A DNA stretch of 64,000 nucleotides from Phycisphaerales bacterium (GTDB lineage: Bacteria > Planctomycetota > Phycisphaerae > Phycisphaerales > SM1A02), in assembly GCA_029245245.1 (NCBI GenBank), contig JAQWPT010000021.1, positions 1-64,000 of the forward strand. The letters are read 5' to 3'. The notes under the pieces were generated by a model, which made no database searches, was not told the origin of the DNA, and saw only the letters and a program-made list of their open reading frames with translations. The number at the start of each line of letters is the position of its first letter. The first letter of the stretch is position 1. Position numbers and translations under genes: made by a program. Positions 1-64,000 of this stretch are shown here, in pieces.

Positions 1-41
1 ATTGGGTGATGGGGGGCATCGAGCTGCGGCTTCCGCTTCGA

Positions 42-872
42 TCAGGCGCCGGCGCCGTCCATGCGCCGCCGGACCTGGAACATGAAGTCGAAGAAGAGGG
101 CTGAGAGACATGCGATGATGAACGATGTGATGGCGATGATCAGGACCTTGACGGTGGTGACCATTCCGACGGGGCTCAGCGATCGGGTGGATTTCACGAC
201 GATTCGGCCCGGAAGAAGTTTCTGGCGTTCGATCAGCAGATCGCTCTTGGTCCGCTCCAGGTCGACGGCGAGTTCACGGATCGACTGCTTCTCCTGGGGG
301 GGCGCGGCATCGAACATCGCGTTGACTTCGGTGATGCGCGCATCCATCGATGCAATGGCTTCGTCGAAATCAACTACGCGTTCATTGAACCGTTCAGTCT
401 GGTCCGCGTCCAGTGCATTCATCGCGGTGGCGGCGATTCCCACGGCCAGATCGGCCTGATCATCGGTGACGTCGACGAACACTTCGACCATGCGGCCCTG
501 GCCGTCGGTGGTGAACCAATCCTCAATCGCCTGTTGTTGTCGGGGATCCTGCACCTGCTCGCGGATGGCGGGGACGATCATGGCCTGGTTGACGACGCCA
601 GCCATCTCGTCGGCCGAGGTCCAGGGTACGAGTTCCCCGGAAGCGTCCTGGCGTGCGGCCAGTTCGTAGATCGCCGTATGTCGCCAGACGGGTGGACTTG
701 CGAAAGCGAGGTAGCAGCCGATGGCGGCAATGACGAGAAACGCAACCACGAATGCGGCCGGGTGCCTGGCGATCATCATGCACAGATCGACGAAATCGAC
801 GTCCCGGTCGAGCTCCGCCCGGGGGACCAGGTAGACCTTTGATGGATCGCCTTCAGGCGTGTGTGTCGTCAT
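42..872 (-). CDS. Wzz-like polysaccharide chain-length determinant
   Basis: A 276-residue protein with the two-helix layout of Wzz/chain-length regulators. One membrane segment lies near residues 39-57 and a second near 243-265, with a periplasmic, largely helical, charged domain between them. A short basic tail (QVRRRMDG) follows the second helix. In the family this protein sets the modal length of Wzy-made polymers at the inner membrane. It reads away from the flippase gene across a gap of about 110 bases. There is no cytoplasmic tyrosine-kinase domain, so it resembles Wzz of O-antigen systems more than full-length Wzc. The family is assigned from topology and context, since overall sequence identity in this family is low. 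Confidence 0.7.
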   Translation of the reverse strand: MTTHTPEGDPSKVYLVPRAELDRDVDFVDLCMMIARHPAAFVVAFLVIAAIGCYLAFASPPVWRHTAIYELAARQDASGELVPWTSADEMAGVVNQAMIVPAIREQVQDPRQQQAIEDWFTTDGQGRMVEVFVDVTDDQADLAVGIAATAMNALDADQTERFNERVVDFDEAIASMDARITEVNAMFDAAPPQEKQSIRELAVDLERTKSDLLIERQKLLPGRIVVKSTRSLSPVGMVTTVKVLIIAITSFIIACLSALFFDFMFQVRRRMDGAGA

Positions 873-897
873 GATGAGTGGCCTCGAAAACGGTGCC

Positions 898-903
898 AGT
901 ATA
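898..903 (-). promoter_or_regulatory. possible -10 element for the Wzz-like gene
   Basis: TATACT on the minus strand, 25 bases before the start codon at 872. No convincing -35 element was found 17 bases further upstream. Confidence 0.25.
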
Positions 904-983
904 GGTCATGCGCCCATGCCACGCGCTCATGGGACTCGTTCCGGCAGCGTTGGGCGTACGATGCCCGCAGTACAGGCCCGATA

Positions 984-2279
984 ATGATCACCACACTGTT
1001 GAAATCGATCTGGAAACGTGAGTTCCTGCGACACCTGTCCTTCTCATTGACGGGGACCGCTGCCGGGCAGTTCATTGTCCTGTTGGGAACCCTGCTGCCG
1101 GTGATGTCGCTCTACGACGCCGGAGCCATCGGCGACTATGGAATCTTCTTCTCGATCTCTCTGATCCTGGCCCTGGTGGCAACCGGTCGGTACGAGATGG
1201 TGATCCCCATCGCAGGAGACGAGCGGACGGCATCAGCGCTCGTGCCGCTGGCGGGGGGGCTGGGGGTGTGCACGGCGGTGTTGACCACGATCGTGCTGGC
1301 GGTCTGGACACCGCCCTGGCTCGCGGAACTCGGGTGGGCCATCTGGTTGCTTCCGATCCAGATCGTACTGGGATCATGGGCGAACACATTGCGACTGTGG
1401 TTGTCGTGCCGAAGCCGCTTCGATCGCATCGCATTCGCCGAGATCGCGCGGGCTGCGACCATGATCGGACTGCAGTGGGGACTCGCATCGCAATTCGACA
1501 GCGGGCCGGTGGGCCTGGTGGTCGGCTTTACCGGTGGCTGGGCGATGTACGTGGTGGTTACGGGATGCGGTTCCGGAGCACTGGCATCCTGGCAGGGATG
1601 GGGTGATTCACGGCGAGCTGCCGTCATGTATTCGCACAACCTCTTCCTCCTGTTGAGCCAGTCGATCAATGCGTGTTCCGCGTATGCACCGATCTTCTTC
1701 TTCCGGGGCATGTTCTCCGAAGCGGTCGCCGGCTTCTTCTTCATCACCCTGACCTTCCTCTACAAGCCCCTTGCATTCCTCGGCCAGTCCGTGCAGCAGG
1801 TGTTCTTCCCGGTTGCGGCTCGGCAGGTGGCACAGGGAGGCCAGTGCGGCCGTCTGTTCAATCAGGTCGTCGCCGGTCTGTTTCTGGCCGGCATCTGCAT
1901 CTTCCTGCCGATCTCCGTGCTCGCTCCATGGCTCCTTGAGTGGGTCAGCACGATCGTCGACGACGAGCCCGGCAAGTGGTCGGGCGCCGGTGCGATGATC
2001 ACGGTGCTTGCCCCGTTCTGCATCGTGAAGCTGCTTTCATCGGTGGTGGTCGGCATGTGGATCATCGCCGGACGACAGGCATGGGACGTGGCCTGGCAGG
2101 TGATCTTCCTGGCGGCGGTTCTGGGCGGACTTTCAGTCGGCTGGTCATCCGGCGATCCCATGGCCTCGGTGTGGGGCTACGCGATCACCACGACCATCGC
2201 TTTCGCCATCAACCTCGCTTGTTGCTGGTTCTTCGCCCGTGGGCACGGCCATCGGGTCGCAACCGCGCCGGCGGGGTAG
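984..2279 (+). CDS. Wzx-like polysaccharide flippase
   Basis: A 431-residue polytopic membrane protein with about twelve hydrophobic segments spread evenly along its length, as in the MATE/PST (Wzx) export family. Wzx proteins flip lipid-linked repeat units across the inner membrane. I chose the ATG at 984 (MITTLLKSIWKREFLRH). The open frame runs further upstream to 861 but that part is Arg/Cys-rich, overlaps the start of the divergent Wzz-like gene and does not look coding. It is followed 15 bases later by a second polytopic membrane protein, the likely polymerase. Confidence 0.75.
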   Translation: MITTLLKSIWKREFLRHLSFSLTGTAAGQFIVLLGTLLPVMSLYDAGAIGDYGIFFSISLILALVATGRYEMVIPIAGDERTASALVPLAGGLGVCTAVLTTIVLAVWTPPWLAELGWAIWLLPIQIVLGSWANTLRLWLSCRSRFDRIAFAEIARAATMIGLQWGLASQFDSGPVGLVVGFTGGWAMYVVVTGCGSGALASWQGWGDSRRAAVMYSHNLFLLLSQSINACSAYAPIFFFRGMFSEAVAGFFFITLTFLYKPLAFLGQSVQQVFFPVAARQVAQGGQCGRLFNQVVAGLFLAGICIFLPISVLAPWLLEWVSTIVDDEPGKWSGAGAMITVLAPFCIVKLLSSVVVGMWIIAGRQAWDVAWQVIFLAAVLGGLSVGWSSGDPMASVWGYAITTTIAFAINLACCWFFARGHGHRVATAPAG

Positions 2280-2294
2280 GATTTCCAACTGACG

Positions 2295-3632
2295 ATGCAA
2301 CCCGAGTTCACCTTCCAACCTCTGTTGCTGTGGCTGCTGGCACTCGACCTGTTCCTGCTGGCTGCGCTGGTCATGATTCGTCCCGGTTCACTGCTGCGCC
2401 CCTCGGTCTTCTTCACGGCGATCATGTGCGTGACGGTCAACATCGCCGCGGCAACGGTGCAGAAGGAAATCTACGAGCCAGTGACGACCCTGTCCGCCAT
2501 CCGGCTCTCGGTGCTCCTGTTTCCACTGTGCGTGATTGCGTGGGTGCTGGCGACTCCGCACCTGACCACGGAGGCGTCCAACGTCGCCCGGCGGTGTCGT
2601 TCGGTCGCATGGGATCCGATCGTGCTTGGTCGCGATGAGCGTCGATCCATCATCCTTCTTGCCGCCCTGACGATCCTTGCGCTGGCGGGCTACCTGCTCA
2701 CGGTCGGCCTGGCGAACACCGGCCTCTGGAGCATCCTGTTCGATCCCGGCGTGAGCGCGGAAGCACGTGAGCGGAGCCTGAAGACGATCGACGTGCCGCT
2801 CATCGGCTACCTCTACGTCTTCTTCCGTACCGCGGTTGCACCGGCGCTGTTCGTTCTGTGCGTCTTCTCGATCTCACGACGCCGGCCGGTTCTGGCGACA
2901 GCGCTCGGGATTCTCGCGTTGTTGTGCCTGATCGGGGTCGGACTCGAAGGTGCACGCATGCCCATCGGGTGGATCATTCTCGCACTCGCCTTCGCCTACA
3001 TGCTGATCAAGGGCATCTGGCGGGGCGCGCTGGTCGTGGGACTTGGTGCCCTGCTGGTTCTTGGAATGGTGTTCACGATCAGCATCGCCCGCATCGGGAT
3101 GATCAATGAACTCGATGGCAGGGTCTTCGAAACCTATTCGACCAGTGTCCTGGACCGTGCCTTCGTGTCGCCCTTCGATACCGGTGTACTGGCCAACCGG
3201 TACGCCGAGGACGTCGGCGGCCTGGGCGTGTCATCGATCCGGCCCCTGGCCCTGGCCATGGGGGAGGAACCGGTGAACCTCCCCAATACGGTCAACCGGA
3301 CCTATTTCCCGCACCTCCGGGAAACGGGCATGGTCAACACCTCGTTCATCTTCGATCTGCAGGCATCCTTCGGCATCTGGGAAGGGTGGTGGATCTCCCT
3401 GGTCCTGCTCGGCATCCTCGATCACCTGCTGTACCTGTTCCGTGGTGGCCGTGGGTTGCTGCTGGTTGCCTTCTTCGCTGCGCTGATGACTTCGATGATC
3501 AGCCTGGTCAACTCCGCATTCACCACGGTCCTGCTCAGTGGCGGCATCATGTGGATCCCACTGCTCTTCCTCGCATGCCGACTTCGACCTCTGGATCTCG
3601 AGGACAGCTCGGGCCTCCAGGTGGAGGGCTGA
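2295..3632 (+). CDS. O-antigen polymerase-like (Wzy-type) membrane protein
   Basis: A 445-residue protein with about ten to twelve transmembrane segments. A larger extracytoplasmic loop lies around residues 270-355. Wzy polymerases join lipid-linked repeat units in the periplasm. They are highly divergent, so the call rests on topology, length and position directly after the flippase and before glycosyltransferases. It is distinct from the ligase-like protein at 17916-19238, so the locus has one candidate polymerase and one candidate ligase. The next gene begins 2 bases after the stop, which indicates co-transcription. Confidence 0.6.
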   Translation: MQPEFTFQPLLLWLLALDLFLLAALVMIRPGSLLRPSVFFTAIMCVTVNIAAATVQKEIYEPVTTLSAIRLSVLLFPLCVIAWVLATPHLTTEASNVARRCRSVAWDPIVLGRDERRSIILLAALTILALAGYLLTVGLANTGLWSILFDPGVSAEARERSLKTIDVPLIGYLYVFFRTAVAPALFVLCVFSISRRRPVLATALGILALLCLIGVGLEGARMPIGWIILALAFAYMLIKGIWRGALVVGLGALLVLGMVFTISIARIGMINELDGRVFETYSTSVLDRAFVSPFDTGVLANRYAEDVGGLGVSSIRPLALAMGEEPVNLPNTVNRTYFPHLRETGMVNTSFIFDLQASFGIWEGWWISLVLLGILDHLLYLFRGGRGLLLVAFFAALMTSMISLVNSAFTTVLLSGGIMWIPLLFLACRLRPLDLEDSSGLQVEG

Positions 3633-3634
3633 AC

Positions 3635-4567
3635 ATGGCGGGCCGCGGCATCATGGACCTGGTGGAGTACGCAACGGGCACAAGCCGGTACGGGGCATGC
3701 GCAGGCTGGTCGGAAAATGAGTGGTTCTATCCAGTCGATCTCGAGTTCACGTTGCGTCAAGCCGGGCGGTACTACGAGCCTCGCGATGCGGCCGGGTTGC
3801 CGATGCGCAACTACGGCGACGCGGGAGCCAGGTACTCACCATCAAGGGTGAACGCCTGGGCCCTGGCCCATTGGAATCGGCTGCAGAACGGTGTCGCGGA
3901 AAGCCGTCCCGCCTTTCTTCAGGCTGCCGACTGGCTGCGGGCCAGTCCCAACGGTCGATTCGACTACGAGTTCGACTGGGGACGAAACAGGGCTCCATGG
4001 ATCTCCTGCCTGGCCCAGGGTGAGGGAGCCAGCGTCCTGCTCCGTGCCGCCATGCTGAGTGGGGATACGGGCTACTCGGAGGTGGCACTCCGCGCAATCG
4101 AGCCCCTTCTCGAATCCATCGAGCAGGGGGGTGTTCAGGGGGCCATCGACGGCAATCCATTTCTCGAGGAATACCCTGCTGGCGATCATCCACATGTACT
4201 CAATGGATGTCTGTACGCGATGGTCGGCCTGCTGGACGTCGCTCGCCATGATCCCGGCCACTCGGCGCACAAACTTCTGAAGGACGTCGCGGCCACGCTC
4301 GAGCTGAACATCGATCGCTGGGATCTCGGTGGCTGGTCAAGCTATGACTTGTCCCACGAGGGCAACGGTGGATTCGCCAATGCCTGCACACCCGCGTACC
4401 AGTCACTGCACTCGACGCTGTTGGGTTTCGTGGCCAGGGCGTGTTCACTTGCCCGTTGCGAGGAGGTCGCCGATCGCTGGAGCCGTGGCCGCCGGCAACC
4501 GCTCAGGAGGCTTCGGGCGTTGAAGATGAAGATTCGCTACCGTCGACGCTTTCCCGCGCAGACCTGA
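3635..4567 (+). CDS. D-glucuronyl C5-epimerase-like protein
   Basis: A 310-residue protein resembling the C-terminal (alpha/alpha barrel-like) domain of heparosan-type glucuronyl C5-epimerases. It has a conserved-looking stretch HVLNGCLYAMVGLLD near residues 188-202 and GGWSSYDL near residues 231-238. These enzymes invert C5 of uronic acid residues in a polymer, converting D-glucuronate to L-iduronate. I see no signal peptide or membrane segment, so the protein appears cytoplasmic. That would imply action on the lipid-linked oligosaccharide rather than on exported polymer. The start at 3635 lies 2 bases after the polymerase stop; 3653 is an alternative. The last 25 residues are very basic. 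Confidence 0.65.
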   Translation: MAGRGIMDLVEYATGTSRYGACAGWSENEWFYPVDLEFTLRQAGRYYEPRDAAGLPMRNYGDAGARYSPSRVNAWALAHWNRLQNGVAESRPAFLQAADWLRASPNGRFDYEFDWGRNRAPWISCLAQGEGASVLLRAAMLSGDTGYSEVALRAIEPLLESIEQGGVQGAIDGNPFLEEYPAGDHPHVLNGCLYAMVGLLDVARHDPGHSAHKLLKDVAATLELNIDRWDLGGWSSYDLSHEGNGGFANACTPAYQSLHSTLLGFVARACSLARCEEVADRWSRGRRQPLRRLRALKMKIRYRRRFPAQT

Positions 4568-4579
4568 GGACCCGCCTGC

Positions 4580-5701
4580 ATGCGCATCGTCCAACTGACC
4601 ACTGTCCATCGCTGGGACGACGTCCGGATCTACCACAAGATCTCGCGGACGCTTGCTGACGCCGGTCATGACGTGCACATGGTGGCTCCCGCGCCGGGAG
4701 CAGGCGAGCGTCCCGATCCAGGGCACATCACGATGCACTGGCTGCCTCCGTCGGGCTCCCGCCCGGCTCGGTTGCTCAACGCGTGGCGGGCGGTGGGTGC
4801 GGTGCGCCGTGCCAGGCCCGACGTCGTGCATTTTCACGATCCAGAGCTCATGCCGACGGCATTGCTGCTTCGATGTCTCGGAATCCGGGTCGTCTATGAC
4901 GTGCATGAGGATCTGCCCGCCGACATCATGCAGAAGGAGTGGATTTCCAAGTTCCTTCGTCGCCCGGTGTCTCTGGTCGCTCGGTTGTCCGAGTGGTGTT
5001 TCACCCGGCTGGCCGCAACGGCCATCATTCCGGTGACGAACCACATCGCCCGGCGATTTCCTCCGCGGCGTACGGTCGTGGTGCAGAACTACCCGCTGCT
5101 GGAAGAGCTCCAGTCGTCCGGTGGATCGGCTCCGGGAAAGCCCCCGGGTTCATTCGTCTACATCGGTGGCATTACCAGGGATCGCGGTGGACTGGAGATG
5201 ATCGAGGCCGCATCGCATGCAGGTGTCGCCGTCGACCTCGTGGGGCCGGTCGTGCCACCCGCCTTCAAGCGTGAACTGGAATCCGCCGCCGAGGGCACGC
5301 CCGCCACCCTGGTCGGTTCCGTGTCCCGCACCGAAGTCGGCACGCGTCTGGCGAACGCACGGGCAAGTTTCGTGCTCTTCCACCCCGCCCCCAACCATAC
5401 GAATGCACAGCCGAACAAACTGTTTGAATCGATGTCGGCCGGAGTACCGGTCATCGCATCGGATTTTCCGGCCTGGCGTCGCATCGTGGACGGGGAACAA
5501 TGCGGCCTGCTCGTCGATCCGCTCGATTCCCAGGCCATTGCTCACGCCATGACCTGGCTGCTGGAACATCACGAGGATGCCGAGGCCATGGGTCGACGCG
5601 GTCGGCAGGCGGTGGAGCAGCGGTACAACTGGGAATCGGAATCAACGCGACTCATCGATCTGTATGCTTCTCTTGAACGGGGCGACCCCGTCGCCAGGTG
5701 A
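4580..5701 (+). CDS. GT4-family glycosyltransferase
   Basis: A 373-residue GT-B fold glycosyltransferase. The N-terminal half begins MRIVQLTTVHRWDDVRI and contains VHFHDPEL and VYDVHED segments typical of GT4 acceptor domains. The C-terminal nucleotide-sugar domain has the NKLFESMSAGVPVIASDF signature, in which the Glu near residue 285 contacts the donor. It probably adds one sugar of the repeat unit at the cytoplasmic membrane face. The donor cannot be read from the sequence. The start is 12 bases after the epimerase-like gene, so the two are co-transcribed. Confidence 0.85.
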   Translation: MRIVQLTTVHRWDDVRIYHKISRTLADAGHDVHMVAPAPGAGERPDPGHITMHWLPPSGSRPARLLNAWRAVGAVRRARPDVVHFHDPELMPTALLLRCLGIRVVYDVHEDLPADIMQKEWISKFLRRPVSLVARLSEWCFTRLAATAIIPVTNHIARRFPPRRTVVVQNYPLLEELQSSGGSAPGKPPGSFVYIGGITRDRGGLEMIEAASHAGVAVDLVGPVVPPAFKRELESAAEGTPATLVGSVSRTEVGTRLANARASFVLFHPAPNHTNAQPNKLFESMSAGVPVIASDFPAWRRIVDGEQCGLLVDPLDSQAIAHAMTWLLEHHEDAEAMGRRGRQAVEQRYNWESESTRLIDLYASLERGDPVAR

Positions 5702-5711
5702 TCCCCCGACC

Positions 5712-7586
5712 ATGTGTGGACTGACCGCCTTCTTCGCCGCAACCTCCGACCCGGCTCTGCCCGGATGGATTGATCGGTCCATCGACCTGGTGTCGCATCG
5801 TGGACCCGATGGTCGAGGTCGAGTCGTTGGCATCGGGGACCGGGTCGAGGAATCGATCGACGGTCCGGTGGACTGGGGCCTCGGGCATGCACGCCTGGCC
5901 ATCCTCGGTCTCGGTGACCAGGGGGACCAGCCGATGCCGTCGATGGACGGATCCTGCTGGCTGGTCTTCAACGGTGAGATCTACAACTACATCGAGTTGC
6001 GTGAACAATTGCACGGACTCGGTCACGAAATCTTCGGAGACACGGACACGGAAGTGGTGCTCGCGGCCTGGGCCGAGTGGGGGCCGGCATGCGTGGAGCA
6101 TTTCAACGGAATGTTCGCCATGGTGCTGGTCGACACCCGGAACCGCCGCGTCTTCGCGGCCCGGGATCGACTGGGCATCAAGCCGCTGTACCTCTGGAAC
6201 GGGCCCGGTGGCACGGCGCTGGTCTCGGAACCCAAGCAGTTGCGTGCGTTTCCTGGTTTCACGGCGCGGGCCGACCTGCAACTGGTGCAGGACTTTCTCA
6301 TCGACGGAGTGGTGGGCCATGAGCCGGCTGCCTGCATGTTCCAGGACGTGCACCCGATGCCGCCGGGACATCGTCTGGTCTGGCCCATGGGAGAACGTCC
6401 CGATCCGTCTCGTGCCGAGCGGTGGTGGACTCCCGGAATCGACACCGAGTCGATGTCCTGGGAGGAGGCGGTCAATCGTGTTCGCGCCCAACTGGTTCGA
6501 TCCATCGAGCTTCGCATGCGTTCCGATGTGCCCGTGGGGAGCTGCCTGTCCGGTGGGGTGGACTCGTCGAGCATCGTGTCGGTGGTCACCCGGGTGCTCG
6601 GGGGTGCAATCCAGACCTTTTCAAGTTGCGCCGACGATCCAGCCTTCGATGAGCAGCAGTGGATCGACATCGTCAATGAGTCGACCGGTTCATCGCCCAC
6701 GAAGGTCTTTCCGGAGGAATCGGAAGCCATCGATCTGCTGGACACCATCGCCTGGCACCAGGATGAACCGTTCACCAGTCTGAGTCTTTATGCCCAGTGG
6801 TGCGTAATGCGGGCAGCCCGAGCGGCCGATGTCCCGGTACTGCTCGATGGCCAGGGCGGAGACGAGACCTTCTGCGGCTATCGGAAGTTCGCCTTCTTCC
6901 ATCTCCGGAGCCTGCTCTCGAGCGGTCACCTCCTCGGAGGACTTCGCCATGCCACGGCGATGGGACTGCGAGGTGACCGCCGCCTGTTCGACCTGCGTTC
7001 CGGCACGCGATACCTGCCCTCCGCGTTGCGCGGCAGGGTCCGCCCCCTGGTGCTGCTTCGAGAGCCGCTGCAGCCACTGGCACGCCACGCGTGGTCGTCG
7101 AGAATGTCGGGAGTTCGAAACCTCCAGTCGCATCGCGTGGCGGACCTGTCCGCGTGGAGCCTCCCATCCCTGCTTCGCTACGAAGATCGCACCAGCATGG
7201 CGCACGGGGTCGAAGCCCGTGTGCCGTTCGTCGATCACGAGTTGATCGAGTTGGGGCTTCGCATTCCACCCAGGCACCTGTTCCGCGGAGGGCGGGGCAA
7301 GGCCGTCCTGCTGGAAGCGATGTCGGGTGTGCTGCCCGAGGCCATCCGCAGCCGCCGGACGAAGATGGGTTTCGAATCGCCGCAATCAACCTGGATGCGT
7401 GGCATGCTTGGAGTCGAAACCGCCCGCCGCATCCGCGCGTGCGAAGCCGTGCAGAGGTGGATTGATGTCGAGGCGCTGCTTGACGACTCGCAGGTGACCG
7501 AGAAGGACTGGAACCGTGTCCAGGCGACGCGATTTCGTGTCGCGAGCCTGGCCACGTGGATCGATCGCTTCGACGTCGTTGGCTGA
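5712..7586 (+). CDS. asparagine-synthase-like glutamine amidotransferase
   Basis: A 624-residue two-domain protein. Cys2 directly after the start Met (MCGLTAFF) is the N-terminal nucleophile of class II glutamine amidotransferase domains, which is why the ATG at 5712 is the start. The C-terminal synthetase domain carries the ATP PP-loop SGGVDSS near residues 279-285. The enzyme uses glutamine and ATP to turn a carboxylate into an amide. In O-antigen loci such as those carrying WbpS of Pseudomonas, homologues are thought to amidate uronic acids. The surrounding uronic-acid genes make that more likely here than free asparagine synthesis, though this is inference. Confidence 0.85.
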   Translation: MCGLTAFFAATSDPALPGWIDRSIDLVSHRGPDGRGRVVGIGDRVEESIDGPVDWGLGHARLAILGLGDQGDQPMPSMDGSCWLVFNGEIYNYIELREQLHGLGHEIFGDTDTEVVLAAWAEWGPACVEHFNGMFAMVLVDTRNRRVFAARDRLGIKPLYLWNGPGGTALVSEPKQLRAFPGFTARADLQLVQDFLIDGVVGHEPAACMFQDVHPMPPGHRLVWPMGERPDPSRAERWWTPGIDTESMSWEEAVNRVRAQLVRSIELRMRSDVPVGSCLSGGVDSSSIVSVVTRVLGGAIQTFSSCADDPAFDEQQWIDIVNESTGSSPTKVFPEESEAIDLLDTIAWHQDEPFTSLSLYAQWCVMRAARAADVPVLLDGQGGDETFCGYRKFAFFHLRSLLSSGHLLGGLRHATAMGLRGDRRLFDLRSGTRYLPSALRGRVRPLVLLREPLQPLARHAWSSRMSGVRNLQSHRVADLSAWSLPSLLRYEDRTSMAHGVEARVPFVDHELIELGLRIPPRHLFRGGRGKAVLLEAMSGVLPEAIRSRRTKMGFESPQSTWMRGMLGVETARRIRACEAVQRWIDVEALLDDSQVTEKDWNRVQATRFRVASLATWIDRFDVVG

Positions 7587-7596
7587 ACCCCGCGTG

Positions 7597-7602
7597 TACA
7601 CT
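7597..7602 (+). promoter_or_regulatory. possible -10 element with leaderless start (wbpI-type gene)
   Basis: TACACT, 10 bases before the ATG at 7613. No clear -35 element or Shine-Dalgarno sequence. It belongs to a recurring pattern in this window (see findings). Confidence 0.3.
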
Positions 7603-7612
7603 GACCCGAGTC

Positions 7613-8713
7613 ATGGCGGATGCCACCACCATCCTGACCGTCATCGGTGCCAGGCCCCAGTTCATCAAGGCCGCTACGGTGTCGCGCGCCATCTCCGGCC
7701 GTGCCGACATGCGGGAGATCCTGGTTCATACCGGGCAGCATTACGACGCGAACATGTCGGACACCTTCTTCGAGGAACTGGCGATCCCGGTGCCGGGCCA
7801 CAATCTGAACATCGGTTCCGGGCCGCACGGCGCCCAGACCGGAGCGATGCTCGAGGCGATTGAACGGGTACTTCTGCAGGAGAAGCCGGATTGGCTGCTG
7901 GTCTACGGTGATACGAACTCCACCATTGCCGGTGCGCTGGCCGCGGCCAAGTTGCACGTTCCAGTGGCCCACGTCGAAGCCGGGATGCGATCTTTCAATC
8001 GCCGCATGCCCGAGGAACTCAACCGCGTCCTCACCGACCACCTGTCCACCCTGAATCTCACGTCGACGCAGACGGCGACGGAGCACCTGGCCAGCGAGGG
8101 GATATCCGGGGACCGGGTGCTCGAGGTCGGAGACGTCATGTACGACGCGGCGCGGTTCTATGGCGAGCGTGCCGGTGATCGGGCCGCACTGCTGGATCGA
8201 CTCGATGTGAAGTCGGGTGACTTCCTGCTGGCGACGGTCCATCGTGCGGAGAACACCGACGATCCCCGCCGAATGGACGCCATCATCGAGGCCTTCATTT
8301 CCCTGGGGGAATCGCATCGCATCGTGCTTCCGCTGCACCCGCGGACCAGGGCCGTGCTCGAGCAGCGAGGTGACCTGGATCGCCTGTCGGCTGCCATCAC
8401 GATCTGCGAACCACTTGGCTATCTCGACATGGTCGCGCTGGAGCGGGATGCAGTGCTGGTGGCGACTGATTCCGGGGGCGTGCAGAAGGAGGCATTCTTC
8501 CACGGGACACCCTGTGTCACGCTGCGAGATGAAACCGAGTGGGTCGAACTCGTCGAGGCGGGATGGAACACCATCGTGCCGCCCGTGGGTGCCGAGGAGA
8601 TCATCTCCGGAGTTCAGAGTTCAATCGGGACACGCGGCAAGCCGATTCAGCCGTACGGACAGGGTGATGCCGCTGAACGCGTCGTCGATGCGCTCATGGG
8701 AGTCATCGCGTGA
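7613..8713 (+). CDS. wbpI: non-hydrolysing UDP-sugar 2-epimerase, WbpI/WlbD type
   Basis: A 366-residue protein of the WecB/WbpI epimerase family. Visible motifs include GARPQFIKA, HTGQHYDANMSD, HVEAGMRSFNRRMPEE, TVHRAEN and DSGGVQKEAFFHG. The ending CVTLRDETEWVELV resembles the WbpI-like branch more than WecB proper. WbpI converts UDP-GlcNAc(3NAc)A to UDP-ManNAc(3NAc)A in the cytoplasm. The presence of wbpA, wbpB, wbpD and wbpE types in the same locus supports that substrate. WecB-type UDP-GlcNAc to UDP-ManNAc epimerisation remains possible. The start at 7613 follows the amidotransferase stop by 26 bases. The stop overlaps the next gene by 4 bases (GTGA). Confidence 0.8.
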   Translation: MADATTILTVIGARPQFIKAATVSRAISGRADMREILVHTGQHYDANMSDTFFEELAIPVPGHNLNIGSGPHGAQTGAMLEAIERVLLQEKPDWLLVYGDTNSTIAGALAAAKLHVPVAHVEAGMRSFNRRMPEELNRVLTDHLSTLNLTSTQTATEHLASEGISGDRVLEVGDVMYDAARFYGERAGDRAALLDRLDVKSGDFLLATVHRAENTDDPRRMDAIIEAFISLGESHRIVLPLHPRTRAVLEQRGDLDRLSAAITICEPLGYLDMVALERDAVLVATDSGGVQKEAFFHGTPCVTLRDETEWVELVEAGWNTIVPPVGAEEIISGVQSSIGTRGKPIQPYGQGDAAERVVDALMGVIA

Positions 8714-9963
8714 AGACCTTGCGATGCTGGTGGATCAACCACTACGCGTGCCCTGCAGATGAGCCCGGCGGTACGCGGCACCATGCCCTGGCGTCCCATC
8801 TTGCGGAGCACGGCATCGAGACCACCCTGGTCGCATCGAGTTACCACTACACCAAGCTCGTTGAACGTCTCGAACCCGACGAGATGACGCGAGTCGAGGA
8901 TCGCAACGGGGTGCGTTTCGCATGGCTGCGCACTCGACCCTACACGTCGAACCCGCTTGCCAAGCTGAACAACATGCGATCGTTCGCGTCGCGACTGCTG
9001 CGCGTGGCGGACACGCTGCCCCTGGAGCGCCCGGACGTGATCGTCGGTTCGTCGCCGCATCCGTACGCGGCCGATGCGGGTCGCCGCCTGGCGGCTCGGT
9101 ACGGCATTCCGTTCTGCTGCGAGGTGCGTGACATCTGGCCGGGCTCGCTCGTCGACATCGCCGGAGCGTCACGATGGAATCCCGTCGTCCTGCACATGGG
9201 ACGGCTGGAACGTCGTCTCTATCGATCCGCGGATCGGATTTTCACGCTCCTTCCAGGATCCGAGGGACACATTCACGAGCGGGGTGGCCGGCCCGGTTCC
9301 GTGGTGTGGATTCCGAATGGAATCGATCCCACGCTGCTGCCGCCGGTGTCTCCACCGGTGCAGGGTGGACCGTTCACGCTCGCGTACGCAGGAGCCCACG
9401 GCGTCGCCAACGGGCTCGACGCCGTACTCGATGCCGCCGTGATCCTGCAGCGTGACCACGGCCGTGACGACATCCGGTTTCTGCTCATCGGCGATGGCCC
9501 ATGCAAGCCCGCCCTCGTGCAGCGAGTCGCCGATGAAGGGATCGAGCTTGTCGAGTTCCGCGATCCGGTTCCCAAGTCGGAGATCCACGGGGTACTCCAG
9601 CAGTCGGACGCCTGCCTGATGCCACTCAAGCGGGGAGACGTGTTTCGGCACGGCATCTCGCCCAACAAGATGTTCGACTACCTCGCGGTTGCCAGGCCGG
9701 TCATCTTCTCGGTCGCCACCCCGGTCAACCCCGTGGAGAAGGCGGGAGCTGGATTGACGATCGCCCCGGAGGATCCCGAGGCTCTTGCGCGTGCCGTGCT
9801 CGAACTGTCATCCCTGGATCCCGTGGAACGCGCGGCCATGGGCGATCGGGGTCGAACCTACGTGCTGGAACACCACGATCTGTCCGTGCTGGCGAAACGT
9901 GTTGGCGAGGCCCTGCGCGAGGTTGTCAGCTCCGGAAATGCAGGGAAAGACGGCTCTGGATAG
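8710..9963 (+). CDS. GT4-family glycosyltransferase, WbuB-like
   Basis: A 417-residue GT-B glycosyltransferase starting with GTG that overlaps the epimerase stop by 4 bases, implying translational coupling. The N-terminal segment KTLRCWWINHYACPADEPGG resembles WbuB/WbpJ-like GT4 enzymes. The segments IVGSSPHPYAADAGRRLA and CEVRDIWPGSL sit in the first domain. The donor domain near residues 310-350 has HGISPNKMFDYLAVARPV. It probably transfers an aminosugar or deoxysugar onto the growing lipid-linked unit. The exact donor and linkage are unknown. Confidence 0.8.
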   Translation: MKTLRCWWINHYACPADEPGGTRHHALASHLAEHGIETTLVASSYHYTKLVERLEPDEMTRVEDRNGVRFAWLRTRPYTSNPLAKLNNMRSFASRLLRVADTLPLERPDVIVGSSPHPYAADAGRRLAARYGIPFCCEVRDIWPGSLVDIAGASRWNPVVLHMGRLERRLYRSADRIFTLLPGSEGHIHERGGRPGSVVWIPNGIDPTLLPPVSPPVQGGPFTLAYAGAHGVANGLDAVLDAAVILQRDHGRDDIRFLLIGDGPCKPALVQRVADEGIELVEFRDPVPKSEIHGVLQQSDACLMPLKRGDVFRHGISPNKMFDYLAVARPVIFSVATPVNPVEKAGAGLTIAPEDPEALARAVLELSSLDPVERAAMGDRGRTYVLEHHDLSVLAKRVGEALREVVSSGNAGKDGSG

Positions 9964-10011
9964 ACTTCCCGATCCGCTGAAGCGGCGGAGGCCGAGCCCG
10001 GGGTTCACACC

Positions 10012-11055
10012 ATGATCACGAATCGGAAAATACGCATCGCCGTTCTGGGCACCGGACGAATTGCCGGCAAGCATCTGCACGCCATCGCCGAGCACGGAGA
10101 CGATCTTGAGCTTGTCGCGGTCTGTGATTCGAACGCTGGAGCGATGGATCGCGAGGACATTCCCGGGGAGACGCCGCGGTACGACGATCTCACCACGATG
10201 CTGACGGAAGTCAAGCCGGATCTCGTCACGATCTGCACGCCCAGTGGGGTTCACCCCGCCAACACGATCGCCTGCGCCGAGGCGGGCGTGCACGTGATGG
10301 CTGAGAAGCCCATGGCCACGCACTGGCAGGATGGACTGGACATGGTCAAGGCCTGCGATGAAGCAGGAGTTCGATTGTTCGTCGTCAAGCAGAACCGTCT
10401 CAATGCGACGTTGCAACTGCTCAAGCGTGCGGTCGATGCGGGACGATTCGGTCGCATCCACATGGTGAACCTCAACGTATTCTGGACCCGGCCGCAGGCG
10501 TACTACGACACGGCTCCATGGCGGGGCACCCGCGACATGGACGGCGGAGCGTTCATGAACCAGGCCAGCCACTACATCGATCTGCTTGACTGGTTGATCG
10601 GACCAATCGACCGGATCCACGCGATGATGGACACGCGTGAGCGGGACATCGAGACCGAGGACACGGGAGTGCTCAATGTCCGCTGGAAAAGTGGAACGAT
10701 GGGCAGCATGAATGTCACGATGCTCACGTATCCGAAGAATTACGAGGGGTCGATCACGATCCTCGGCGAACACGGAACCGTCCGCATCGGCGGGGTTGCC
10801 GTCAACGAGATCCAGCACTGGGAGTTCCAGGAAGAGCACGAAGACGATGCAAGGGTCCGTGACGCCAGTTACGAGACGGCTTCCGTGTACGGGTTCGGCC
10901 ACGTGCCGTACTATCGAAACGTCATCGATGCGATGCGAGGCGATGCCGACGCGATGACCGACGGCAACGAGGGACTCAAGAGTCTTGAGGTGCTCATCGC
11001 TTCCTACCGATCGGCCGAGAGCGGCGAGGCCGTCGAACTTCCGTTGCCCCGCTGA
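10012..11055 (+). CDS. wbpB: UDP-GlcNAcA 3-dehydrogenase, WbpB/WlbA type
   Basis: A 347-residue Gfo/Idh/MocA oxidoreductase. A Rossmann motif [13 protein letters not shown] lies at residues 8-20 and the catalytic [11 protein letters not shown] motif at about 98-108. The segments [42 protein letters not shown] and ETEDTGVLN follow WlbA/WbpB closely. The enzyme oxidises C3 of UDP-N-acetylglucosaminuronate, giving the 3-keto sugar that a WbpE-type aminotransferase then aminates. The acetyltransferase gene follows 14 bases downstream, the order seen in Bordetella and Pseudomonas loci. Confidence 0.88.
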
Positions 11056-11069
11056 TCAGGAGTTCCACC

Positions 11070-11654
11070 ATGGCGGACCCGTTCATTCACGACACAGCGA
11101 TCGTCGACGAGGGCGCCACCATCGGTGTCGATTCCCGGATCTGGCACTGGGTGCATGTCTGCGGGGGAGCGGTGATCGGTTGCGGATGCTCACTGGGACA
11201 GAACGTCTTCATCGGCAACCAGGTCTCCATCGGTAACAACGTGAAGATCCAGAACAACGTGTCCGTCTATGACAACGTCGTGCTCGAGGACGACGTGTTC
11301 TGTGGTCCGAGCATGGTGTTCACGAACGTCTACAACCCGAGATCCGCCGTGGTCCGCAAGGACGAATACCGGGACACGCTTGTCCAGCGAGGCGCAACGC
11401 TTGGAGCGAACTGCACCATTGTCTGTGGTGTCACTGTTGGTGCATACTCCTTCGTGGGCGCCGGGGCGGTCGTCAATCGCGACGTTCCCGCTCATGCCCT
11501 GGTCGTCGGCGTCCCCGGCCGGCAGATCGGATGGATGAGTGCGCATGGCGAGCAATTGGACCTTCCGCTGGAAGGTACGGCCCGGTGCACATGTGAACAC
11601 ACGGGTGACGAGTACGTACTCGAGGACGGTGTTCTCGGGCGCAGCGGGTCCTGA
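11070..11654 (+). CDS. wbpD: UDP-GlcNAc3NA N-acetyltransferase, WbpD/WlbB type
   Basis: A 194-residue left-handed beta-helix acyltransferase. Hexapeptide repeats run from about residue 10 to 150, with the family-typical sequences [20 protein letters not shown] and [17 protein letters not shown]. The catalytic His is not assigned. WbpD acetylates the 3-amino group using acetyl-CoA, producing UDP-2,3-diacetamido-2,3-dideoxyglucuronate. A C-terminal extension with two Cys (RCTCEHTG) follows the helix, as in WlbB. It lies 14 bases after wbpB. Confidence 0.88.
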
Positions 11655-11673
11655 GCGATACGGAGCGGGTTGC

Positions 11674-12276
11674 GTGAAGCGTGCATTCGACATCTTCGTG
11701 TCCCTGGTCGCGCTGGTGCTGCTTGCTCCGCTGCTGGTGCTGATCTCTCTGCTCATCCGCCTGAACATGGGCGCACCCGTGTTCTACGTGCAGCAGCGTC
11801 CGGGACTGCACGGGCGACTGTTCCTGATCAGAAAGTTCAGGACCATGCAGACTGGCGAGGGGGATGACGGGCAGCGAATGACCGGACTGGGTCGGCTGCT
11901 TCGTCGAACAAGCCTTGATGAACTGCCAGAGTTGTTCAACGTGGTGATGGGAGACATGAGCCTCGTGGGGCCTCGCCCGCTTCTTCCCCAGTACCTCCCG
12001 CTCTACAGCACGCAACAGGCGCGACGCCACGAGGTGCGGCCGGGCATCACCGGCTGGGCACAGATCAACGGGCGCAACACGATCTCCTGGAATGAGAAGT
12101 TCGAACTGGACGTGTGGTACGTCGATCATCGATCCTTCCTTCTTGATGTCCGGATCCTGTTTTCGACGATCGTGAAGACGGTCACCGTGCAGGGTGTCAG
12201 CCAGGAAGGTCGTGCGACGGTGGACTATTTCACGGGCAACGATTCCGCTCCAACCCGGGAAGGGGATGCGCCGTGA
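11674..12276 (+). CDS. PglC/WcaJ-type initiating phosphosugar transferase
   Basis: A 200-residue polyprenyl-phosphate phosphosugar-1-transferase of the small monotopic (PglC-like) class. A single hydrophobic re-entrant helix lies at residues 5-25. The family motifs RPGLHGRLFLIRKFRTM, TSLDELPELFNV and SLVGPRPLL follow; the Asp-Glu pair in LDELPE is catalytic. It transfers a sugar-1-phosphate onto undecaprenyl phosphate and so starts repeat-unit assembly. I chose the GTG at 11674, preceded by GGAG at spacing 8. The longer frame from 11539 overlaps wbpD in another frame. The stop overlaps the formyltransferase start by 4 bases. Confidence 0.88.
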   Translation: MKRAFDIFVSLVALVLLAPLLVLISLLIRLNMGAPVFYVQQRPGLHGRLFLIRKFRTMQTGEGDDGQRMTGLGRLLRRTSLDELPELFNVVMGDMSLVGPRPLLPQYLPLYSTQQARRHEVRPGITGWAQINGRNTISWNEKFELDVWYVDHRSFLLDVRILFSTIVKTVTVQGVSQEGRATVDYFTGNDSAPTREGDAP

Positions 12277-13025
12277 CGCGGGTTCTGTTCATGGGTCGGC
12301 ATGCCGCGGCGGCCAGTGCGCTGCAATGGGCCCTCGAAGAGGGGTTCGACATCGTCGGGGTGCTGGTCGGCCATGACGACACGGAAGATCCATTGCATGT
12401 TGCTGCCGACAAGGCCGGCTGCCGGATCATGACGATGAATGAGGTGTCCGAAGGGATTCGAAGCGGGTCCCTCTCGTTCGATCTGGGGCTCTCCTTCGTG
12501 TTCCCTCACATCATCGGGGAGCCACTGCTCTCCCATCCTCCCCTTGGAACGATCAACCTGCATCCGGCACCACTACCTGATTTCCGTGGGTGTGGTGGCT
12601 ACAACATCGCCATCCTGGAGGGACTGGACGAGTGGGCGGTCACGGCGCACTACATCGATGCCGGCATCGATACTGGTCCGGTCATCGAGGTCGTCCGCTT
12701 TCCAATCGATCCCGAGCGTGAAACCGTTCGGTCACTCGTGGAAGCCTCTCACGCGAGGATGCTGGACCTGTGCCGATCGGTGATGCAGCGAGTTGGAGCG
12801 TCAGGTCGACTTGAAGCCGACAGAGTGGAAGGTGGCCGCTACATCTCCCGCCAGGAGATGGAACGGCTGAAACAGGTCGCCGAAGGGGATGATGTTGATC
12901 GAAAGATCCGCGCCTTCTGGTATCCACCGCATCCCGGTGCGTGGGCCGAAGTCGATGGCAAGAGGCATGAACTCACCAGTGAGTTCGTGCGAAGCCTGCA
13001 CTCCCGGGACCATGAGCAGCGATAG
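12273..13025 (+). CDS. sugar N-formyltransferase-like protein
   Basis: A 250-residue protein with the formyl-tetrahydrofolate transferase fold. It has the substrate motif NLHPAPLPDFRG near residues 93-104 and the segment YIDAGIDTGPVIE near residues 128-140. The Asn-His-Asp catalytic set of the family appears present. In polysaccharide loci such enzymes (VioF, WbkC, WlaRD types) formylate amino groups of nucleotide sugars using N10-formyl-THF. A GTG start within GTGA couples it to the preceding transferase gene. The length is well short of methionyl-tRNA formyltransferase (about 310), so it is unlikely to be that enzyme. The actual substrate is unknown. Confidence 0.8.
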   Translation: MTRVLFMGRHAAAASALQWALEEGFDIVGVLVGHDDTEDPLHVAADKAGCRIMTMNEVSEGIRSGSLSFDLGLSFVFPHIIGEPLLSHPPLGTINLHPAPLPDFRGCGGYNIAILEGLDEWAVTAHYIDAGIDTGPVIEVVRFPIDPERETVRSLVEASHARMLDLCRSVMQRVGASGRLEADRVEGGRYISRQEMERLKQVAEGDDVDRKIRAFWYPPHPGAWAEVDGKRHELTSEFVRSLHSRDHEQR

Positions 13026-13099
13026 GCCGCCTCGGCATCCGATAATTCACCTCATCGCACGATCTGCATATTGCTTGCGAATCCACCATCCTCTGTAGT

Positions 13100-13105
13100 T
13101 ACAAT
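13100..13105 (+). promoter_or_regulatory. possible -10 element with leaderless start (dehydratase gene)
   Basis: TACAAT, 8 bases before the ATG at 13114. A TTGCGA at 13075-13080 could be a -35 but the spacing of 19 is long. No Shine-Dalgarno sequence is present. Confidence 0.35.
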
Positions 13106-13113
13106 GCCCAGTC

Positions 13114-15102
13114 ATGATCAGCGTGATCGACCAACTTCCTCGGAGTACCAAGCGGGCCATCATGGTCGTGTTCGACCTGTGCGCGATCGTGGTTGCCGTC
13201 TGGGCGTCCTTCGCCCTTCGCATGGGACAGGCTCTGCCCGATCAGCTGGGCTCGCTGTGGTGGGTGCTGCTCGTGATGCCGCTGCTGACGGTGCCGATTC
13301 TCGCTTCGCTGCACCTGTACCGATCGGTCATCCGATACCTCGGCCCCCGGTTCTGCCTCGCTCTCTTCCAGGGGATCACCTTGTCGGCCCTGTGCATGGT
13401 GGGCATCGCCTTCATGAGCCGGGCGGCGATGTTCCCACGGACCGCACCGATCATCTACTGGCTCATGGCGGCACTGCTGATCGGCGGAAGCCGCCTGGTC
13501 ATGCGGTGGTACTTCCGATCCAGGATGCAGACACTGTCGAAACCAGTCATCATTTATGGAGCCGGTGTCGCCGGCGCCAGGCTTGTCTCGGCCATCGTCA
13601 ACAGCCGGGAGTACAACCCCGTGGCCATCGTCGATGACGACCGCGAGCTCTGGAAAAACGACATCCGGGGCGTTCGAGTGCATTCGCCTGCCGACCTTCC
13701 CCACCTGATCAAGGCCCTGGAGGTTTCAGACATCTTCCTGGCCCTGCCGTCGGTCTCCCGCCGACGCCGCTTCGAGATCGTGGAGGAACTTCGCCCCCTG
13801 GAGGTTGGGGTTTCATCCATTCCCGAGCTCGGCGAACTCGTCATGGGTTCAGCTCGGTACGACGAGATCCGGCCTATCCGGATCGAGGACCTGCTGGGCC
13901 GTGACCCGGTTCAGCCTGATGCGTCACTGCTCAGTGCCTGTGCCACCGACAAGTCGGTGATGGTCACTGGGGCAGGGGGCTCCATTGGTTCGGAACTCTG
14001 TCGCCAACTGCTTCGGTTGCGTCCAACGCGCCTCGTGCTGGTGGAGCAGTCCGAATTCGCGTTGTACGAGGTCGAGCAGTCCCTCCGGGCGATCGCCGAG
14101 TCCGATGGACTGGACGTCGAAATCCTTCCACTGCTGGGCAACATCTGCGATCAGGTTCGGATGAAGGAAGTCATCGACATCTTCCAGGTCCAGACGATCT
14201 ACCACGCCGCGGCCTACAAGCATGTCCCCATCGTCGAATACAACATCGTCGAGGGCGTTCGCAACAACACGATCGGAACCTGGCGCATGGCCCAGGCCGC
14301 CATCGAGCAGCGAGTCGAGACCTTTGTTCTCATCTCGACCGACAAGGCGGTTCGCCCGACCAATGCGATGGGTGCGACCAAGCGATTGGCCGAACTCGTG
14401 CTCCAGGGCCTGTCACGCCTCGAGACACCGACCCGCTTCTGCATGGTTCGCTTCGGCAACGTACTGGACTCGTCCGGCTCCGTGGTGCCGCTGTTCCGCG
14501 AACAGATCCAGGCCGGCGGTCCCGTGACGGTGACCCACCCCGAGATCATCCGCTACTTCATGACCATTCCGGAGGCGGCCCAACTGGTGATTCAGGCCGG
14601 TGCGATGGGCGATGGCGGCGACGTCTTCGTTCTTGACATGGGTGAGCCGGTGAAGATCGTCGACCTGGCCCGCACCATGATCCGGCTTGCCGGGCTCTCG
14701 GAAAAGACCGACGAGCATCCCGAGGGCGATATTGCATTGGAGTTCACGGGCCTGCGCCCCGGAGAGAAACTCTACGAGGAACTGCTCATCGGGCAGAACA
14801 CCTCCGGCACCCCGCACCGGCAGATCCTTCGCGCCAGCGAGGACGACCTGCCGTGGGAGGTGATGGAGCCGCTGCTTGCAGACCTGGAATCCGCCTGCCT
14901 GGCGATGGACTGCGACGTGCTTCGTGCCCGGATGCGGACCTTCGTCCATGGCTACAAGCCCGCCGCCGATCTGGTGGATCTGGCTTGGTTGCGACGACGT
15001 GCGCGGGACAACGCGGACACGCTGCAGTTCCCTTCGCCCCAGATCGAGGTCAAGCCCGCAGCATCATTGCTGAAGGCGGATCCGACCGACGCGGTCTCCT
15101 GA
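13114..15102 (+). CDS. UDP-GlcNAc 4,6-dehydratase family membrane protein (WbpM/PglF/CapD)
   Basis: A 662-residue protein with four N-terminal transmembrane segments (about residues 15-125), a CoA-binding-like Rossmann region, and a C-terminal SDR domain. The SDR domain has the NAD motif GAGGSIGSEL near residue 286 and a catalytic segment DKAVRPTNAMGATK near 409-422. In that segment Met replaces the usual Tyr, as in WbpM and PglF. These enzymes make UDP-4-keto-6-deoxy-GlcNAc, the precursor of bacillosamine, QuiNAc or FucNAc. It is anchored at the inner membrane. It faces the wbpE-type gene tail to tail with 15 bases between them. Confidence 0.9.
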   Translation: MISVIDQLPRSTKRAIMVVFDLCAIVVAVWASFALRMGQALPDQLGSLWWVLLVMPLLTVPILASLHLYRSVIRYLGPRFCLALFQGITLSALCMVGIAFMSRAAMFPRTAPIIYWLMAALLIGGSRLVMRWYFRSRMQTLSKPVIIYGAGVAGARLVSAIVNSREYNPVAIVDDDRELWKNDIRGVRVHSPADLPHLIKALEVSDIFLALPSVSRRRRFEIVEELRPLEVGVSSIPELGELVMGSARYDEIRPIRIEDLLGRDPVQPDASLLSACATDKSVMVTGAGGSIGSELCRQLLRLRPTRLVLVEQSEFALYEVEQSLRAIAESDGLDVEILPLLGNICDQVRMKEVIDIFQVQTIYHAAAYKHVPIVEYNIVEGVRNNTIGTWRMAQAAIEQRVETFVLISTDKAVRPTNAMGATKRLAELVLQGLSRLETPTRFCMVRFGNVLDSSGSVVPLFREQIQAGGPVTVTHPEIIRYFMTIPEAAQLVIQAGAMGDGGDVFVLDMGEPVKIVDLARTMIRLAGLSEKTDEHPEGDIALEFTGLRPGEKLYEELLIGQNTSGTPHRQILRASEDDLPWEVMEPLLADLESACLAMDCDVLRARMRTFVHGYKPAADLVDLAWLRRRARDNADTLQFPSPQIEVKPAASLLKADPTDAVS

Positions 15103-15117
15103 CCAGCTTACGTTCAC

Positions 15118-16320
15118 TCAGGCGCCGACCGCGGCACGTTCACCCACCCAGGTGACGATGGTGTCGGCCACATGTTCCAACTGTTCCTGCGTCAGGTCCG
15201 GGTAGATCGGCAGGGCGATCGTTTCCCTGGACGCCAGCAGTGACTCGGGCAGGTCCTCGGGGGCGTACCCGAGGTCGGCGAAGCATTCCTGCATGTGCAG
15301 GGGCACCGGGTAGTAGATTTCGCTTCCGATCTTCCGCTCACCGAGGTGTGCACGAAGTTCATCCCGCATGCCTTCCGGGACCCGGATCACGTACTGGTTG
15401 TAGATGTGTCGGGCCGGCGCCGGATTGGCGTAGGGAGTGCGAAGAGGGAAGCCGCCCTCGGCGATCGGGGTCCGGCTGTCGACGGCCCCGGCGGCGGCAA
15501 ATGCCTTGTCGTAGAAGGCGGCGTTGCGTTGCCGTGCCTCGTGCCAGGACTCGAGGTGATCGAGTTTGACGGACAGGACCGCGGCCTGCAGTGCATCGAG
15601 TCGGGAGTTCACCCCGATCTGCTTGTGGTAGTACTTGGGCTCCATGCCGTGCACGCGGTCGATGCGAAGGCGCTCGGCCACGTCCGGGTCGCTCGTGGAA
15701 CAGAGCCCGGCATCACCGAAGCCGCCGAGGTTCTTGCTCGGGAAGAAACTCCAGGTTCCGACCGCGCCGCGGGTTCCGACCATCTCCCCCTGCGCATCGC
15801 GGGTTCCGATGGCCTGGGCCGCATCTTCGATCACCGGTACGCCGTGCTGTTCGCCCAGGGCCAGGATGGCATCCAGGTCGCAGGCCTGTCCGTAGAGGTG
15901 GACGGGGAGGATGGCCACGAGGTTGTCGCACTGTTCGGCGAGTTCCGCCACGTGCTCGGGGCACATGTTGTAGGTGACCGGGTCGATGTCGGCGTAGACA
16001 GGTGTCAGGCCGAGTCGGGATATGGCGCCACCGGTGGCGAAGAAAGTGTAGGAGGGGCAGATCACCTGGCCGTCGATCTTCGGGACACCGGGCACAACAG
16101 CCATCAGCGCCAGCAGCAGGGCATCGGAGCCGGATGCACATCCCAGGGCATGAGGCGTGTTGCAGTACTGGGCGCACTTGGCTTCGAAGTCCGAGACGGT
16201 CGGGCCGAGAATGAAGTACTGGCTGTCGACGACGGCCTGGATGGCGGCATCGATCTCAGGCTTGAGAGCCTGGTACTGCGGTTTGAGATCGAGAAGCGGG
16301 ACGGTGATGTGATCAGGCAT
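15118..16320 (-). CDS. wbpE: DegT/DnrJ/EryC1 PLP aminotransferase, WbpE type
   Basis: A 400-residue sugar aminotransferase. PLP-site features are VIEDAAQA (Asp166), SFFPSKNLGGFGD with the Schiff-base Lys196, and a downstream GVNSRLDALQAAVL. The start VPLLDLKPQYQALKPEID and SQYFILGP match the WbpE/WlbC branch. WbpE transfers an amino group from glutamate to UDP-3-keto-GlcNAcA. It is the only aminotransferase in the locus, so it might also serve the 4-keto product of the neighbouring dehydratase. It lies on the strand opposite wbpB, wbpD and wbpI, in tandem with the dehydrogenase gene at 16350-17720. Confidence 0.85.
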   Translation of the reverse strand: MPDHITVPLLDLKPQYQALKPEIDAAIQAVVDSQYFILGPTVSDFEAKCAQYCNTPHALGCASGSDALLLALMAVVPGVPKIDGQVICPSYTFFATGGAISRLGLTPVYADIDPVTYNMCPEHVAELAEQCDNLVAILPVHLYGQACDLDAILALGEQHGVPVIEDAAQAIGTRDAQGEMVGTRGAVGTWSFFPSKNLGGFGDAGLCSTSDPDVAERLRIDRVHGMEPKYYHKQIGVNSRLDALQAAVLSVKLDHLESWHEARQRNAAFYDKAFAAAGAVDSRTPIAEGGFPLRTPYANPAPARHIYNQYVIRVPEGMRDELRAHLGERKIGSEIYYPVPLHMQECFADLGYAPEDLPESLLASRETIALPIYPDLTQEQLEHVADTIVTWVGERAAVGA

Positions 16321-16349
16321 GGTGGTGGGCTCGGAGTCGGTGGGAGAAA

Positions 16350-17720
16350 TCAGGCCTTGATGATGGTTGCCACGGGATCGGCCACATCGGCCATGGCGTT
16401 TCGTGTGTCGACGATCAGGGCGGCGCTTCGGCCGACAAGCGGGTAGTCGACGTTCGAGTGATCGGTCACGATCAGCACGCAGTCGCTGGCGGCGAGCGTC
16501 GCTTCATCGAGGGAGACCGAGTTCAGGTCGATGTCGTGTTGACGCATTTCCGGGAAATGCGGGCAATGCGGGTCGTGGTACGCGACTTCGGCTCCCTGCT
16601 GGAGCAGGAGTTCGATGATGGTCGCAGCTGGTGACTCCCGCACGTCTTCGACATCGGGCTTGTAGGCGATGCCCAGGACGAGCACCTTCGAGCCGCGGAT
16701 CGGCCGTCCGATGGTGTTGAGCGCCTCGGCGACCTTGGCGACCACGTGGGCGGGCATCTGCGAGTTGATCTCGCCGGCGAGTTCGATGAAGCGAGTCGTG
16801 TGCCCAAGTTCCCTGGCCTTCCAGGCCAGGTAGAACGGGTCAATGGGAATGCAGTGGCCACCGAGTCCGGGGCCGGGGTAGAAGGCCTGGAAGCCGAATG
16901 GCTTGGTGGCTGCCGCCTCGACGACTTCCCAGATGTCGATGTCCATCTTCTCAAGGATGAGCTTGAGTTCATTGACCAGGGCGATGTTCACTGCCCGGTA
17001 GACGTTCTCGAGGATCTTGGCGGACTCGGCGATCTCGGCCGACGAGACGCGATGGGCATCTTCAACCGCGGCGCCGTAGAGCAGCATTGCGAGGTCGGTA
17101 CTCGTATCGTCGACGCCACCGACGAGTTTCGGAATGGCCTTGGTGGTGACACCCTTGCGACCGGGATCTTCCCGTTCGGGGCTGTACGCCAGGAAGAAGT
17201 CCTGCCCACAGGCCAGGCCCGTCTTTTCGAGGATCGGCTGCATCTCGTTGCGTGTCGTGCCCGGGTAGGTCGTGGATTCAAGAACCACCAACTGGCCGGG
17301 CCGAAGGATGCCGGCGGCCATGCGGGTCGATTCCAGTACGAAGGCCAGGTCCGGCTCCCGGTGCGGTCCCAGTGGAGTCGGTACGCAGAGGATGATCACA
17401 TCAGCGGCTTCCAGGCGTGCCGAATCGCTCGTGGCGGCGAAACGCTTGGAAGCAGCGAGGTCCGTGTGCATGGCTTCGCCGAGGTGGGGAAGGTAGATCT
17501 CGCCGGTGTCGAGTTTGCTGATCTTCCGGTCATCGACATCGAACCCCAGCACCGGGAAGCCGGCTTCGAGCATCGCGTGGGCAAGGGGCATGCCGACATA
17601 TCCCATGCCCACCACGCCAATGGTCGCGCTGCGGTCGGCAAGTCGCTGACGGAGGATTCCCGCCGGGGAAGAGGTCGTACTGGCTTTGGAGGAATCGGCT
17701 GTACTCATGTCATGCTCCAC
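16350..17720 (-). CDS. wbpA: UDP-N-acetylglucosamine 6-dehydrogenase, WbpA type
   Basis: A 456-residue UDP-glucose/GDP-mannose dehydrogenase family protein. The NAD motif GMGYVGMP lies at residues 38-45, and the catalytic Cys290 sits in PGLGGHCIPIDP. The C-terminal UDP-binding domain includes GIAYKPDVEDVRESPA. WbpA oxidises C6 of UDP-GlcNAc to the uronic acid, the first step of the diacetamido-uronate route. UDP-glucose or UDP-ManNAc specificity cannot be excluded from sequence alone, but the companion genes favour UDP-GlcNAc. An internal ATG at 17708 is an alternative start. wbpE follows 29 bases downstream. Confidence 0.85.
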   Translation of the reverse strand: MEHDMSTADSSKASTTSSPAGILRQRLADRSATIGVVGMGYVGMPLAHAMLEAGFPVLGFDVDDRKISKLDTGEIYLPHLGEAMHTDLAASKRFAATSDSARLEAADVIILCVPTPLGPHREPDLAFVLESTRMAAGILRPGQLVVLESTTYPGTTRNEMQPILEKTGLACGQDFFLAYSPEREDPGRKGVTTKAIPKLVGGVDDTSTDLAMLLYGAAVEDAHRVSSAEIAESAKILENVYRAVNIALVNELKLILEKMDIDIWEVVEAAATKPFGFQAFYPGPGLGGHCIPIDPFYLAWKARELGHTTRFIELAGEINSQMPAHVVAKVAEALNTIGRPIRGSKVLVLGIAYKPDVEDVRESPAATIIELLLQQGAEVAYHDPHCPHFPEMRQHDIDLNSVSLDEATLAASDCVLIVTDHSNVDYPLVGRSAALIVDTRNAMADVADPVATIIKA

Positions 17721-17806
17721 CCGCCCGAGTTCGGCCCAGGGGCCTCGTGAGAGAGGGTTTGGGTGATCCCGTTGGGGATCGTGTTCGATGCACTCTGGAT
17801 CGGGCG

Positions 17807-17812
17807 ATTATA
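17807..17812 (-). promoter_or_regulatory. -10 element upstream of wbpA
   Basis: A perfect TATAAT on the minus strand, preceded by TG, about 87 bases upstream of the wbpA start. No -35 consensus was found at the usual distance, so an extended -10 type promoter is possible. Confidence 0.4.
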
Positions 17813-17851
17813 CAGGGTTGCAGCAGCATCGAGACGATCTGTTTTGTGTTC

Positions 17852-17867
17852 GCGGTCCCAAGACCGC
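17852..17867. other. small inverted repeat between wbpA and the ligase gene
   Basis: GCGGTC and GACCGC flank a 4-base loop, giving a 6-bp stem in the 195-base divergent intergenic region. It could be an operator or part of a leader; the function is unknown. Confidence 0.3.
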
Positions 17868-17915
17868 CTCCTGATAGACTTGGCGGTTCTTCGCCGGAGG
17901 GTCCGTATTTACGGC

Positions 17916-19238
17916 ATGAGCACTCTTTCGCCATCCCAGACCCTGCTCCCGGATGCGACGCCCTTGCAGGCGTCGCGGTGGGCTGCGTTGGTGGACCCCG
18001 TGGGGGAGCGGCTTCACCTGCTGGCGGGGGTTGTCTATGTCTTCCTGCTGCCCCTGGCGGTAGCGCCACGGGATATTGCTTCCGTGGCACTGCTGGTCAT
18101 CACCGTCTTGAGGCTTCCCAAGATCGCCCCGTCCTATCGATCATGGCTGGTCCAGCCGATCTGGTGGGCGTTGCTGGCCTACATGGCTTGGATGTGCCTG
18201 GGGCTGCTCTGGACTTCGGATGTCTCCGACGGACTGGTTGATCTTGGCAAGCACCGGATGTTTCTGACCCCGCTGCTGCTGCTGCCATTGCTGTCACATG
18301 CTTCGCTCCTGGTGAGGGCCTACCTCGCTGGGATGGTCATCGTGAATCTGCTGCAGGTGATGGAGTGGTTCCAGTGGCCAAACAGCGAGGTATTCCCCCT
18401 CGTCAGCCGCCAGGGAGCGTTCAACAACCCGATCGCCACGGGCCTCTTTACCGCCGTTGCGATCTGTTACTGGCTGCGACTACTCATCTTCGGATCGATT
18501 CGGCACCTCTGGATCGTGATACCGGGCCTTGGGCTGGCTGGTTTCGGGCTCATGCTCTCGGGGTCACGGAGCACGACCGTGGCGGCGATGATCGGCAGCC
18601 TCCTGCTGCTGGCGGTCCCATTCATCACCCAGCCTCGAAATCGAGTCCGGATCTTCGTGACAACGGTCCTGCTGGCAGGAGGCATGATGCTGGCCGCGGT
18701 GACGACCTCTTCCCAGTACCGGGCCGCATTCCTGGGGTTCCCCGCCGCGGTCCACGAGATACTCCATTCCGACGAGGAGCCTCGCTCGAGCGTCGGAATG
18801 CGGGTCCAGATGATCGAGTACGGGATTGAGGTGTTCCATGAGCACCCGGTCCTGGGAACCGGCACAGGGGCCGCCAGCCGGTACATGCCCGAGGGGATTG
18901 ATTTCCACGGGGCCCGGGGAGATCGTGTCACCTTGCACAACACTTATCTGCTGGCCCTGGTAACCCTTGGGATTCCCGGATTGCTCCTGCTTCTTTGTGT
19001 GCTGGGGGCCGCCCTGTGGCAGGCAGCTCCATTGGCGGCCGGGACTTGCCTGACGGGCGGAACCTTCTATGGGTTGGTGGCCTGGATGGTGGCAGCGGGG
19101 GGTGACTCCTACCAGGCCAGCGGTAACTATTTGGGTATGCTCGGCTTCCTGCTTGCCATAGGCCTGTTGGGCTCAAGACCATTTGAGGCCACACCATTTA
19201 CACCCGGTGAGGAACTCGAACAAAGCCCGAACAGGTGA
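17916..19238 (+). CDS. O-antigen ligase-like (Wzy_C family) membrane protein
   Basis: A 440-residue protein with about ten to eleven transmembrane segments and the Wzy_C/WaaL signature. LMLSGSRSTTVA lies near residues 210-221. A large extracytoplasmic loop ends in HPVLGTGTGAA and RVTLHNTYLLALVTLGIPG near residues 330-350. Family members transfer finished polymer from undecaprenyl diphosphate to lipid A-core or protein, or polymerise it. A separate Wzy-like protein exists at 2295-3632, so a ligase role is more likely. I chose the ATG at 17916; the longer frame from 17763 is Arg-rich and crosses the promoter region. Confidence 0.75.
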   Translation: MSTLSPSQTLLPDATPLQASRWAALVDPVGERLHLLAGVVYVFLLPLAVAPRDIASVALLVITVLRLPKIAPSYRSWLVQPIWWALLAYMAWMCLGLLWTSDVSDGLVDLGKHRMFLTPLLLLPLLSHASLLVRAYLAGMVIVNLLQVMEWFQWPNSEVFPLVSRQGAFNNPIATGLFTAVAICYWLRLLIFGSIRHLWIVIPGLGLAGFGLMLSGSRSTTVAAMIGSLLLLAVPFITQPRNRVRIFVTTVLLAGGMMLAAVTTSSQYRAAFLGFPAAVHEILHSDEEPRSSVGMRVQMIEYGIEVFHEHPVLGTGTGAASRYMPEGIDFHGARGDRVTLHNTYLLALVTLGIPGLLLLLCVLGAALWQAAPLAAGTCLTGGTFYGLVAWMVAAGGDSYQASGNYLGMLGFLLAIGLLGSRPFEATPFTPGEELEQSPNR

Positions 19239-19273
19239 CATTTCTGGCATTTTGAACTTCGTACTGGTCTTGG

Positions 19274-19302
19274 TTGACAATGCGCTTCAATGGCTGGATA
19301 AT
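19274..19302 (+). promoter_or_regulatory. strong sigma-70-type promoter
   Basis: TTGACA at 19274-19279, a 17-base spacer, then GATAAT at 19297-19302: a near-consensus housekeeping promoter. It would start transcription near 19309 and leave a leader of about 215 nt before the ATG at 19524. It is the best sigma-70 match I noticed in the window. Confidence 0.75.
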
Positions 19303-19523
19303 CCCGCCCTGAATCCCGGAATCAAAGATTTGGGATTTGTGGCCTTGGCTGACCATGGCCGCCGATAGACGACAGACGATTCGGTCTGTGACCGGAGAGT
19401 CAACGTGTGATTTTTCGTCGCTGCACCACGCGATTCAATGAGAGAAGGTGCGTGGGCAGCGGATGTGTAGAGATGGGTTCGAGTCCCTGCCGTTTGGTTC
19501 GCAGGGCATACCAGGAGCAAACA
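19303..19523 (+). other. long structured 5' leader of the major secreted protein
   Basis: Three potential hairpins can be drawn. The first is at 19312-19337 (AATCCC..GGGATT enclosing AATC..GATT). The second is at 19372-19389 (ACAGAC..GTCTGT, 6-base loop). The third is at 19455-19491 (GGCAG..CTGCC). The leader ends with AGGAG at 19513-19517, 6 bases before the ATG. No known riboswitch is recognised. Long stable leaders are common on abundant surface-protein mRNAs, so a stabilising role is a reasonable guess. Confidence 0.45.
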
Positions 19524-21743
19524 ATGAATAGCAAGATCAAGAGTGCCAGCATCGTGCTGACCGGTGGTGTCCTGCTTGGCTGGGGATCGTCCGCAGCCTT
19601 GGCAGCCAACATCGTCGGCGTCGGCATGTATGGCAGTAACGGCGACTCCCGCATGTCGAATGATGATGCCTCAGACGCCATCAGTTACGACGAGAACGGC
19701 TACGTCATGATTTCCTACGGCGACAAAGACGGCATTACGCTGGAGAACGATAACAGCAACGGCGAGTTGGTCGCAGTTAATGTCGACTCACAGGGTTCCG
19801 GTTACAAAGCCTCCGAGGAAGCTACCCAGACTGTCGACAACACCGGCAACACCGGCGTTAACGCGACGTGGGACTACGAGGTTGACGGCACCATCGGTGC
19901 TTATCTCCCCGACTACATCGACCTCGACGACAACGCAGCCGGCAACGGAATGTACGGAACGGGCTACATCTCTGATGTTGGTGCTAACAAGACCAACACA
20001 TGGGTTTCCGGCCTGAACTTCCGGAATGACGCTGGCGACGCCGGCCCGGTTTGCGCAGGGACAGTCCCCTCCGCAGGCACCTACGACACATGGGTGGGGG
20101 CGACTTTCTCACCGGGATACGACGTCATAGACACCTGCATTGCATGGGCTGGCGCAACAGCTGATCAGAAGGGTGAGATCTGCGAGATCTTCCTCGACGA
20201 TGGCGGCGTTGGCTACGGCGCTGCTGGCGGAATCTTGGACGTCTACGTCAATGGCGTACTGTCCACCGACTACATCGGCGCCTACACCACTGATGCTGCT
20301 ACCGGTGAAATCCTGACCGCCACCCTGACCAAGAACGACGCACCGGTTGCGGGTTATCCCACCAACTGGGACCAGGTCACCGTAATGCCGAAGGTCTCAA
20401 CCGGCACAGGCCTTGACTACACCATCTATCTCTGGGGTGAGTACGATTTCATCATCAATGCCAACTTTACGGACGGCGACGATTGCACGCAGGTCTCCTT
20501 GACCTCGCATGCACTTGAAGACGTCACGAAGAACAACTGCAGTGACTGTGACATCATCGCAATCATCGATGGTGGCGAGGGTTGTTCGATCACTGCCGGA
20601 CCTATTCCGGTTGGTGCCGTCAAAAACGCAAGCGTCAATAATCCCGGATTCAACTATGACTACGCTCCCGCAGTCGGTATCGATGCTGCAGGCATCACGG
20701 CCGGTTCGGGTGCCACGTTCACTTCAGTCATCGGAGCGTCCAGTTACTACCTGACCTACGAAGACGGCATGCCCCTCGAGTTCGACTATGACGACGAGGT
20801 CTCGCTGTACTGCGGTGCTGACTACAACAACGATGACCACGCGGACATCGTTGCCCACGGCACCGTCGATGGTTACGGCGAAACGATCTGCCTGCTCCTT
20901 GGCAACAATGGCGTCGTCAATGAGGTCGTTCTATACGGCGAATCCGGAACTGACTGGCACATCGCCGGACAGCTCGATCGCGGTGGTGCTGAGTACAACG
21001 ACGGTCACTGCCTGCTCTGGCGGAACAACGCCACTGGTGGAAACGCCGTCTGGGTCTGCAATGGTGACGGCGTCGTTGAGAAGTCTCTCATCGAAGCCGC
21101 TGCTGCCGAGGAATGGTTCTGCTACTGCACGAACGATTCCCTGGGTGGTGGTAGCCGTGCCTACTGGTACAGCCACTACGGCGACAACGCCATGTGGATG
21201 TTGGACATCGACACCGATCACAATGATTGGGTGACCGAGATGGACTACCTCCGCAACGATGTTGGCGAACGCGTCAACACCGGTACTGGTGCTGGTTGGG
21301 AAATGGAAGCCGTTGGTTGCCTCAGTGGCGATCCTGGTGACGACAACCTCAGCCGTGACATCGTCTGGTCCAATGCTGGTACGGGTGCTGTCTGCATCTG
21401 GCTCATGGACCAGGCTGCTCCCGGGTACATCAACTCCCGCAACTACTGCACCGTCGGCGGAAACGTCTATAACGGCGCCAGTGGCTACGGAGTTGCAGAG
21501 GGTTACCGCTGCATCGGTGTCGGCCAGTACGAGGTCGACACAAACTACGGCACAACAACTGCCGGTGGTACCCTCGATCGTGAGCAGATGTGGGGCACCC
21601 TGTGGTGGAACCACAACGGTTCCAGCTACGCCTGGAAGATGGATCGCACCGTCGATCTGGAACTCTATGGCCCAGCTGGAAACACCGGAGGTAATGGCCT
21701 TCCTGTGTATCCCGAGACAGTGAGTGCGTACGCACGCTATTGA
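19524..21743 (+). CDS. secreted FG-GAP-like repeat protein, paralogue 1 (candidate major surface protein)
   Basis: A 739-residue exported protein with a signal peptide ending near residue 28 (SSAALA/AN). After it comes a blade-like element (ISYDENGYVMISYGDKDGI), then a long Asp/Asn/Gly-rich beta region with GSGY elements. Five blade-like repeats follow at about residues 430-705, each resembling W-x-N-x-x-T-G-x-x-A-V-W; the last is followed by WKMDRTV. It is acidic and has 17 Cys, unusual for such repeats and suggesting disulfides. The start is set by AGGAG 6 bases upstream; the frame to 19407 is leader. A consensus promoter and strong terminator flank it. No enzymatic motif is seen; a structural or adhesive surface role is inferred. 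Confidence 0.75.
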   Translation: MNSKIKSASIVLTGGVLLGWGSSAALAANIVGVGMYGSNGDSRMSNDDASDAISYDENGYVMISYGDKDGITLENDNSNGELVAVNVDSQGSGYKASEEATQTVDNTGNTGVNATWDYEVDGTIGAYLPDYIDLDDNAAGNGMYGTGYISDVGANKTNTWVSGLNFRNDAGDAGPVCAGTVPSAGTYDTWVGATFSPGYDVIDTCIAWAGATADQKGEICEIFLDDGGVGYGAAGGILDVYVNGVLSTDYIGAYTTDAATGEILTATLTKNDAPVAGYPTNWDQVTVMPKVSTGTGLDYTIYLWGEYDFIINANFTDGDDCTQVSLTSHALEDVTKNNCSDCDIIAIIDGGEGCSITAGPIPVGAVKNASVNNPGFNYDYAPAVGIDAAGITAGSGATFTSVIGASSYYLTYEDGMPLEFDYDDEVSLYCGADYNNDDHADIVAHGTVDGYGETICLLLGNNGVVNEVVLYGESGTDWHIAGQLDRGGAEYNDGHCLLWRNNATGGNAVWVCNGDGVVEKSLIEAAAAEEWFCYCTNDSLGGGSRAYWYSHYGDNAMWMLDIDTDHNDWVTEMDYLRNDVGERVNTGTGAGWEMEAVGCLSGDPGDDNLSRDIVWSNAGTGAVCIWLMDQAAPGYINSRNYCTVGGNVYNGASGYGVAEGYRCIGVGQYEVDTNYGTTTAGGTLDREQMWGTLWWNHNGSSYAWKMDRTVDLELYGPAGNTGGNGLPVYPETVSAYARY

Positions 21744-21802
21744 TCCGCTCCTGGGTCACGGGTTCGCCCGTCCAGGGTGAATCCAAATGCTCTGTGAATA
21801 CC

Positions 21803-21837
21803 AGCCCCCCGCCTTCTGGCGGGGGGCTGTCTTTTTT
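21803..21837 (+). terminator. strong rho-independent terminator
   Basis: An 11-bp GC-rich stem (AGCCCCCCGCC with GGCGGGGGGCT) and a TTCT loop, followed by a run of six T at 21832-21837. It lies 60 bases after the first secreted-protein gene. Confidence 0.92.
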
Positions 21838-21983
21838 GCCCTGTTCGTACTCCAGTGGAGCCGAAGTCGCTGCCCACTGGCCTCATGGTCGTCTGTGATC
21901 CGATAGTATTTATCAGACCCGCCGGGCGTGAGACCCCGTGGGATTCGAGATGGCCCCCGGATTTCCGGGCACGAGGTGCAGGC

Positions 21984-24341
21984 ATGAGGCAGACGGCAGT
22001 GCAGACTGGCGGAACTGGGCATGGAGCCCATCTGTTCGCTGTCGGTGTTGCCGTGATCTCGATCCTGACCTGCTCCCCGGCTGTCGCCAAGACGCATGTC
22101 CTCGCCGTGGCTGACTTTGGCAATGGTGTGGACACCACTCCCGATGGCTTTGATGACCTGCTCGTGCGTGACAGCGAGACGGGCTCGATCGCCATTCTGT
22201 ATCTCGACGCGGATGGCCTGGACCTGGTCAACCAGCAGGGGCCGGTGACGCACATTGAGATTCTTGACGGGGGGCACGGATACGTCCCGACCTTCGAGAC
22301 CGGCGAGTTCGGGCTCAGCCTTCAGGCGATGTCTGCTCCTGGCCTGTGCCAGGTGCACAACCCGTTCAACAGTCTGTTGCCTGCGGACTGGGCCGCCTAC
22401 CTCGTCGATGGTGAAGAAGGCAGCCTGCTCATCGGGACCCACGGCGAAGAGCAACTGCGATCAATTGATCATGCCCAGGGCGCCCGGACCCGGATCGTCA
22501 TCTCCCATGAAGACGGAGGACTCGGCTACGAGGGTCGGCCCGGCCTGGCGGATGAGCTGCGCTGCCTTGAGTACACGAGTGGTACCCCGATGGCGGCGCC
22601 CGTGACGACCTGGTCGTTGCCCGGAGCCGAAGTCGGCCATGCCGTTGCCATTGCCGCGCCAGGCCGCACCGAAGGCGTGCAATCCTTCTTCACCTGGGTC
22701 GAGATACCCGGAGGGCCTGTCGGCAGTGGGTACACGGCGAATGTCGGCCATCCCGGCCTTGCACTGCAACTCGTCAGCGACGTCGTGCTGCCCGCCCCCG
22801 AGGCAGAAGAGACGGAAGAGGCGGAGGAGACCGAGGTGCCGGTCGAAGCATCCGCCTCAGGCCAGTCAACGGATTCCGATACCGAGGTGGTCTCCACTGA
22901 CGTGCTGGCGGCTCGCGTTCTTGGACAGGTCTTCACCGAGCGAACCGAGGATCTTCACCTTCCCGCAGCCTGGGCGATGACGGATGACCAGGGGCGATTG
23001 ACCCACGTGGCCCTTGATCCGGGGACGTGCCGCTTTGACGCACCGGCAGTCTTCGTAGCCCCACTGACGGCTCGCTGTGACGGGCTCGGGGTCCTGGAAC
23101 TGAAACTGCAGGGACAGATCAACTATGTCGATGTCCCCGGCTCAACGGCTGGTGACGGGTATTCAGAGAACGACGAAGTCCGGATGGGCTTCACGTCCGC
23201 CGGTGGTCATGGCGATTCTCTGCAGGGCACGGGTGGCGTTGCCCCGGCGGCAGAAGTCGCTCGGGGCACCATCATCGAAGCACAGATCAATGGCGAGACC
23301 GGCAGTTACAGCCGACCGCCATGGCTCGATCTCTCCAATGCCGGTGGACTTGGTGCCGACCTGCGGTGCCGATTGGGACACGAAGGCACCGGTCTGATTC
23401 GCTTCAATGGCCAGGATGCCTCCATGGGCGCCAACTGGAAGGCCTACGTGGCGGACTTCGACAACGACGACGACATGGACCTGCTGTGGCATGATCCACG
23501 CAGTGGCCGATCGGCAATCTGGCGGCTTACGACAAACGCCACCGTTGAACAAGGCTCCTTTGGCTGGCTTCCGACGGTGGATCAGAACTGGCGAGTCGGC
23601 GTGGTCGGTGAGTTCGACCCCGGTACGCCCGGGGCGAACATCTTCTGGCGCAACATGCGAACCGGTGCCAACGCGATCTGGGGCGTCGATGCCTCTGGCG
23701 CGTGGTCGAGTTCCTCCTCGTGGCTGCACGAGGCATCAGGCATGGTCGATGCGGTAGCCGATATCGACTGGCAGGTCATCGGGGGCAACCGTGGAGGCAA
23801 TCGCCTGCTCTGGTGGAACCAACGTACAGGGACGTGCGCGGTCTGGAAGTTGTCCGTGGACATGTCCGGTGGAACCGACCCCTCCAGTTGGCTTGAGCAC
23901 GCCAAGTGGCTGACGAACCCACTCGGCGACATCATGGCCACCGATACCCAGTGGAAGCCGATGGGCTTCATGAATCTTGCGGGGCGTGCTCCTTCGAGCA
24001 TCAATGCCCGCGATGTCCTGTGGCTGGATACGGCAAGCGGCACACTGGCGGGCTGGCTGATGGAATCGAACTTTGCCCGCGTCGACGCCAAGGCAGTCGA
24101 TGCAGGGGCCAACTACATCGAGTCGACCTTGCCCGAGGGGGCATCCCCCGGGTCTGTTCGCCTGGTGGCTGGCCAGTACACGCATGGCGCATCCAGTGGC
24201 TCCTGGGCCGGCACGACCCTGTTCTGGCTCGATCAGGCGATTGACGGATCCATGGCCTGGAAACTCAGCCGCTCCCTGGATCCTGATACCGGCCTCCTGA
24301 AGGACCCCTGGGGGGTCATCGATTCCAGGCACGTCCGGTAA
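21984..24341 (+). CDS. secreted FG-GAP-like repeat protein, paralogue 2
   Basis: A 785-residue exported protein with a signal peptide ending near SPAVA/KT. The first mature segment, VLAVADFGNGVDTTPDGFDDLL followed by VRDSETGSIAILYLDADGL, is an FG-GAP-type blade. Next come beta modules with GHGY, GSGY and GDGY elements and a highly acidic Glu/Thr linker (about residues 272-305). Five blades follow at about residues 489-760, such as LLWHDPRSGRSAIWRL, IFWRNMRTGANAIWGV and LLWWNQRTGTCAVWKL. The end MAWKLSRSLD matches the WKMDR and WRMDR endings of its neighbours. The ATG at 21984 has GAGG 7 bases upstream. The ligand and partner are unknown. Confidence 0.75.
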   Translation: MRQTAVQTGGTGHGAHLFAVGVAVISILTCSPAVAKTHVLAVADFGNGVDTTPDGFDDLLVRDSETGSIAILYLDADGLDLVNQQGPVTHIEILDGGHGYVPTFETGEFGLSLQAMSAPGLCQVHNPFNSLLPADWAAYLVDGEEGSLLIGTHGEEQLRSIDHAQGARTRIVISHEDGGLGYEGRPGLADELRCLEYTSGTPMAAPVTTWSLPGAEVGHAVAIAAPGRTEGVQSFFTWVEIPGGPVGSGYTANVGHPGLALQLVSDVVLPAPEAEETEEAEETEVPVEASASGQSTDSDTEVVSTDVLAARVLGQVFTERTEDLHLPAAWAMTDDQGRLTHVALDPGTCRFDAPAVFVAPLTARCDGLGVLELKLQGQINYVDVPGSTAGDGYSENDEVRMGFTSAGGHGDSLQGTGGVAPAAEVARGTIIEAQINGETGSYSRPPWLDLSNAGGLGADLRCRLGHEGTGLIRFNGQDASMGANWKAYVADFDNDDDMDLLWHDPRSGRSAIWRLTTNATVEQGSFGWLPTVDQNWRVGVVGEFDPGTPGANIFWRNMRTGANAIWGVDASGAWSSSSSWLHEASGMVDAVADIDWQVIGGNRGGNRLLWWNQRTGTCAVWKLSVDMSGGTDPSSWLEHAKWLTNPLGDIMATDTQWKPMGFMNLAGRAPSSINARDVLWLDTASGTLAGWLMESNFARVDAKAVDAGANYIESTLPEGASPGSVRLVAGQYTHGASSGSWAGTTLFWLDQAIDGSMAWKLSRSLDPDTGLLKDPWGVIDSRHVR

Positions 24342-24466
24342 GCCCAATTTGGGCCTTGGGCCCTCATTTGTGGAAAAATCATCGAATTCAGCCCGATCTG
24401 AGCATGGTTACAGGCAATTCCAATGGCCTGCACTGCGTTCTTCGAGCACGATGTACCATGAACAAA

Positions 24467-24499
24467 GGGCATTTTTCCCACGTACCAGTGGGGATGCCC
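24467..24499 (+). other. hairpin in the leader of paralogue 3
   Basis: GGGCAT..ATGCCC encloses CCCAC..GTGGG, with a 6-base loop and an internal TTTT bulge, within the 224-base gap between the second and third secreted-protein genes. It is not followed by a T-run, so it is more likely an mRNA leader structure than a terminator. I see no convincing promoter in this gap. Confidence 0.4.
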
Positions 24500-24565
24500 A
24501 AGACGTGGTGGGTATGGGGCTTGCGCTCCCTGCCGAATGACAACTGGCGAGTTAAGGATCCCGGC

Positions 24566-26920
24566 ATGAAGACAATGCGATATGGGTATGGACTGATCGG
24601 CGTGACCGCACTTGCACTGGCAACAGGTGCATGGGCTGAGTCCCGTGTAATCGCTGTCGCTGATTTCGGAACCAGTGCCTCCAACGGCACCCCGGATGGC
24701 TGCACCGACTTGCTCTGGCACGACACGGACACCGGTGAACTCATCATCCACTACATGGCCAAGGATGGGCTCTCTGTCAGCAACATGGTCGGCTCGATCG
24801 ATCAGGTCGAGCTTCGCAACGGCGGCAGTGGGTACTACTCGACGGATTCGCTGGTCATCAACAGTGAAGGCACGGGAGGAATTGGCCTCGAGGCGGAACT
24901 CGAGGTGATTGGACCCATTGCCGAGATCACCGTCGTCGATCCAGGCCGCGACTATGAGAACGGTACGCTTGTCGAACTGGACCCAGGCGCTGCTGGTGGC
25001 GATGGTTGCATCGCCATCACGACGGTCGCCGATGGCGGAGCCGACTCCGGCCAACTTGCCGATGTCGCCGTGCTCTCCTCGGGCTTCGGCTATGAGCCGG
25101 GCACCGTCGATCCGGGTACCGGCATTCTCGAACCTCGTCCTCATCTGCTCGTAGCCTTTCCACCCATCGGTGGTGATCCAGCCTACGTGCTCTGCTACGC
25201 GGATGAAACCGGTCGGATCATGGATGACGCCAGCGGTTTCGGCCCCGGCATCATTGACAACGGATCAGGGTTCATTGGCACCCCGTCTCTTGAGTTCGTC
25301 ATTCCAAGCATCGGCGCCACCGGCGCCGAGTTCCAGGGCTACCTCTACGGGGGGATCAAGTCGGTGCTCGTTGCCGTCAATGGCTCCGGGTACACGTCTG
25401 ATCCGGAGTGGGTGATCCCAGGCGAGAACGGCTTTGGTGCACAGATTGCGACCTCTCGTGGTCCCGGCGCCGTCCACGATGTGAAGGTCACCAGTACCGG
25501 CCGCAACTACGTACTGCCTCCGAGCATTCTCGCCGTGGGCGAAGGCATCGGCGCCTCGTTCGAGGCCATCATCAATGAAGGCGGACCCCAGCCCATCGCC
25601 CGAGCGTCAACCGATCAGGCGATCTACGTCGGCGGTGGTCTCGACGTGGATGCCCATCCCGGCGACTTCGATGGCGATGGTGATACCGATCTCATCTTCC
25701 GTCGTGCCGATCGCGGCGAGGTGTTCCTCTGGATCATGGAGGATGGCGTCAAGCAGGATGGAATTCGTCTTGATGCGATCGTCGGCGCCAACTGGCACCT
25801 GATCGGCATCGGCGACTTCAACTTCGACGGGATCGACGACGTCTACTGGTGGGAGGAAAATGTCGGCCGAATCTGCCTCTGGTACATCAACCATCCAGGC
25901 AGCCCCCTGTTCGCCGCGGACCGTCCGCTGCTCGATTATCGCTGGGGTGGCTGGGTTCCGGATTCGTCCTGGCGTCCCTTCTCGATTCGAGACATTACAC
26001 CTGCCCATGACGGACCCGAGATTCTCTGGGGCAACGTCGATACCGGTTCGGTCGTCATTCGAATGCGGGATCCGGAAAACCCAAAGTTCGTCCAGCACGG
26101 CTTCTACGTGCGTGAACCCGGCGGCGCCCTGCTGAATGCGGGAAGCAGTTGGGAGCCTCGTCACTTCGGGGACTTCGACAGCAACCGATTCGATGGTGAC
26201 ATCTTCTGGTACAACAAGGACGATGGTCGTACTGCGGTCTGGCGCATGCATCTTGGCACGGTCTTCGATCGCAACTACCTCTCCAGCGCTGCGGGAGATG
26301 CCGTGACCTCCTACCACCCGGTGGGCGTGAGCCAGTACCTCGTCGAAGACGATGAGAGCGGCCAGTCCTCGATGCACGCTCACGTGCTCTGGCGACAGGA
26401 CGAGACCTCCCGGGTCGTGAACTGGCGAATGGACCGGTCCTTGACGGCTGCGGCTTTCGGCAACTCCGGAGAAGAGGCCGACGAAGGCCGCGAGGATTCC
26501 AGTGGAGATTCCGAGGACGAGCTGAATACCGGCGTGATCCTTCGGCCCTTCGTGGTTGATCGAGCGGTACTGATGAACGTCGATGGTGTGACGTCCGAGT
26601 TGGACTTCAACACTGCAGGCGGCAACGACTTTGGCAGCAGCGAAGATGACCTCGGCGATTTCGGCGAGGAAGGCGAGGAAGGCAAGGACGAAGGCGACTC
26701 CGATGGGTCATCCGGCGACAGCTTCGACCTCGGTGCATTCGATCCTCTGAACCCGTCCACCTGGCCCGATGGAGTTGAGACGGCCGATGAAATGATCGCC
26801 TGGCTCGGCAACAACATCTTCGCCAATGACCCGACCACCTGGCCGGACGGAGTGGAATCGGAAGCAGAACTGGCCACCTGGTTGATCCAGATGGTGACAC
26901 TTCTGGATTCCATAGGCTAG
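24566..26920 (+). CDS. secreted FG-GAP-like repeat protein, paralogue 3, with acidic tail and WPDGV repeats
   Basis: A 784-residue exported protein whose signal peptide ends near TGAWA/ES. It has the same layout as its neighbours: a first blade (VIAVADFGTSASNGTPDG, LLWHDTDTGELIIHYM), then GSGY beta modules, then five blades at about 365-620. Those blades have calcium-loop-like sequences DFDGDGDTDL and DFNFDGIDDV, ending NWRMDRSL. Unlike the others it continues with about 160 residues: two Asp/Glu/Ser-rich stretches and a tandem PxTWPDGVE repeat at the C terminus. The start at 24566 is set by AAGGA 7 bases upstream. A surface or matrix role is inferred; no catalytic motif is visible. Confidence 0.75.
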   Translation: MKTMRYGYGLIGVTALALATGAWAESRVIAVADFGTSASNGTPDGCTDLLWHDTDTGELIIHYMAKDGLSVSNMVGSIDQVELRNGGSGYYSTDSLVINSEGTGGIGLEAELEVIGPIAEITVVDPGRDYENGTLVELDPGAAGGDGCIAITTVADGGADSGQLADVAVLSSGFGYEPGTVDPGTGILEPRPHLLVAFPPIGGDPAYVLCYADETGRIMDDASGFGPGIIDNGSGFIGTPSLEFVIPSIGATGAEFQGYLYGGIKSVLVAVNGSGYTSDPEWVIPGENGFGAQIATSRGPGAVHDVKVTSTGRNYVLPPSILAVGEGIGASFEAIINEGGPQPIARASTDQAIYVGGGLDVDAHPGDFDGDGDTDLIFRRADRGEVFLWIMEDGVKQDGIRLDAIVGANWHLIGIGDFNFDGIDDVYWWEENVGRICLWYINHPGSPLFAADRPLLDYRWGGWVPDSSWRPFSIRDITPAHDGPEILWGNVDTGSVVIRMRDPENPKFVQHGFYVREPGGALLNAGSSWEPRHFGDFDSNRFDGDIFWYNKDDGRTAVWRMHLGTVFDRNYLSSAAGDAVTSYHPVGVSQYLVEDDESGQSSMHAHVLWRQDETSRVVNWRMDRSLTAAAFGNSGEEADEGREDSSGDSEDELNTGVILRPFVVDRAVLMNVDGVTSELDFNTAGGNDFGSSEDDLGDFGEEGEEGKDEGDSDGSSGDSFDLGAFDPLNPSTWPDGVETADEMIAWLGNNIFANDPTTWPDGVESEAELATWLIQMVTLLDSIG
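26750..26884 (+). repeat. tandem WPDGV protein repeat (26-codon period)
   Basis: Two copies, NPSTWPDGVETADEMIAWL and DPTTWPDGVESEAELATWL, begin at 26750 and 26828 and share 11 of 19 residues. They form the extreme C terminus of paralogue 3 and are absent from paralogues 1 and 2. Confidence 0.8.
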
Positions 26921-26942
26921 ACGCCCAGCAACTCTGCAACTG

Positions 26943-26980
26943 CATCGGTGTCGGGCGTGCCCGGCACCGATGTTCTTTTT
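26943..26980 (+). terminator. rho-independent terminator after the secreted-protein cluster
   Basis: A 14-bp near-perfect stem (CATCGGTG and CGGGC paired with GCCCG and CACCGATG, one G-T wobble) is followed by TTCTTTTT. It separates the cluster from the convergent 2-oxoacid dehydrogenase operon, whose last stop is at 26995. Only the plus-strand side has a T-run. Confidence 0.88.
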
Positions 26981-26994
26981 GCCTGGTCAACGGT

Positions 26995-28347
26995 TCAGAG
27001 TTGCGGCAGGAGGTTGCCGGGAGTCTCCAGCAGCCCCTTGACGGTATTGAGGAACCTTGCCCCCTCGGCACCATCGACCACCCGGTGGTCGCAGCTGAGA
27101 CTCAGGGGAAGGATCCATCCCGCGTAGAACGCGCCGTCGCGCGTCAGCACGCGTTCGCGGGCACGGCCGACGGCGAGGATGCCGACTTCCGGATAGTTGA
27201 TGATCGGGGTGGCGAAGGCGCCTCCGTAGCTGCCGACGTTGGAGATCGTGAAGGTGCCGCCGGTGAGGGAAGCACGATCAATGCTCCTGTCACGGCACCC
27301 CTTGGCGAGCTCGGAGACCCGGTCAGCAAGTTGCACCACGGTCAGGGCATCGGCATGCTCGATCACCGGCACCATCAGCCCGTGTTCCGTGTCGACGGCG
27401 CAGCCCAGGTTGATCACGTTCTTGACGTGGATCTCCTCGACGAAGTCATCGACATTGGAGTTGAGCATCGGGTGCTGCTTCAACGCGGTGCAGACCGCGG
27501 TCATTACGAAGGGCAGCAGGCTCAGGCCGCGACCGAGCAGTTGCTCGACGCCCTGGCGTTTCTTCTGAAGTTCGGTCACATCCACTTCGTCCACAACGGT
27601 GAAGTGCACGGTGGTCTGCACGGAGTGCAGCAGCGCCTGGGCGATCTTGCGGCGTACGCCACGGAAGGGGATCCGCTCAGCGACTCCTTCCAGGGGCAGC
27701 GCAACCGGCGTTGCCAGATCCATGGCCGGAGTCGAAGGCTCCGAGGGCAGGTTCTGTCCAACCTGTGCGTGCATGGGAGTGATGCGGGTTGCCGGTGCGG
27801 CCACCGGGGCCCCGGTGGCATGGTTGTGGACGTCCGTGGCCGTGACGCGTCCACCGCGACCGGTTCCGGCGACGGTGTTGATGTCCACCGACATCTCGCT
27901 GGCGATTCGGCGAATGGCTGGAGTGGCCAACGCCTTGCCGGCAGGGGCTGGTTCCGGAGTGGCTTGGGTCCGACTGAAGGACGCCGGGATCGAAAGGGTG
28001 GCGTCTACGCTGCCGACGACGGTACCGGCATCCTCGGTTCGTTCCTCGGGGCTCGGCGATTCGACCGGAGTGGTTGCCGCCGCGGTCTCACCGGTCTCGT
28101 AGCTGACAAGGGGATTGCCGACATTGAGGATCTCGCCCTCGCTGCCATGGAGTTCCTTGATCACGCCGGTCCAGGGACTGGGGACTTCGACGAGCGCCTT
28201 GTCGGTTTCCATCTCTGCGATGGTCTGGTGCTCGCTGACGGTGTCGCCGGGCGCCACGAGCCAGCGGATGAGTTCTGCTTCGTGCACACCTTCCCCGAGA
28301 TCAGGGAGGATGAAGTGCGATTTGTCGCTTGGCTGCTTGATGACCAT
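26995..28347 (-). CDS. bkdB: branched-chain 2-oxoacid dehydrogenase E2 (dihydrolipoyl acyltransferase)
   Basis: A 450-residue E2 subunit. The N-terminal lipoyl domain (residues about 10-85) has the lipoylated Lys50 in METDKALVEV. A Pro/Ala/Thr linker leads to a peripheral-subunit-binding domain near 135-175 (LATPAIRRIASEM). The C-terminal acyltransferase domain has the catalytic DHRVVDG motif. It transfers the acyl group from lipoamide to CoA. Co-transcription with leucine dehydrogenase and E1 points to branched-chain rather than pyruvate substrates. The start at 28347 avoids an upstream extension overlapping the E1-beta end. No E3 gene is in the window. Confidence 0.88.
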   Translation of the reverse strand: MVIKQPSDKSHFILPDLGEGVHEAELIRWLVAPGDTVSEHQTIAEMETDKALVEVPSPWTGVIKELHGSEGEILNVGNPLVSYETGETAAATTPVESPSPEERTEDAGTVVGSVDATLSIPASFSRTQATPEPAPAGKALATPAIRRIASEMSVDINTVAGTGRGGRVTATDVHNHATGAPVAAPATRITPMHAQVGQNLPSEPSTPAMDLATPVALPLEGVAERIPFRGVRRKIAQALLHSVQTTVHFTVVDEVDVTELQKKRQGVEQLLGRGLSLLPFVMTAVCTALKQHPMLNSNVDDFVEEIHVKNVINLGCAVDTEHGLMVPVIEHADALTVVQLADRVSELAKGCRDRSIDRASLTGGTFTISNVGSYGGAFATPIINYPEVGILAVGRARERVLTRDGAFYAGWILPLSLSCDHRVVDGAEGARFLNTVKGLLETPGNLLPQL

Positions 28348-28372
28348 GAGGTGATTCGTGTTGAAACGGGGT

Positions 28373-29341
28373 TCAGTAGGCGACCACTTCGTCGATTGCC
28401 TGCCCGATGCGAGCGGCATCCGGGAGGTATTCGAGTTCGAGCTTGTAGTAGGGCATGATGGTGTCGAAGCCGGTGACTCGCTGGACGGGTGCTTCCAGGT
28501 GGAGGAAACATTCCTCCATGATGCGGGATGCGATCTCGCTGCCGAGTCCGCAGGACAGCGGGGCCTCGTGCACCACGATCGCCCGGCCGGTTCGACGGAC
28601 GGATTCCGAGACGGTTTCCATGTCGAAGGGGCTGATGGTCCGCAGATCGATCAACTCGATGTCCCGACCGGACTGCTCGATGGCGTTCATGCACTGGATG
28701 ACGGAAGCCCCCCAGGACACCATCGTCAGTTCAGAGCCTTCGCGGACCATGCGCGCCTTGCCGATGGGGACCGTGTACTCGTCCTCGGGCACTTCCTCCC
28801 GGAAGGCCCGGTAGATGCGCTTGGGCTCGAAGAAGATCACCGGGTCCGGGTCACGGATGGCGCTCAGCAGCAGTCCCTTGGCGTCGCGGGGAGAACTCGG
28901 CATGACGACCTTCAGACCCGGGTTGTGGGTGTAGATCGCTTCGGGGCTGTCACTGTGCAGTTCCGGGGCGTGAATGCCGCCGCCCACGGGCACGCGGATC
29001 ACCAGTGGTACGGTCAGCGCGCCACGGGTCCGGGTTCGCATGCGGGCGGCATGGGTGCAGATCTGGTCGTAGGCGGGACCGAGGAATCCCTCGAACTGAA
29101 TTTCGGCGATCGGGCGAAGGCCGGCCATGGCCAGGCCGATGGCGGTTCCGATGATGCCCGACTCGGCCAGGGGAGTGTCAACCACCCGGTCGGCTCCGAA
29201 TCGCTTGTGCAGTCCCTCGGTGACGCGAAAGACACCGCCGTTGATGCCGACGTCTTCGCCCATGATCATCACGCGATCGTCGCGCTCCATCTCCTGGATG
29301 AGCGCGAGGTTGATTGCCTGTACAAGCGTGAGGTTGGCCAT
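28373..29341 (-). CDS. bkdAB: branched-chain 2-oxoacid dehydrogenase E1 beta subunit
   Basis: A 322-residue transketolase-like E1-beta subunit. It starts ANLTLVQAINLALIQEM and has MGEDVGINGGVFRVTEGL, GTAIGLAMAGLRPIAEIQF and HEAPLSCGLGSEIA, all typical of the family. With E1-alpha it forms the thiamine-diphosphate heterotetramer that decarboxylates branched-chain 2-oxoacids. Length is normal. The gaps to E1-alpha (23 bases) and E2 (25 bases) indicate one operon. Confidence 0.9.
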   Translation of the reverse strand: MANLTLVQAINLALIQEMERDDRVMIMGEDVGINGGVFRVTEGLHKRFGADRVVDTPLAESGIIGTAIGLAMAGLRPIAEIQFEGFLGPAYDQICTHAARMRTRTRGALTVPLVIRVPVGGGIHAPELHSDSPEAIYTHNPGLKVVMPSSPRDAKGLLLSAIRDPDPVIFFEPKRIYRAFREEVPEDEYTVPIGKARMVREGSELTMVSWGASVIQCMNAIEQSGRDIELIDLRTISPFDMETVSESVRRTGRAIVVHEAPLSCGLGSEIASRIMEECFLHLEAPVQRVTGFDTIMPYYKLELEYLPDAARIGQAIDEVVAY

Positions 29342-29364
29342 GAAACGTGACTCCGGTCTCTCGA

Positions 29365-30477
29365 TCAGGTGGTGGCGGACTGGTCGGCGGTCTCGGGAAA
29401 TCGACCGAGGCTGCTGGTCCGCATGGTCCGCATCTGCTGCTGCAGGTTCGGGGGCATGGTCTTGTACATGTTGGCGAAGAACTCGGTGGGGGGAAGGTCC
29501 TCGACTTCGTTCGCTCGCTCGACGGCGGCTGCGATCTGGGCCTCGGCATCCTCCTGGAGGGCCGCCTGCTTGCTGTCATCCCAGAGACCACGGGCGTCGA
29601 GCCAGCCGCGGAGGCGGATCAGCGGATCCCGGAGCTTCCACATCTCCAGTTCCTCCTCGTCCCGGTATCGGCGGGCGTCGTCGGCGGTGGTGTGATCGCC
29701 GAGCCGGTAGGTCACGGCTTCGATGAACGTCGGTCGCTGGTTCGTGCGTGCTCGTTCGGCTGCATCCCGGACGACCTTCACGACTGCGAAGAGGTCGTTG
29801 CCGTCGACCTGGATGCAGTCCATGCCGTACGCAAGGCCGCGCTGGGCGATGGTGGGGGCCGAGCACTGGATGCGGGTCGGGACCGAGATCGCCCATGAGT
29901 TGTTCTGGCAGAAGAAGATGACGGGCAGGTCCAGGTTGGCGGCGAAGTTCATCGCCTCGTGGAAGTCTCCCTCGCTCGTTGCACCGTCACCGAAGAAGGT
30001 GCAGGCCAGGCCGTCTTCTCCCCGGTACTTGCTGGCCCAGCCGAGCCCGGTCGCATGCAGCATCTGGGTGCCGATGGGAATGGCCAGTGGAGTGACGTTG
30101 AGTCCCTGGGGGATCTCATTGCCCCGCTCGTCGCCCATCCAGTGCAGCAGGACGTATTCCATGGGAAGGCCGCGCCAGAAGAGGCCGGCGTTTTCACGGT
30201 AACAGGTGACGAGCCAATCCTCCTTGCGCAGGGCGTAGGCAGCTCCGAGCGACGTGGCCTCCTGGCCGCGGTTCTCGGGGTAGGTGCCCATTCGTCCACT
30301 GCGTTGCAGCTTGAAGGCGATTTCATCGAGGTGACGGCAGGTGACCATGTGCCGGTACATCGCGATGACGTCCTCGTCGGGAATCAGGCCGGCGCCGAGT
30401 TCCTCGTCGAAGCGACCGTGCTCATCCAGGATGGACACCCGGTCGATGCGGGTTTCGAAGACGGGTTCAACCGGCAT
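29365..30477 (-). CDS. bkdAA: branched-chain 2-oxoacid dehydrogenase E1 alpha subunit
   Basis: A 370-residue E1-alpha. The thiamine-diphosphate motif FFGDGATSEGDFHEAMNFA is followed by FFCQNNSWAISVP. The regulatory-loop-like sequence RLGDHTTADDARRYRDEEE is typical of branched-chain rather than pyruvate E1-alpha. It catalyses decarboxylation of 2-oxoisovalerate and related acids together with E1-beta. The start at 30477 overlaps the leucine dehydrogenase stop by 11 bases, so the two are probably translationally coupled. The frame extends to 30600, but that part lies inside the upstream gene. Confidence 0.9.
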   Translation of the reverse strand: MPVEPVFETRIDRVSILDEHGRFDEELGAGLIPDEDVIAMYRHMVTCRHLDEIAFKLQRSGRMGTYPENRGQEATSLGAAYALRKEDWLVTCYRENAGLFWRGLPMEYVLLHWMGDERGNEIPQGLNVTPLAIPIGTQMLHATGLGWASKYRGEDGLACTFFGDGATSEGDFHEAMNFAANLDLPVIFFCQNNSWAISVPTRIQCSAPTIAQRGLAYGMDCIQVDGNDLFAVVKVVRDAAERARTNQRPTFIEAVTYRLGDHTTADDARRYRDEEELEMWKLRDPLIRLRGWLDARGLWDDSKQAALQEDAEAQIAAAVERANEVEDLPPTEFFANMYKTMPPNLQQQMRTMRTSSLGRFPETADQSATT

Positions 30478-31531
30478 GGGTCTCCTCCCGGGATCGGCCG
30501 CCGGCGATCCGCGCCTCGGCCAGTGCGATCGCGGCATGCGCGGTCGAACCATGTTCCGAGGCAAGTTGGAAGACGTTGAGGGTGGTAGATTCGATGTCAT
30601 CGATCTTCGCCAGGAGTTCCTCGGGCGTCAGTCCGAGGTAGAGACCGGCAAGGTGGATGAGTCCGCCGGCGTTCACGATGAAGTCCGGCCCGTAGAGAAT
30701 GCCGCGATCCTGCAATGCGGCGGCATCATGATCGTGATCGACCAGTTGGTTGTTCGCGGCTCCGCAGATGATGCGGGCCTTGATGGAGTCGATGTTCGAC
30801 TGTCCGATCACGGCACCCAGGGCACACGGGGCGAGGATGTCGCATTCCGTGGCGATGATCTCGTCGGTGCCGACGGTCCGGGCTCCCCATTGTTCGACCA
30901 TCTCCTGCACCGCGGATTCGTGAATGTCCGCGACGACGAGCTCCGCGCCATGCTCATGGAGCAGGCGTGCCAGGTGCGCTCCGACGCTTCCCACGCCCTG
31001 GAGGGCGACGGTCAGGCCGGTGAACTGGTCCATGCCAAGGTGGCGGAGGCAGGCCTGCATGCCACGGAAGACGCCCAGGGCGGTGTGGGGGGAGGGATCT
31101 CCACCCTGACCTTCGCCGGTTCCGCCCATGACGTGATTGGTTTCCGTCGCCATCCAGTCGACGAACTGCTCGTTGACCCCGACATCCTCGGCGGCGATGT
31201 AGTCGCCGTTGAAGGAGTTCACGAAGCGGCCCATGGCGCGGGCCTGGGCTTCGGTGAAGGGAGCTCTCGGGGAGTCGAGCAGGATGACGCTCTTGGCGCC
31301 ACCCATGTCCAGACCGGCGCAGGCGGCCTTGTAGGTCATGCCGCGGGAAAGGCGAAGGACATCCAGGAGTGCGGCGTCGTCTGAATCGTAGTGCCAGCGC
31401 CGCGTGCCACCCAGCGCATTGCCCAGGGCCGTCGAGTGCACGGCGATGATGGCCCGGAGGCCGGATTCCGGGTCATGGTGAACACAGACGCGTTCATGAC
31501 CGCGGGTCATCATTTCCTGGATGAGATTCAT
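30467..31531 (-). CDS. bcd: leucine dehydrogenase
   Basis: A 354-residue Glu/Leu/Phe/Val dehydrogenase family protein. The catalytic lysines fall at residues 68 (MTYKAACAGLDMGGAK) and 80, the same numbering as Bacillus leucine dehydrogenase. The segment TALGNALGGTRRWHY is characteristic. A Rossmann motif GVGSVGAHLA lies near residues 182-191. It deaminates leucine, isoleucine and valine to 2-oxoacids with NAD. These feed directly into the E1/E2 complex encoded just downstream. It lies 17 bases after the acyl-CoA dehydrogenase gene. Confidence 0.9.
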   Translation of the reverse strand: MNLIQEMMTRGHERVCVHHDPESGLRAIIAVHSTALGNALGGTRRWHYDSDDAALLDVLRLSRGMTYKAACAGLDMGGAKSVILLDSPRAPFTEAQARAMGRFVNSFNGDYIAAEDVGVNEQFVDWMATETNHVMGGTGEGQGGDPSPHTALGVFRGMQACLRHLGMDQFTGLTVALQGVGSVGAHLARLLHEHGAELVVADIHESAVQEMVEQWGARTVGTDEIIATECDILAPCALGAVIGQSNIDSIKARIICGAANNQLVDHDHDAAALQDRGILYGPDFIVNAGGLIHLAGLYLGLTPEELLAKIDDIESTTLNVFQLASEHGSTAHAAIALAEARIAGGRSREETHAG

Positions 31532-31548
31532 GGGACTCCTTCCGGGGG

Positions 31549-33513
31549 TCAGTTCGCGTTGACGTGTGTCTCTGCCCGCTGCTGTTCAAGTTCGTCCGCA
31601 ATGGATCCGGATCCGAACTGCTGGATATGTGACTGGTCGAGCGGTCGGCCGTTGCCGAGGGCGGATTCGTCGGGTGTCTTCTCAGGCACAATGTAGTCGG
31701 AATGGGGCATTGAATCGAGCAGCGACCAGGCCGCATCGGCGGCAACACGCATGGATGCGTCCGTATTCGATCGCAGGTTCCGCAGGCACTCATGGAACGT
31801 ATGCGTGCCGATTGCACAGATGTGGTCGACCACCGCGCGGTCCCGCTGGAGCGACTCCGCGTCCTTGCCGCTTCGGATGTCGTGATCATGCCGGCTCAGA
31901 CTGCAGACCATGGCGTGGATCCAGGTCACCATCGAGCTCAGTCGCATCTGGATCATCTGGTTCGTGATCAGGCCTTCTTCGTGCTCCTTGAACATTCGCT
32001 TGACCTGGTGACTGAACTCTCGAATGAGTCCCTCGAGGGTTCGGGTGTGCTCGCGCAAGGAGTCGTCCAGTCCGCTGATGGATGGGGCGGCAGGTCGGAT
32101 CCCCAGGAAGAGTTCCGCGGCGATCTTCATGGCGGCCATTGGCCGCTTCATCGGGTTCGCCTTGATGGCAAGCATGTGTTCGCCAAGCTGCTTCGAGCCG
32201 TACGCGAAGACGAAGGCGTGCATCACCTCGTTGGCCCCCTCGACGATCGTGTTGATCCGTGAATCCCGCCAGAGTCGTTCCAGTTCGTTTTCCGTCATGT
32301 AGCCTTCGCCGCCCATGATCTGCATGGCGTGGTTGGTGCAGCGGAAGCCCATTTCCGAGCAGAACACCTTGCAGATGGCCGTCTCGAGCATGATGTCATC
32401 GTCTTCCCGATCCACGATGCCCGTGGTCATGTACAGCATCGCGTCCATGGCGTAGACGTAGGCGGCCATGGTCGCGAGCTTGTCGCGGACGAGTTCGAAC
32501 TTGCCGAGGGGCCGGTCGAACTGGTACCTGGTCTCTGCCCACTTCAGGGCCTGGCGCCAGGCTGCTCGTCCTGCGCCAACCATGCCTGCCGACAGGGTGC
32601 ACCGGCCATAGTTCAGGCAGGTCAGGGCCACGTTGAGCCCTCGACCTTCCTTGTGGAGGAGACTCGCCTTGGGAACCTTCACATTGGTGAAGCGAACCCG
32701 TGCCTGCCATGTACCGCGGATCCCGCACTTGGACCGGTTTCGACTGAAGATGTCGATCCCCTCCATGTCCGGCGTGCAGATCAGGGCGGTGACCTTCGTC
32801 TTCATCTTGCCAGTTGCAGGATCCGTGATGTCGTGCTGGCACATCACCGTGAACATGCCCGAGAGGGCGCCGGAGGTGGCCCACTTCTTATCGCCATTGA
32901 TGATGTAGTACTCGCCGCACTCGGATTCGACGCAGTTGGTCTCCTGGCCACCGGCATCGCAACCGACGTTCGGCTCGGAAAGGCAGAAGGCGCTCAGGAT
33001 GTTCTTGGACATCTTTGGCAACCAGTATTCCTTCTGTGATGGGGTGCCAAAGAGGTTGATGGCGCCACAGCCGATCGACTGGTGAGCCGAAACCATGACG
33101 GCGGTTGATCCACAGGTCTGCCCGATTCGTTCAAGAACCCGGTTGTAGCTGGTGATGCTGAACCCGCCACCGCCGTATTCCTGCGGGATGATCATTCCCA
33201 TCACGCCGAGGTCGAACAGTTTTCGAATCGTCCATGCCGGAATTTCCTGTTCCTGGTCTATTTCGATTCGGGGATGTTCGTTGCGCAGGTAGGTGTCGAG
33301 CCGGCCCAGCAGTTCATCGCAGCGAGCACGCTCCTGATCCGACTCGGCGGGGAAGGGGAAGACCAGTTCCTGGCGGAAGTTTCCCCAGAACAGGTTCTTG
33401 ATGAACCCCATGGTCTCCGGATCGGGACCGAGCATCTCCTGGGCCTGCTCGATCTGCTTGCGATCTTCGGCCGAGACGTTCTTCAGCTTGTCGACAAGTT
33501 GGTTGTTGGCCAC
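31549..33513 (-). CDS. acyl-CoA dehydrogenase (long form)
   Basis: A 654-residue flavoprotein, longer than the roughly 380-residue short/branched-chain enzymes and close to VLCAD/ACAD9-type proteins with an extra C-terminal helical domain. Visible features include GVMGMIIPQEYGGGGF, AFCLSEPNVGCDAG, QIMGGEGYMTENELERLWRD and IVEGANEVMHAF; the Glu in the last segment is the expected catalytic base. It forms the enoyl-CoA from acyl-CoA. Operon context suggests branched-chain acyl-CoAs such as isovaleryl- or isobutyryl-CoA, but the architecture suggests longer chains, so the substrate is open. Confidence 0.85.
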   Translation of the reverse strand: MANNQLVDKLKNVSAEDRKQIEQAQEMLGPDPETMGFIKNLFWGNFRQELVFPFPAESDQERARCDELLGRLDTYLRNEHPRIEIDQEQEIPAWTIRKLFDLGVMGMIIPQEYGGGGFSITSYNRVLERIGQTCGSTAVMVSAHQSIGCGAINLFGTPSQKEYWLPKMSKNILSAFCLSEPNVGCDAGGQETNCVESECGEYYIINGDKKWATSGALSGMFTVMCQHDITDPATGKMKTKVTALICTPDMEGIDIFSRNRSKCGIRGTWQARVRFTNVKVPKASLLHKEGRGLNVALTCLNYGRCTLSAGMVGAGRAAWRQALKWAETRYQFDRPLGKFELVRDKLATMAAYVYAMDAMLYMTTGIVDREDDDIMLETAICKVFCSEMGFRCTNHAMQIMGGEGYMTENELERLWRDSRINTIVEGANEVMHAFVFAYGSKQLGEHMLAIKANPMKRPMAAMKIAAELFLGIRPAAPSISGLDDSLREHTRTLEGLIREFSHQVKRMFKEHEEGLITNQMIQMRLSSMVTWIHAMVCSLSRHDHDIRSGKDAESLQRDRAVVDHICAIGTHTFHECLRNLRSNTDASMRVAADAAWSLLDSMPHSDYIVPEKTPDESALGNGRPLDQSHIQQFGSGSIADELEQQRAETHVNAN

Positions 33514-33531
33514 GTGTTCGTGCTCCCGGGG

Positions 33532-34431
33532 TCAGGCTTGCTTGCTGAAGAAGGCGTCAAGTTTCGTCCGTGTTGATTCTGTTCCACGCAGTGCCACCAG
33601 GTGCTGCTGCTCAGCTGCCAGTGCCGCGGCCCATCCATCTCGGAGTCCGATCTCGATGCAGTCGAGGATCGCCCTGGCTTCAGGGGTGTCTTCGAGTTCA
33701 GTGCGTGCATGTTCGACGGCGGCCTGCACCGTACCCGGGTGCTTGTGATCCAGGCAGCGCGGGGTTTCCGCCGATCGATCCACGCTCTCGCTGGCCTCGA
33801 TCCATTCCAGGCATGCGGGCAGGAGTGCATCGGCATCATCCACGAATCGATCGACAAGGCCCTCGGGAACATCGTCCGACCGGGCCGGAGTGCCGGCGGC
33901 GGTCATTCGGATGGCGGTCAAGGGATCAATGCGGGCTGGAAGCATCTGGGTTCCGCCCCAGCCCGGGCAGAGGCCCAGTGAGCATTCGGGGAGGCCGATC
34001 GGGTAGGGCTTGCCTGAACCGCCGACTCGCGTGGCGATCAGCCCGTCGCAGTGCATGGCGATTTCAAGCCCGCCGCCGAGCGTGGCGCCATCGATGGCGG
34101 CAACCGTGGGGCAGGGCAGGGTGGCCAGTTTCGTGAAGATGCGGCTGCCTTCGGCGAGGTAGTCCCGCAAGGCATCATCGTCGAGCCCGTCGATCTCGAC
34201 CAGGTCGGCACCGGCGACGAAGACTCGAGAGCAGTCGCTGCGGAGAATGGCCCCACGCAGGGGGGCCTCCGTGGCACCGGCATGGACCGCATCGAGCGTG
34301 GCTTCAAGCCGCCGCAACAGATTCGTGTCCAGGATGACCACCGGACGATCGGCGGCTGCAAGGTGAATGGACACGATGCCCTCCTCGGATCGCGTGCATG
34401 GCAGCGGGGTGGAGGTTGGTGCAATCGTCAT
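33532..34431 (-). CDS. enoyl-CoA hydratase/isomerase family protein (crotonase)
   Basis: A 299-residue crotonase. The oxyanion-hole region is FVAGADLVEI. Both expected acidic residues are present: Glu in GATLGGGLEIAMHCD and Glu in IGLPECSLGLCPGWGGTQ. It probably hydrates enoyl-CoA from the acyl-CoA dehydrogenase encoded 18 bases downstream. The sequence resembles the hydratase half of FadB-type enzymes, but the dehydrogenase half is absent. The 285 bases before its start contain no gene. A TAGAAT hexamer on the minus strand at 34616-34621 could mark an operon promoter, without a clear -35. Confidence 0.8.
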   Translation of the reverse strand: MTIAPTSTPLPCTRSEEGIVSIHLAAADRPVVILDTNLLRRLEATLDAVHAGATEAPLRGAILRSDCSRVFVAGADLVEIDGLDDDALRDYLAEGSRIFTKLATLPCPTVAAIDGATLGGGLEIAMHCDGLIATRVGGSGKPYPIGLPECSLGLCPGWGGTQMLPARIDPLTAIRMTAAGTPARSDDVPEGLVDRFVDDADALLPACLEWIEASESVDRSAETPRCLDHKHPGTVQAAVEHARTELEDTPEARAILDCIEIGLRDGWAAALAAEQQHLVALRGTESTRTKLDAFFSKQA

Positions 34432-34716
34432 GAGGATTCGCGTATGGACTCCATGGAGGAGATGGCCCGGGAAGCGGGCACGTCGGTGGTGAACAAGCCG
34501 TGGTGAGTCCCTGGTGGGCAGGGGCCACGGAGGAACTGCCTTCCGCCAGGTGGTCGTGCGGGCCCGTGGTACCCGGAGTCCGGGTGAGGCCGCCTTGGCA
34601 GGTCCTGAACAGCCTATTCTAGCGGATCCCGGCCCCTGATGCGCCCCTTTGAGAGGATCAATCAGGCCCGGTTCTGGGGGTCCTGGGACGTTTGCAGCCT
34701 TGATGAAGGGGCGGCT

Positions 34717-35463
34717 TCATCCCTTGAAGATGGATTGGAGTCGTTGCCGCGCTTCCTCGGTGGCGATCACCTCGGCGGAGAGTTCAGCGGCCCGGTCCAG
34801 TGGCCCGTCATCCAGCGATCCATCCAGTTCGTTGAGCCACTGCTTGGTGACCGCAATGGCGTTTCGTCCACCTCGGGACAAATGCCGGGCGAGGTCCATC
34901 GCCGCATCGTTCAACGCTTCCTCGAGGCAGGTGCTGGAGACAAGTCCCCGCCGAAGCGCTTCGTCACCGGACATCGTTCCCCCGGCCAGCAGCAGTTCGC
35001 GGGCCGGTCCGGCTCCGATGCGCCGGATGAGCCAGGGCGCTACGACGGCCGGGCACACGCCAAGGCCGACCTCGGGGTACCCGAGTTTCGCCTCCGGGTG
35101 CGTGATGGCGAAGTCAGCAACCACACAGAGTCCGCAGCCTCCGCCGATGGCGGCGCCCTGGACACGGGCGATCACCGGGACCGGAAGTCGTCGAAGTCTT
35201 CGCATGGCGATCGAGAGACCACGGAGCATGTCCGCCATCGCCGCGGGGTCGTCGAGCACACCCTGCAGATCCATGCCGGCGCAGAATGATCGTCCGGTGC
35301 CTCCGAGCACGACGGCTCGGAGCTGGTCGTCGCGTTCAATGGAACCGATCGCATCATTGAGCGCGTTGATGAGATCGATCGAAAGCGCATTGCGCTTTTC
35401 GGGTCGGTTCAGTTCCAGCAGGGCGATTCCCTGGTCGCATTGAAGCAGCACAGATTCATTCAT
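34717..35463 (-). CDS. crotonase-family protein lacking one catalytic Glu
   Basis: A 248-residue enoyl-CoA hydratase/isomerase. The segments LNRPEKRNALS, SFCAGMDLQGV and GYPEVGLGVCPA are clear. The usual Glu after the GGG motif is replaced: the sequence reads GAAIGGGCGLCVVADF. Loss of that residue is known in crotonases that are not simple hydratases, such as isomerases and methylglutaconyl-like or carboxylating members. It might act in leucine degradation with the genes downstream, but a gap of 285 bases separates them. It lies 25 bases after the zinc-ribbon membrane protein gene. Confidence 0.78.
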   Translation of the reverse strand: MNESVLLQCDQGIALLELNRPEKRNALSIDLINALNDAIGSIERDDQLRAVVLGGTGRSFCAGMDLQGVLDDPAAMADMLRGLSIAMRRLRRLPVPVIARVQGAAIGGGCGLCVVADFAITHPEAKLGYPEVGLGVCPAVVAPWLIRRIGAGPARELLLAGGTMSGDEALRRGLVSSTCLEEALNDAAMDLARHLSRGGRNAIAVTKQWLNELDGSLDDGPLDRAAELSAEVIATEEARQRLQSIFKG

Positions 35464-35488
35464 GCGATCACAGGGTACCGGGTCGGGG

Positions 35489-36256
35489 CTACCAGAGCAG
35501 CGTTCCGCATTCGGGGCACCGCTCGGACATGTCCAGTCCGGTCAGGCTGTAGCCACAGCCCGGGCATCGCCCCGATCCGCTCCGTCGTGATTCGATCTGG
35601 AGGTCCAGCCCACGCTTGAGAATCAGGCTCGCACGGAGAAAGGCCATCGGGATCCGGATCGCGGCGTAGAGGATCAACCAGATCAACCCGAGCGTGAAGA
35701 GGGAGTTCCACCACAGCAGGTGGCTTCCGGGGAAATCATTCCCGTTCGTTTCCAGGGCCAGGGTGTACCAGGGAGGGAGCGATCTTCGGCCAAGTTCCTC
35801 CTGCAGGGCCGGAGCCAGCGGATGTTCTTGCGGCACCACGCGGGCAGTCATCGTTTCCGGAGGATCGTCAAGAGTCCAACTTGCCATGATCGGCCGGGCT
35901 TGCCGGAGAATTGGGAATGGCCAGCCGCAATCACGGTACGCCGCGGTCCATTGGATGCTTCCAATGCTCGGTTCATCGGATCCCGGTGGCTGGAGGGCCA
36001 GGCCCCCTTCCCGGGTTCCGTCGATCCGGACGACGGAGGATTCTCCACTTGCCAGAGTCGTGGTCCGGCAGAGTTCGGTCGAGAGGGCCATCAGGAAGAT
36101 GGCCAGCAGCAGCGCTGCGAGCAGAGCCCAGTCTGCGGCGCGGGACCAGGCAGAGGCGGCAACCGGTGTGGGTGATGCGATCATGAATCGCCAGGCCCGC
36201 CTTGCATGGCGCACCCACCGAGGCCTGCGAGATCGCGGAGCTGGTCCCTGATTCAT
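35489..36256 (-). CDS. membrane protein with C-terminal zinc ribbon
   Basis: A 255-residue protein of unknown function. A first hydrophobic segment lies near residues 43-59 and a second near 185-207. About 125 residues between them are predicted extracytoplasmic. The C terminus has two CxxC pairs (CPGCGYSLTG and CPECGTLLW, residues about 231-253), a rubredoxin-like zinc ribbon that would be cytoplasmic. The start lies 5 bases after the trpC stop; an internal ATG at 36184 is an alternative. No functional link to tryptophan synthesis is evident. Confidence 0.7.
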   Translation of the reverse strand: MNQGPAPRSRRPRWVRHARRAWRFMIASPTPVAASAWSRAADWALLAALLLAIFLMALSTELCRTTTLASGESSVVRIDGTREGGLALQPPGSDEPSIGSIQWTAAYRDCGWPFPILRQARPIMASWTLDDPPETMTARVVPQEHPLAPALQEELGRRSLPPWYTLALETNGNDFPGSHLLWWNSLFTLGLIWLILYAAIRIPMAFLRASLILKRGLDLQIESRRSGSGRCPGCGYSLTGLDMSERCPECGTLLW

Positions 36257-36261
36257 GCCTG

Positions 36262-37065
36262 TTACTCGCTGCCAAGCAGGGTGCGCAGGGCAGTTCCGGG
36301 CGACTCCTGTCGCAGCAGTGACTCCCCGACGAGGAAGTTGCGCAGTCCATGTTCTTCCAGACGGCGGATGTCGTCATGACTCCTGATGCCCGACTCACAG
36401 ACGACACACGGGAGGTGGCCCTGGAGTTCGCCGAGCATGCCCAGCACATGGTCCGTGCTCGTCTCCATCGTCTTGAGGTTCCGGTTGTTGACACCCAGGA
36501 GGTGACCGTGCCCGGCGTGGCCCATGACCATTGGCAGTCGATCGGCCCCATGGAGTTCGATCAGCGAAGCGAGGCCGAGTTCATCGGCAAGGCCCACCAG
36601 ATCGGCCAGAAGGTCGGGCTCGAGCAGTTCAGCGATCAGGAGTACGGCGTCGGCTCCGGCCGCCCGGGCTTCCCAGAGCTGGTAGGCGTCCACAAGGAAG
36701 TCCTTGCGGAGGACAGGAAGCCCGACGCGCTGACGAATCCGTGAGAGATCCTCGAGGGAACCACCAAAGAAGGGTTCATCTGTCAGGCACGAGATCGCCA
36801 TGGCCCCGGCATTCTCGTACTGTAGGGCGATGTCGACGGGATCAAATTCGTCGCGAATCGTTCCAGCCGAGGGGCTCCGCCGCTTGCACTCGGCAATGAT
36901 GTGGATGCGATCGTCATCGGCCGTCATCGCCTCGAAGAATGGGCGCGGCGGCGGTGCCGATGCCACCTGCTGTTGCAGCAACGAAAGTGGTCGATCCCGC
37001 CTGGCGGCGTCGACCGTTTCCCGTGTTCGTTCAGCGATGGCTTCGAGGGTGATGGGCATGGGCAT
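36262..37065 (-). CDS. trpC: indole-3-glycerol phosphate synthase
   Basis: A 267-residue TIM-barrel enzyme of tryptophan synthesis that closes the indole ring of carboxyphenylaminodeoxyribulose phosphate. Family motifs are IIAECKRRSPSAG, PVLRKDFLVD, AVLLIAELL, GVNNRNLKT and CESGI; the catalytic lysines sit in the first two and the catalytic Glu in AECKRRSPS. The length is standard. No other trp biosynthesis genes are nearby. The start codon lies within the 5' end of the divergent CPBP protease gene. A start at 37059 is equally possible. Confidence 0.93.
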   Translation of the reverse strand: MPMPITLEAIAERTRETVDAARRDRPLSLLQQQVASAPPPRPFFEAMTADDDRIHIIAECKRRSPSAGTIRDEFDPVDIALQYENAGAMAISCLTDEPFFGGSLEDLSRIRQRVGLPVLRKDFLVDAYQLWEARAAGADAVLLIAELLEPDLLADLVGLADELGLASLIELHGADRLPMVMGHAGHGHLLGVNNRNLKTMETSTDHVLGMLGELQGHLPCVVCESGIRSHDDIRRLEEHGLRNFLVGESLLRQESPGTALRTLLGSE

Positions 37066-37993
37066 CGTGTCGCTCTTGTGTGTGACGACCGCGACAGCCT
37101 ACACCGAGACCGCGGCAGCGGCAGGGGGCAGTGATCGTGCCGAGGCTGTTGCCTCGGAAACGGGGTCATGGCTCCAGGGCGGCTGGTGGATCATGCCCCT
37201 GGGCTTGATCGTGCTGATTCTCTTCGCCTCCTCCCGGGCCGCACGCCTCACGAGATTGCCTCGACAGCCATGGCACTTTCGACCCGGCATGGGGTACTCG
37301 TTCGTGTTGCTGGCCATCTTCGCCGGTGCCGTCGGTGCCCAGGTCGCGCTGTACTTCACGGGACCGGCCTCCGATGTTCCGTCGGACATGCTGCGCACGT
37401 TGACGATCGTTCAAATCGTTTCGCTGGCCTGCCAGGGGGCGGTGGTGTTCGCCATGCCGGGTTGGTGGATGCGTCGTGCTCCGGGCCAGGAGGATACACG
37501 GCCGGGTTTCGCCTTCTCGGCGGGATTCGGCGTGCTTGGACTGGTGATCTTCTGGCCGATGGTGCAGGCCACGATGCTCGGCGGTGTGATGGTTCGGACC
37601 TGGTTGACAGGTGAAGCGCCGGATGCCTTTGCGCACGACACATTGATCCTGATGGATGATGTGGGCAGTTCGGTCTGGAGTTGGGTCCTCACGGCCCTCC
37701 TGATCCTGGCGGTTCCGGTCGTCGAGGAAGCCATCTACCGGGGCCTGCTCCAGGAATCACTGCGACGCCATCGTTCGCTCACCAACGGCTCACCCTGGAT
37801 GGCGGTGGTGATCACAAGCGTCATCTTCTCCTTGATGCACGGAGGAGTCACTTCATTGGAGGGACTGGTAAGCATTTTCATCCTGTCGTTGGGACTGGGA
37901 TGGGCCTTTGTGCGAACCGGCAGGCTCATCACGCCCATCATCATGCATGCCGGGTTCAATGCCCTGAACCTGCTGCTGGCCTCGTTCCAGTAG
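37052..37993 (+). CDS. CPBP-family intramembrane metalloprotease
   Basis: About 313 residues with six to seven membrane segments and the CPBP/Abi (CAAX-protease-like) motifs: VVEEAIYRGLLQESLRR near residues 223-239, a second His in VIFSLMHGG near residues 260-268, and NALNLLLA near the end. The glutamates and histidines form the metal site. Bacterial members have roles from prenyl-peptide processing to immunity or are uncharacterised. The start is uncertain: 37052 and 37058 both lie inside the divergent trpC start region, and a GTG at 37066 is also possible. Confidence 0.75.
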   Translation: MGMGIVSLLCVTTATAYTETAAAAGGSDRAEAVASETGSWLQGGWWIMPLGLIVLILFASSRAARLTRLPRQPWHFRPGMGYSFVLLAIFAGAVGAQVALYFTGPASDVPSDMLRTLTIVQIVSLACQGAVVFAMPGWWMRRAPGQEDTRPGFAFSAGFGVLGLVIFWPMVQATMLGGVMVRTWLTGEAPDAFAHDTLILMDDVGSSVWSWVLTALLILAVPVVEEAIYRGLLQESLRRHRSLTNGSPWMAVVITSVIFSLMHGGVTSLEGLVSIFILSLGLGWAFVRTGRLITPIIMHAGFNALNLLLASFQ

Positions 37994-38002
37994 TCCACCC
38001 GC

Positions 38003-38008
38003 TACACT
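38003..38008 (+). promoter_or_regulatory. possible -10 element with leaderless start (trpS)
   Basis: TACACT, 7 bases before the trpS ATG. No Shine-Dalgarno sequence lies between them. Confidence 0.3.
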
Positions 38009-38015
38009 GCCACTC

Positions 38016-39098
38016 ATGACCACGCAGGCCACGGGACTTCGAGTGCTGACCGGCGATACGCCCACGGGAAACCTCCATCTCGGCCATTGGGTCGGTTCGG
38101 TGAAACGGCGTGTCCAGATGCAGGACACCCACGAGTGCTACTTCCTGGTTGCGAACATGCACGCCTTCACCACGCGGGCGGACAAGGCCGACGAAATTCG
38201 TCGCGACTGCATCGAGGTCGCCCGTGACGCGCTGTGCATGGGCATCGACCCCCAGCGCAGCGCCATGTTCCTGCAGACCGAGGTGCCGGCGATCGCGGAG
38301 CTCACGTACCTCTTCTCGATGCTCCTTCCCTACAACAGGGTGATGCGGAACCCGACCCTCAAGGATGAACTCGAGGTCAAGGGGCTCAAGGACACCTACT
38401 CGTTCGGCTTCCCGCTCTACACCGTTGGGCAGACGGCGGACATCCTGGCCTTTCGGGCCCACGCCGTTCCCGTCGGCGAGGACCAGGTGCCGCATATCGA
38501 GCTCACCCGTGAGGTGGCCCGGCGATTCAACAAGATGTACTGCGGCGTTCCGGACAAGGCCCCCGACGAGGAACACGAGTCCCTCGGCGGCGTGTTCCCG
38601 ATCCCCCTGGCCGATGTCGGCGAGGTGGGCCGGCTCGTGGGCATCGACGGGCAGAACAAGATGAGCAAGTCGCTGGGCAACTCGGTGGAGATTCGAGACA
38701 CCGCCAAGCAGGTCAAGAAGAAGATCGGCAAGATCTACACCGGGCACGACAGTCGGCAGCCGAACGATCCCGGGGAAGTCGATCCCGCCAAGAACCCGCT
38801 TTTCCAGTACGTCGAAACCTTCATTGCCGACCCCGATCGGGTGGCCGATTTTCGCGACCGCTACAGTCGCGGCGACAACATCGGTGATGGCGAAGTGAAG
38901 ATGGCGGTGGTGGACGCGATCAATGAACTGCTCGAGCCGATGCGCGAGCGGCGTGAACGCTATGCCAGTGATGATGACATTCTCGACATCCTGCTTGAGG
39001 GCAGCCGCAAGGCCAACGCGATTGCGGAGGAAACTCTGGCGATGGCCAAGGAGGCCGCTTCGCTGAAGTTCTTCGATCGACGGATCGAACTGTCCTGA
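38016..39098 (+). CDS. trpS: tryptophanyl-tRNA synthetase
   Basis: A 360-residue class I aminoacyl-tRNA synthetase that charges tRNA-Trp. The HIGH-type motif is TPTGNLHLGHWVG (residues 15-27) and the KMSKS motif is NKMSKSLGN near 213-221. The length matches bacterial TrpS. The family's adenylate-pocket segment GEDQVPHIELTREVARRFN is present. It ends exactly where the convergent flgH gene ends; the two stop codons abut with no spacer. No T-box or other leader fits upstream, because the start lies only 22 bases after the CPBP gene. Confidence 0.95.
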   Translation: MTTQATGLRVLTGDTPTGNLHLGHWVGSVKRRVQMQDTHECYFLVANMHAFTTRADKADEIRRDCIEVARDALCMGIDPQRSAMFLQTEVPAIAELTYLFSMLLPYNRVMRNPTLKDELEVKGLKDTYSFGFPLYTVGQTADILAFRAHAVPVGEDQVPHIELTREVARRFNKMYCGVPDKAPDEEHESLGGVFPIPLADVGEVGRLVGIDGQNKMSKSLGNSVEIRDTAKQVKKKIGKIYTGHDSRQPNDPGEVDPAKNPLFQYVETFIADPDRVADFRDRYSRGDNIGDGEVKMAVVDAINELLEPMRERRERYASDDDILDILLEGSRKANAIAEETLAMAKEAASLKFFDRRIELS

Positions 39099-40139
39099 TC
39101 AGAAGGCGAACACGGCATCGAGAATCTTCGCGAGGATTCCCTTGTTGGCCGCTTCACGAACCTCTCCATAGTGCATCTTCTCGATTTCCAGGTTGAAGAT
39201 CTGGTTCGAGAGAATGGTGTTGGATGCGGTGACGTCGTCCGGCCGGCAGACGCCGGTCAACTGGGTGAACATCTCCTCATCATCGGTCTTGATGCGGGTT
39301 CGCGCCTCGAGCACGAGGTTGCCGTTGGGAAGGATTTCGATGATCTCCGCGGTCAGCCTTGTGGTCAGGTCATCCTCCCGGGCATATTCGCCTTCACCCT
39401 CGAATTCCTTCTCACCCATGAGTTCGACCTCGGTGTAGTTGAGAAGGTCGTTGTTGTTGAGGCCGGGGAAGTACTCCACGCCTCCGACGAGGCCGTATTC
39501 CTTTTCCGTTTCCAGGCCCTGGAAGGACGCGATTCGCGTTGTTTCACGTACCACGATCTGGACCAGGTCGTGCTCCGTGAAGAGCCGTGGCTTCTCCGGG
39601 GAGAACGCGAAGAGGCTGGTCGATTCCAGTTGATTGGTGATCGGCATGCCCTGGTCGTCGAGGAGAACGGAACCCCATGGACCATTGATGGCCTGCGACA
39701 TGTAGGACATGGAGGGGGTCGAGATCGGTGTGACCGGCATGGGCATCATGGGCATGATCGGAGCGGAGGCCAGGGGTGACAGTTCGGTTGCGCTGATGGA
39801 AGCCATGGGAACCATGTTGCCCATCGGCATGGGCATCATCGGCTGGTACATGGGCATCATGGCCGGCATGGTGTTCCATGCGCCGAATGCATTCCATCCA
39901 TACCCGCCGAGCGTGTTGAGCTGGCCGTTCATGTTCGCCTGCATCAGGCCGAGATTGCTGTTGAGTGATGCGTTGAGGCCTCCGAGCCCCGTGGTCAGTG
40001 GAGCGGGTCCGATGCCACTGAGATGGTGGCTGCTGCTGGTCATGTGGTGGGGAGAGAGGTGCCCCCCGCCGGTGATGTTGGCAGTGGCGGCAGTCGCCAT
40101 GAGAAGCGGAACACAGCAGATCGAACGGGTCGGATTCAT
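39099..40139 (-). CDS. flgH: flagellar L-ring protein FlgH with a Met-rich N-terminal insert
   Basis: A 346-residue protein. The C-terminal 190 residues carry FlgH features: GSVLLDDQG, LVQIVVRETTRIAS, NGNLVLEARTRIKTDDEE, LTGVCRPDDVTASNTILSNQI and KGILAKILDAVF. FlgH forms the outer-membrane ring around the flagellar rod. The N-terminal signal peptide ends near TAATA/N without a clear lipobox, whereas FlgH is usually a lipoprotein. Between them, about residues 90-150 are a Met/Pro-rich stretch (MMPMYQPMMPMPMGN and similar) not found in typical FlgH. It overlaps the flgA stop by 4 bases. No flgI gene follows. Confidence 0.85.
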   Translation of the reverse strand: MNPTRSICCVPLLMATAATANITGGGHLSPHHMTSSSHHLSGIGPAPLTTGLGGLNASLNSNLGLMQANMNGQLNTLGGYGWNAFGAWNTMPAMMPMYQPMMPMPMGNMVPMASISATELSPLASAPIMPMMPMPVTPISTPSMSYMSQAINGPWGSVLLDDQGMPITNQLESTSLFAFSPEKPRLFTEHDLVQIVVRETTRIASFQGLETEKEYGLVGGVEYFPGLNNNDLLNYTEVELMGEKEFEGEGEYAREDDLTTRLTAEIIEILPNGNLVLEARTRIKTDDEEMFTQLTGVCRPDDVTASNTILSNQIFNLEIEKMHYGEVREAANKGILAKILDAVFAF

Positions 40140-41251
40140 GGAGTCACTCCGCGTGATGCATCGGCGATGGTGGTCGGTGGTGTCATGGACAGGTCACGCA
40201 CGGCTTCACCCCGTGCGGTGATCCGGGCAGTAAACGTCTTCCGCTCACGTCCGTAGCGGAGTTCGATAATTTCTCCAGCGGTGCCACCGGATTCTGCAAC
40301 CGCATCCAGTTCAAGGACGTGTCCGCCGGCGATGGCCCTGACGACGACCTTGTCGCCACGCTTGACGAGGACGGGCAGTTTCAGGTCACGCTCCCGCAGA
40401 ATCGTTCCGGCACGCAGTCGTATGACTGCAGCGCGTCCTTCGACGGCATCCGGGGCGACCCGGCCGCTTCGCTGCAGAGGGGTCAGCCACTGTTCGACGT
40501 GCTCAACGTGCTCCGCGGCGATCGGACGACCACGCTGGACGTCGACTCGGAGGCTGGCAACGCTCGTTCGAATCGTGGGATTCACCGAGACAAGGTCCGT
40601 GCTCATGGGCCGACCACCTTCCCAGCGACGAACCTCGTAGTCCAGCCGTTCGCTGTGCATGGCGATGTTCAGCGGCTTGATCTCGAAGCGGCCCTCGGTC
40701 AGTGAGGCATCCAGCAACGCAGTCTGGTCACGCGAAAAGTCCAGTTTCAGATCGGCGGCATTGACGCCCAGCGTGTTCGTGATCGACCGGGCCAGCCAAC
40801 CGCGAAAGGTCGGGGTGTCCAGGAGCACATCGGCCATGGAGCGGTCCATGGCATGACGGGACGCGGTGCGGTGACCGGGGGCCTTGTTGATGCTGCTGGG
40901 CTGCATCGCCAGTGGGGGCTCGATGTGTTCACTGCTTCGTGCTCGGATGATGACGCGGTGGCCATGGAGTTCGATCCGGCCCCAGTGGACTTCGTGGAGT
41001 TCCATCGCCGTTCGGACACTGGAGACGTGGAGTTCCAGGGGGGATGACATGCCGGCTTCGAAGGCGGTGACCTCGATGGCCCCCAGTGAAGTGGCGTACT
41101 CGCCTTCCAGGGTCGCGATGTCCGCAAGATGGACGGTGTCCCCGGGACCGGTGAAGCGGACCGAATGGTGAAGGGTCACGCTGTCGCCGATGGCGGCGGC
41201 GGAGACGATCAGGAGTGGGGCAATGAGCAGGAGAGGTTGTGTCATCATCAT
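40136..41251 (-). CDS. flgA: flagellar P-ring assembly chaperone FlgA
   Basis: A 371-residue exported protein. A signal peptide ends near residue 21. The C-terminal part has the SAF-like region of FlgA: VASLRVDVQRGRPI, RLRAGTILRERDLKLPVLVKRGDKVVV and GEIIELR. FlgA helps FlgI assemble the periplasmic P-ring. At 371 residues it is considerably longer than enterobacterial FlgA (about 220), with an N-terminal extension rich in short beta segments. It is in operon order flgF-flgG-flgA-flgH, with a 4-base overlap into flgH. Confidence 0.82.
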   Translation of the reverse strand: MMMTQPLLLIAPLLIVSAAAIGDSVTLHHSVRFTGPGDTVHLADIATLEGEYATSLGAIEVTAFEAGMSSPLELHVSSVRTAMELHEVHWGRIELHGHRVIIRARSSEHIEPPLAMQPSSINKAPGHRTASRHAMDRSMADVLLDTPTFRGWLARSITNTLGVNAADLKLDFSRDQTALLDASLTEGRFEIKPLNIAMHSERLDYEVRRWEGGRPMSTDLVSVNPTIRTSVASLRVDVQRGRPIAAEHVEHVEQWLTPLQRSGRVAPDAVEGRAAVIRLRAGTILRERDLKLPVLVKRGDKVVVRAIAGGHVLELDAVAESGGTAGEIIELRYGRERKTFTARITARGEAVRDLSMTPPTTIADASRGVTP

Positions 41252-41263
41252 TCGTATCCAGGA

Positions 41264-42073
41264 TCAGAAGCGACGCAGGTTCGTGACATTCTGGAGCATC
41301 TCGTCGGCGGTCTTGAGGGCCTGGCTGTTCATCTCGAACGCCCGCTGGGTCTCGATGAGCGAGACGAGTTCGGTGACCGGGTTCACATTCGAGGCTTCCA
41401 GGTGGAACTGGATGAGATTCCCCAGGCCGCTCTGGCTCGGGATGCCGGCGGAGACTTCGCCGGACGCGATGGTCTCGACGTAGAGGTTCTCGCCGATGGG
41501 TTGGAGTCCGGCGTTGTTGGCGAAGTAGGCGAGTTCGAGTTGTCCGATTTCCTCGAACTCGGCACCGCGGGAGATCTGGACCTGTCCGTCGTCCGTGATC
41601 ACGATGGCTGATTCCGGTACGTCGTAGGGAACCACGATGCTCGGGACGATTCGTCGCCCATTGAGGTTCGCCATGACGAGTTCCCGTTCGGCGTTGAGCG
41701 AGAAGTTGCCGGCCCTCGTGTAGGCGAGCCCATCGGTCCAGGTGTCTTCGACTTCAACCATGAAGAATCCGTTGCCGTTGATGGTGACGTCCAGCGGGCC
41801 CCCGGTGTAGACCGACGAGCCCTGTGCGAAGTCGGTCTGGGTTCCGGAGACACGGGTGCCGACACCGACGTAGAGGCCGGTGGGGGAGATGTCACCGATG
41901 TCATTCTCGATACCGGGCTGCCGTTCCTCCATGTAGAGGAGGTCCTGGAAGTTCACCCGTGTCGACTTGAAACCATCCGTGTTGGTGTTTGCAAGGTTGT
42001 TGGCGATCACCTCCAGGGAGGTCGACAGGGCGGACAGTCCGGTGGACGAGGCGTTCATTGCTGTAAAGGCCAT
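41264..42073 (-). CDS. flgG: flagellar distal rod protein FlgG
   Basis: A 269-residue rod protein. The N-terminal motif TSLEVIANNLANTNTDGFKSTRVNF and C-terminal ETQRAFEMNSQALKTADEMLQ form the axial coiled-coil core. The middle has INGNGFFMVE and TRAGNFSLNAERELV. The length (about 260) and the distal-rod insert MEERQPG following FQDLLY support FlgG rather than FlgF or FlgE. It lies 34 bases after flgF and 12 before flgA. Confidence 0.93.
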   Translation of the reverse strand: MAFTAMNASSTGLSALSTSLEVIANNLANTNTDGFKSTRVNFQDLLYMEERQPGIENDIGDISPTGLYVGVGTRVSGTQTDFAQGSSVYTGGPLDVTINGNGFFMVEVEDTWTDGLAYTRAGNFSLNAERELVMANLNGRRIVPSIVVPYDVPESAIVITDDGQVQISRGAEFEEIGQLELAYFANNAGLQPIGENLYVETIASGEVSAGIPSQSGLGNLIQFHLEASNVNPVTELVSLIETQRAFEMNSQALKTADEMLQNVTNLRRF

Positions 42074-42107
42074 GGGTAGCGGCTCCGTATCAGTTCGTGG
42101 TTCGTGC

Positions 42108-42881
42108 TCAGGACACCTTGCCGAGGGTGCCGGCGGCCTGGCCCATGATGAGATCCTGGTACTGCATCATCCGGACATTGGCTTCCAAGGCCCGGCTCAG
42201 TTCCATGAGATCCTTCATGGCGATGATTGGGTTGACGGTGCTCTCTTCCAGGTAGCCCTGGCGGACGGTCGAGGTCGAGTCGGCAACGGGAGCTCCACTG
42301 TCGAGCGTCGCCCGCAGCAGTCCATCGCCGAGTTTTTCCAGTGCATCGGGCTGTTCGACCTGCTGCAGGGCGAGGGTGGCGATCTCTTCACCGTTCTGGA
42401 GAATGACGCCGTCTTCATTGATTTCAAAGGGGCCGGATTCCAGTTCGATGGGCTGGTTGCGACCGTCGAGCAGGTGCAGGCCGGTTGCGGACATGACCAG
42501 GTGGTTTTCCGCGTTGAGTGAGAACCGACCGTCCCGTGTCAGGGAGATGGACTCCTCGGTGGCACCACGCTCCGGGCCTACGACGAAGAATCCGTTTCCG
42601 TTGATGGCCACGTCGGTGGATGAACCCGTCTCCTTGAGGCTGCCTTGAATGAACTCGATGATCGTGGGGCTGGCGAGTTGCCCACCGCCGAGCCGCTCCA
42701 GCAGGAACTGGGGGTCGACCGCCGCACCGGACTCGATTCGCTCGGGCAGGCGCTGCTGGGCAAGGGCGAGATCCGCCTTGAAGCCCGTGGTCTGGGTATT
42801 GGCCAGGTTGTTGGAGATCACCTGGAACTCGTGCAGATTCGAGAGCACGCCTCCAGCGGACTGGTACAGGCCGTAGTTCAT
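42108..42881 (-). CDS. flgF: flagellar proximal rod protein FlgF
   Basis: A 257-residue flagellar basal-body rod protein. The N-terminal HEFQVISNNLANTQTTGFKAD and C-terminal NPIIAMKDLMELSRALEANVRMMQYQDLI are the paired helices of the rod family. INGNGFFVVGP and TRDGRFSLNAENHLV lie between. Position before flgG identifies it as FlgF. Its ATG overlaps the TGA of the upstream 59-codon ORF (ATGA), so its translation is probably coupled to that ORF. Confidence 0.9.
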   Translation of the reverse strand: MNYGLYQSAGGVLSNLHEFQVISNNLANTQTTGFKADLALAQQRLPERIESGAAVDPQFLLERLGGGQLASPTIIEFIQGSLKETGSSTDVAINGNGFFVVGPERGATEESISLTRDGRFSLNAENHLVMSATGLHLLDGRNQPIELESGPFEINEDGVILQNGEEIATLALQQVEQPDALEKLGDGLLRATLDSGAPVADSTSTVRQGYLEESTVNPIIAMKDLMELSRALEANVRMMQYQDLIMGQAAGTLGKVS

Positions 42882-43057
42882 CGTGTGTCGCCCTCAGCTG
42901 GTCCAGATTGGGCGTGGAGGGCCATGTGGATCGCGGTGGCGATTCGAGCCTTGCGGATCAACTCGGCCGCCAGGTCCCGCTGGTCCCGGCTGTCACTCGG
43001 ATCCATGGCCCGTGGGCGGCGTGGTTGTGGTTGGTGCATGCGTGCGTGGTCCCGCAT
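42878..43057 (-). CDS. small ORF (59 aa) leading the flagellar operon
   Basis: I do not recognise this protein. It has a perfect AAGGAGG at 43063-43069, 5 bases before the ATG, and its TGA overlaps the flgF ATG. The first 20 residues are basic and Pro/Arg-rich. Residues 21-50 (SDSRDQRDLAAELIRKARIATAIHMALHA) could form one amphipathic helix. It lies about 32 nt downstream of the predicted start site of a sigma-54 promoter. It could be a small export or rod-assembly helper, or only a coupling leader. The perfect ribosome site and the overlap make translation likely. Confidence 0.65.
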   Translation of the reverse strand: MRDHARMHQPQPRRPRAMDPSDSRDQRDLAAELIRKARIATAIHMALHAQSGPAEGDTR

Positions 43058-43100
43058 CGGGGCCTCCTTGCCCATGGTGAGGGGTCTTGCTGGACATGTC

Positions 43101-43114
43101 GCAAGTTCCGTGCC
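43101..43114 (-). promoter_or_regulatory. sigma-54 (-24/-12) promoter of the flagellar operon
   Basis: On the minus strand GGCACG is followed by GAAC and TTGC, with exactly 10 bases between the GG and GC dinucleotides. This is the spacing and sequence of RpoN promoters (consensus TGGCACG-N4-TTGCW). It predicts a transcription start near 43089, about 32 bases before the 59-codon ORF with its AAGGAGG. Confidence 0.65.
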
Positions 43115-43313
43115 GGGACCTGAATCCACACTGGGCGCTTTCAGAGGCCCTCAGGCGGTCCTTTCGTGCCACCATGCTGCGCAGGAGGTTCAATGAGCGC
43201 AAATCATGCCGTAGTCCCGGGGGCCCACCAAACGCATTTCTGGCAGGCTCGGCCCGGAGTGGTCGATATCTCCAATCGCACGGAAGCGATGCCACTGGCC
43301 CATGGAGGCCTTG

Positions 43314-43583
43314 ATGATGGTCAGACAGACGATCCAGGATGGGATGGACATGGACAGGGAATGCTGTCCATTCATCAATGGCAACCACTCCCAGTGCCGT
43401 ACCCGCTTTACTCTTGATCAACTTGACCAGGCCATGCATATCTGCGTGGGGAACTATCGATCATGCTCGGTGCACTGGGATCTCCAGTCCAGCACTCTTT
43501 CCATGCCGGCGGATCCAACCCCGGTGATCATCACCCTCAAACGCCATGAAATCCACGAGCGGCTTCGACCAACCGGTTCGTGA
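43314..43583 (+). CDS. small Cys-rich protein upstream of xerD
   Basis: An unrecognised protein of about 89 residues. Its core (residues about 17-53) has five Cys and a His in the order CCPF, SQC, HIC, RSC with intervening helices (LDQLDQAMHICVGNYRSC). It looks like a small metal-binding or iron-sulfur module. GGAGG at 43304-43308 favours a start at 43314 or 43317. The frame overlaps the xerD start by 38 bases. The Cys spacing suggests it is real rather than a chance frame. No function is assigned. Confidence 0.5.
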   Translation: MMVRQTIQDGMDMDRECCPFINGNHSQCRTRFTLDQLDQAMHICVGNYRSCSVHWDLQSSTLSMPADPTPVIITLKRHEIHERLRPTGS

Positions 43584-44463
43584 GTTCCTGGCCTACCTCC
43601 GGGTGGAAGCCGGCCTGGCAGCTGCCACGCTTTCGGCATACACCTCGGATCTGGCGGGAATGGTCCAATTCCTCGACGACCAGGGGATTCATTCCCCTGG
43701 TGACGTGGACCCTCGGCACCTGGCCGAGTACGTGCAGTTTCTTCATCGCGAACGCGGGCTCCAACCCAGCAGCATCGCCCGGCACCTTTCAACCATGCGC
43801 ATGTTCTTCCGTTTCCTGGAAGGGCTGGGACGTGTCGAGCTGAACCCCACTGCGCCGCTGTCGACTCCGACGCGGTGGAAGCGGTTGCCGGGTGTCTTGA
43901 CGCCGAGGCAGATGAAGTCGCTGCTGGAGGCGGCGGACGAGGGGTCCGGTCGACTCTGGCGTCGTGACCGGGCCATGCTCGAATTGATGTACGCAGCGGG
44001 GCTGCGGGCGTCTGAGGTCGCCGGGCTGCAGCTGGACGGGTACGACGAACAGATCGCCGTGCTTCGTGTCCTGGGCAAGGGGAACAAGGAGCGACTGGTT
44101 CCCATCGGCGATCCTGCCCGCATGTCCGTGAACGCATACCTTTCGGAACTTCGAACAGTCTTGACACGGTTCGATGACGGTCGAGACGAAGGGCGATTGC
44201 TGTTGTCGAACACCGGCCGACCCCTGGAACGCGTTGCGGTCTGGCAGATCGTCCGGCGACTGGCCACTCGCGCCGGTATACAGGATGCGCACCCGCACAT
44301 GCTTCGGCACAGTTTCGCCACGCACATGCTGGTCGGTGGAGCCGACCTCCGAGTGGTCCAGGAGCTTCTTGGCCACGAGGACATCGCCACCACCCAGATC
44401 TACACGCACGTGGACCACTCCCGCCTGCGGGAAGTCGTGCAGGCCCACCACCCGCGGCCCTGA
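43546..44463 (+). CDS. xerD: tyrosine recombinase XerD
   Basis: A 305-residue site-specific recombinase. The N-terminal SAM-like domain (residues 8-95) is followed by the catalytic domain. Its residues are Arg154 (LRASEVAGL), a Lys in GKGNKERLVP, His251 and Arg254 (HMLRHSFATHM), His277 (LLGHEDI) and Tyr286 (TTQIYTHVD). With XerC it resolves chromosome dimers at dif. Length and motifs match the housekeeping Xer family rather than a phage integrase, and no mobile-element genes are near. No dif-like site was identified. Confidence 0.92.
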   Translation: MKSTSGFDQPVREFLAYLRVEAGLAAATLSAYTSDLAGMVQFLDDQGIHSPGDVDPRHLAEYVQFLHRERGLQPSSIARHLSTMRMFFRFLEGLGRVELNPTAPLSTPTRWKRLPGVLTPRQMKSLLEAADEGSGRLWRRDRAMLELMYAAGLRASEVAGLQLDGYDEQIAVLRVLGKGNKERLVPIGDPARMSVNAYLSELRTVLTRFDDGRDEGRLLLSNTGRPLERVAVWQIVRRLATRAGIQDAHPHMLRHSFATHMLVGGADLRVVQELLGHEDIATTQIYTHVDHSRLREVVQAHHPRP

Positions 44464-44493
44464 GCAATCCACGCCGCAGATGTCCGGGGGGGC

Positions 44494-44499
44494 TATCAT
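44494..44499 (+). promoter_or_regulatory. possible -10 element near start of secreted protein gene
   Basis: TATCAT, 9 bases before the ATG at 44509. A GAGGGG lies between them and could serve as a weak ribosome site. Confidence 0.25.
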
Positions 44500-44508
44500 G
44501 AGGGGTCC

Positions 44509-45687
44509 ATGCGACACGTCCTTTTCAGCCTTGTGCTCCTGCTGAGCCTCCCGGCCGTGGCCAGCCCACTGGCCCCGGAGCATCTCATCGAGCCGTTCGT
44601 GCAGCGTGCCGACTACCAGGCGTACTGCCGGGAGGTCGGGGTCGAATCCGATCAGCAGCAGATCGCGAACATGCTTTACGAGGATTACGTCCAGCAACTG
44701 GTGGACCTTCAGGCGGCATCCGAGGTTCGGGCCACGGAGGCTGGTGCGGATCGACTGACCGCGGTCTACGAGGGACGGGGGTTCATGGGATCCGAGGAAC
44801 TTCGTGCGACACGCATCGCGGTCCAGCGCTCCTACATGGAGAACTGGCCGGTGGCGGATCAGCTCTATGCCGAACTCGTATCGGATACGGCTGCCATGTC
44901 CATCGACGCATCGAATGTCGACATGGATCGAGCCCGGGGGGACCTCCAGCGACGCGTGGTCCTGGAATCCGTCCGACGACGGGAACAGGATCGAACCTAT
45001 GCGGGTGACGGGCTGGACGTGCTCGTGCTGGTCGAACACGCGGGGGTCCAGGAGGCGCCACAAATGAAAGAGGTGCTCGTGCAGTATGCCGACCGGGTGA
45101 ATCTGCTCGTTGCCAGGCATGCGGCAGCAAATCGGGCGTCGGTCATCAAGGAGCGCGTTGCGAAGATCTCCAAGGACAGCGAGGAATCAATTTCGTTGAT
45201 GCGATCCCGTGTCGATCGGTGGAAGAACCTCAACCAGCTCAATGAATGGGCCATCGAGTCGGTGGCCTACGTGCTGGAGTCGCAGCAGGGCGCCGAATCG
45301 GCCCAGGCGTGGCGCGTGAAGGCTCGCATGGCCCGCTTTCCATGGCTCTACAAGCCCGACAATGTCGAACTCGTCTCCGATTGGGTGTTTCGCAATGGCG
45401 ATGCCCAGCAGCAGGAGAAGACTCGAGTGGTCCTGGAGGCCTACCTGCCTCGTCGCGATGAACTTCGAGCGGAGTTCGAGCAGTTGCTGCTTTCAGCACG
45501 AACCGATCATGGCGTGATTCTCGGCGACAGCGCCCTGGAGAAGGATCCGGATTCACAGGAGATCCGGGGCGCACACCTTCGCTTGACCGGCGAACTTCGA
45601 TTGCTCGAGTCGAGGACTACGGAGCAGGTCGAGGCGAATCTGACGTCGGGCCAGCGGGCGGCAGCCCGTCGCTCCGCGATCGACTGA
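44509..45687 (+). CDS. secreted helical protein, unknown family
   Basis: A 392-residue protein with a signal peptide cleaved near PAVAS (residue 19). The rest is mostly charged alpha-helical sequence rich in Gln, Glu, Arg and Ala, with coiled-coil-like segments such as VKARMARFPW and LEAYLPRRDELRAEFEQLL. No known domain is recognised. It resembles in style the 858-residue protein at 54241-56817, which also has repeated helical segments after a signal peptide, but I cannot show homology. Its 3' end overlaps the convergent dus gene by 71 bases. Confidence 0.7.
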   Translation: MRHVLFSLVLLLSLPAVASPLAPEHLIEPFVQRADYQAYCREVGVESDQQQIANMLYEDYVQQLVDLQAASEVRATEAGADRLTAVYEGRGFMGSEELRATRIAVQRSYMENWPVADQLYAELVSDTAAMSIDASNVDMDRARGDLQRRVVLESVRRREQDRTYAGDGLDVLVLVEHAGVQEAPQMKEVLVQYADRVNLLVARHAAANRASVIKERVAKISKDSEESISLMRSRVDRWKNLNQLNEWAIESVAYVLESQQGAESAQAWRVKARMARFPWLYKPDNVELVSDWVFRNGDAQQQEKTRVVLEAYLPRRDELRAEFEQLLLSARTDHGVILGDSALEKDPDSQEIRGAHLRLTGELRLLESRTTEQVEANLTSGQRAAARRSAID

Positions 45688-46831
45688 CCTCATCCTCGGT
45701 CCCGTAGAACGTATCGACCACGCTCCTCCAGTCGTTGATGGAAGAGACGGTGATGAATTCCCGACGGACGGCATCGGGATCCGGGTGGTGGGTTGAGAAC
45801 TTGATGCCGAACTTCCGCATCATGCGTGCGCCGCCGCGTTCTCCATGCAGGGCCACGACAAGGTCGAAGTGGTCCAGCAACGTCTGTCGCTGCTGGGCGA
45901 GCGTCGGTGCCGATGTCTGCTCTCCGGCCATCATCTGACGAGCCTGACGGAAGATCCACGGGTTGCCGATGCAGCCACGGGCAACCGAGACGGCGTGTAC
46001 TCCAGTCAACTCGAGCATCAGGAAGATGTCCTCGACGGTCCAGATGTCACCACTTCCGAAGATGATCCGATCGGGATACCGCTTGACGAGATCGGTGAGG
46101 AAGGACCAGCGCCCCGGCCCCTTGTACTTCTGTACGACGGTTCGGCAGTGCACGGTTGCCCAGGCACAGCCGAGTTCATAGGCGCCTTCAAAGATCCGGT
46201 AGAAGGACTGCTCAAGTTCCGGTCCCTCGTCGAATCCGCGTCGGATCTTCACTGTGACCGGGATGGCTGCGGGGACGGCATCGCGGACAGCGGACAGCAC
46301 GTCCAGTGCCTCGTCGGGAGCCAGCAGGAAGTGACCGCCGCGCTTGCGTCGTCTGATCTTCTTGACAGGGCAGGCGAGGTTGACATCGATCACGTCGTAG
46401 TTCATGTCCACGAGCATCATCGCGGCCTTGGCCATTTCTTCCGGCGCGGTCCCCATGATCTGCCCGGCGATCGGGTGATCGTCGAATCCCGCCAACCGGT
46501 TTGCATGGGGATCACCCAGCCCGCATTCCTCGGCAAGCAGATCCGGGTCCTCACGGGCTCGGCCCTTGCCGCCATTGAGCAGGGTGATGTCCAGGAGGGC
46601 TTCGGTGATGCAGAAGGGGCAGCCGTTGCGCCGTGCAACCAGTCGCATGGCGCCATCGGAATAGCCGGCAAGTCCAGCCTGGAAGAACGGTGCGTCAAAT
46701 CCCGGTACGAGTGCTTCGACGCGGGGATCCACAGCCACTGTGCGCGCAATCTCGTCCACCGAACGGTGAGTGTGGCGTGCGCTGGTGCCGGATGGTTCCA
46801 TTTCCACGGACATGACCCCACAGTGTCTCAT
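45617..46831 (-). CDS. dus: tRNA-dihydrouridine synthase
   Basis: A 404-residue flavoprotein with the Dus TIM barrel. Motifs include FFQAGLAGYSDGAMRLVARRNG (FMN site), the catalytic Cys in NLACPVKKIRRRKRGG, VKIRRGFDEG, TVHCRTVVQKYKGP and IIFGSGDIWTVEDIFLML. It reduces uridines in tRNA D-loops. I chose the ATG at 46831; the frame runs to 46936 but that part is unlike Dus. At about 400 residues it is longer than DusB (about 320). Which Dus subtype it is cannot be settled. A TATTGT hexamer lies 15 bases upstream of the start. Confidence 0.88.
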   Translation of the reverse strand: MRHCGVMSVEMEPSGTSARHTHRSVDEIARTVAVDPRVEALVPGFDAPFFQAGLAGYSDGAMRLVARRNGCPFCITEALLDITLLNGGKGRAREDPDLLAEECGLGDPHANRLAGFDDHPIAGQIMGTAPEEMAKAAMMLVDMNYDVIDVNLACPVKKIRRRKRGGHFLLAPDEALDVLSAVRDAVPAAIPVTVKIRRGFDEGPELEQSFYRIFEGAYELGCAWATVHCRTVVQKYKGPGRWSFLTDLVKRYPDRIIFGSGDIWTVEDIFLMLELTGVHAVSVARGCIGNPWIFRQARQMMAGEQTSAPTLAQQRQTLLDHFDLVVALHGERGGARMMRKFGIKFSTHHPDPDAVRREFITVSSINDWRSVVDTFYGTEDEVSRSRSDGLPPAGPTSDSPRPAP

Positions 46832-46938
46832 GGAGAGGGACCTCGTACAATAGGCGGCACGCGCATTGGGAGCGTTCAGCAGGCCGCGTGCGGATTCAAC
46901 GGCTGTAGGGGGGTTGTCTCCTGTCCACCACCACAAGC

Positions 46939-48240
46939 ATGGCTTCAGGCAACGGCAGGTTCCGAATCCGGCATCGTGCCGTCTGGATCCTGCTTGTTCC
47001 TGCGGTGGTCGGCGTGCTGACCGGGCTGCTGGTCTCCGGCCTGGCCTGGTTGTTCGAAGTCAAGAGTCTTGGATCACTGGTGGCATCACCATCGCCATGG
47101 ATCATGGTCGTGATCCTTGCGGGGTTGCCACTGAGCGTCCTGTCCATGCGTTTCATCGCGGGAACACTTGCGCCCTCCACGAACGAGTTCTACATCATCC
47201 ATTCCAATGGGAGCACGGGTCGCATGCCGTTGCGACAGATTCCCGGTCGTATCCTTGCGGGTGGATTGACGGTCGGGTGTGGTGGCGCGCAGGGACTGGA
47301 GTCACCGTCGGCCACCATGGGAGCTGGACTGGGTGTCCTGTTCGAGCGAGTGTTCGGTCGGCCGCTGGTCGGCAGTGAGCGTGGGCTGCTCATGAAGGCC
47401 GGCGCCAGCGCGGGCATTGCCGCCGTCTTCTCGTCACCGGGCGTGGGTGCCGTGTATGGCCTGGAAGTTCCATATCGTCGCGGGTTTGATGCCCGGCCGA
47501 TCGTGCAGGCCACCATCGCCGCCGTGGCGGCATACATGGTCCGAGTCATGACCATCGGTGCCCGGCCACTGGTCCCCTATGTCGATGTCGATATGTCGCT
47601 GGATGGAACCCTGATCTGGACCACGCTGCTGCTGGCCCTTGTCTGTGGTGGCGGGGCCCGGTTCTTCACATTCACTGCCAACACCGCCCGGGGTGTACGT
47701 CACCGTCTGCGGCCATGGCTCGGTGCCACCATCGGGAGCCTTGTGCTGGCCATGCTCGCCTACGTTGCCTGGCGATGTACCGATACCTGGGTAACCCTGG
47801 GGCCCGGGCACGTGATGTTCGATTGGGCCATGGGGGCGAGTCGGGATGTCTGGTTGCTGCTGCTGATCCTGCTGCTCCATGCGGCTGCGACGGTCGTCTG
47901 TGTATTCGGTGGCGGCGGTGGCGGGGTCTTCACGTCTCTCACGGCGACGGGAGCGATGATCGGCTGCATTGCGGCGGTTCTCATTGGCCGTCCCGACGAT
48001 TTGTTTCTTCCCCTGGTCGGAGGTGCCTGCCTGCTCAGCGCTGCCTACCGCATACCCATCGCAGGCATGATGCTGATCATCGAGTGGGGGAGCGGATTGG
48101 AATCGGCCCTGCTTGGTCTTGTCTGCGTCGTCATTGCCCAGGCGTGCATGGGTGACAGCACCATTGCGCCGGCCCAGTCCCGGTCACCGGCAGAGAGTCC
48201 TGGTGGCACCCCGATGCCTCCGGGACCCTTGAGCCCGTGA
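46939..48240 (+). CDS. ClC-family chloride channel/antiporter
   Basis: A 433-residue polytopic protein with about ten to twelve membrane segments. The ClC helix-F region reads GGAQGLESPSATMG, in place of the more usual GLEGPS or GREGP, retaining the gating Glu. AGIAAVFSSPGVGAVYGLE follows. The helix-N motif appears as GGGGGGVFTSLTATGAMIG, with Ser where Pro is common. It transports chloride or another small anion. No C-terminal CBS domains are present. The substitutions could alter selectivity; the gene is otherwise ordinary. A short ATG-proximal leader is Arg-rich. Confidence 0.8.
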   Translation: MASGNGRFRIRHRAVWILLVPAVVGVLTGLLVSGLAWLFEVKSLGSLVASPSPWIMVVILAGLPLSVLSMRFIAGTLAPSTNEFYIIHSNGSTGRMPLRQIPGRILAGGLTVGCGGAQGLESPSATMGAGLGVLFERVFGRPLVGSERGLLMKAGASAGIAAVFSSPGVGAVYGLEVPYRRGFDARPIVQATIAAVAAYMVRVMTIGARPLVPYVDVDMSLDGTLIWTTLLLALVCGGGARFFTFTANTARGVRHRLRPWLGATIGSLVLAMLAYVAWRCTDTWVTLGPGHVMFDWAMGASRDVWLLLLILLLHAAATVVCVFGGGGGGVFTSLTATGAMIGCIAAVLIGRPDDLFLPLVGGACLLSAAYRIPIAGMMLIIEWGSGLESALLGLVCVVIAQACMGDSTIAPAQSRSPAESPGGTPMPPGPLSP

Positions 48241-48245
48241 ACTCG

Positions 48246-48251
48246 TACAAT
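48246..48251 (+). promoter_or_regulatory. possible -10 element with leaderless start
   Basis: TACAAT, 6 bases before the ATG at 48258. No Shine-Dalgarno sequence is present. Confidence 0.3.
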
Positions 48252-48257
48252 GATCGC

Positions 48258-48686
48258 ATGCTTCTCAAGCACTGCATCCTGCTGTCACTGGCCGCCCTGG
48301 CGTGTGTCGGCTGCAATCGGCCGAACTTCGACCCTGCGTACGCAACCAGGCCCTACCCGTTCGATCTGCACACCACCGATACGCTCCCGATCCAGACGTT
48401 CCGGGATGGGAAGTACCTGGAAATCGTCAACTCCACCGACGAGAGCTGGGCCGCATCGACGATCTGGGTCAACCAGCAGTATGCCCACGAACTGCCCGGA
48501 CTGGCTGCTGGCCAGAGAGTGACGTTCAATCTCGTGGACTTCCGCAACGACCTTGGTGAGTCCTTCAACGCCGGCGGTCCATTCCGCACGAGGGAGCCGA
48601 CCCCCGTCCGGCTGGTTGAAATCCAACCGGGCGAAGGCCAGCCCCTGGTGGGCTTCATCGCCATCCGCGGCGGCGCCGTGGAATGA
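48258..48686 (+). CDS. putative small lipoprotein, unknown function
   Basis: A 142-residue protein starting with a hydrophobic signal (LLKHCILLSLAALACVGC) that ends in Cys, as in lipoproteins, though the residue at -3 is atypical. The mature part is beta-rich, with LEIVNSTDESWAAS and LPGLAAGQRVTFNLVDF. The latter pattern is seen in proteins coupled to 'intermediate filament'-type surface repeats, but no family is assigned. The start at 48258 rather than the upstream GTG at 48237 gives the better signal peptide. Its stop lies 7 bases from that of the convergent gene. Confidence 0.6.
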   Translation: MLLKHCILLSLAALACVGCNRPNFDPAYATRPYPFDLHTTDTLPIQTFRDGKYLEIVNSTDESWAASTIWVNQQYAHELPGLAAGQRVTFNLVDFRNDLGESFNAGGPFRTREPTPVRLVEIQPGEGQPLVGFIAIRGGAVE

Positions 48687-48693
48687 TCGGCGA

Positions 48694-49473
48694 TCAGAGT
48701 TCGAACACTTCGTAGAGTGTTCCGTTTCGATGCAGAACAACATTCTCAGACTTCTTGTCCCAGGAGAGGGTCCATTCGTCCCCTTGGGCCGTGAAGTCGA
48801 TCTCCTCGACGCCGCTTGCCACCAGCCATCGGACGATCTTCGAGAGATCACCTTGTATGCGGATGCTCCAGCATTCCAGGTTCGTACCAGGGACTGCGAG
48901 AGAGAACCACGCGTAGGACACGTCGAAGTCATCGAACCGAGGCAGCACCATGTCGGAAGTCATTCCGATGGTCACATCGGCTTCCCATGACGACGTTGAG
49001 AGACGATGGAACTGGATCGGGCGGGTGAACTGGTCGCCTGGATCAAGATCATTCAGTCCCTGATCGTGCAGCCACCGGTCTGGGGTCGTGCCGACAAATG
49101 GCGAAGCAAGGTCTCCCTCGATGAGCAGTGTTTCGTCTACGAGGTGACCCAGAAGACTTGAGCCATGGGCCAGGATGGGTTGCAGTCGGGGACCGCGCCC
49201 CGAGGGCTTGATCTGGAACTTCCTGTTGTCTCCGAGGCGGTGAAGGTAATCCGGACTGCCATCACATTCCTGATCGACGATGATGTACACGAAGTCTTCA
49301 TCTTCGAATTGGCCGACGATGCAATTCACATCGACATTGTCGCCGCCGATGACCTTGATGGATTTCGCGCCGAACCCTCCGGGGCCGATGTAGGGATCCT
49401 GGATCTCGCAACTCGACGAGAACATGCTCGAGACGGCAAGCGTCGGTATCGTGACGATAAATTTCAAAAGCAT
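48694..49473 (-). CDS. putative lipoprotein, unknown function
   Basis: A 259-residue protein with an N-terminal hydrophobic segment ending in SSSC, a lipobox-like site. The mature part is acidic and beta-rich (IYVIIVDQECDG-like segments, GDEWTLSWDKKS). No domain is recognised. The ATG at 49473 has AAGGA 7 bases upstream; the longer frame to 49503 lacks this. It is separated from folA by 132 bases in which I see no gene. It faces the small lipoprotein gene tail to tail. Confidence 0.6.
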   Translation of the reverse strand: MLLKFIVTIPTLAVSSMFSSSCEIQDPYIGPGGFGAKSIKVIGGDNVDVNCIVGQFEDEDFVYIIVDQECDGSPDYLHRLGDNRKFQIKPSGRGPRLQPILAHGSSLLGHLVDETLLIEGDLASPFVGTTPDRWLHDQGLNDLDPGDQFTRPIQFHRLSTSSWEADVTIGMTSDMVLPRFDDFDVSYAWFSLAVPGTNLECWSIRIQGDLSKIVRWLVASGVEEIDFTAQGDEWTLSWDKKSENVVLHRNGTLYEVFEL

Positions 49474-49605
49474 CGTGCTTCCTTTCGGGGCCAGTGCCCG
49501 CATGCATATCGCTCTTCTCGCGAAGAGACATCATGCCCCGGAATCCATTCCGGGACGAAAGGAGTACGAAAGTTCCGTGCACCGAAAATCAGTGCGATCC
49601 GCGGT

Positions 49606-50091
49606 TCAGTCGCGTTCCCAGATTTCGAAGGTGCATGCATGATCGTTGCGATCATCGACTTCGTGCCGCTCAGCCGAAGTTCGGTGCCACAGCGTTTCAT
49701 CCAGCGTGGGAAATGTGGCATCACCATTGATCTGCGCGTGCACCCTGGTGAGCACGATGCGGTCGGCCATCTCCATTGCCATGCGGTAGATTTCTCCGCC
49801 TCCGGCGATGAAGACGTCCTGGGCATTACCGGCTTCGGCAAGGGCCCCTTCCAGCGAGGTGGCGACCGTGGCGCCTTCGAGTTCCAAATCCTGATTCCTT
49901 GTCACCACGATGCACGCTCGGCCGGGCAGCCCGCCTTCGAAGGACTCCCAGGTGCGGCGCCCCATGATTACAGGATGTCCCATCGTGGTGTTCTTGAAGA
50001 ACCGCAGGTCCACGGGCAGGTGCCACGGCAGGTCCCCATCACGTCCGATGACGTTGTTCTCGGCCGCGGCGACGATCAGCGAGATTCGCAT
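49606..50091 (-). CDS. folA: dihydrofolate reductase
   Basis: A 161-residue DHFR. It has the family N terminus SLIVAAAENNVIGRDGDLPWHLPVDLRFFKNTT, with the substrate-binding acid near residue 29. HPVIMGRRTWES and the NADPH loop FIAGGGEIYRMA follow. It regenerates tetrahydrofolate consumed by thymidylate synthase, whose gene ends 17 bases upstream. The thyA-folA order is a common operon. Length is standard. Confidence 0.95.
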   Translation of the reverse strand: MRISLIVAAAENNVIGRDGDLPWHLPVDLRFFKNTTMGHPVIMGRRTWESFEGGLPGRACIVVTRNQDLELEGATVATSLEGALAEAGNAQDVFIAGGGEIYRMAMEMADRIVLTRVHAQINGDATFPTLDETLWHRTSAERHEVDDRNDHACTFEIWERD

Positions 50092-50108
50092 GGGAAGAGG
50101 ATCCGGCT

Positions 50109-50903
50109 TCAGACGGCCACCGGGGCGGCGATGTGCGGATATGGGTCGTAGTCGAGCAGTTCGAAGTGCTCGAAGCGGAACGCAAAGAGATCCTTGATCC
50201 GGTCGTCGAGACGCATGGTCGGCAGTGGGCGTGGATCACGTGCCAACTGCTCCTCGACCTGTTCAAGGTGGTTCAGATAGATGTGAGCGTCCCCGAAAGT
50301 GTGGACGAAGGTGCCGGGTTCGAGTCCGGTGACCTGGGCGACCATCATCGTCAGCAGCGCGTAGGAGGCGATGTTGAACGGGACGCCGAGGAACAGATCT
50401 GCGCTGCGCTGATAGAGCTGGCAGGAAAGACGGTTCTCGGCGACATAGAACTGGAAGAAGGCATGGCACGGGGCCAGGGCCATTCGGTCCAGGTCGCCGA
50501 CGTTCCAGGCACTGATGATCAGTCGTCGGGAATCCGGGTTTGAACGCAACTGGTCCAGGAGTTGCTGCACCTGGTCGATGTGCCCGCCGTCGGGAGTGGG
50601 CCAGGATCGCCACTGGTGTCCGTAGACCGGACCGAGATCACCTTGTTCGTCCGCCCAGTCGTCCCAGATCCGGACTCCGGCTTCATTGAGCGACCTGATG
50701 TTCGTGTCACCGCGCAGGAACCAGAGCAGTTCGTGGATGATCGAACGCAGGTGCACCTTCTTCGTGGTGACCAGGGGGAAGCCGTCGCCGAGTTCGAATC
50801 GAAGTTGGCGACCGAACACGCTGCGAGTTCCGGTACCGGTTCTGTCGGCCTTCTCTGCGCCGTTGTCACGAACATCCCTGAGCAGATCGAGGTAACCCTG
50901 CAT
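50109..50903 (-). CDS. thyA: thymidylate synthase
   Basis: A 264-residue ThyA, the same length as the E. coli enzyme. The catalytic Cys lies near residue 146 in [33 protein letters not shown] and [13 protein letters not shown]-like segments bind folate and dUMP. It methylates dUMP to dTMP. The start at 50903 matches the E. coli N terminus; the frame runs on into the ABC ATPase gene. It lies 4 bases after that gene and 17 bases before folA. Confidence 0.96.
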
Positions 50904-50907
50904 GGCC

Positions 50908-51699
50908 CTATCGTATACCGCAGGGGCGGGGGACGGCGTCCAGAAGCAGCTTCGTGACCTGGTGGCGGGGTCGCTCCAGGACCTCGTCCACGGGTCCCAT
51001 CTCGACGATACGCCCGGCATCCATGACCGCGATTTCGTGACAGACATGCCGTGCGACGGCCATGTCGTGGGTGATGAAGAGGTAGGCGATGTCGTCCTCG
51101 GCCTGCAGGGTGGAGAGCAGGTGGAGAATCCGAGCCTGGACGGAGACATCCAGGGCGGAGGTGGGCTCGTCACAGACGATCAAAGCCGGCGACAATGCGA
51201 TGGCCCTGGCAATGGCGATCCGCTGTTTCTGGCCTCCGGAGAACGAGTGGGGGTATCGATCCGCGGCGTCGGGCTCGAGTCCACATCGCACCAGCAGGGA
51301 GTCGACCCGCTTCCGCAGGGCGGCACCACGGAGCGATTCGTGCACCAGCAGCGGCTCACCGACGATTTCGCCGACACGCATCCGCCCGTTGAGTGAACCA
51401 CCTGGATCCTGGAAGACGATCTGCATTTTTCGCCGCATCGGACGCATGGCTCGAGCCGGAAGGTCGAGCACCGAGGTGCCCTGGAAGTGCACCGTTCCGG
51501 AGCGGGCGGGGATCAACCGGAGAATCGCCCGTGCCAGCGTGGTCTTGCCGCATCCACTGGAGCCGACCAGGCCGAGCGTCCTGCCGGCGTGCAGCGAACA
51601 TGTGACCCCGGCGACCGCCGGATCCGTGCTTCCTTCGAACTGCACGTGCAGATCTTCGACCTGCAGGAGTGGTTTTTCATTCGGGCTGGCGATGGGCAT
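50908..51699 (-). CDS. oligopeptide-type ABC transporter ATPase (DppF/OppF-like), orphan
   Basis: A 263-residue ATPase. Walker A is GSSGCGKTT (residues about 47-55), the signature is SFSGGQKQR, and Walker B is [11 protein letters not shown]. The sequence after the Walker A ([27 protein letters not shown]) matches peptide/nickel importer ATPases. No permease, second ATPase or binding protein lies nearby. It is 4 bases upstream of thyA and 33 downstream of htrA, so it may be co-transcribed with thyA-folA. The C-terminal OppF extension is shorter than usual. Confidence 0.85.
50910..50915 (-). promoter_or_regulatory. possible -10 element with leaderless start (thyA)
   Basis: TACGAT on the minus strand, 6 bases before the thyA ATG and inside the 3' end of the ABC ATPase gene. 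Confidence 0.25.
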
Positions 51700-51732
51700 G
51701 GCGGGTTTCTCTGCCCACCTTGTACCGCATTC

Positions 51733-53208
51733 CTATTGCCACTGCGAGAGTTCGACCGAGAACGTCATCAACGTCCAGTCCTCGGTCCCGTGATCGTAGC
51801 GCCAGGCCTCGATCTTCACCGTACGGCCGGGGGGGACGGAGGAGATGGTCGACTGCAGTTGCCGGACGGAATGCACGTCGGCGCCGTTGACACGGTGGAC
51901 GATGTCACCGGCGAGCATTCCAGCCTGTTCGGCGGGCATCCCCGGCTGGGGCTGGGAGATCAGTACGCCACGCCGTGTGTAGCCGCGGGCCCGGTGCAGG
52001 TCTCCGATGCGGTCGTGCAGCGACAGCACCCTGATGCCCAGGAGATCACCCTCGCCCTGTCGCATCACCACGAGATCCACCCAGGATGAATCCGCATCGG
52101 CGAATCGCCAGATCTTCAGATTCATGCGTCGGTCCATGTCCTGCCGTGCCGCCTCGTCGAAGTCGCCGGCAGCGGCCAGTGGAACCTCGTCGTACATCGT
52201 GATGACATCACCGATTCGCAGACCGGCTTTCGTGGCGGGATGGTTGTCTTCGAGATCGATCACGAGCACGCCAGTTCCCCGGAACTGTCGGGGTACGCCG
52301 ACGGACCGTGCGATCAGATCATCCTGGTCCAGCACGCTGACACCGAGGTACCCCTTGCGGACGGTGCCGGTTTCGATCAACTGGTCGACCGCCGATTCGA
52401 TCATGTCCAGAGGAATCGCCAGCCCGATGCCGGCGAACTGTCCATCTGCATCGTTGGTGGCGATGGCGGTATTCATCCCGATGACATGCCCGAGATGATC
52501 CGTCAGTGGACCACCCGAGTTCCCCGGGTTGATGGCGGCATCGACCTGGATGAAGTTTTCAAACCCGATGCTCCGACCCGATCGCCAGAACATGCCCACG
52601 AATCGACCGAGCCCGGAGACGATCCCGCTGGACATGGAGAATCGGAAGTCGAACGGGGATCCAAAGGCAAAGCAGAGTTCGCCCTGCCGCACGCGCTCGG
52701 TCATCGGTCGTCGTGTGGCGGGAATGATGTTTTCAGCCCGGATCGACAGGACTGCGATGTCGGTGGTCGAATCTCCACCGACGATTTCCGCGGGGCGGAG
52801 TTCGCCATCAAAGAGCTGCACTTCAAATGAATCACCGCCTTCAACCACATGAAGGTTGGTGATCACGTGACCCGAGTCATCGTAGATCCATCCGCTGCCG
52901 GTGGAGATCGGAACGGTCATGCCGTCGATCTGCTGCATGCCTGTGATGTGCACGACCGATGGTCGCACGAAGTCCGCCAGGTCGGTCGTGGCGCGGCTCA
53001 GTTCTGCCAGCATTCCCTCGCGCGGAGCCTGGTCGGTTCCGGGAAGGGCGTTCAATCGCAGTCCTGCCTGGCGAACGGTCGCCAGAGTCTGCTGGTGTTG
53101 AACTTTACGGGTGAAGCCGGGCAGCAGCACGATGGTTGGAATCGCGATTGCAAGCACCACGAGGGTGGAGACAAGCGTTGCGATCAGGAGTCGAGTTCCT
53201 CTGGACAT
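51733..53208 (-). CDS. HtrA/DegP-type periplasmic serine protease
   Basis: A 491-residue protease. The N-terminal membrane anchor is residues 6-30. The trypsin-like domain has catalytic His120 (ITNLHVVEG), Asp150 (TTDIAVL) and Ser231 (NPGNSGGP). Two PDZ domains follow, at about residues 300-400 and 425-480. It degrades or refolds damaged envelope proteins. The start at 53208 is preceded by GGTGGAG. It is about 90 bases downstream of panB and starts the segment that continues to the ABC ATPase, thyA and folA. Confidence 0.9.
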   Translation of the reverse strand: MSRGTRLLIATLVSTLVVLAIAIPTIVLLPGFTRKVQHQQTLATVRQAGLRLNALPGTDQAPREGMLAELSRATTDLADFVRPSVVHITGMQQIDGMTVPISTGSGWIYDDSGHVITNLHVVEGGDSFEVQLFDGELRPAEIVGGDSTTDIAVLSIRAENIIPATRRPMTERVRQGELCFAFGSPFDFRFSMSSGIVSGLGRFVGMFWRSGRSIGFENFIQVDAAINPGNSGGPLTDHLGHVIGMNTAIATNDADGQFAGIGLAIPLDMIESAVDQLIETGTVRKGYLGVSVLDQDDLIARSVGVPRQFRGTGVLVIDLEDNHPATKAGLRIGDVITMYDEVPLAAAGDFDEAARQDMDRRMNLKIWRFADADSSWVDLVVMRQGEGDLLGIRVLSLHDRIGDLHRARGYTRRGVLISQPQPGMPAEQAGMLAGDIVHRVNGADVHSVRQLQSTISSVPPGRTVKIEAWRYDHGTEDWTLMTFSVELSQWQ

Positions 53209-53302
53209 GTCGGTTCTCCACCCTGAGCATACGCAGGAACCGCCCACCCGAGGGAGATTTTCAGGATCGTTGAACGTGTGAGGGTGGATTGAATCGCCAG
53301 AA

Positions 53303-54208
53303 TCAGGAGCGGGTCGATTCCCGGACGTCTGGATCCGGGGTCGAGGTGGGCGGCTGAGCGGGTTTGCCGTCCTTCATCTGGTAGGGGTGTTCACCGAGTT
53401 CATCCTCGGAGACCCGCCGCATCCATTCCCGAGCGGCATCCATGAGGGTATCGCCGAGTTCACAGATCGGTCGTGCAAATGCCGGCTGCCAGTCGGTGAG
53501 CCCAAGGATGTCCTGGGTGACCACGATCTGCCCGTGGCAGGCTGTTCCAGCTCCGCATCCGATGACCGGGATCGACGTGGAATCGACGACGGCCTTGGCG
53601 ACCTCGTTGGGGACCGCTTCCAGCAGCAGCATCACGGCCCCGGCTTCTTCCATGGCGATGGCGTCGCGGACGATCTGCTGCAGGGCATCCTGCGTGCGTC
53701 CAGCCGCCCGGTATCCACCCTCCTGCTTTGCAGCCTGGGGACGGGAACCGAGGTGGGCAACCACCGGTACTCCGGCGCGAGCGAGTTTCTCGACCAGGTT
53801 GATGAATCGGGCATCGACCTCGAGTTTCACGGCGTCGGCTCGTCCCTCGGTGAGGAATCGACCGGCGTTGCGGACAGCCTCGGCATCGTCACACTGGTAG
53901 GAGCCGAAGGGCATGTCGCCCATCACGAAGGTGTTGGGCGCCCCGCGTTTGACCGCAGCGGTCAGTGTCAGCATGAAATCCAGTGGTGCGTGGATGGTGC
54001 CCGGCTCTCCGAGGATCATCTCGGCCGCGGTGTCACCCACCAGCAGCAACGGAATGCCCGCTCGCTGAAGCCAGCGGGCGGTCGTCGCGTCGTAGCAGGT
54101 CAGGCAGGCGAACGACTCGTCACGGCGCATGAACCGGCGAATGGTCTGCAGGGTCGTGCCATGCCCACTGGGGGGGACCGGCTTGGATTCAAAGGGGAGT
54201 TCGTTCAT
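53303..54208 (-). CDS. panB: 3-methyl-2-oxobutanoate hydroxymethyltransferase
   Basis: A 301-residue PanB. Motifs are LTCYDATTARWLQRAGIPLLLVGDTAA, GAVKRGAPNTFVMGDMPFGSYQ-like, AVKLEV, VVAHLGSRPQ and VIGCGAGTACHGQIVV. It adds a hydroxymethyl group from methylene-THF to 2-oxoisovalerate, the first step to pantothenate. The substrate is also the valine-derived acid used by the operon at 26995-30477. The C-terminal 25 residues are an unusual Pro/Thr/Ser-rich tail. Confidence 0.95.
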   Translation of the reverse strand: MNELPFESKPVPPSGHGTTLQTIRRFMRRDESFACLTCYDATTARWLQRAGIPLLLVGDTAAEMILGEPGTIHAPLDFMLTLTAAVKRGAPNTFVMGDMPFGSYQCDDAEAVRNAGRFLTEGRADAVKLEVDARFINLVEKLARAGVPVVAHLGSRPQAAKQEGGYRAAGRTQDALQQIVRDAIAMEEAGAVMLLLEAVPNEVAKAVVDSTSIPVIGCGAGTACHGQIVVTQDILGLTDWQPAFARPICELGDTLMDAAREWMRRVSEDELGEHPYQMKDGKPAQPPTSTPDPDVRESTRS

Positions 54209-54219
54209 CGCAGCGTTGG

Positions 54220-54225
54220 ATTCTA
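54220..54225 (-). promoter_or_regulatory. possible -10 element near panB start
   Basis: TAGAAT on the minus strand, 11 bases before the panB ATG, in the 32-base gap after the large secreted-protein gene. No Shine-Dalgarno sequence is present. Confidence 0.3.
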
Positions 54226-54240
54226 CCCCACCGGGCCGAT

Positions 54241-56817
54241 TCAGAATTGCGGCCAGTGCATCGTGGTCGTGGTAGCCGGTTTCAGGCCCCCGATGGCGGC
54301 TACCTGCTCCTCGGTGAGCAGGTTTCGCAGCTTGTCCCGGACCTTGTCGGAGTAGTCGTCCCGCTGGAAGCGGATTCGATCGGCCTCCCGCTTCTTCTTT
54401 TCATGCTCCTCGACATGGCCCATCGAGAAGCCGACCCCACGGAATGAAGGCATGTCTTCGAAGACTTCGACCAGTTGGTCGCAGTACTGGTTGTACTGCT
54501 GGTCGTACTCGGTCTGCAGTTCATGGATCGATCCCCGTGTCGCCTCGTCAAGGTCCTCCAGTCGGCTGGAAGCCAGCAGGTGATCGGTCACCGCGTGCGG
54601 GTCCTGGTAGATCATGGGGTATGAGGCGATTTGGTACGAGGTTCGCAGCCGACCGGCATCATCGACAGACAGAGCGCCTGCAACGGCGTCGATCGCAATC
54701 ATGTTTCGCCGCAATTGTTCGTCCTTCAGCCGCAGCTGTTCCTCCTGGAGCTCCGTCATGCGTGTCATGTACTGGCGGGTGTTTTCGACGAACTCGTCGG
54801 AATTCCTGTCGCTCATCTGCAACGCGATCATCCCGTTCATCAACTCGGATACCTGCTGCCCGACCTCGGCATGGCGGATGATCGCCTCGGTGGAGGGCTC
54901 GTGCCAGGATCGGAGTGCCTCCAGTCCGGTCCGGCGTGCTTCGGGCTCCAGGTTGGCCTGGCCCAGTTCAAGCATGAGGTCCACCTTCCATCCCTGGTTT
55001 GGCGCGCCGCCCATCATGTCCATGACGCTGTTCATCATGCCTCCGGACCCGAGGGCGAAGTTCCGTTGCCGAGCCTGGCGATGCCACCGGAGGATGACCT
55101 GGTCCTCGGCACGCTCCACGGCCAAAACAAGATCCTCGAACAACTGGTTGTCCAGTTGCTCCATGTCCGACCTGGCCTTCTGCTGGATCCGGTCCATGGA
55201 TTTCTGCATCTCGAGGAAGGTCTCGTGGTCTCCGGCTCCCGGGGCACCCACTTGAGCCGCCATCTTGATCATGGCGCTCCGTAGGGAGGATTCAAACGAG
55301 CGATTCACTTCCATGGCGCTCTTCGCATAGGTCTCGTAGAGCACCTCGACGATATCGCGCCCATCCTCATCGATGCCCAGGTCGGTGATCAGCAGTTCGA
55401 TCTCATCGGACGTGATCGGTTGTGGTGCCTTGCCGAACATTTCCATGGCCTCTGCATCCGAGGCGGTGTCTCCGAAGAAGCCGCTATCTTCCAGGCCCTC
55501 CTCGTCCCCCGGTTCGGCAACGGTGATGCTGATGGCCACACCGCCACCGTCGGGTGGGGTCGGTTCGGACGAGGCTCCATCCAGTTCATCCACCTCGGCC
55601 AGCCACCTGGAAAACACCTCAGGGGTGTGCCCACCGAGCAGGGCCTGCAGGCGACGGGCATCAGCAAGGCTTCGTTTCCTGATCTTCGCCTCCTCGATGC
55701 CCAGAGGTGAATCCTCGGACTCATCGATTGAATAGAAGAATGTAGCGCCGCGGGTATCGTCGTCCTCGTCGATCAAGGCGACCATTTTTTTTGCGTGCGG
55801 CATGATCGCGCGGTCGTGCTCAAGCAGCAGGGATTCGATGGCCTGGACATCGATGTCCTCTGACGGCGGCTTCTTGATCGTCTTCACCATCAGGCTGCGG
55901 ACGCCCGGTCCACTGTTGAGGCCGTAGCCCCGGCCCCAGTACCGCCACGTGAAATCCCGGCCCGATCGATCCGGCAGCAGTGCCACAATGGATTGGATTC
56001 CGCGGGCGGTGTGACTTCGGAGTTCGCTGACCGTCTTCAACGCGTCTTCGTAGGCGATGCGGTGCCGGTCGAGTTGTTCCTGCCGGTACGCTTCCCAACT
56101 CGCTTCCTGGTCGTCCCCGGGGCCCCCCAGTTCTACGGGGCCTCGCTCGGCGTCAAGTTCCCGCTCCCGGGCCCAGCCCTCGAGTCGTTGCTTGAACAGT
56201 TCCCTGACCAGTCGTGTGCGGTTGGCTTCCCAGGTGGCAAGCTGGGATTCCATTTCGGCGGCAGTCTGCGCATCAAGGTTGTCCCACTTGATCAGGGGCC
56301 GAAGTTCAATCCGGGCTCGGCGCATGGAGGGAGCGAATCGGATCCAGGGCCAGGTTGACTCGAGTCGACGCTGCCGCTCACGCCAGTCACGGGCGATCTG
56401 GAGTCGCTCCTGCTGACTTGGACCGAGTGCGGGAGTGATGGCATCGAAGAAGTTCCGCTCGGTGGAATCGATCCGGCGATGAATCGCCTTGTAGCTGGAG
56501 ACTCGATCACGGACTTCTTCCTGCGACGCACCGGGCCCGGGAATGTGGATGGACTTTTCCTCATCCATGAACACGGTGATCGGTCCATCGCGCAGTGTCA
56601 TCATTTCCTGGAGGTACTGTCCGTGGACCGGTTCCATGGCGGACAACTGCTCGGCCGTCAGGCCCAGCGGTTGGGCAAGTTCCTGGAAAGCCTGCCAGTC
56701 CATCGGTTCCGGGAAGACGCCATCAGTTCCCTGGCCCCGGACCGTGGTGGGGGCCAGCAGCGTGACAAGCAGTCCTGCCAGGAGCAGGCAGATGCGGGTG
56801 AACGGTGGGGTAGCCAT
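54241..56817 (-). CDS. large secreted helical protein, unknown family
   Basis: An 858-residue protein with a signal peptide (LLLAGLLVTLLAPTTVRG/QG). The mature part is predominantly helical and charged, with short recurring elements of the form L-T-x-E-Q at residues near 45-55 (LTAEQLSAM) and at the C terminus (LTEEQVAAI). The middle (residues about 410-470) is Asp/Glu/Gly-rich and possibly disordered. No domain is recognised. L-T-x-E-Q elements occur in periplasmic helical chaperone-like proteins, but I do not claim that. The start at 56817 is preceded by GGAGG with spacing 6. It lies 156 bases from the divergent glutamine synthetase gene. Confidence 0.7.
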   Translation of the reverse strand: MATPPFTRICLLLAGLLVTLLAPTTVRGQGTDGVFPEPMDWQAFQELAQPLGLTAEQLSAMEPVHGQYLQEMMTLRDGPITVFMDEEKSIHIPGPGASQEEVRDRVSSYKAIHRRIDSTERNFFDAITPALGPSQQERLQIARDWRERQRRLESTWPWIRFAPSMRRARIELRPLIKWDNLDAQTAAEMESQLATWEANRTRLVRELFKQRLEGWARERELDAERGPVELGGPGDDQEASWEAYRQEQLDRHRIAYEDALKTVSELRSHTARGIQSIVALLPDRSGRDFTWRYWGRGYGLNSGPGVRSLMVKTIKKPPSEDIDVQAIESLLLEHDRAIMPHAKKMVALIDEDDDTRGATFFYSIDESEDSPLGIEEAKIRKRSLADARRLQALLGGHTPEVFSRWLAEVDELDGASSEPTPPDGGGVAISITVAEPGDEEGLEDSGFFGDTASDAEAMEMFGKAPQPITSDEIELLITDLGIDEDGRDIVEVLYETYAKSAMEVNRSFESSLRSAMIKMAAQVGAPGAGDHETFLEMQKSMDRIQQKARSDMEQLDNQLFEDLVLAVERAEDQVILRWHRQARQRNFALGSGGMMNSVMDMMGGAPNQGWKVDLMLELGQANLEPEARRTGLEALRSWHEPSTEAIIRHAEVGQQVSELMNGMIALQMSDRNSDEFVENTRQYMTRMTELQEEQLRLKDEQLRRNMIAIDAVAGALSVDDAGRLRTSYQIASYPMIYQDPHAVTDHLLASSRLEDLDEATRGSIHELQTEYDQQYNQYCDQLVEVFEDMPSFRGVGFSMGHVEEHEKKKREADRIRFQRDDYSDKVRDKLRNLLTEEQVAAIGGLKPATTTTMHWPQF

Positions 56818-56959
56818 GGGATGCCTCCAAAAGCCCGGAAGGGGACACAGTAGCCTACCTTTTTCAAGGCAGCGGGCTGGCAAAAGATTCCACAAGTTCT
56901 TCCCGCTCGGCGGCCTGTTTCAAGCCATTGAGGGAGCGTCCAAAGGAGACCCCAGCCGG

Positions 56960-56965
56960 TATCAT
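56960..56965 (+). promoter_or_regulatory. possible -10 element with leaderless start (glnN)
   Basis: TATCAT, 8 bases before the ATG at 56974. No Shine-Dalgarno sequence is present. No -24/-12 motif for NtrC-type nitrogen control was found in the gap. Confidence 0.3.
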
Positions 56966-56973
56966 GTGTCTCC

Positions 56974-59202
56974 ATGAGCACTACCACTCGATCTCATCAG
57001 ACACTTGAACTGGATTTAGACAACTTTGGAAGGTACCGGTCGATGAATGGAAGTAATGCTTCGTACACGCCACGGGACGTCTCCCGCGAGTTCGGCGAGG
57101 ACTATGCCTCGAGAATCTTCTCCGGCAACGTGATCCGCCGCCGCCTGTCTCCCCAGGTCCTGGACAAGCTCGAGCGAACCATTCGTTTCGGCACCAAGCT
57201 TGATCCGGAAATCGCCGACGAGGTCGCGGCAGCGATGAAGGACTGGGCGACCGAGAATGGATGTACGCACTACTGCCACTGGTTCCAACCGCTGACGGGT
57301 GCGACGGCCGAAAAACATGATTCCTTCCTGAACTTCGACGGACATGGCGGCGTGATTGCCGAGTTCTCGGGCGAGAGCCTGATCCGCGGCGAACCCGATG
57401 CGAGTTCGTTTCCCACCGGCAACATCCGCGACACCTTCGAGGCCCGCGGCTACACCGCGTGGGATCCCACCAGCCCGGCGTTCATCACCATCAATGGTGG
57501 CGAAGCGACGCTCTGCATTCCTACCGTGTTCGTGTCCTGGACCGGTGAGTCGCTGGATCAGAAAACACCGCTGCTTCGTTCGGTCGAGGCGCTCAATACC
57601 CATGCGATGCGCATCCTCAAGGCCTTTGGATCCGCCGAAGGCGTGCACCGCGTGACGTCGACACTCGGTTGCGAACAGGAGTACTTCCTCGTCGACGAGG
57701 ACGCCTGGTCAGGTCGACCCGACCTGATGCTCTGCGGGCGGACGCTGCTCGGGGCCGATTCCCCCAAGGGGCATCAACTCGACGACCACTACTTCGGTTC
57801 GATCCCTCATCGCGTGTTGTCTTTCATGGGTGACACCGAGGAACGGCTCTACCGACTCGGCATACCCGCCAAGACACGCCACAATGAGGTGGCCCCCGGC
57901 CAGTTCGAACTGGCACCTCTGTTCGAGTTCACGAACCTTGCCTGCGATCACCAGATGCTCACCATGAGCGTTCTCAAGAAGGTTGCGCGGGAGCATGGAC
58001 TGGTCTGCCTGATTCATGAGAAACCGTTTGCCGGCGTCAACGGATCCGGCAAGCACAACAACTGGTCGCTTTCGACGGACACGGGACACAACCTGCTCTC
58101 GCCGAAATCGGAGAACCATTCCAATCTTCAGTTCCTCGCATTCGTCACCGCGGTGGTGCGGGCCATCGACCTGCATGCGGACATGCTGCGGGCTACGGTC
58201 GCCAATGCGGCCAACGATCTTCGGCTCGGGGCAAACGAGGCGCCTCCGGCGATCATCTCGATCTTCGCCGGGCACCTGCTGCAGTTCATGATCGACGAAC
58301 TCGTCGAGGGCAAGACGATTCAGAAGGCCGAGGGTTCGGTCATGGAACTCGGTTCCGAGTCACTTCCCAAGCTGGTACGCCACGCGGGTGACCGCAACCG
58401 CACCAGCCCCTTCGCGTTTACCGGCAATCGTTTCGAGTTCCGGGCCGTCGGTTCGCAGGCATCCGTCGCCTGGCCGAACACGGTACTGAACACGATCATC
58501 GCGGAGTCGCTTGACCACATCGCAACGAAGATCGAAACGGTTCTGGATGAAGGGATGAGTAGTTCGGACCGTGATACCGCCATGATGACCATTCTGCAGG
58601 ACATCATGAAGGACCACAGCAAGGTGGTCTTCAACGGTGACAACTATTCCGATGAGTGGAAGCAGGAAGCGGAGCGACGAGGTCTTCCCAACCTGCGCAC
58701 CACACCCGACGCGCTTCCCGCGTTGGATACGGACAAGGCCAGGGCGCTCTTCGACGCCTACAACGTGCTTTCCACCAGCGAACTGGATGCCCGCATCGAG
58801 GTGCTGTACGAGGGGTACGTGACGGTCTGCGAGATCGAGGCGAGGACGCAGGTGATGATGCTCAACACCATGGTGCTGCCCTCGGTTGCCAGGTGCCAGT
58901 CCGAGCTCGCCGAGTCGGTGGCTTCCGCCGCTGCGGCCGGAGTGCAATCCATGGCCTTCAAATCGCGACTGGAGGAAATCGTCTCCTTGACGGCGGAACT
59001 CTATGCCGCCGGGCAGGAGGTCGATGAAATAGTCACCGCCAAGTGGGAGTGCGCCAAGGAGCGATCGTGCGAGATTCGTGACACGCTGCTTCCGGCCATG
59101 GAACGTGCCCGGACGGCCTGTGACAAGCTCGAGGGCCTGGTACCGACTGATCTCTGGCCGTTGCCGTCCTACACGGAACTGTTGTTCGCCGGCCTGTCCT
59201 GA
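56974..59202 (+). CDS. glnN: type III glutamine synthetase
   Basis: A 742-residue GSIII, the long form found in Bacteroidetes, cyanobacteria and planctomycetes; GSI is about 470. Features are [36 protein letters not shown], the ATP/glutamate segment [14 protein letters not shown] and [27 protein letters not shown]. It makes glutamine from glutamate and ammonium. Downstream amtB, on the opposite strand, supplies ammonium. The 3' ends overlap by 34 bases. An internal ATG at 57043 is an alternative start. Confidence 0.95.
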
Positions 59203-60506
59203 GCAGCAACGTCCGTGCGTTCATGCGCGTCGTAGGCGAGCAGGGACTGCTCGGCGAAATCAAGCCCGATTCGCTCATGCTCCGCGCTGGCCCGGATGCC
59301 GATCGTGCGCTTCAGCAGTTGCAGCAGAATCCAGGTGCAGCCACCCGACCAGACGGTGACGTAGAGCACCGGCTTGATCTGCAGCCACAGCTGTTCTGGG
59401 TTGCCGTAGAAGAGGCCGTCTCGCCCATTCGGATTGATTTCAATGGAGGCGAACAGGCCTGTTGCAATGGCTCCCCAGAGCCCTGAAATGCCGTGAATGC
59501 CGAAGGCGTCCAGAGAGTCGTCGTACGTGAACCACTTCTTGATCCGGTTCACGGCGAAGAACGAGGCTGTTGTTGCACCACAGCCGATGACCAGGGCCCA
59601 ACTCGTATCGACGTATCCGCATGCTGGGGTGATGCCGACGAGCCCGGCCACGGCTCCAGTGATGAGGCCGACCGAAGTGGGACGACCACGGTGAATCCAC
59701 TCGATGAGGATCCAGCTCAGGCCACCGGCGGCCGCGGCGACCTGCGTATTCACGAAGGCAAGTACGGCAAAGCGATCCGGCGCACCGGCACTGCCGCCAT
59801 TGAACCCGAACCAGCCGAACCAGAGCAGCGCGCCGCCAAGCATGCAGAATGGAATGCTGTGTGGCAGACTCTTTTGTTCACTGAAGGAAGTGCGTCGCCC
59901 AATGACCAGAGCCGCCACGAGGGCTGCGATTCCGGCATTGAAATGAACAACGGTTCCGCCGGCGAAGTCCAGTGATCCACCGTTGCCGAGATCGAAGAAG
60001 CCACTGGCACCCGGGTCATTGCCCCAGAGCCACTTCGCAACGGGACAGTAGACGACCAGTGTCCAGAGTGGAAGGAAGACCGCGAAGGCGAGCAATTTCA
60101 TTCGCTCTGCGAAGCCGCCCACGATGATCGCCGGAGCGATGATCGCGAACATCATCATGAAGACCATGAACAATGGCGACCGCGTCACGGCGTTCGGGTC
60201 TTTTGAAGGATGGTCGACATGCTCCATGTTGCCAAGCAGGAGGTACTGGAGATCTCCGATGAAACCTCCGAGGGTCGACGGGCCGAACGCGATCGTGTAT
60301 CCGAGCACGATCCAGACCAGTGTGATGATGCAGATGGCAAGAAAGCACTGGGTAAGAATGGAGAGAGCGTTCTTGCGATGGACGAGTCCACCGTAGAAGA
60401 AAGCCACGCCCGGGGTCATCAGCAGGACGAGCGCGGCACAGATCAGGACCCAGCCCGTGTCGCCGTTGGCGAAGATGTTCGAATGGTTGCCGAGGACGAG
60501 CCCCAT
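59169..60506 (-). CDS. amtB: ammonium transporter
   Basis: A 445-residue Amt/Mep/Rh protein with eleven membrane segments. The pore twin histidines lie in [14 protein letters not shown] and [30 protein letters not shown] and [11 protein letters not shown] are family signatures. It conducts ammonium or ammonia across the inner membrane. The usual glnK partner is not nearby. The ATG shares one base with the gpmA stop (TGATG), so it is translationally coupled to gpmA. The C-terminal tail (about 40 residues) is hydrophilic. Confidence 0.93.
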
Positions 60507-61249
60507 CAGCCCTTGCCTTGGTTCTTGACCGCTTCCATTGCGGCGGCGATGGCGTCCTGGTCTCCCAGGAATCGTCGGTTGACCGGCTGCCCACTCTCGT
60601 CGATGTCGTACACGATCGGAACCCCGGTGGGGAGGTTCAGGCCGACGATCTCCTCATCGGAGATCCCGTCGAAATGCTTGATGAGTGCTCGCAGCGAGTT
60701 GCCGTGGGCGACCACGAGTACCCGCTTGCCGTCGGCGACCTGCGGTTGGATCACGTCGTTCCAGTAGGGGAGTGCTCGCTCGACGGTGTTGGCGAGTGCT
60801 TCGGAGCAGGGCAGTTCATTCGCTGGCACGTCAGCGTAGCGCCGATCGTTTCCAGGCCAGTGTGGATCACTCCGGTCCATCGGCGGCGGAGGCGTGTCGT
60901 AGCTTCGCCGCCAGATCAGGACCTGCTCGGCCCCGTGCTGCTCGACGGTTTCGGCCTTGTTCAGTCCCTGGAGGGCGCCATAGTGGCGTTCGTTGAGTCG
61001 CCAGCTTCGCTGGACGGGAAGCCACATGCGATCGAGTTCATCCAGCGTAATCCACATCGTCCGGATCGCCCGCTTCAGGAGAGAGGTGTGCACGACGTCG
61101 AAGTCGAACTCGTGTTCGGACAGGAGACGGCCGGCTGTACGAGCCTCCTCGAGGCCCTGCTCGCTGAGATCGACGTCCACCCAGCCGGTGAATCGGTTCG
61201 CCTTGTTCCAGAGACTCTGGCCATGCCGGATGAGCACGAGTTTCTGCAT
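60506..61249 (-). CDS. gpmA: 2,3-bisphosphoglycerate-dependent phosphoglycerate mutase
   Basis: A 247-residue glycolytic mutase. The catalytic His lies in [12 protein letters not shown] near residue 9. [12 protein letters not shown] and [14 protein letters not shown] match dPGM enzymes. It interconverts 3- and 2-phosphoglycerate. The ATG at 61249 has GGAG 7 bases upstream, within the 3' end of xthA. The frame to 61462 is inside xthA. It lies between xthA and amtB in a tight operon. Confidence 0.95.
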
Positions 61250-61253
61250 CGGA

Positions 61254-62021
61254 TCACTCCAACTCGACGAGGACCGGACCATGGTCCGAAACTTCCAGTG
61301 CTGCCTCACGGTCGACATGCACGCTGCGAAGCCGCTTCTTCGCCGCGGGGTTGAGCAGAACGTAGTCGATGCGCCACCCTCGATCAAGGATACGCGCCTG
61401 GCCACGGTTGGACCACCATGTATACGGGCCATCCACGTCGCCAGCCTCTTCGCGGACGACATCGCTCCAGCCCGAGTCCACCAACTGGTTCATCCAGTCA
61501 CGTTCATGGGGAAGGAACCCGGATGTCTTGCGATTCGATTTCCAGTGGTAGATATCCCGCTCGCTGCGGGCGATGTTGAAATCGCCGGCAAGCAGTACGG
61601 GAGTCCTTTTCTTTCGAAGGGTGGCTGCCCACGGCTTGAACTGCTCGATCCATTGATTCTTTCGTTCCTGCGCTTCTGGGCTTGAGGCGCCGGCGGGCAG
61701 GTAGATGTTCACGAGTACCACGCCGCCCAGCCGGGTCACCAGGACCCGCCCCTCGGGATCATCCGCGCCGTCGATGCCTGTTCCGAGGCGCTTCAGCGGA
61801 ACTCTGGCCAGGGTGGCGGTACCGGAATAGCCCTTGCGCTGAGCGGGGTGCCAGTGGACGTTCCATCCTTCCGGTGGATTCCAGGCGTCCGGCAACTGCT
61901 CGGGCAGTACCCGGATCTCCTGCAGCAGGCAGGCGTCCGGTGCAAGGCGTTCGATGTGGGATTCATACCCCTTGCGGATCGCAGCACGAAGGCCATTGAC
62001 GTTCCAGGTGAGGATTCGCAT
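61254..62021 (-). CDS. xthA: exodeoxyribonuclease III
   Basis: A 255-residue AP endonuclease of the Xth family. Metal and catalytic motifs are [37 protein letters not shown] and the C-terminal SDHGPVLVE. It repairs abasic sites and removes 3' blocking groups. The length is close to E. coli Xth (268). A TACAGT element (62030-62035, minus strand) lies 8 bases before the ATG. It heads the xthA-gpmA-amtB operon. Confidence 0.95.
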
Positions 62022-62029
62022 GCAGCGCT

Positions 62030-62035
62030 ACTGTA
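62030..62035 (-). promoter_or_regulatory. possible -10 element with leaderless start (xthA)
   Basis: TACAGT on the minus strand, 8 bases before the xthA ATG. No Shine-Dalgarno sequence is present. Confidence 0.25.
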
Positions 62036-62099
62036 GCAGGGTTGCAGTGGACCTCGTGGACGATGAGAATGGTGGATCGAAATCACCTGGAGATCATTC

Positions 62100-64000
62100 A
62101 TGCACGCCCGCGTTCTGTTGCCGACACTTCTTCTTCTCATGACAGGATGCCGATCCATGTCTACCCAGACTCCGCCCGATGCGCCAGAGCGACCCGTCAA
62201 GGTCACGACCCACGGCGATGTCCGTATCGACGAGTACGCCTGGCTCCGTGAGAAGGAGAATCCCGAGGTCATCGAGTACCTCGAACAGGAGAACACGTAC
62301 GCGCGAAACCGGATGTCGCATACCGAGGTGTTCCAGGAGACGCTCTACGAGGAAATGCTCGGTCGGATCAAGCAGGATGACGCCGACGTGCCCTGGCCGA
62401 AGAACGGGTACCTGTACTACGACCGGACCGAGGAAGGTCGCCCATACCGGATTCTCTGCCGTCGCAAGGGTTCCATGGATGCTCCCGAGGAGGTCATGCT
62501 CGATGTCAACGAGCGGGCTGACGCAGGTGGATACATCAGGGTGACGGCTTCGTCCGTCAGTCCCGATGGCACTCGGCTCGCCTGGCTGGAGGACCGCAGC
62601 GGGTACGAGCGATGCGATCTCTTCGTCAAGGATCTCCGCAGTGGGGAGATCATCGAAGAGTCCCTGCATGAACTCAGCCCATGGTCTCTGGTCTGGGGAA
62701 ACGACAATGAGACCCTCTTCTACACCAGGCAGGACGAAACGAACCGCCCCGATCGGGTGTACCGCCACCGCCTTGGAACGGAGTCAACTTCGGATGAACT
62801 CGTGCTGCACGAACCAGATGGTCGATTCTTCGTCGGCATCGGTCGGACTCGCAGCGGCCGCTGGCTCATGATCAACCTCGGATCGCAGATCACCAGCGAA
62901 TACCACGTCCTGGATGCAGATGATCCCTGGGGAGACTTCACCGTCCTGTCACCACGGCGGCAGGGCATCGAGTATTCCGTCGATCATCGGGGTGAGCACT
63001 TCTACATTCTCACCAACGACCAGGCGATGAACTTCAAGGTCATGCAGGTGCCCACGTCGAACCCCGGCTCCGAGCACTGGACGGACCTCGTGGCTCATGA
63101 TGACGGCACCTACATCCTCGGTGTCGATGCGTTCCGCGATCACCTTGTGATCTCACAACGCAGCGGGGGCTACCGGCAACTCAGGGTGCTGGACCTTCGT
63201 GACGGCTCGTCGCGGGTGCTTGAATTGCCCGAGGAGGTTTCGACGGTCCGCCCCGACGTGAACAGGGAGTTCGATACGGACGTCTACCGGTTCGGGTACA
63301 CCTCCATGACGACGCCTTCGTCGATCTACGAGGAAGACCTCGACGGCGGGACGCGTACGTTGTTGAAGCAGGACGAAGTGCTCGGCGGCTACGATCCCAG
63401 CCGGTACGTGACGCGGCGCATCATGGCGACCTCCGCCGATGGCACCGCCGTGCCGATTTCGGTCGTCCATCGGAATGATCTTGAGCCCGATGGAACGAAT
63501 CCGGTCCTGCTCTACGGGTACGGTTCCTACGGCGCCTCGATGGATCCACGGTTCTCCTCGACGCGCGTGTCCCTGCTGGATCGCGGAGTCGTCTTTGCCG
63601 TGGGACACATCAGGGGAGGCAGCGAGATGGGTCGCCGCTGGTACGAGGACGGCAAGTTTCTCAACAAGCGACATACCTTCGAAGACTTCATCGCCTGCGC
63701 TGAAGCGTTGCGTGACAGCGGGTGGGCGGATCCAGACCGTATCGCCATCCAGGGTGCCTCGGCTGGGGGACTCCTGATCGGCGCCACGATCAACATGCGG
63801 CCGGAACTCTTCTGCGCCGCCCATGCCGGGGTGCCGTTCGTCGATGTCATGAATACCATGCTCGACCCGACCATTCCGTTGACGGTCATCGAGTACGAGG
63901 AGTGGGGCAATCCGAACGACCCGGTCTACTACGAATACATGAAGTCGTACTCGCCGTACGACAACATTGCGGCCCAGGACTATCCGGATCTGCTGGTGAC
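62100..64000 (+). CDS. S9 prolyl oligopeptidase, right-edge truncated
   Basis: The gene runs off the right edge after 633 codons, without a stop. The N terminus is a lipoprotein-like signal (LLPTLLLLMTGC). The following segment is DEYAWLREKENPEVIEYLEQEN, typical of the S9A family (oligopeptidase B and prolyl oligopeptidase). A beta-propeller follows, then an alpha/beta-hydrolase domain with LYGYGSYGASM and the nucleophile Ser in GASAGGLL (about residues 556-563). The later catalytic Asp and His would lie beyond the edge. GGAG 7 bases upstream supports the start. It cleaves short peptides; an envelope-bound form is inferred. Confidence 0.85.
   Translation, partial: MHARVLLPTLLLLMTGCRSMSTQTPPDAPERPVKVTTHGDVRIDEYAWLREKENPEVIEYLEQENTYARNRMSHTEVFQETLYEEMLGRIKQDDADVPWPKNGYLYYDRTEEGRPYRILCRRKGSMDAPEEVMLDVNERADAGGYIRVTASSVSPDGTRLAWLEDRSGYERCDLFVKDLRSGEIIEESLHELSPWSLVWGNDNETLFYTRQDETNRPDRVYRHRLGTESTSDELVLHEPDGRFFVGIGRTRSGRWLMINLGSQITSEYHVLDADDPWGDFTVLSPRRQGIEYSVDHRGEHFYILTNDQAMNFKVMQVPTSNPGSEHWTDLVAHDDGTYILGVDAFRDHLVISQRSGGYRQLRVLDLRDGSSRVLELPEEVSTVRPDVNREFDTDVYRFGYTSMTTPSSIYEEDLDGGTRTLLKQDEVLGGYDPSRYVTRRIMATSADGTAVPISVVHRNDLEPDGTNPVLLYGYGSYGASMDPRFSSTRVSLLDRGVVFAVGHIRGGSEMGRRWYEDGKFLNKRHTFEDFIACAEALRDSGWADPDRIAIQGASAGGLLIGATINMRPELFCAAHAGVPFVDVMNTMLDPTIPLTVIEYEEWGNPNDPVYYEYMKSYSPYDNIAAQDYPDLLV

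Follow-up and report, generated by a model that had tools for sequence, protein, structure and literature searches.

Secreted propellers of the VCBS/FG-GAP_3 type (PF13517; VCBS supercluster, which includes the RGL11 lyases, PMC8023676) are built from several blades behind a signal peptide, with a DxDGDG sequence in loop AB and a glycine and a tryptophan in loop CD. In integrin alpha chains a domain is inserted between FG-GAP propeller blades; the propeller has seven of them, and the insert, of vWA fold, lies between blades 2 and 3 (PMC3192720). For secreted proteins encoded beside glycosylation genes, a described case is that of the S-layer glycosylation loci, which carry Wzy_C O-OTases (WsaB/WsfB) and an asparagine-synthase homologue (PMC2943079). 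GxGY modules are also found in the virion and baseplate proteins of phages (phrog_701, 19630, 2885, 460 and 438), where they are parts of the particle.

The three tandem genes described here lie in a window of 64,000 nucleotides (the whole stretch of DNA that was analysed) from a Phycisphaerales bacterium, and their products are referred to as P0001, P0002 and P0003 (Table 1). As judged from sequence, they probably represent a family of glycosylated or glycan-associated cell-surface proteins, and the main reading, to which a probability of about 0.45 is assigned, is that they are surface propeller glycoproteins on an FG-GAP/VCBS-type scaffold, served by the adjacent glycan locus. The three open reading frames reported in a first-pass annotation (739, 785 and 784 residues) were confirmed in position and length, and each product begins with a signal-peptide-like segment ending in A-x-A. 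Their description there as three tandem paralogues holds for true but distant relatives, the C-terminal halves having 21-27% identity (E 2e-9 to 5e-13); between P0002 and P0003, the N-terminal blade is 40% identical over 83 residues.

Table 1. Positions of the three genes, their parts and flanking features in the window
Feature	Position	Strand	Remarks
Remaining surface-glycan locus	861..15102	+	glycosyltransferases, asparagine synthase, WecB epimerase, oxidoreductase, acetyltransferase, initiating sugar transferase, WbpM-like dehydratase
DegT/DnrJ aminotransferase (WbpE-like)	15118..16320	-	homologue adjoins family gene in most genera
Nucleotide-sugar dehydrogenase (WbpA/WecC-like)	16350..17720	-
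Wzy_C (O-antigen ligase / polymerase / PglL superfamily) membrane protein, directly upstream of P0001	17763..19238	+	PF04932, 3.4e-19
Sigma-70-like promoter 5' of P0001	19274..19302	+	11/12 matches; consensus match alone
P0001 (A/B-type)	19524..21743	+	739 aa, secreted, pI 4.05, 17 Cys, 7% Asn
P0001 N-terminal blade-like segment	19602..19751	+	residues 27-76; alignment to paralogues only
P0001 C-terminal blade region	20793..21659	+	residues 424-712; five blades by alignment
Terminator-like hairpin, strong, between P0001 and P0002	21802..21829	+
P0002 (A/B-type)	21984..24341	+	785 aa, secreted, pI 4.47
P0002 N-terminal blade	22089..22235	+	residues 36-84; blade HMM
P0002 C-terminal five-blade region	23394..24281	+	residues 471-766; blade HMM, motif
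P0003 (C-type; member kept by all family-positive genomes)	24566..26920	+	784 aa, secreted, pI 4.07
P0003 N-terminal blade	24641..24763	+	residues 26-66; blade HMM
P0003 inserted beta-rich region, GxGY modules	24764..25636	+	residues 67-357; GxGY count, PHROG matches
P0003 C-terminal five blades	25637..26434	+	residues 358-623; blade HMM, AF2, FG-GAP_3
C-terminal motif FDPxxPSTWPDGVxTxxExxxWL, two tandem copies	26738..26893	+	P0003, after acidic Ser/Gly/Asp/Glu linker
Terminator-like hairpin, strong, 3' of P0003	26942..26973	+

Blades were searched for with an HMM trained solely on propellers from other phyla (those of Magnetobacterium and of two MAGs, one of Rhodospirillaceae and one of Chthonomonadaceae), for which the top score among 660 shuffled proteins was 6.0. 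In P0003 the N-terminal blade was matched at residues 44-65 (18.9 bits) and the C-terminal blades at 365-394 (39.0), 409-442 (26.3), 486-498 (3.4), 528-566 (15.8) and 607-623 (7.9). P0002 gave a match at 54-71 (9.5 bits) and four C-terminal matches, its fifth C-terminal blade being seen by motif. P0001 gave two clear C-terminal matches and no match in its N-terminal blade-like segment, which was recognised by alignment to the paralogues alone. The layout proposed in the first-pass annotation (one N-terminal blade, an insert and five C-terminal blades) therefore appears to be real in outline, firmly established in P0003, well supported in P0002 and, as to the first blade of P0001, dependent on alignment. 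It is also retained in orthologues, the N-terminal blade scoring above every shuffle in 14 of the 19 P0003-type proteins that have their N-terminus. The literal blade motif, described as five repeats in each protein, had only 1, 2 and 0 matches in P0001, P0002 and P0003, respectively; the motif closing the final blade, W-[KR]-[ML]-x-R-[ST], was found in one copy in each. Inspection of the repeats by eye gave six consecutive blades in the Magnetobacterium and Rhodospirillaceae propellers and five anchors in that of Chthonomonadaceae; six blades are usual, not universal, among the relatives in other phyla. Since several of these have six consecutive blades, the total of 1+5 agrees with a six-bladed ring, and the six-bladed propeller that had been proposed stands as to blade number, while closure of the ring by the N-terminal blade is the part that we infer.

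The AF2 model of full-length P0003, made from a shallow alignment of eight rows, had a pLDDT of 49.8, and the folds that it matched, at low TM, were those of propellers. For residues 358-640 (twelve-row alignment) the pLDDT was 76.4 and the pTM 0.75, and the model had five blades, four of them 4-stranded and the fifth 3-stranded. Its fold matches, glutaminyl cyclase, DDB1, Ski8 and PVL, have differing blade numbers and were aligned at TM 0.4-0.5 with an rmsd of about 8.5, so that the model reveals blades, not ring closure.

By Pfam hmmscan, P0002 matched PF07483 (W_rich_C, 26.6 against a cut-off of 26.2) over 33 of 105 positions, corresponding to one blade and not to the full domain. P0003 matched FG-GAP_3 with 28.9 bits in a six-frame search (cut-off 26.9) and 22.8 by hmmscan, and P0001 had no match in Pfam. 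None of the three reached the cut-offs of NCBIfam, a sequence search of the PDB with P0003, its insert and the profile returned only low-complexity or chance matches, and a literature search for this protein family or repeat found nothing. The split arrangement corresponds to no family in Pfam or NCBIfam, which agrees with the first-pass annotation that it is not a named family. The DFDGDGDTD sequence and the W/G spacing of P0003 align with the external propellers and are partly degenerate in P0001 and P0002. The signal peptide, the several blades, the loop AB and loop CD residues and the matches to the blade HMM from other phyla are thus common to these proteins and the VCBS/FG-GAP_3 propellers; here, however, one blade is detached N-terminally, about 300-400 residues are inserted, Pfam scores are weak, and P0003 has a duplicated C-terminal WPDG motif. 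With the integrin alpha chains that contain an I domain, the common plan is a domain inserted between FG-GAP blades, but the propeller here would have six blades, its insert consists of GxGY beta-modules after blade 1, and no vWA (I) domain was matched by Pfam in any of the three proteins. The arrangement appears to be a variant of the VCBS-type propeller not seen before, integrin-like in plan and outside the integrin family. If this is true, bacteria too have an FG-GAP propeller with a domain placed between its blades, on a plan like that of integrins with their ligand-binding inserted domain. Separately, FG-GAP_3 repeats were matched at least 67 times in the window's genome, spread over about a dozen ORFs, which indicates many other secreted propellers.

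Elements of the type G-x-[GDNRE]-[YF] exceeded the shuffled expectation in all three proteins (8 vs 2.3 in P0001, 5 vs 1.1 in P0002 and 8 vs 2.1 in P0003), as expected from the G-x-G-Y elements noted previously. By HMM, the insert of P0003 resembles PHROG phage virion/baseplate proteins (best, phrog_701, 1.1e-10), and that of an orthologue matched phrog_19630 at 3.1e-17; because of this resemblance, the insert is regarded as a known module type in a new setting, within the propeller of a secreted cellular protein instead of a phage particle. Behind a flexible linker, P0003 and its close orthologues carry one or two copies of the C-terminal motif FDPxxPSTWPDGVxTxxELxxWL (duplicated in P0003, single in genera g5 and g23), which was helical at low confidence in the full-length AF2 model. 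A role of this motif as a docking element is a guess. It was also considered as a general sorting signal (PEP-CTERM-like) and rejected, as it occurs genome-wide only in P0003 and order-wide almost only in P0003 orthologues.

A profile built from P0003 and six of its orthologues detected the family in five genera, in 20 of 181 genomes belonging to the same taxonomic family; one further listed genome, the 21st (G242), has a single-blade match only. Outside the taxonomic family, a search of 392 genomes of the phylum gave matches only to single blades or to modules in other proteins. The profile also found six loci in assembled contigs, two of them full-length family members, where P0003 alone as query found nothing, and the family loci with named records belong to marine Phycisphaerales/Phycisphaerae MAGs. 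In the tree, a C-type clade that includes P0003 is represented once per genome in all 20 family-positive genomes. An A/B clade, comprising P0001 and P0002 together with genes one and two of each triplet in genus g16, is limited to the window's genome and g16, which have the three-gene tandem in common; the members hold the same tandem position, and the tree does not pair P0001 and P0002 one to one with the A and B genes of g16. Within the window's genus, one genome (G117) has the C-type only and another (G075) lacks the family. For the family gene of G286 (L067, G286:C9:123295-125748), a single in-frame TAG was reported within the part that matched.

In all five genera the family occupies a fixed slot between a pdh operon, which lies downstream of P0003 in the window, and a variable surface-glycan cluster. 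In the other genera the family gene is followed by DegT, (STT3), metallo-hydrolase and pdh, with RfbA/RfbB or Wzt on the opposite side; WbpA/B/M-like genes and Wzy_C lie near the family gene in genera g1 and g27, and the others have RfbA/RfbB, Wzt or STT3 there. The surface-polysaccharide neighbourhood noticed in the first-pass annotation is seen in every genus of the family but not in every genome, since G018 (genus g5) has no glycan genes adjacent to its family gene. Part of this adjacency may reflect inherited position, all the genomes being of one bacterial family. In the window, the genes at 7556-17720 form a set like a full UDP-ManNAc(3NAc)A pathway (WbpA/B/D/E/I-like and WbpM-like), which presumably resembles the UDP-ManNAc(3NAc)A route of P. 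aeruginosa O5.

STT3 cores were detected in 7 of the 44 genomes tested, that is in 7/20 family-positive and 0/24 family-negative genomes, and order-wide in 5 of 400 genomes, all five family-positive. In six of the seven STT3-bearing genomes the gene lies within a few kb of the family genes (STT3/PglB loci of Phycisphaerales genomes, L046:5736-10318, L049:9826-12378 and L095-L100), G147 having two neighbouring copies, and WWDYG or WWDWG is kept in seven adjacent STT3 genes. The STT3-bearing genomes come from three genera only and so represent few independent events; most family-positive genomes lack STT3, and none was found in the window's genome. This oligosaccharyltransferase link, absent from the first-pass annotation as was the duplicated WPDG motif, is the most interesting result and puts a surface glycoprotein role within reach of testing.

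In the Asn-rich A-paralogues of five STT3-bearing g16 genomes, 73 N-x-S/T sequons were counted against 49.5 expected (z 3.7), and shuffling within 15-residue windows gave z 3.8, with 0/500 shuffles reaching the observed number. The reversed S/T-x-N was below expectation in the same proteins (36 vs 49.6), and housekeeping proteins of the same loci had 28 N-x-S/T against 30 expected. Enrichment was absent from the B- and C-type paralogues, from P0001 of the window (9 vs 7.5) and, despite two STT3 copies, from the family protein of G147. Because of these absences, and because the A-paralogue test was chosen after a per-protein table had shown the enrichment, the result is taken as suggestive. Loci of S-layer glycosylation (PMC2943079) and of PglB/STT3 N-glycosylation have in common with the present ones sugar-nucleotide genes, Wzt, asparagine synthase, and Wzy_C or STT3 by the gene for a secreted protein. 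The pairing of a secreted protein with an OTase-bearing glycosylation locus is seen with STT3 in g16 and G147; the window has only Wzy_C, whose product may be a polymerase, a ligase or an O-OTase, as the domain alone cannot separate them. Unlike S-layer glycoproteins, the family has no SLH domain and belongs to no known S-layer family, no SLH or other known anchoring domain being found in P0001, P0002 and P0003 in Pfam and NCBIfam, and glycosylation of its members is predicted here from sequence.

In the main reading, these secreted proteins would be located on or around the cell surface, with blade 1 separated from blades 2-6 by the inserted GxGY array. If, as is presumed, the N-terminal blade closes a six-bladed ring, the insert would project from one face of it, like the integrin alpha I domain. 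The adjacent locus would make an oligosaccharide for attachment to at least one of these proteins, in STT3-bearing relatives onto Asn of the Asn-rich paralogue and in the window's genome, which is STT3-less, by the Wzy_C protein encoded upstream, if at all. If true, this would point to one defined protein family as candidate acceptor of STT3-type glycosylation in Phycisphaerales, an order in which STT3 was found only alongside that family. That the split propeller is a family-specific acceptor, the slot being kept while the glycan cluster and the class of OTase (STT3-type N-OST or Wzy_C-type by genus) are exchanged, seems doubtful.

The same scaffold might instead belong to unglycosylated, glycan-binding surface adhesins, in which a propeller resembling PVL/tachylectin-type VCBS lectins, together with the GxGY array, tethers the polysaccharide of the locus to the cell. 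VCBS-type blades with a DxDxDG loop and the G and W of loop CD are found in PVL as in integrins, PVL is, weakly, among the fold matches, the genes are associated with a glycan locus, and the family-specific C-terminal motif on its flexible linker could serve docking. The restriction of STT3 to family-positive genomes of the order and the sequon enrichment are, however, left unexplained, and no sugar-binding pocket could be demonstrated; adhesins of this kind are possible, if somewhat unlikely.

The STT3 distribution also weighs against the view that these are ordinary divergent FG-GAP secreted proteins at a conserved spot, with the glycan genes and STT3 beside them only as passengers of a variable region. 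This view would suit a genome so rich in FG-GAP_3 matches, and the pdh and metallo-hydrolase genes, unrelated to glycans, are part of the same conserved block; yet among 400 genomes of the order STT3 accompanies only the family, adjacently in 6/7 STT3-bearing genomes, and DegT persists next door while the remaining glycan cluster varies, which makes this view improbable. Many six-bladed propellers are glycan-active enzymes, and with RGL11 lyases in the VCBS supercluster and a position at a glycan locus, a propeller-based enzyme that modifies polysaccharide (lyase, hydrolase or cyclase) was also considered. It appears very improbable, as no enzyme family was matched in Pfam, NCBIfam or, by sequence, the PDB, and the paralogues, at their low identity, have mainly structural residues in common.

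With a promoter-like site before P0001 and hairpins after P0001 and P0003, P0001 may be transcribed by itself. An Rfam search of the window gave no match. The idea that P0001 is a very highly expressed S-layer protein was unsupported, its codon adaptation being 0.61 against 0.74 for tuf and rpmG (P0002, 0.55). Cys-rich GACC-type C-terminal repeats were observed in some orthologues (G117, G084 and G290; L040:15825-16700 and L049:13797-14000).
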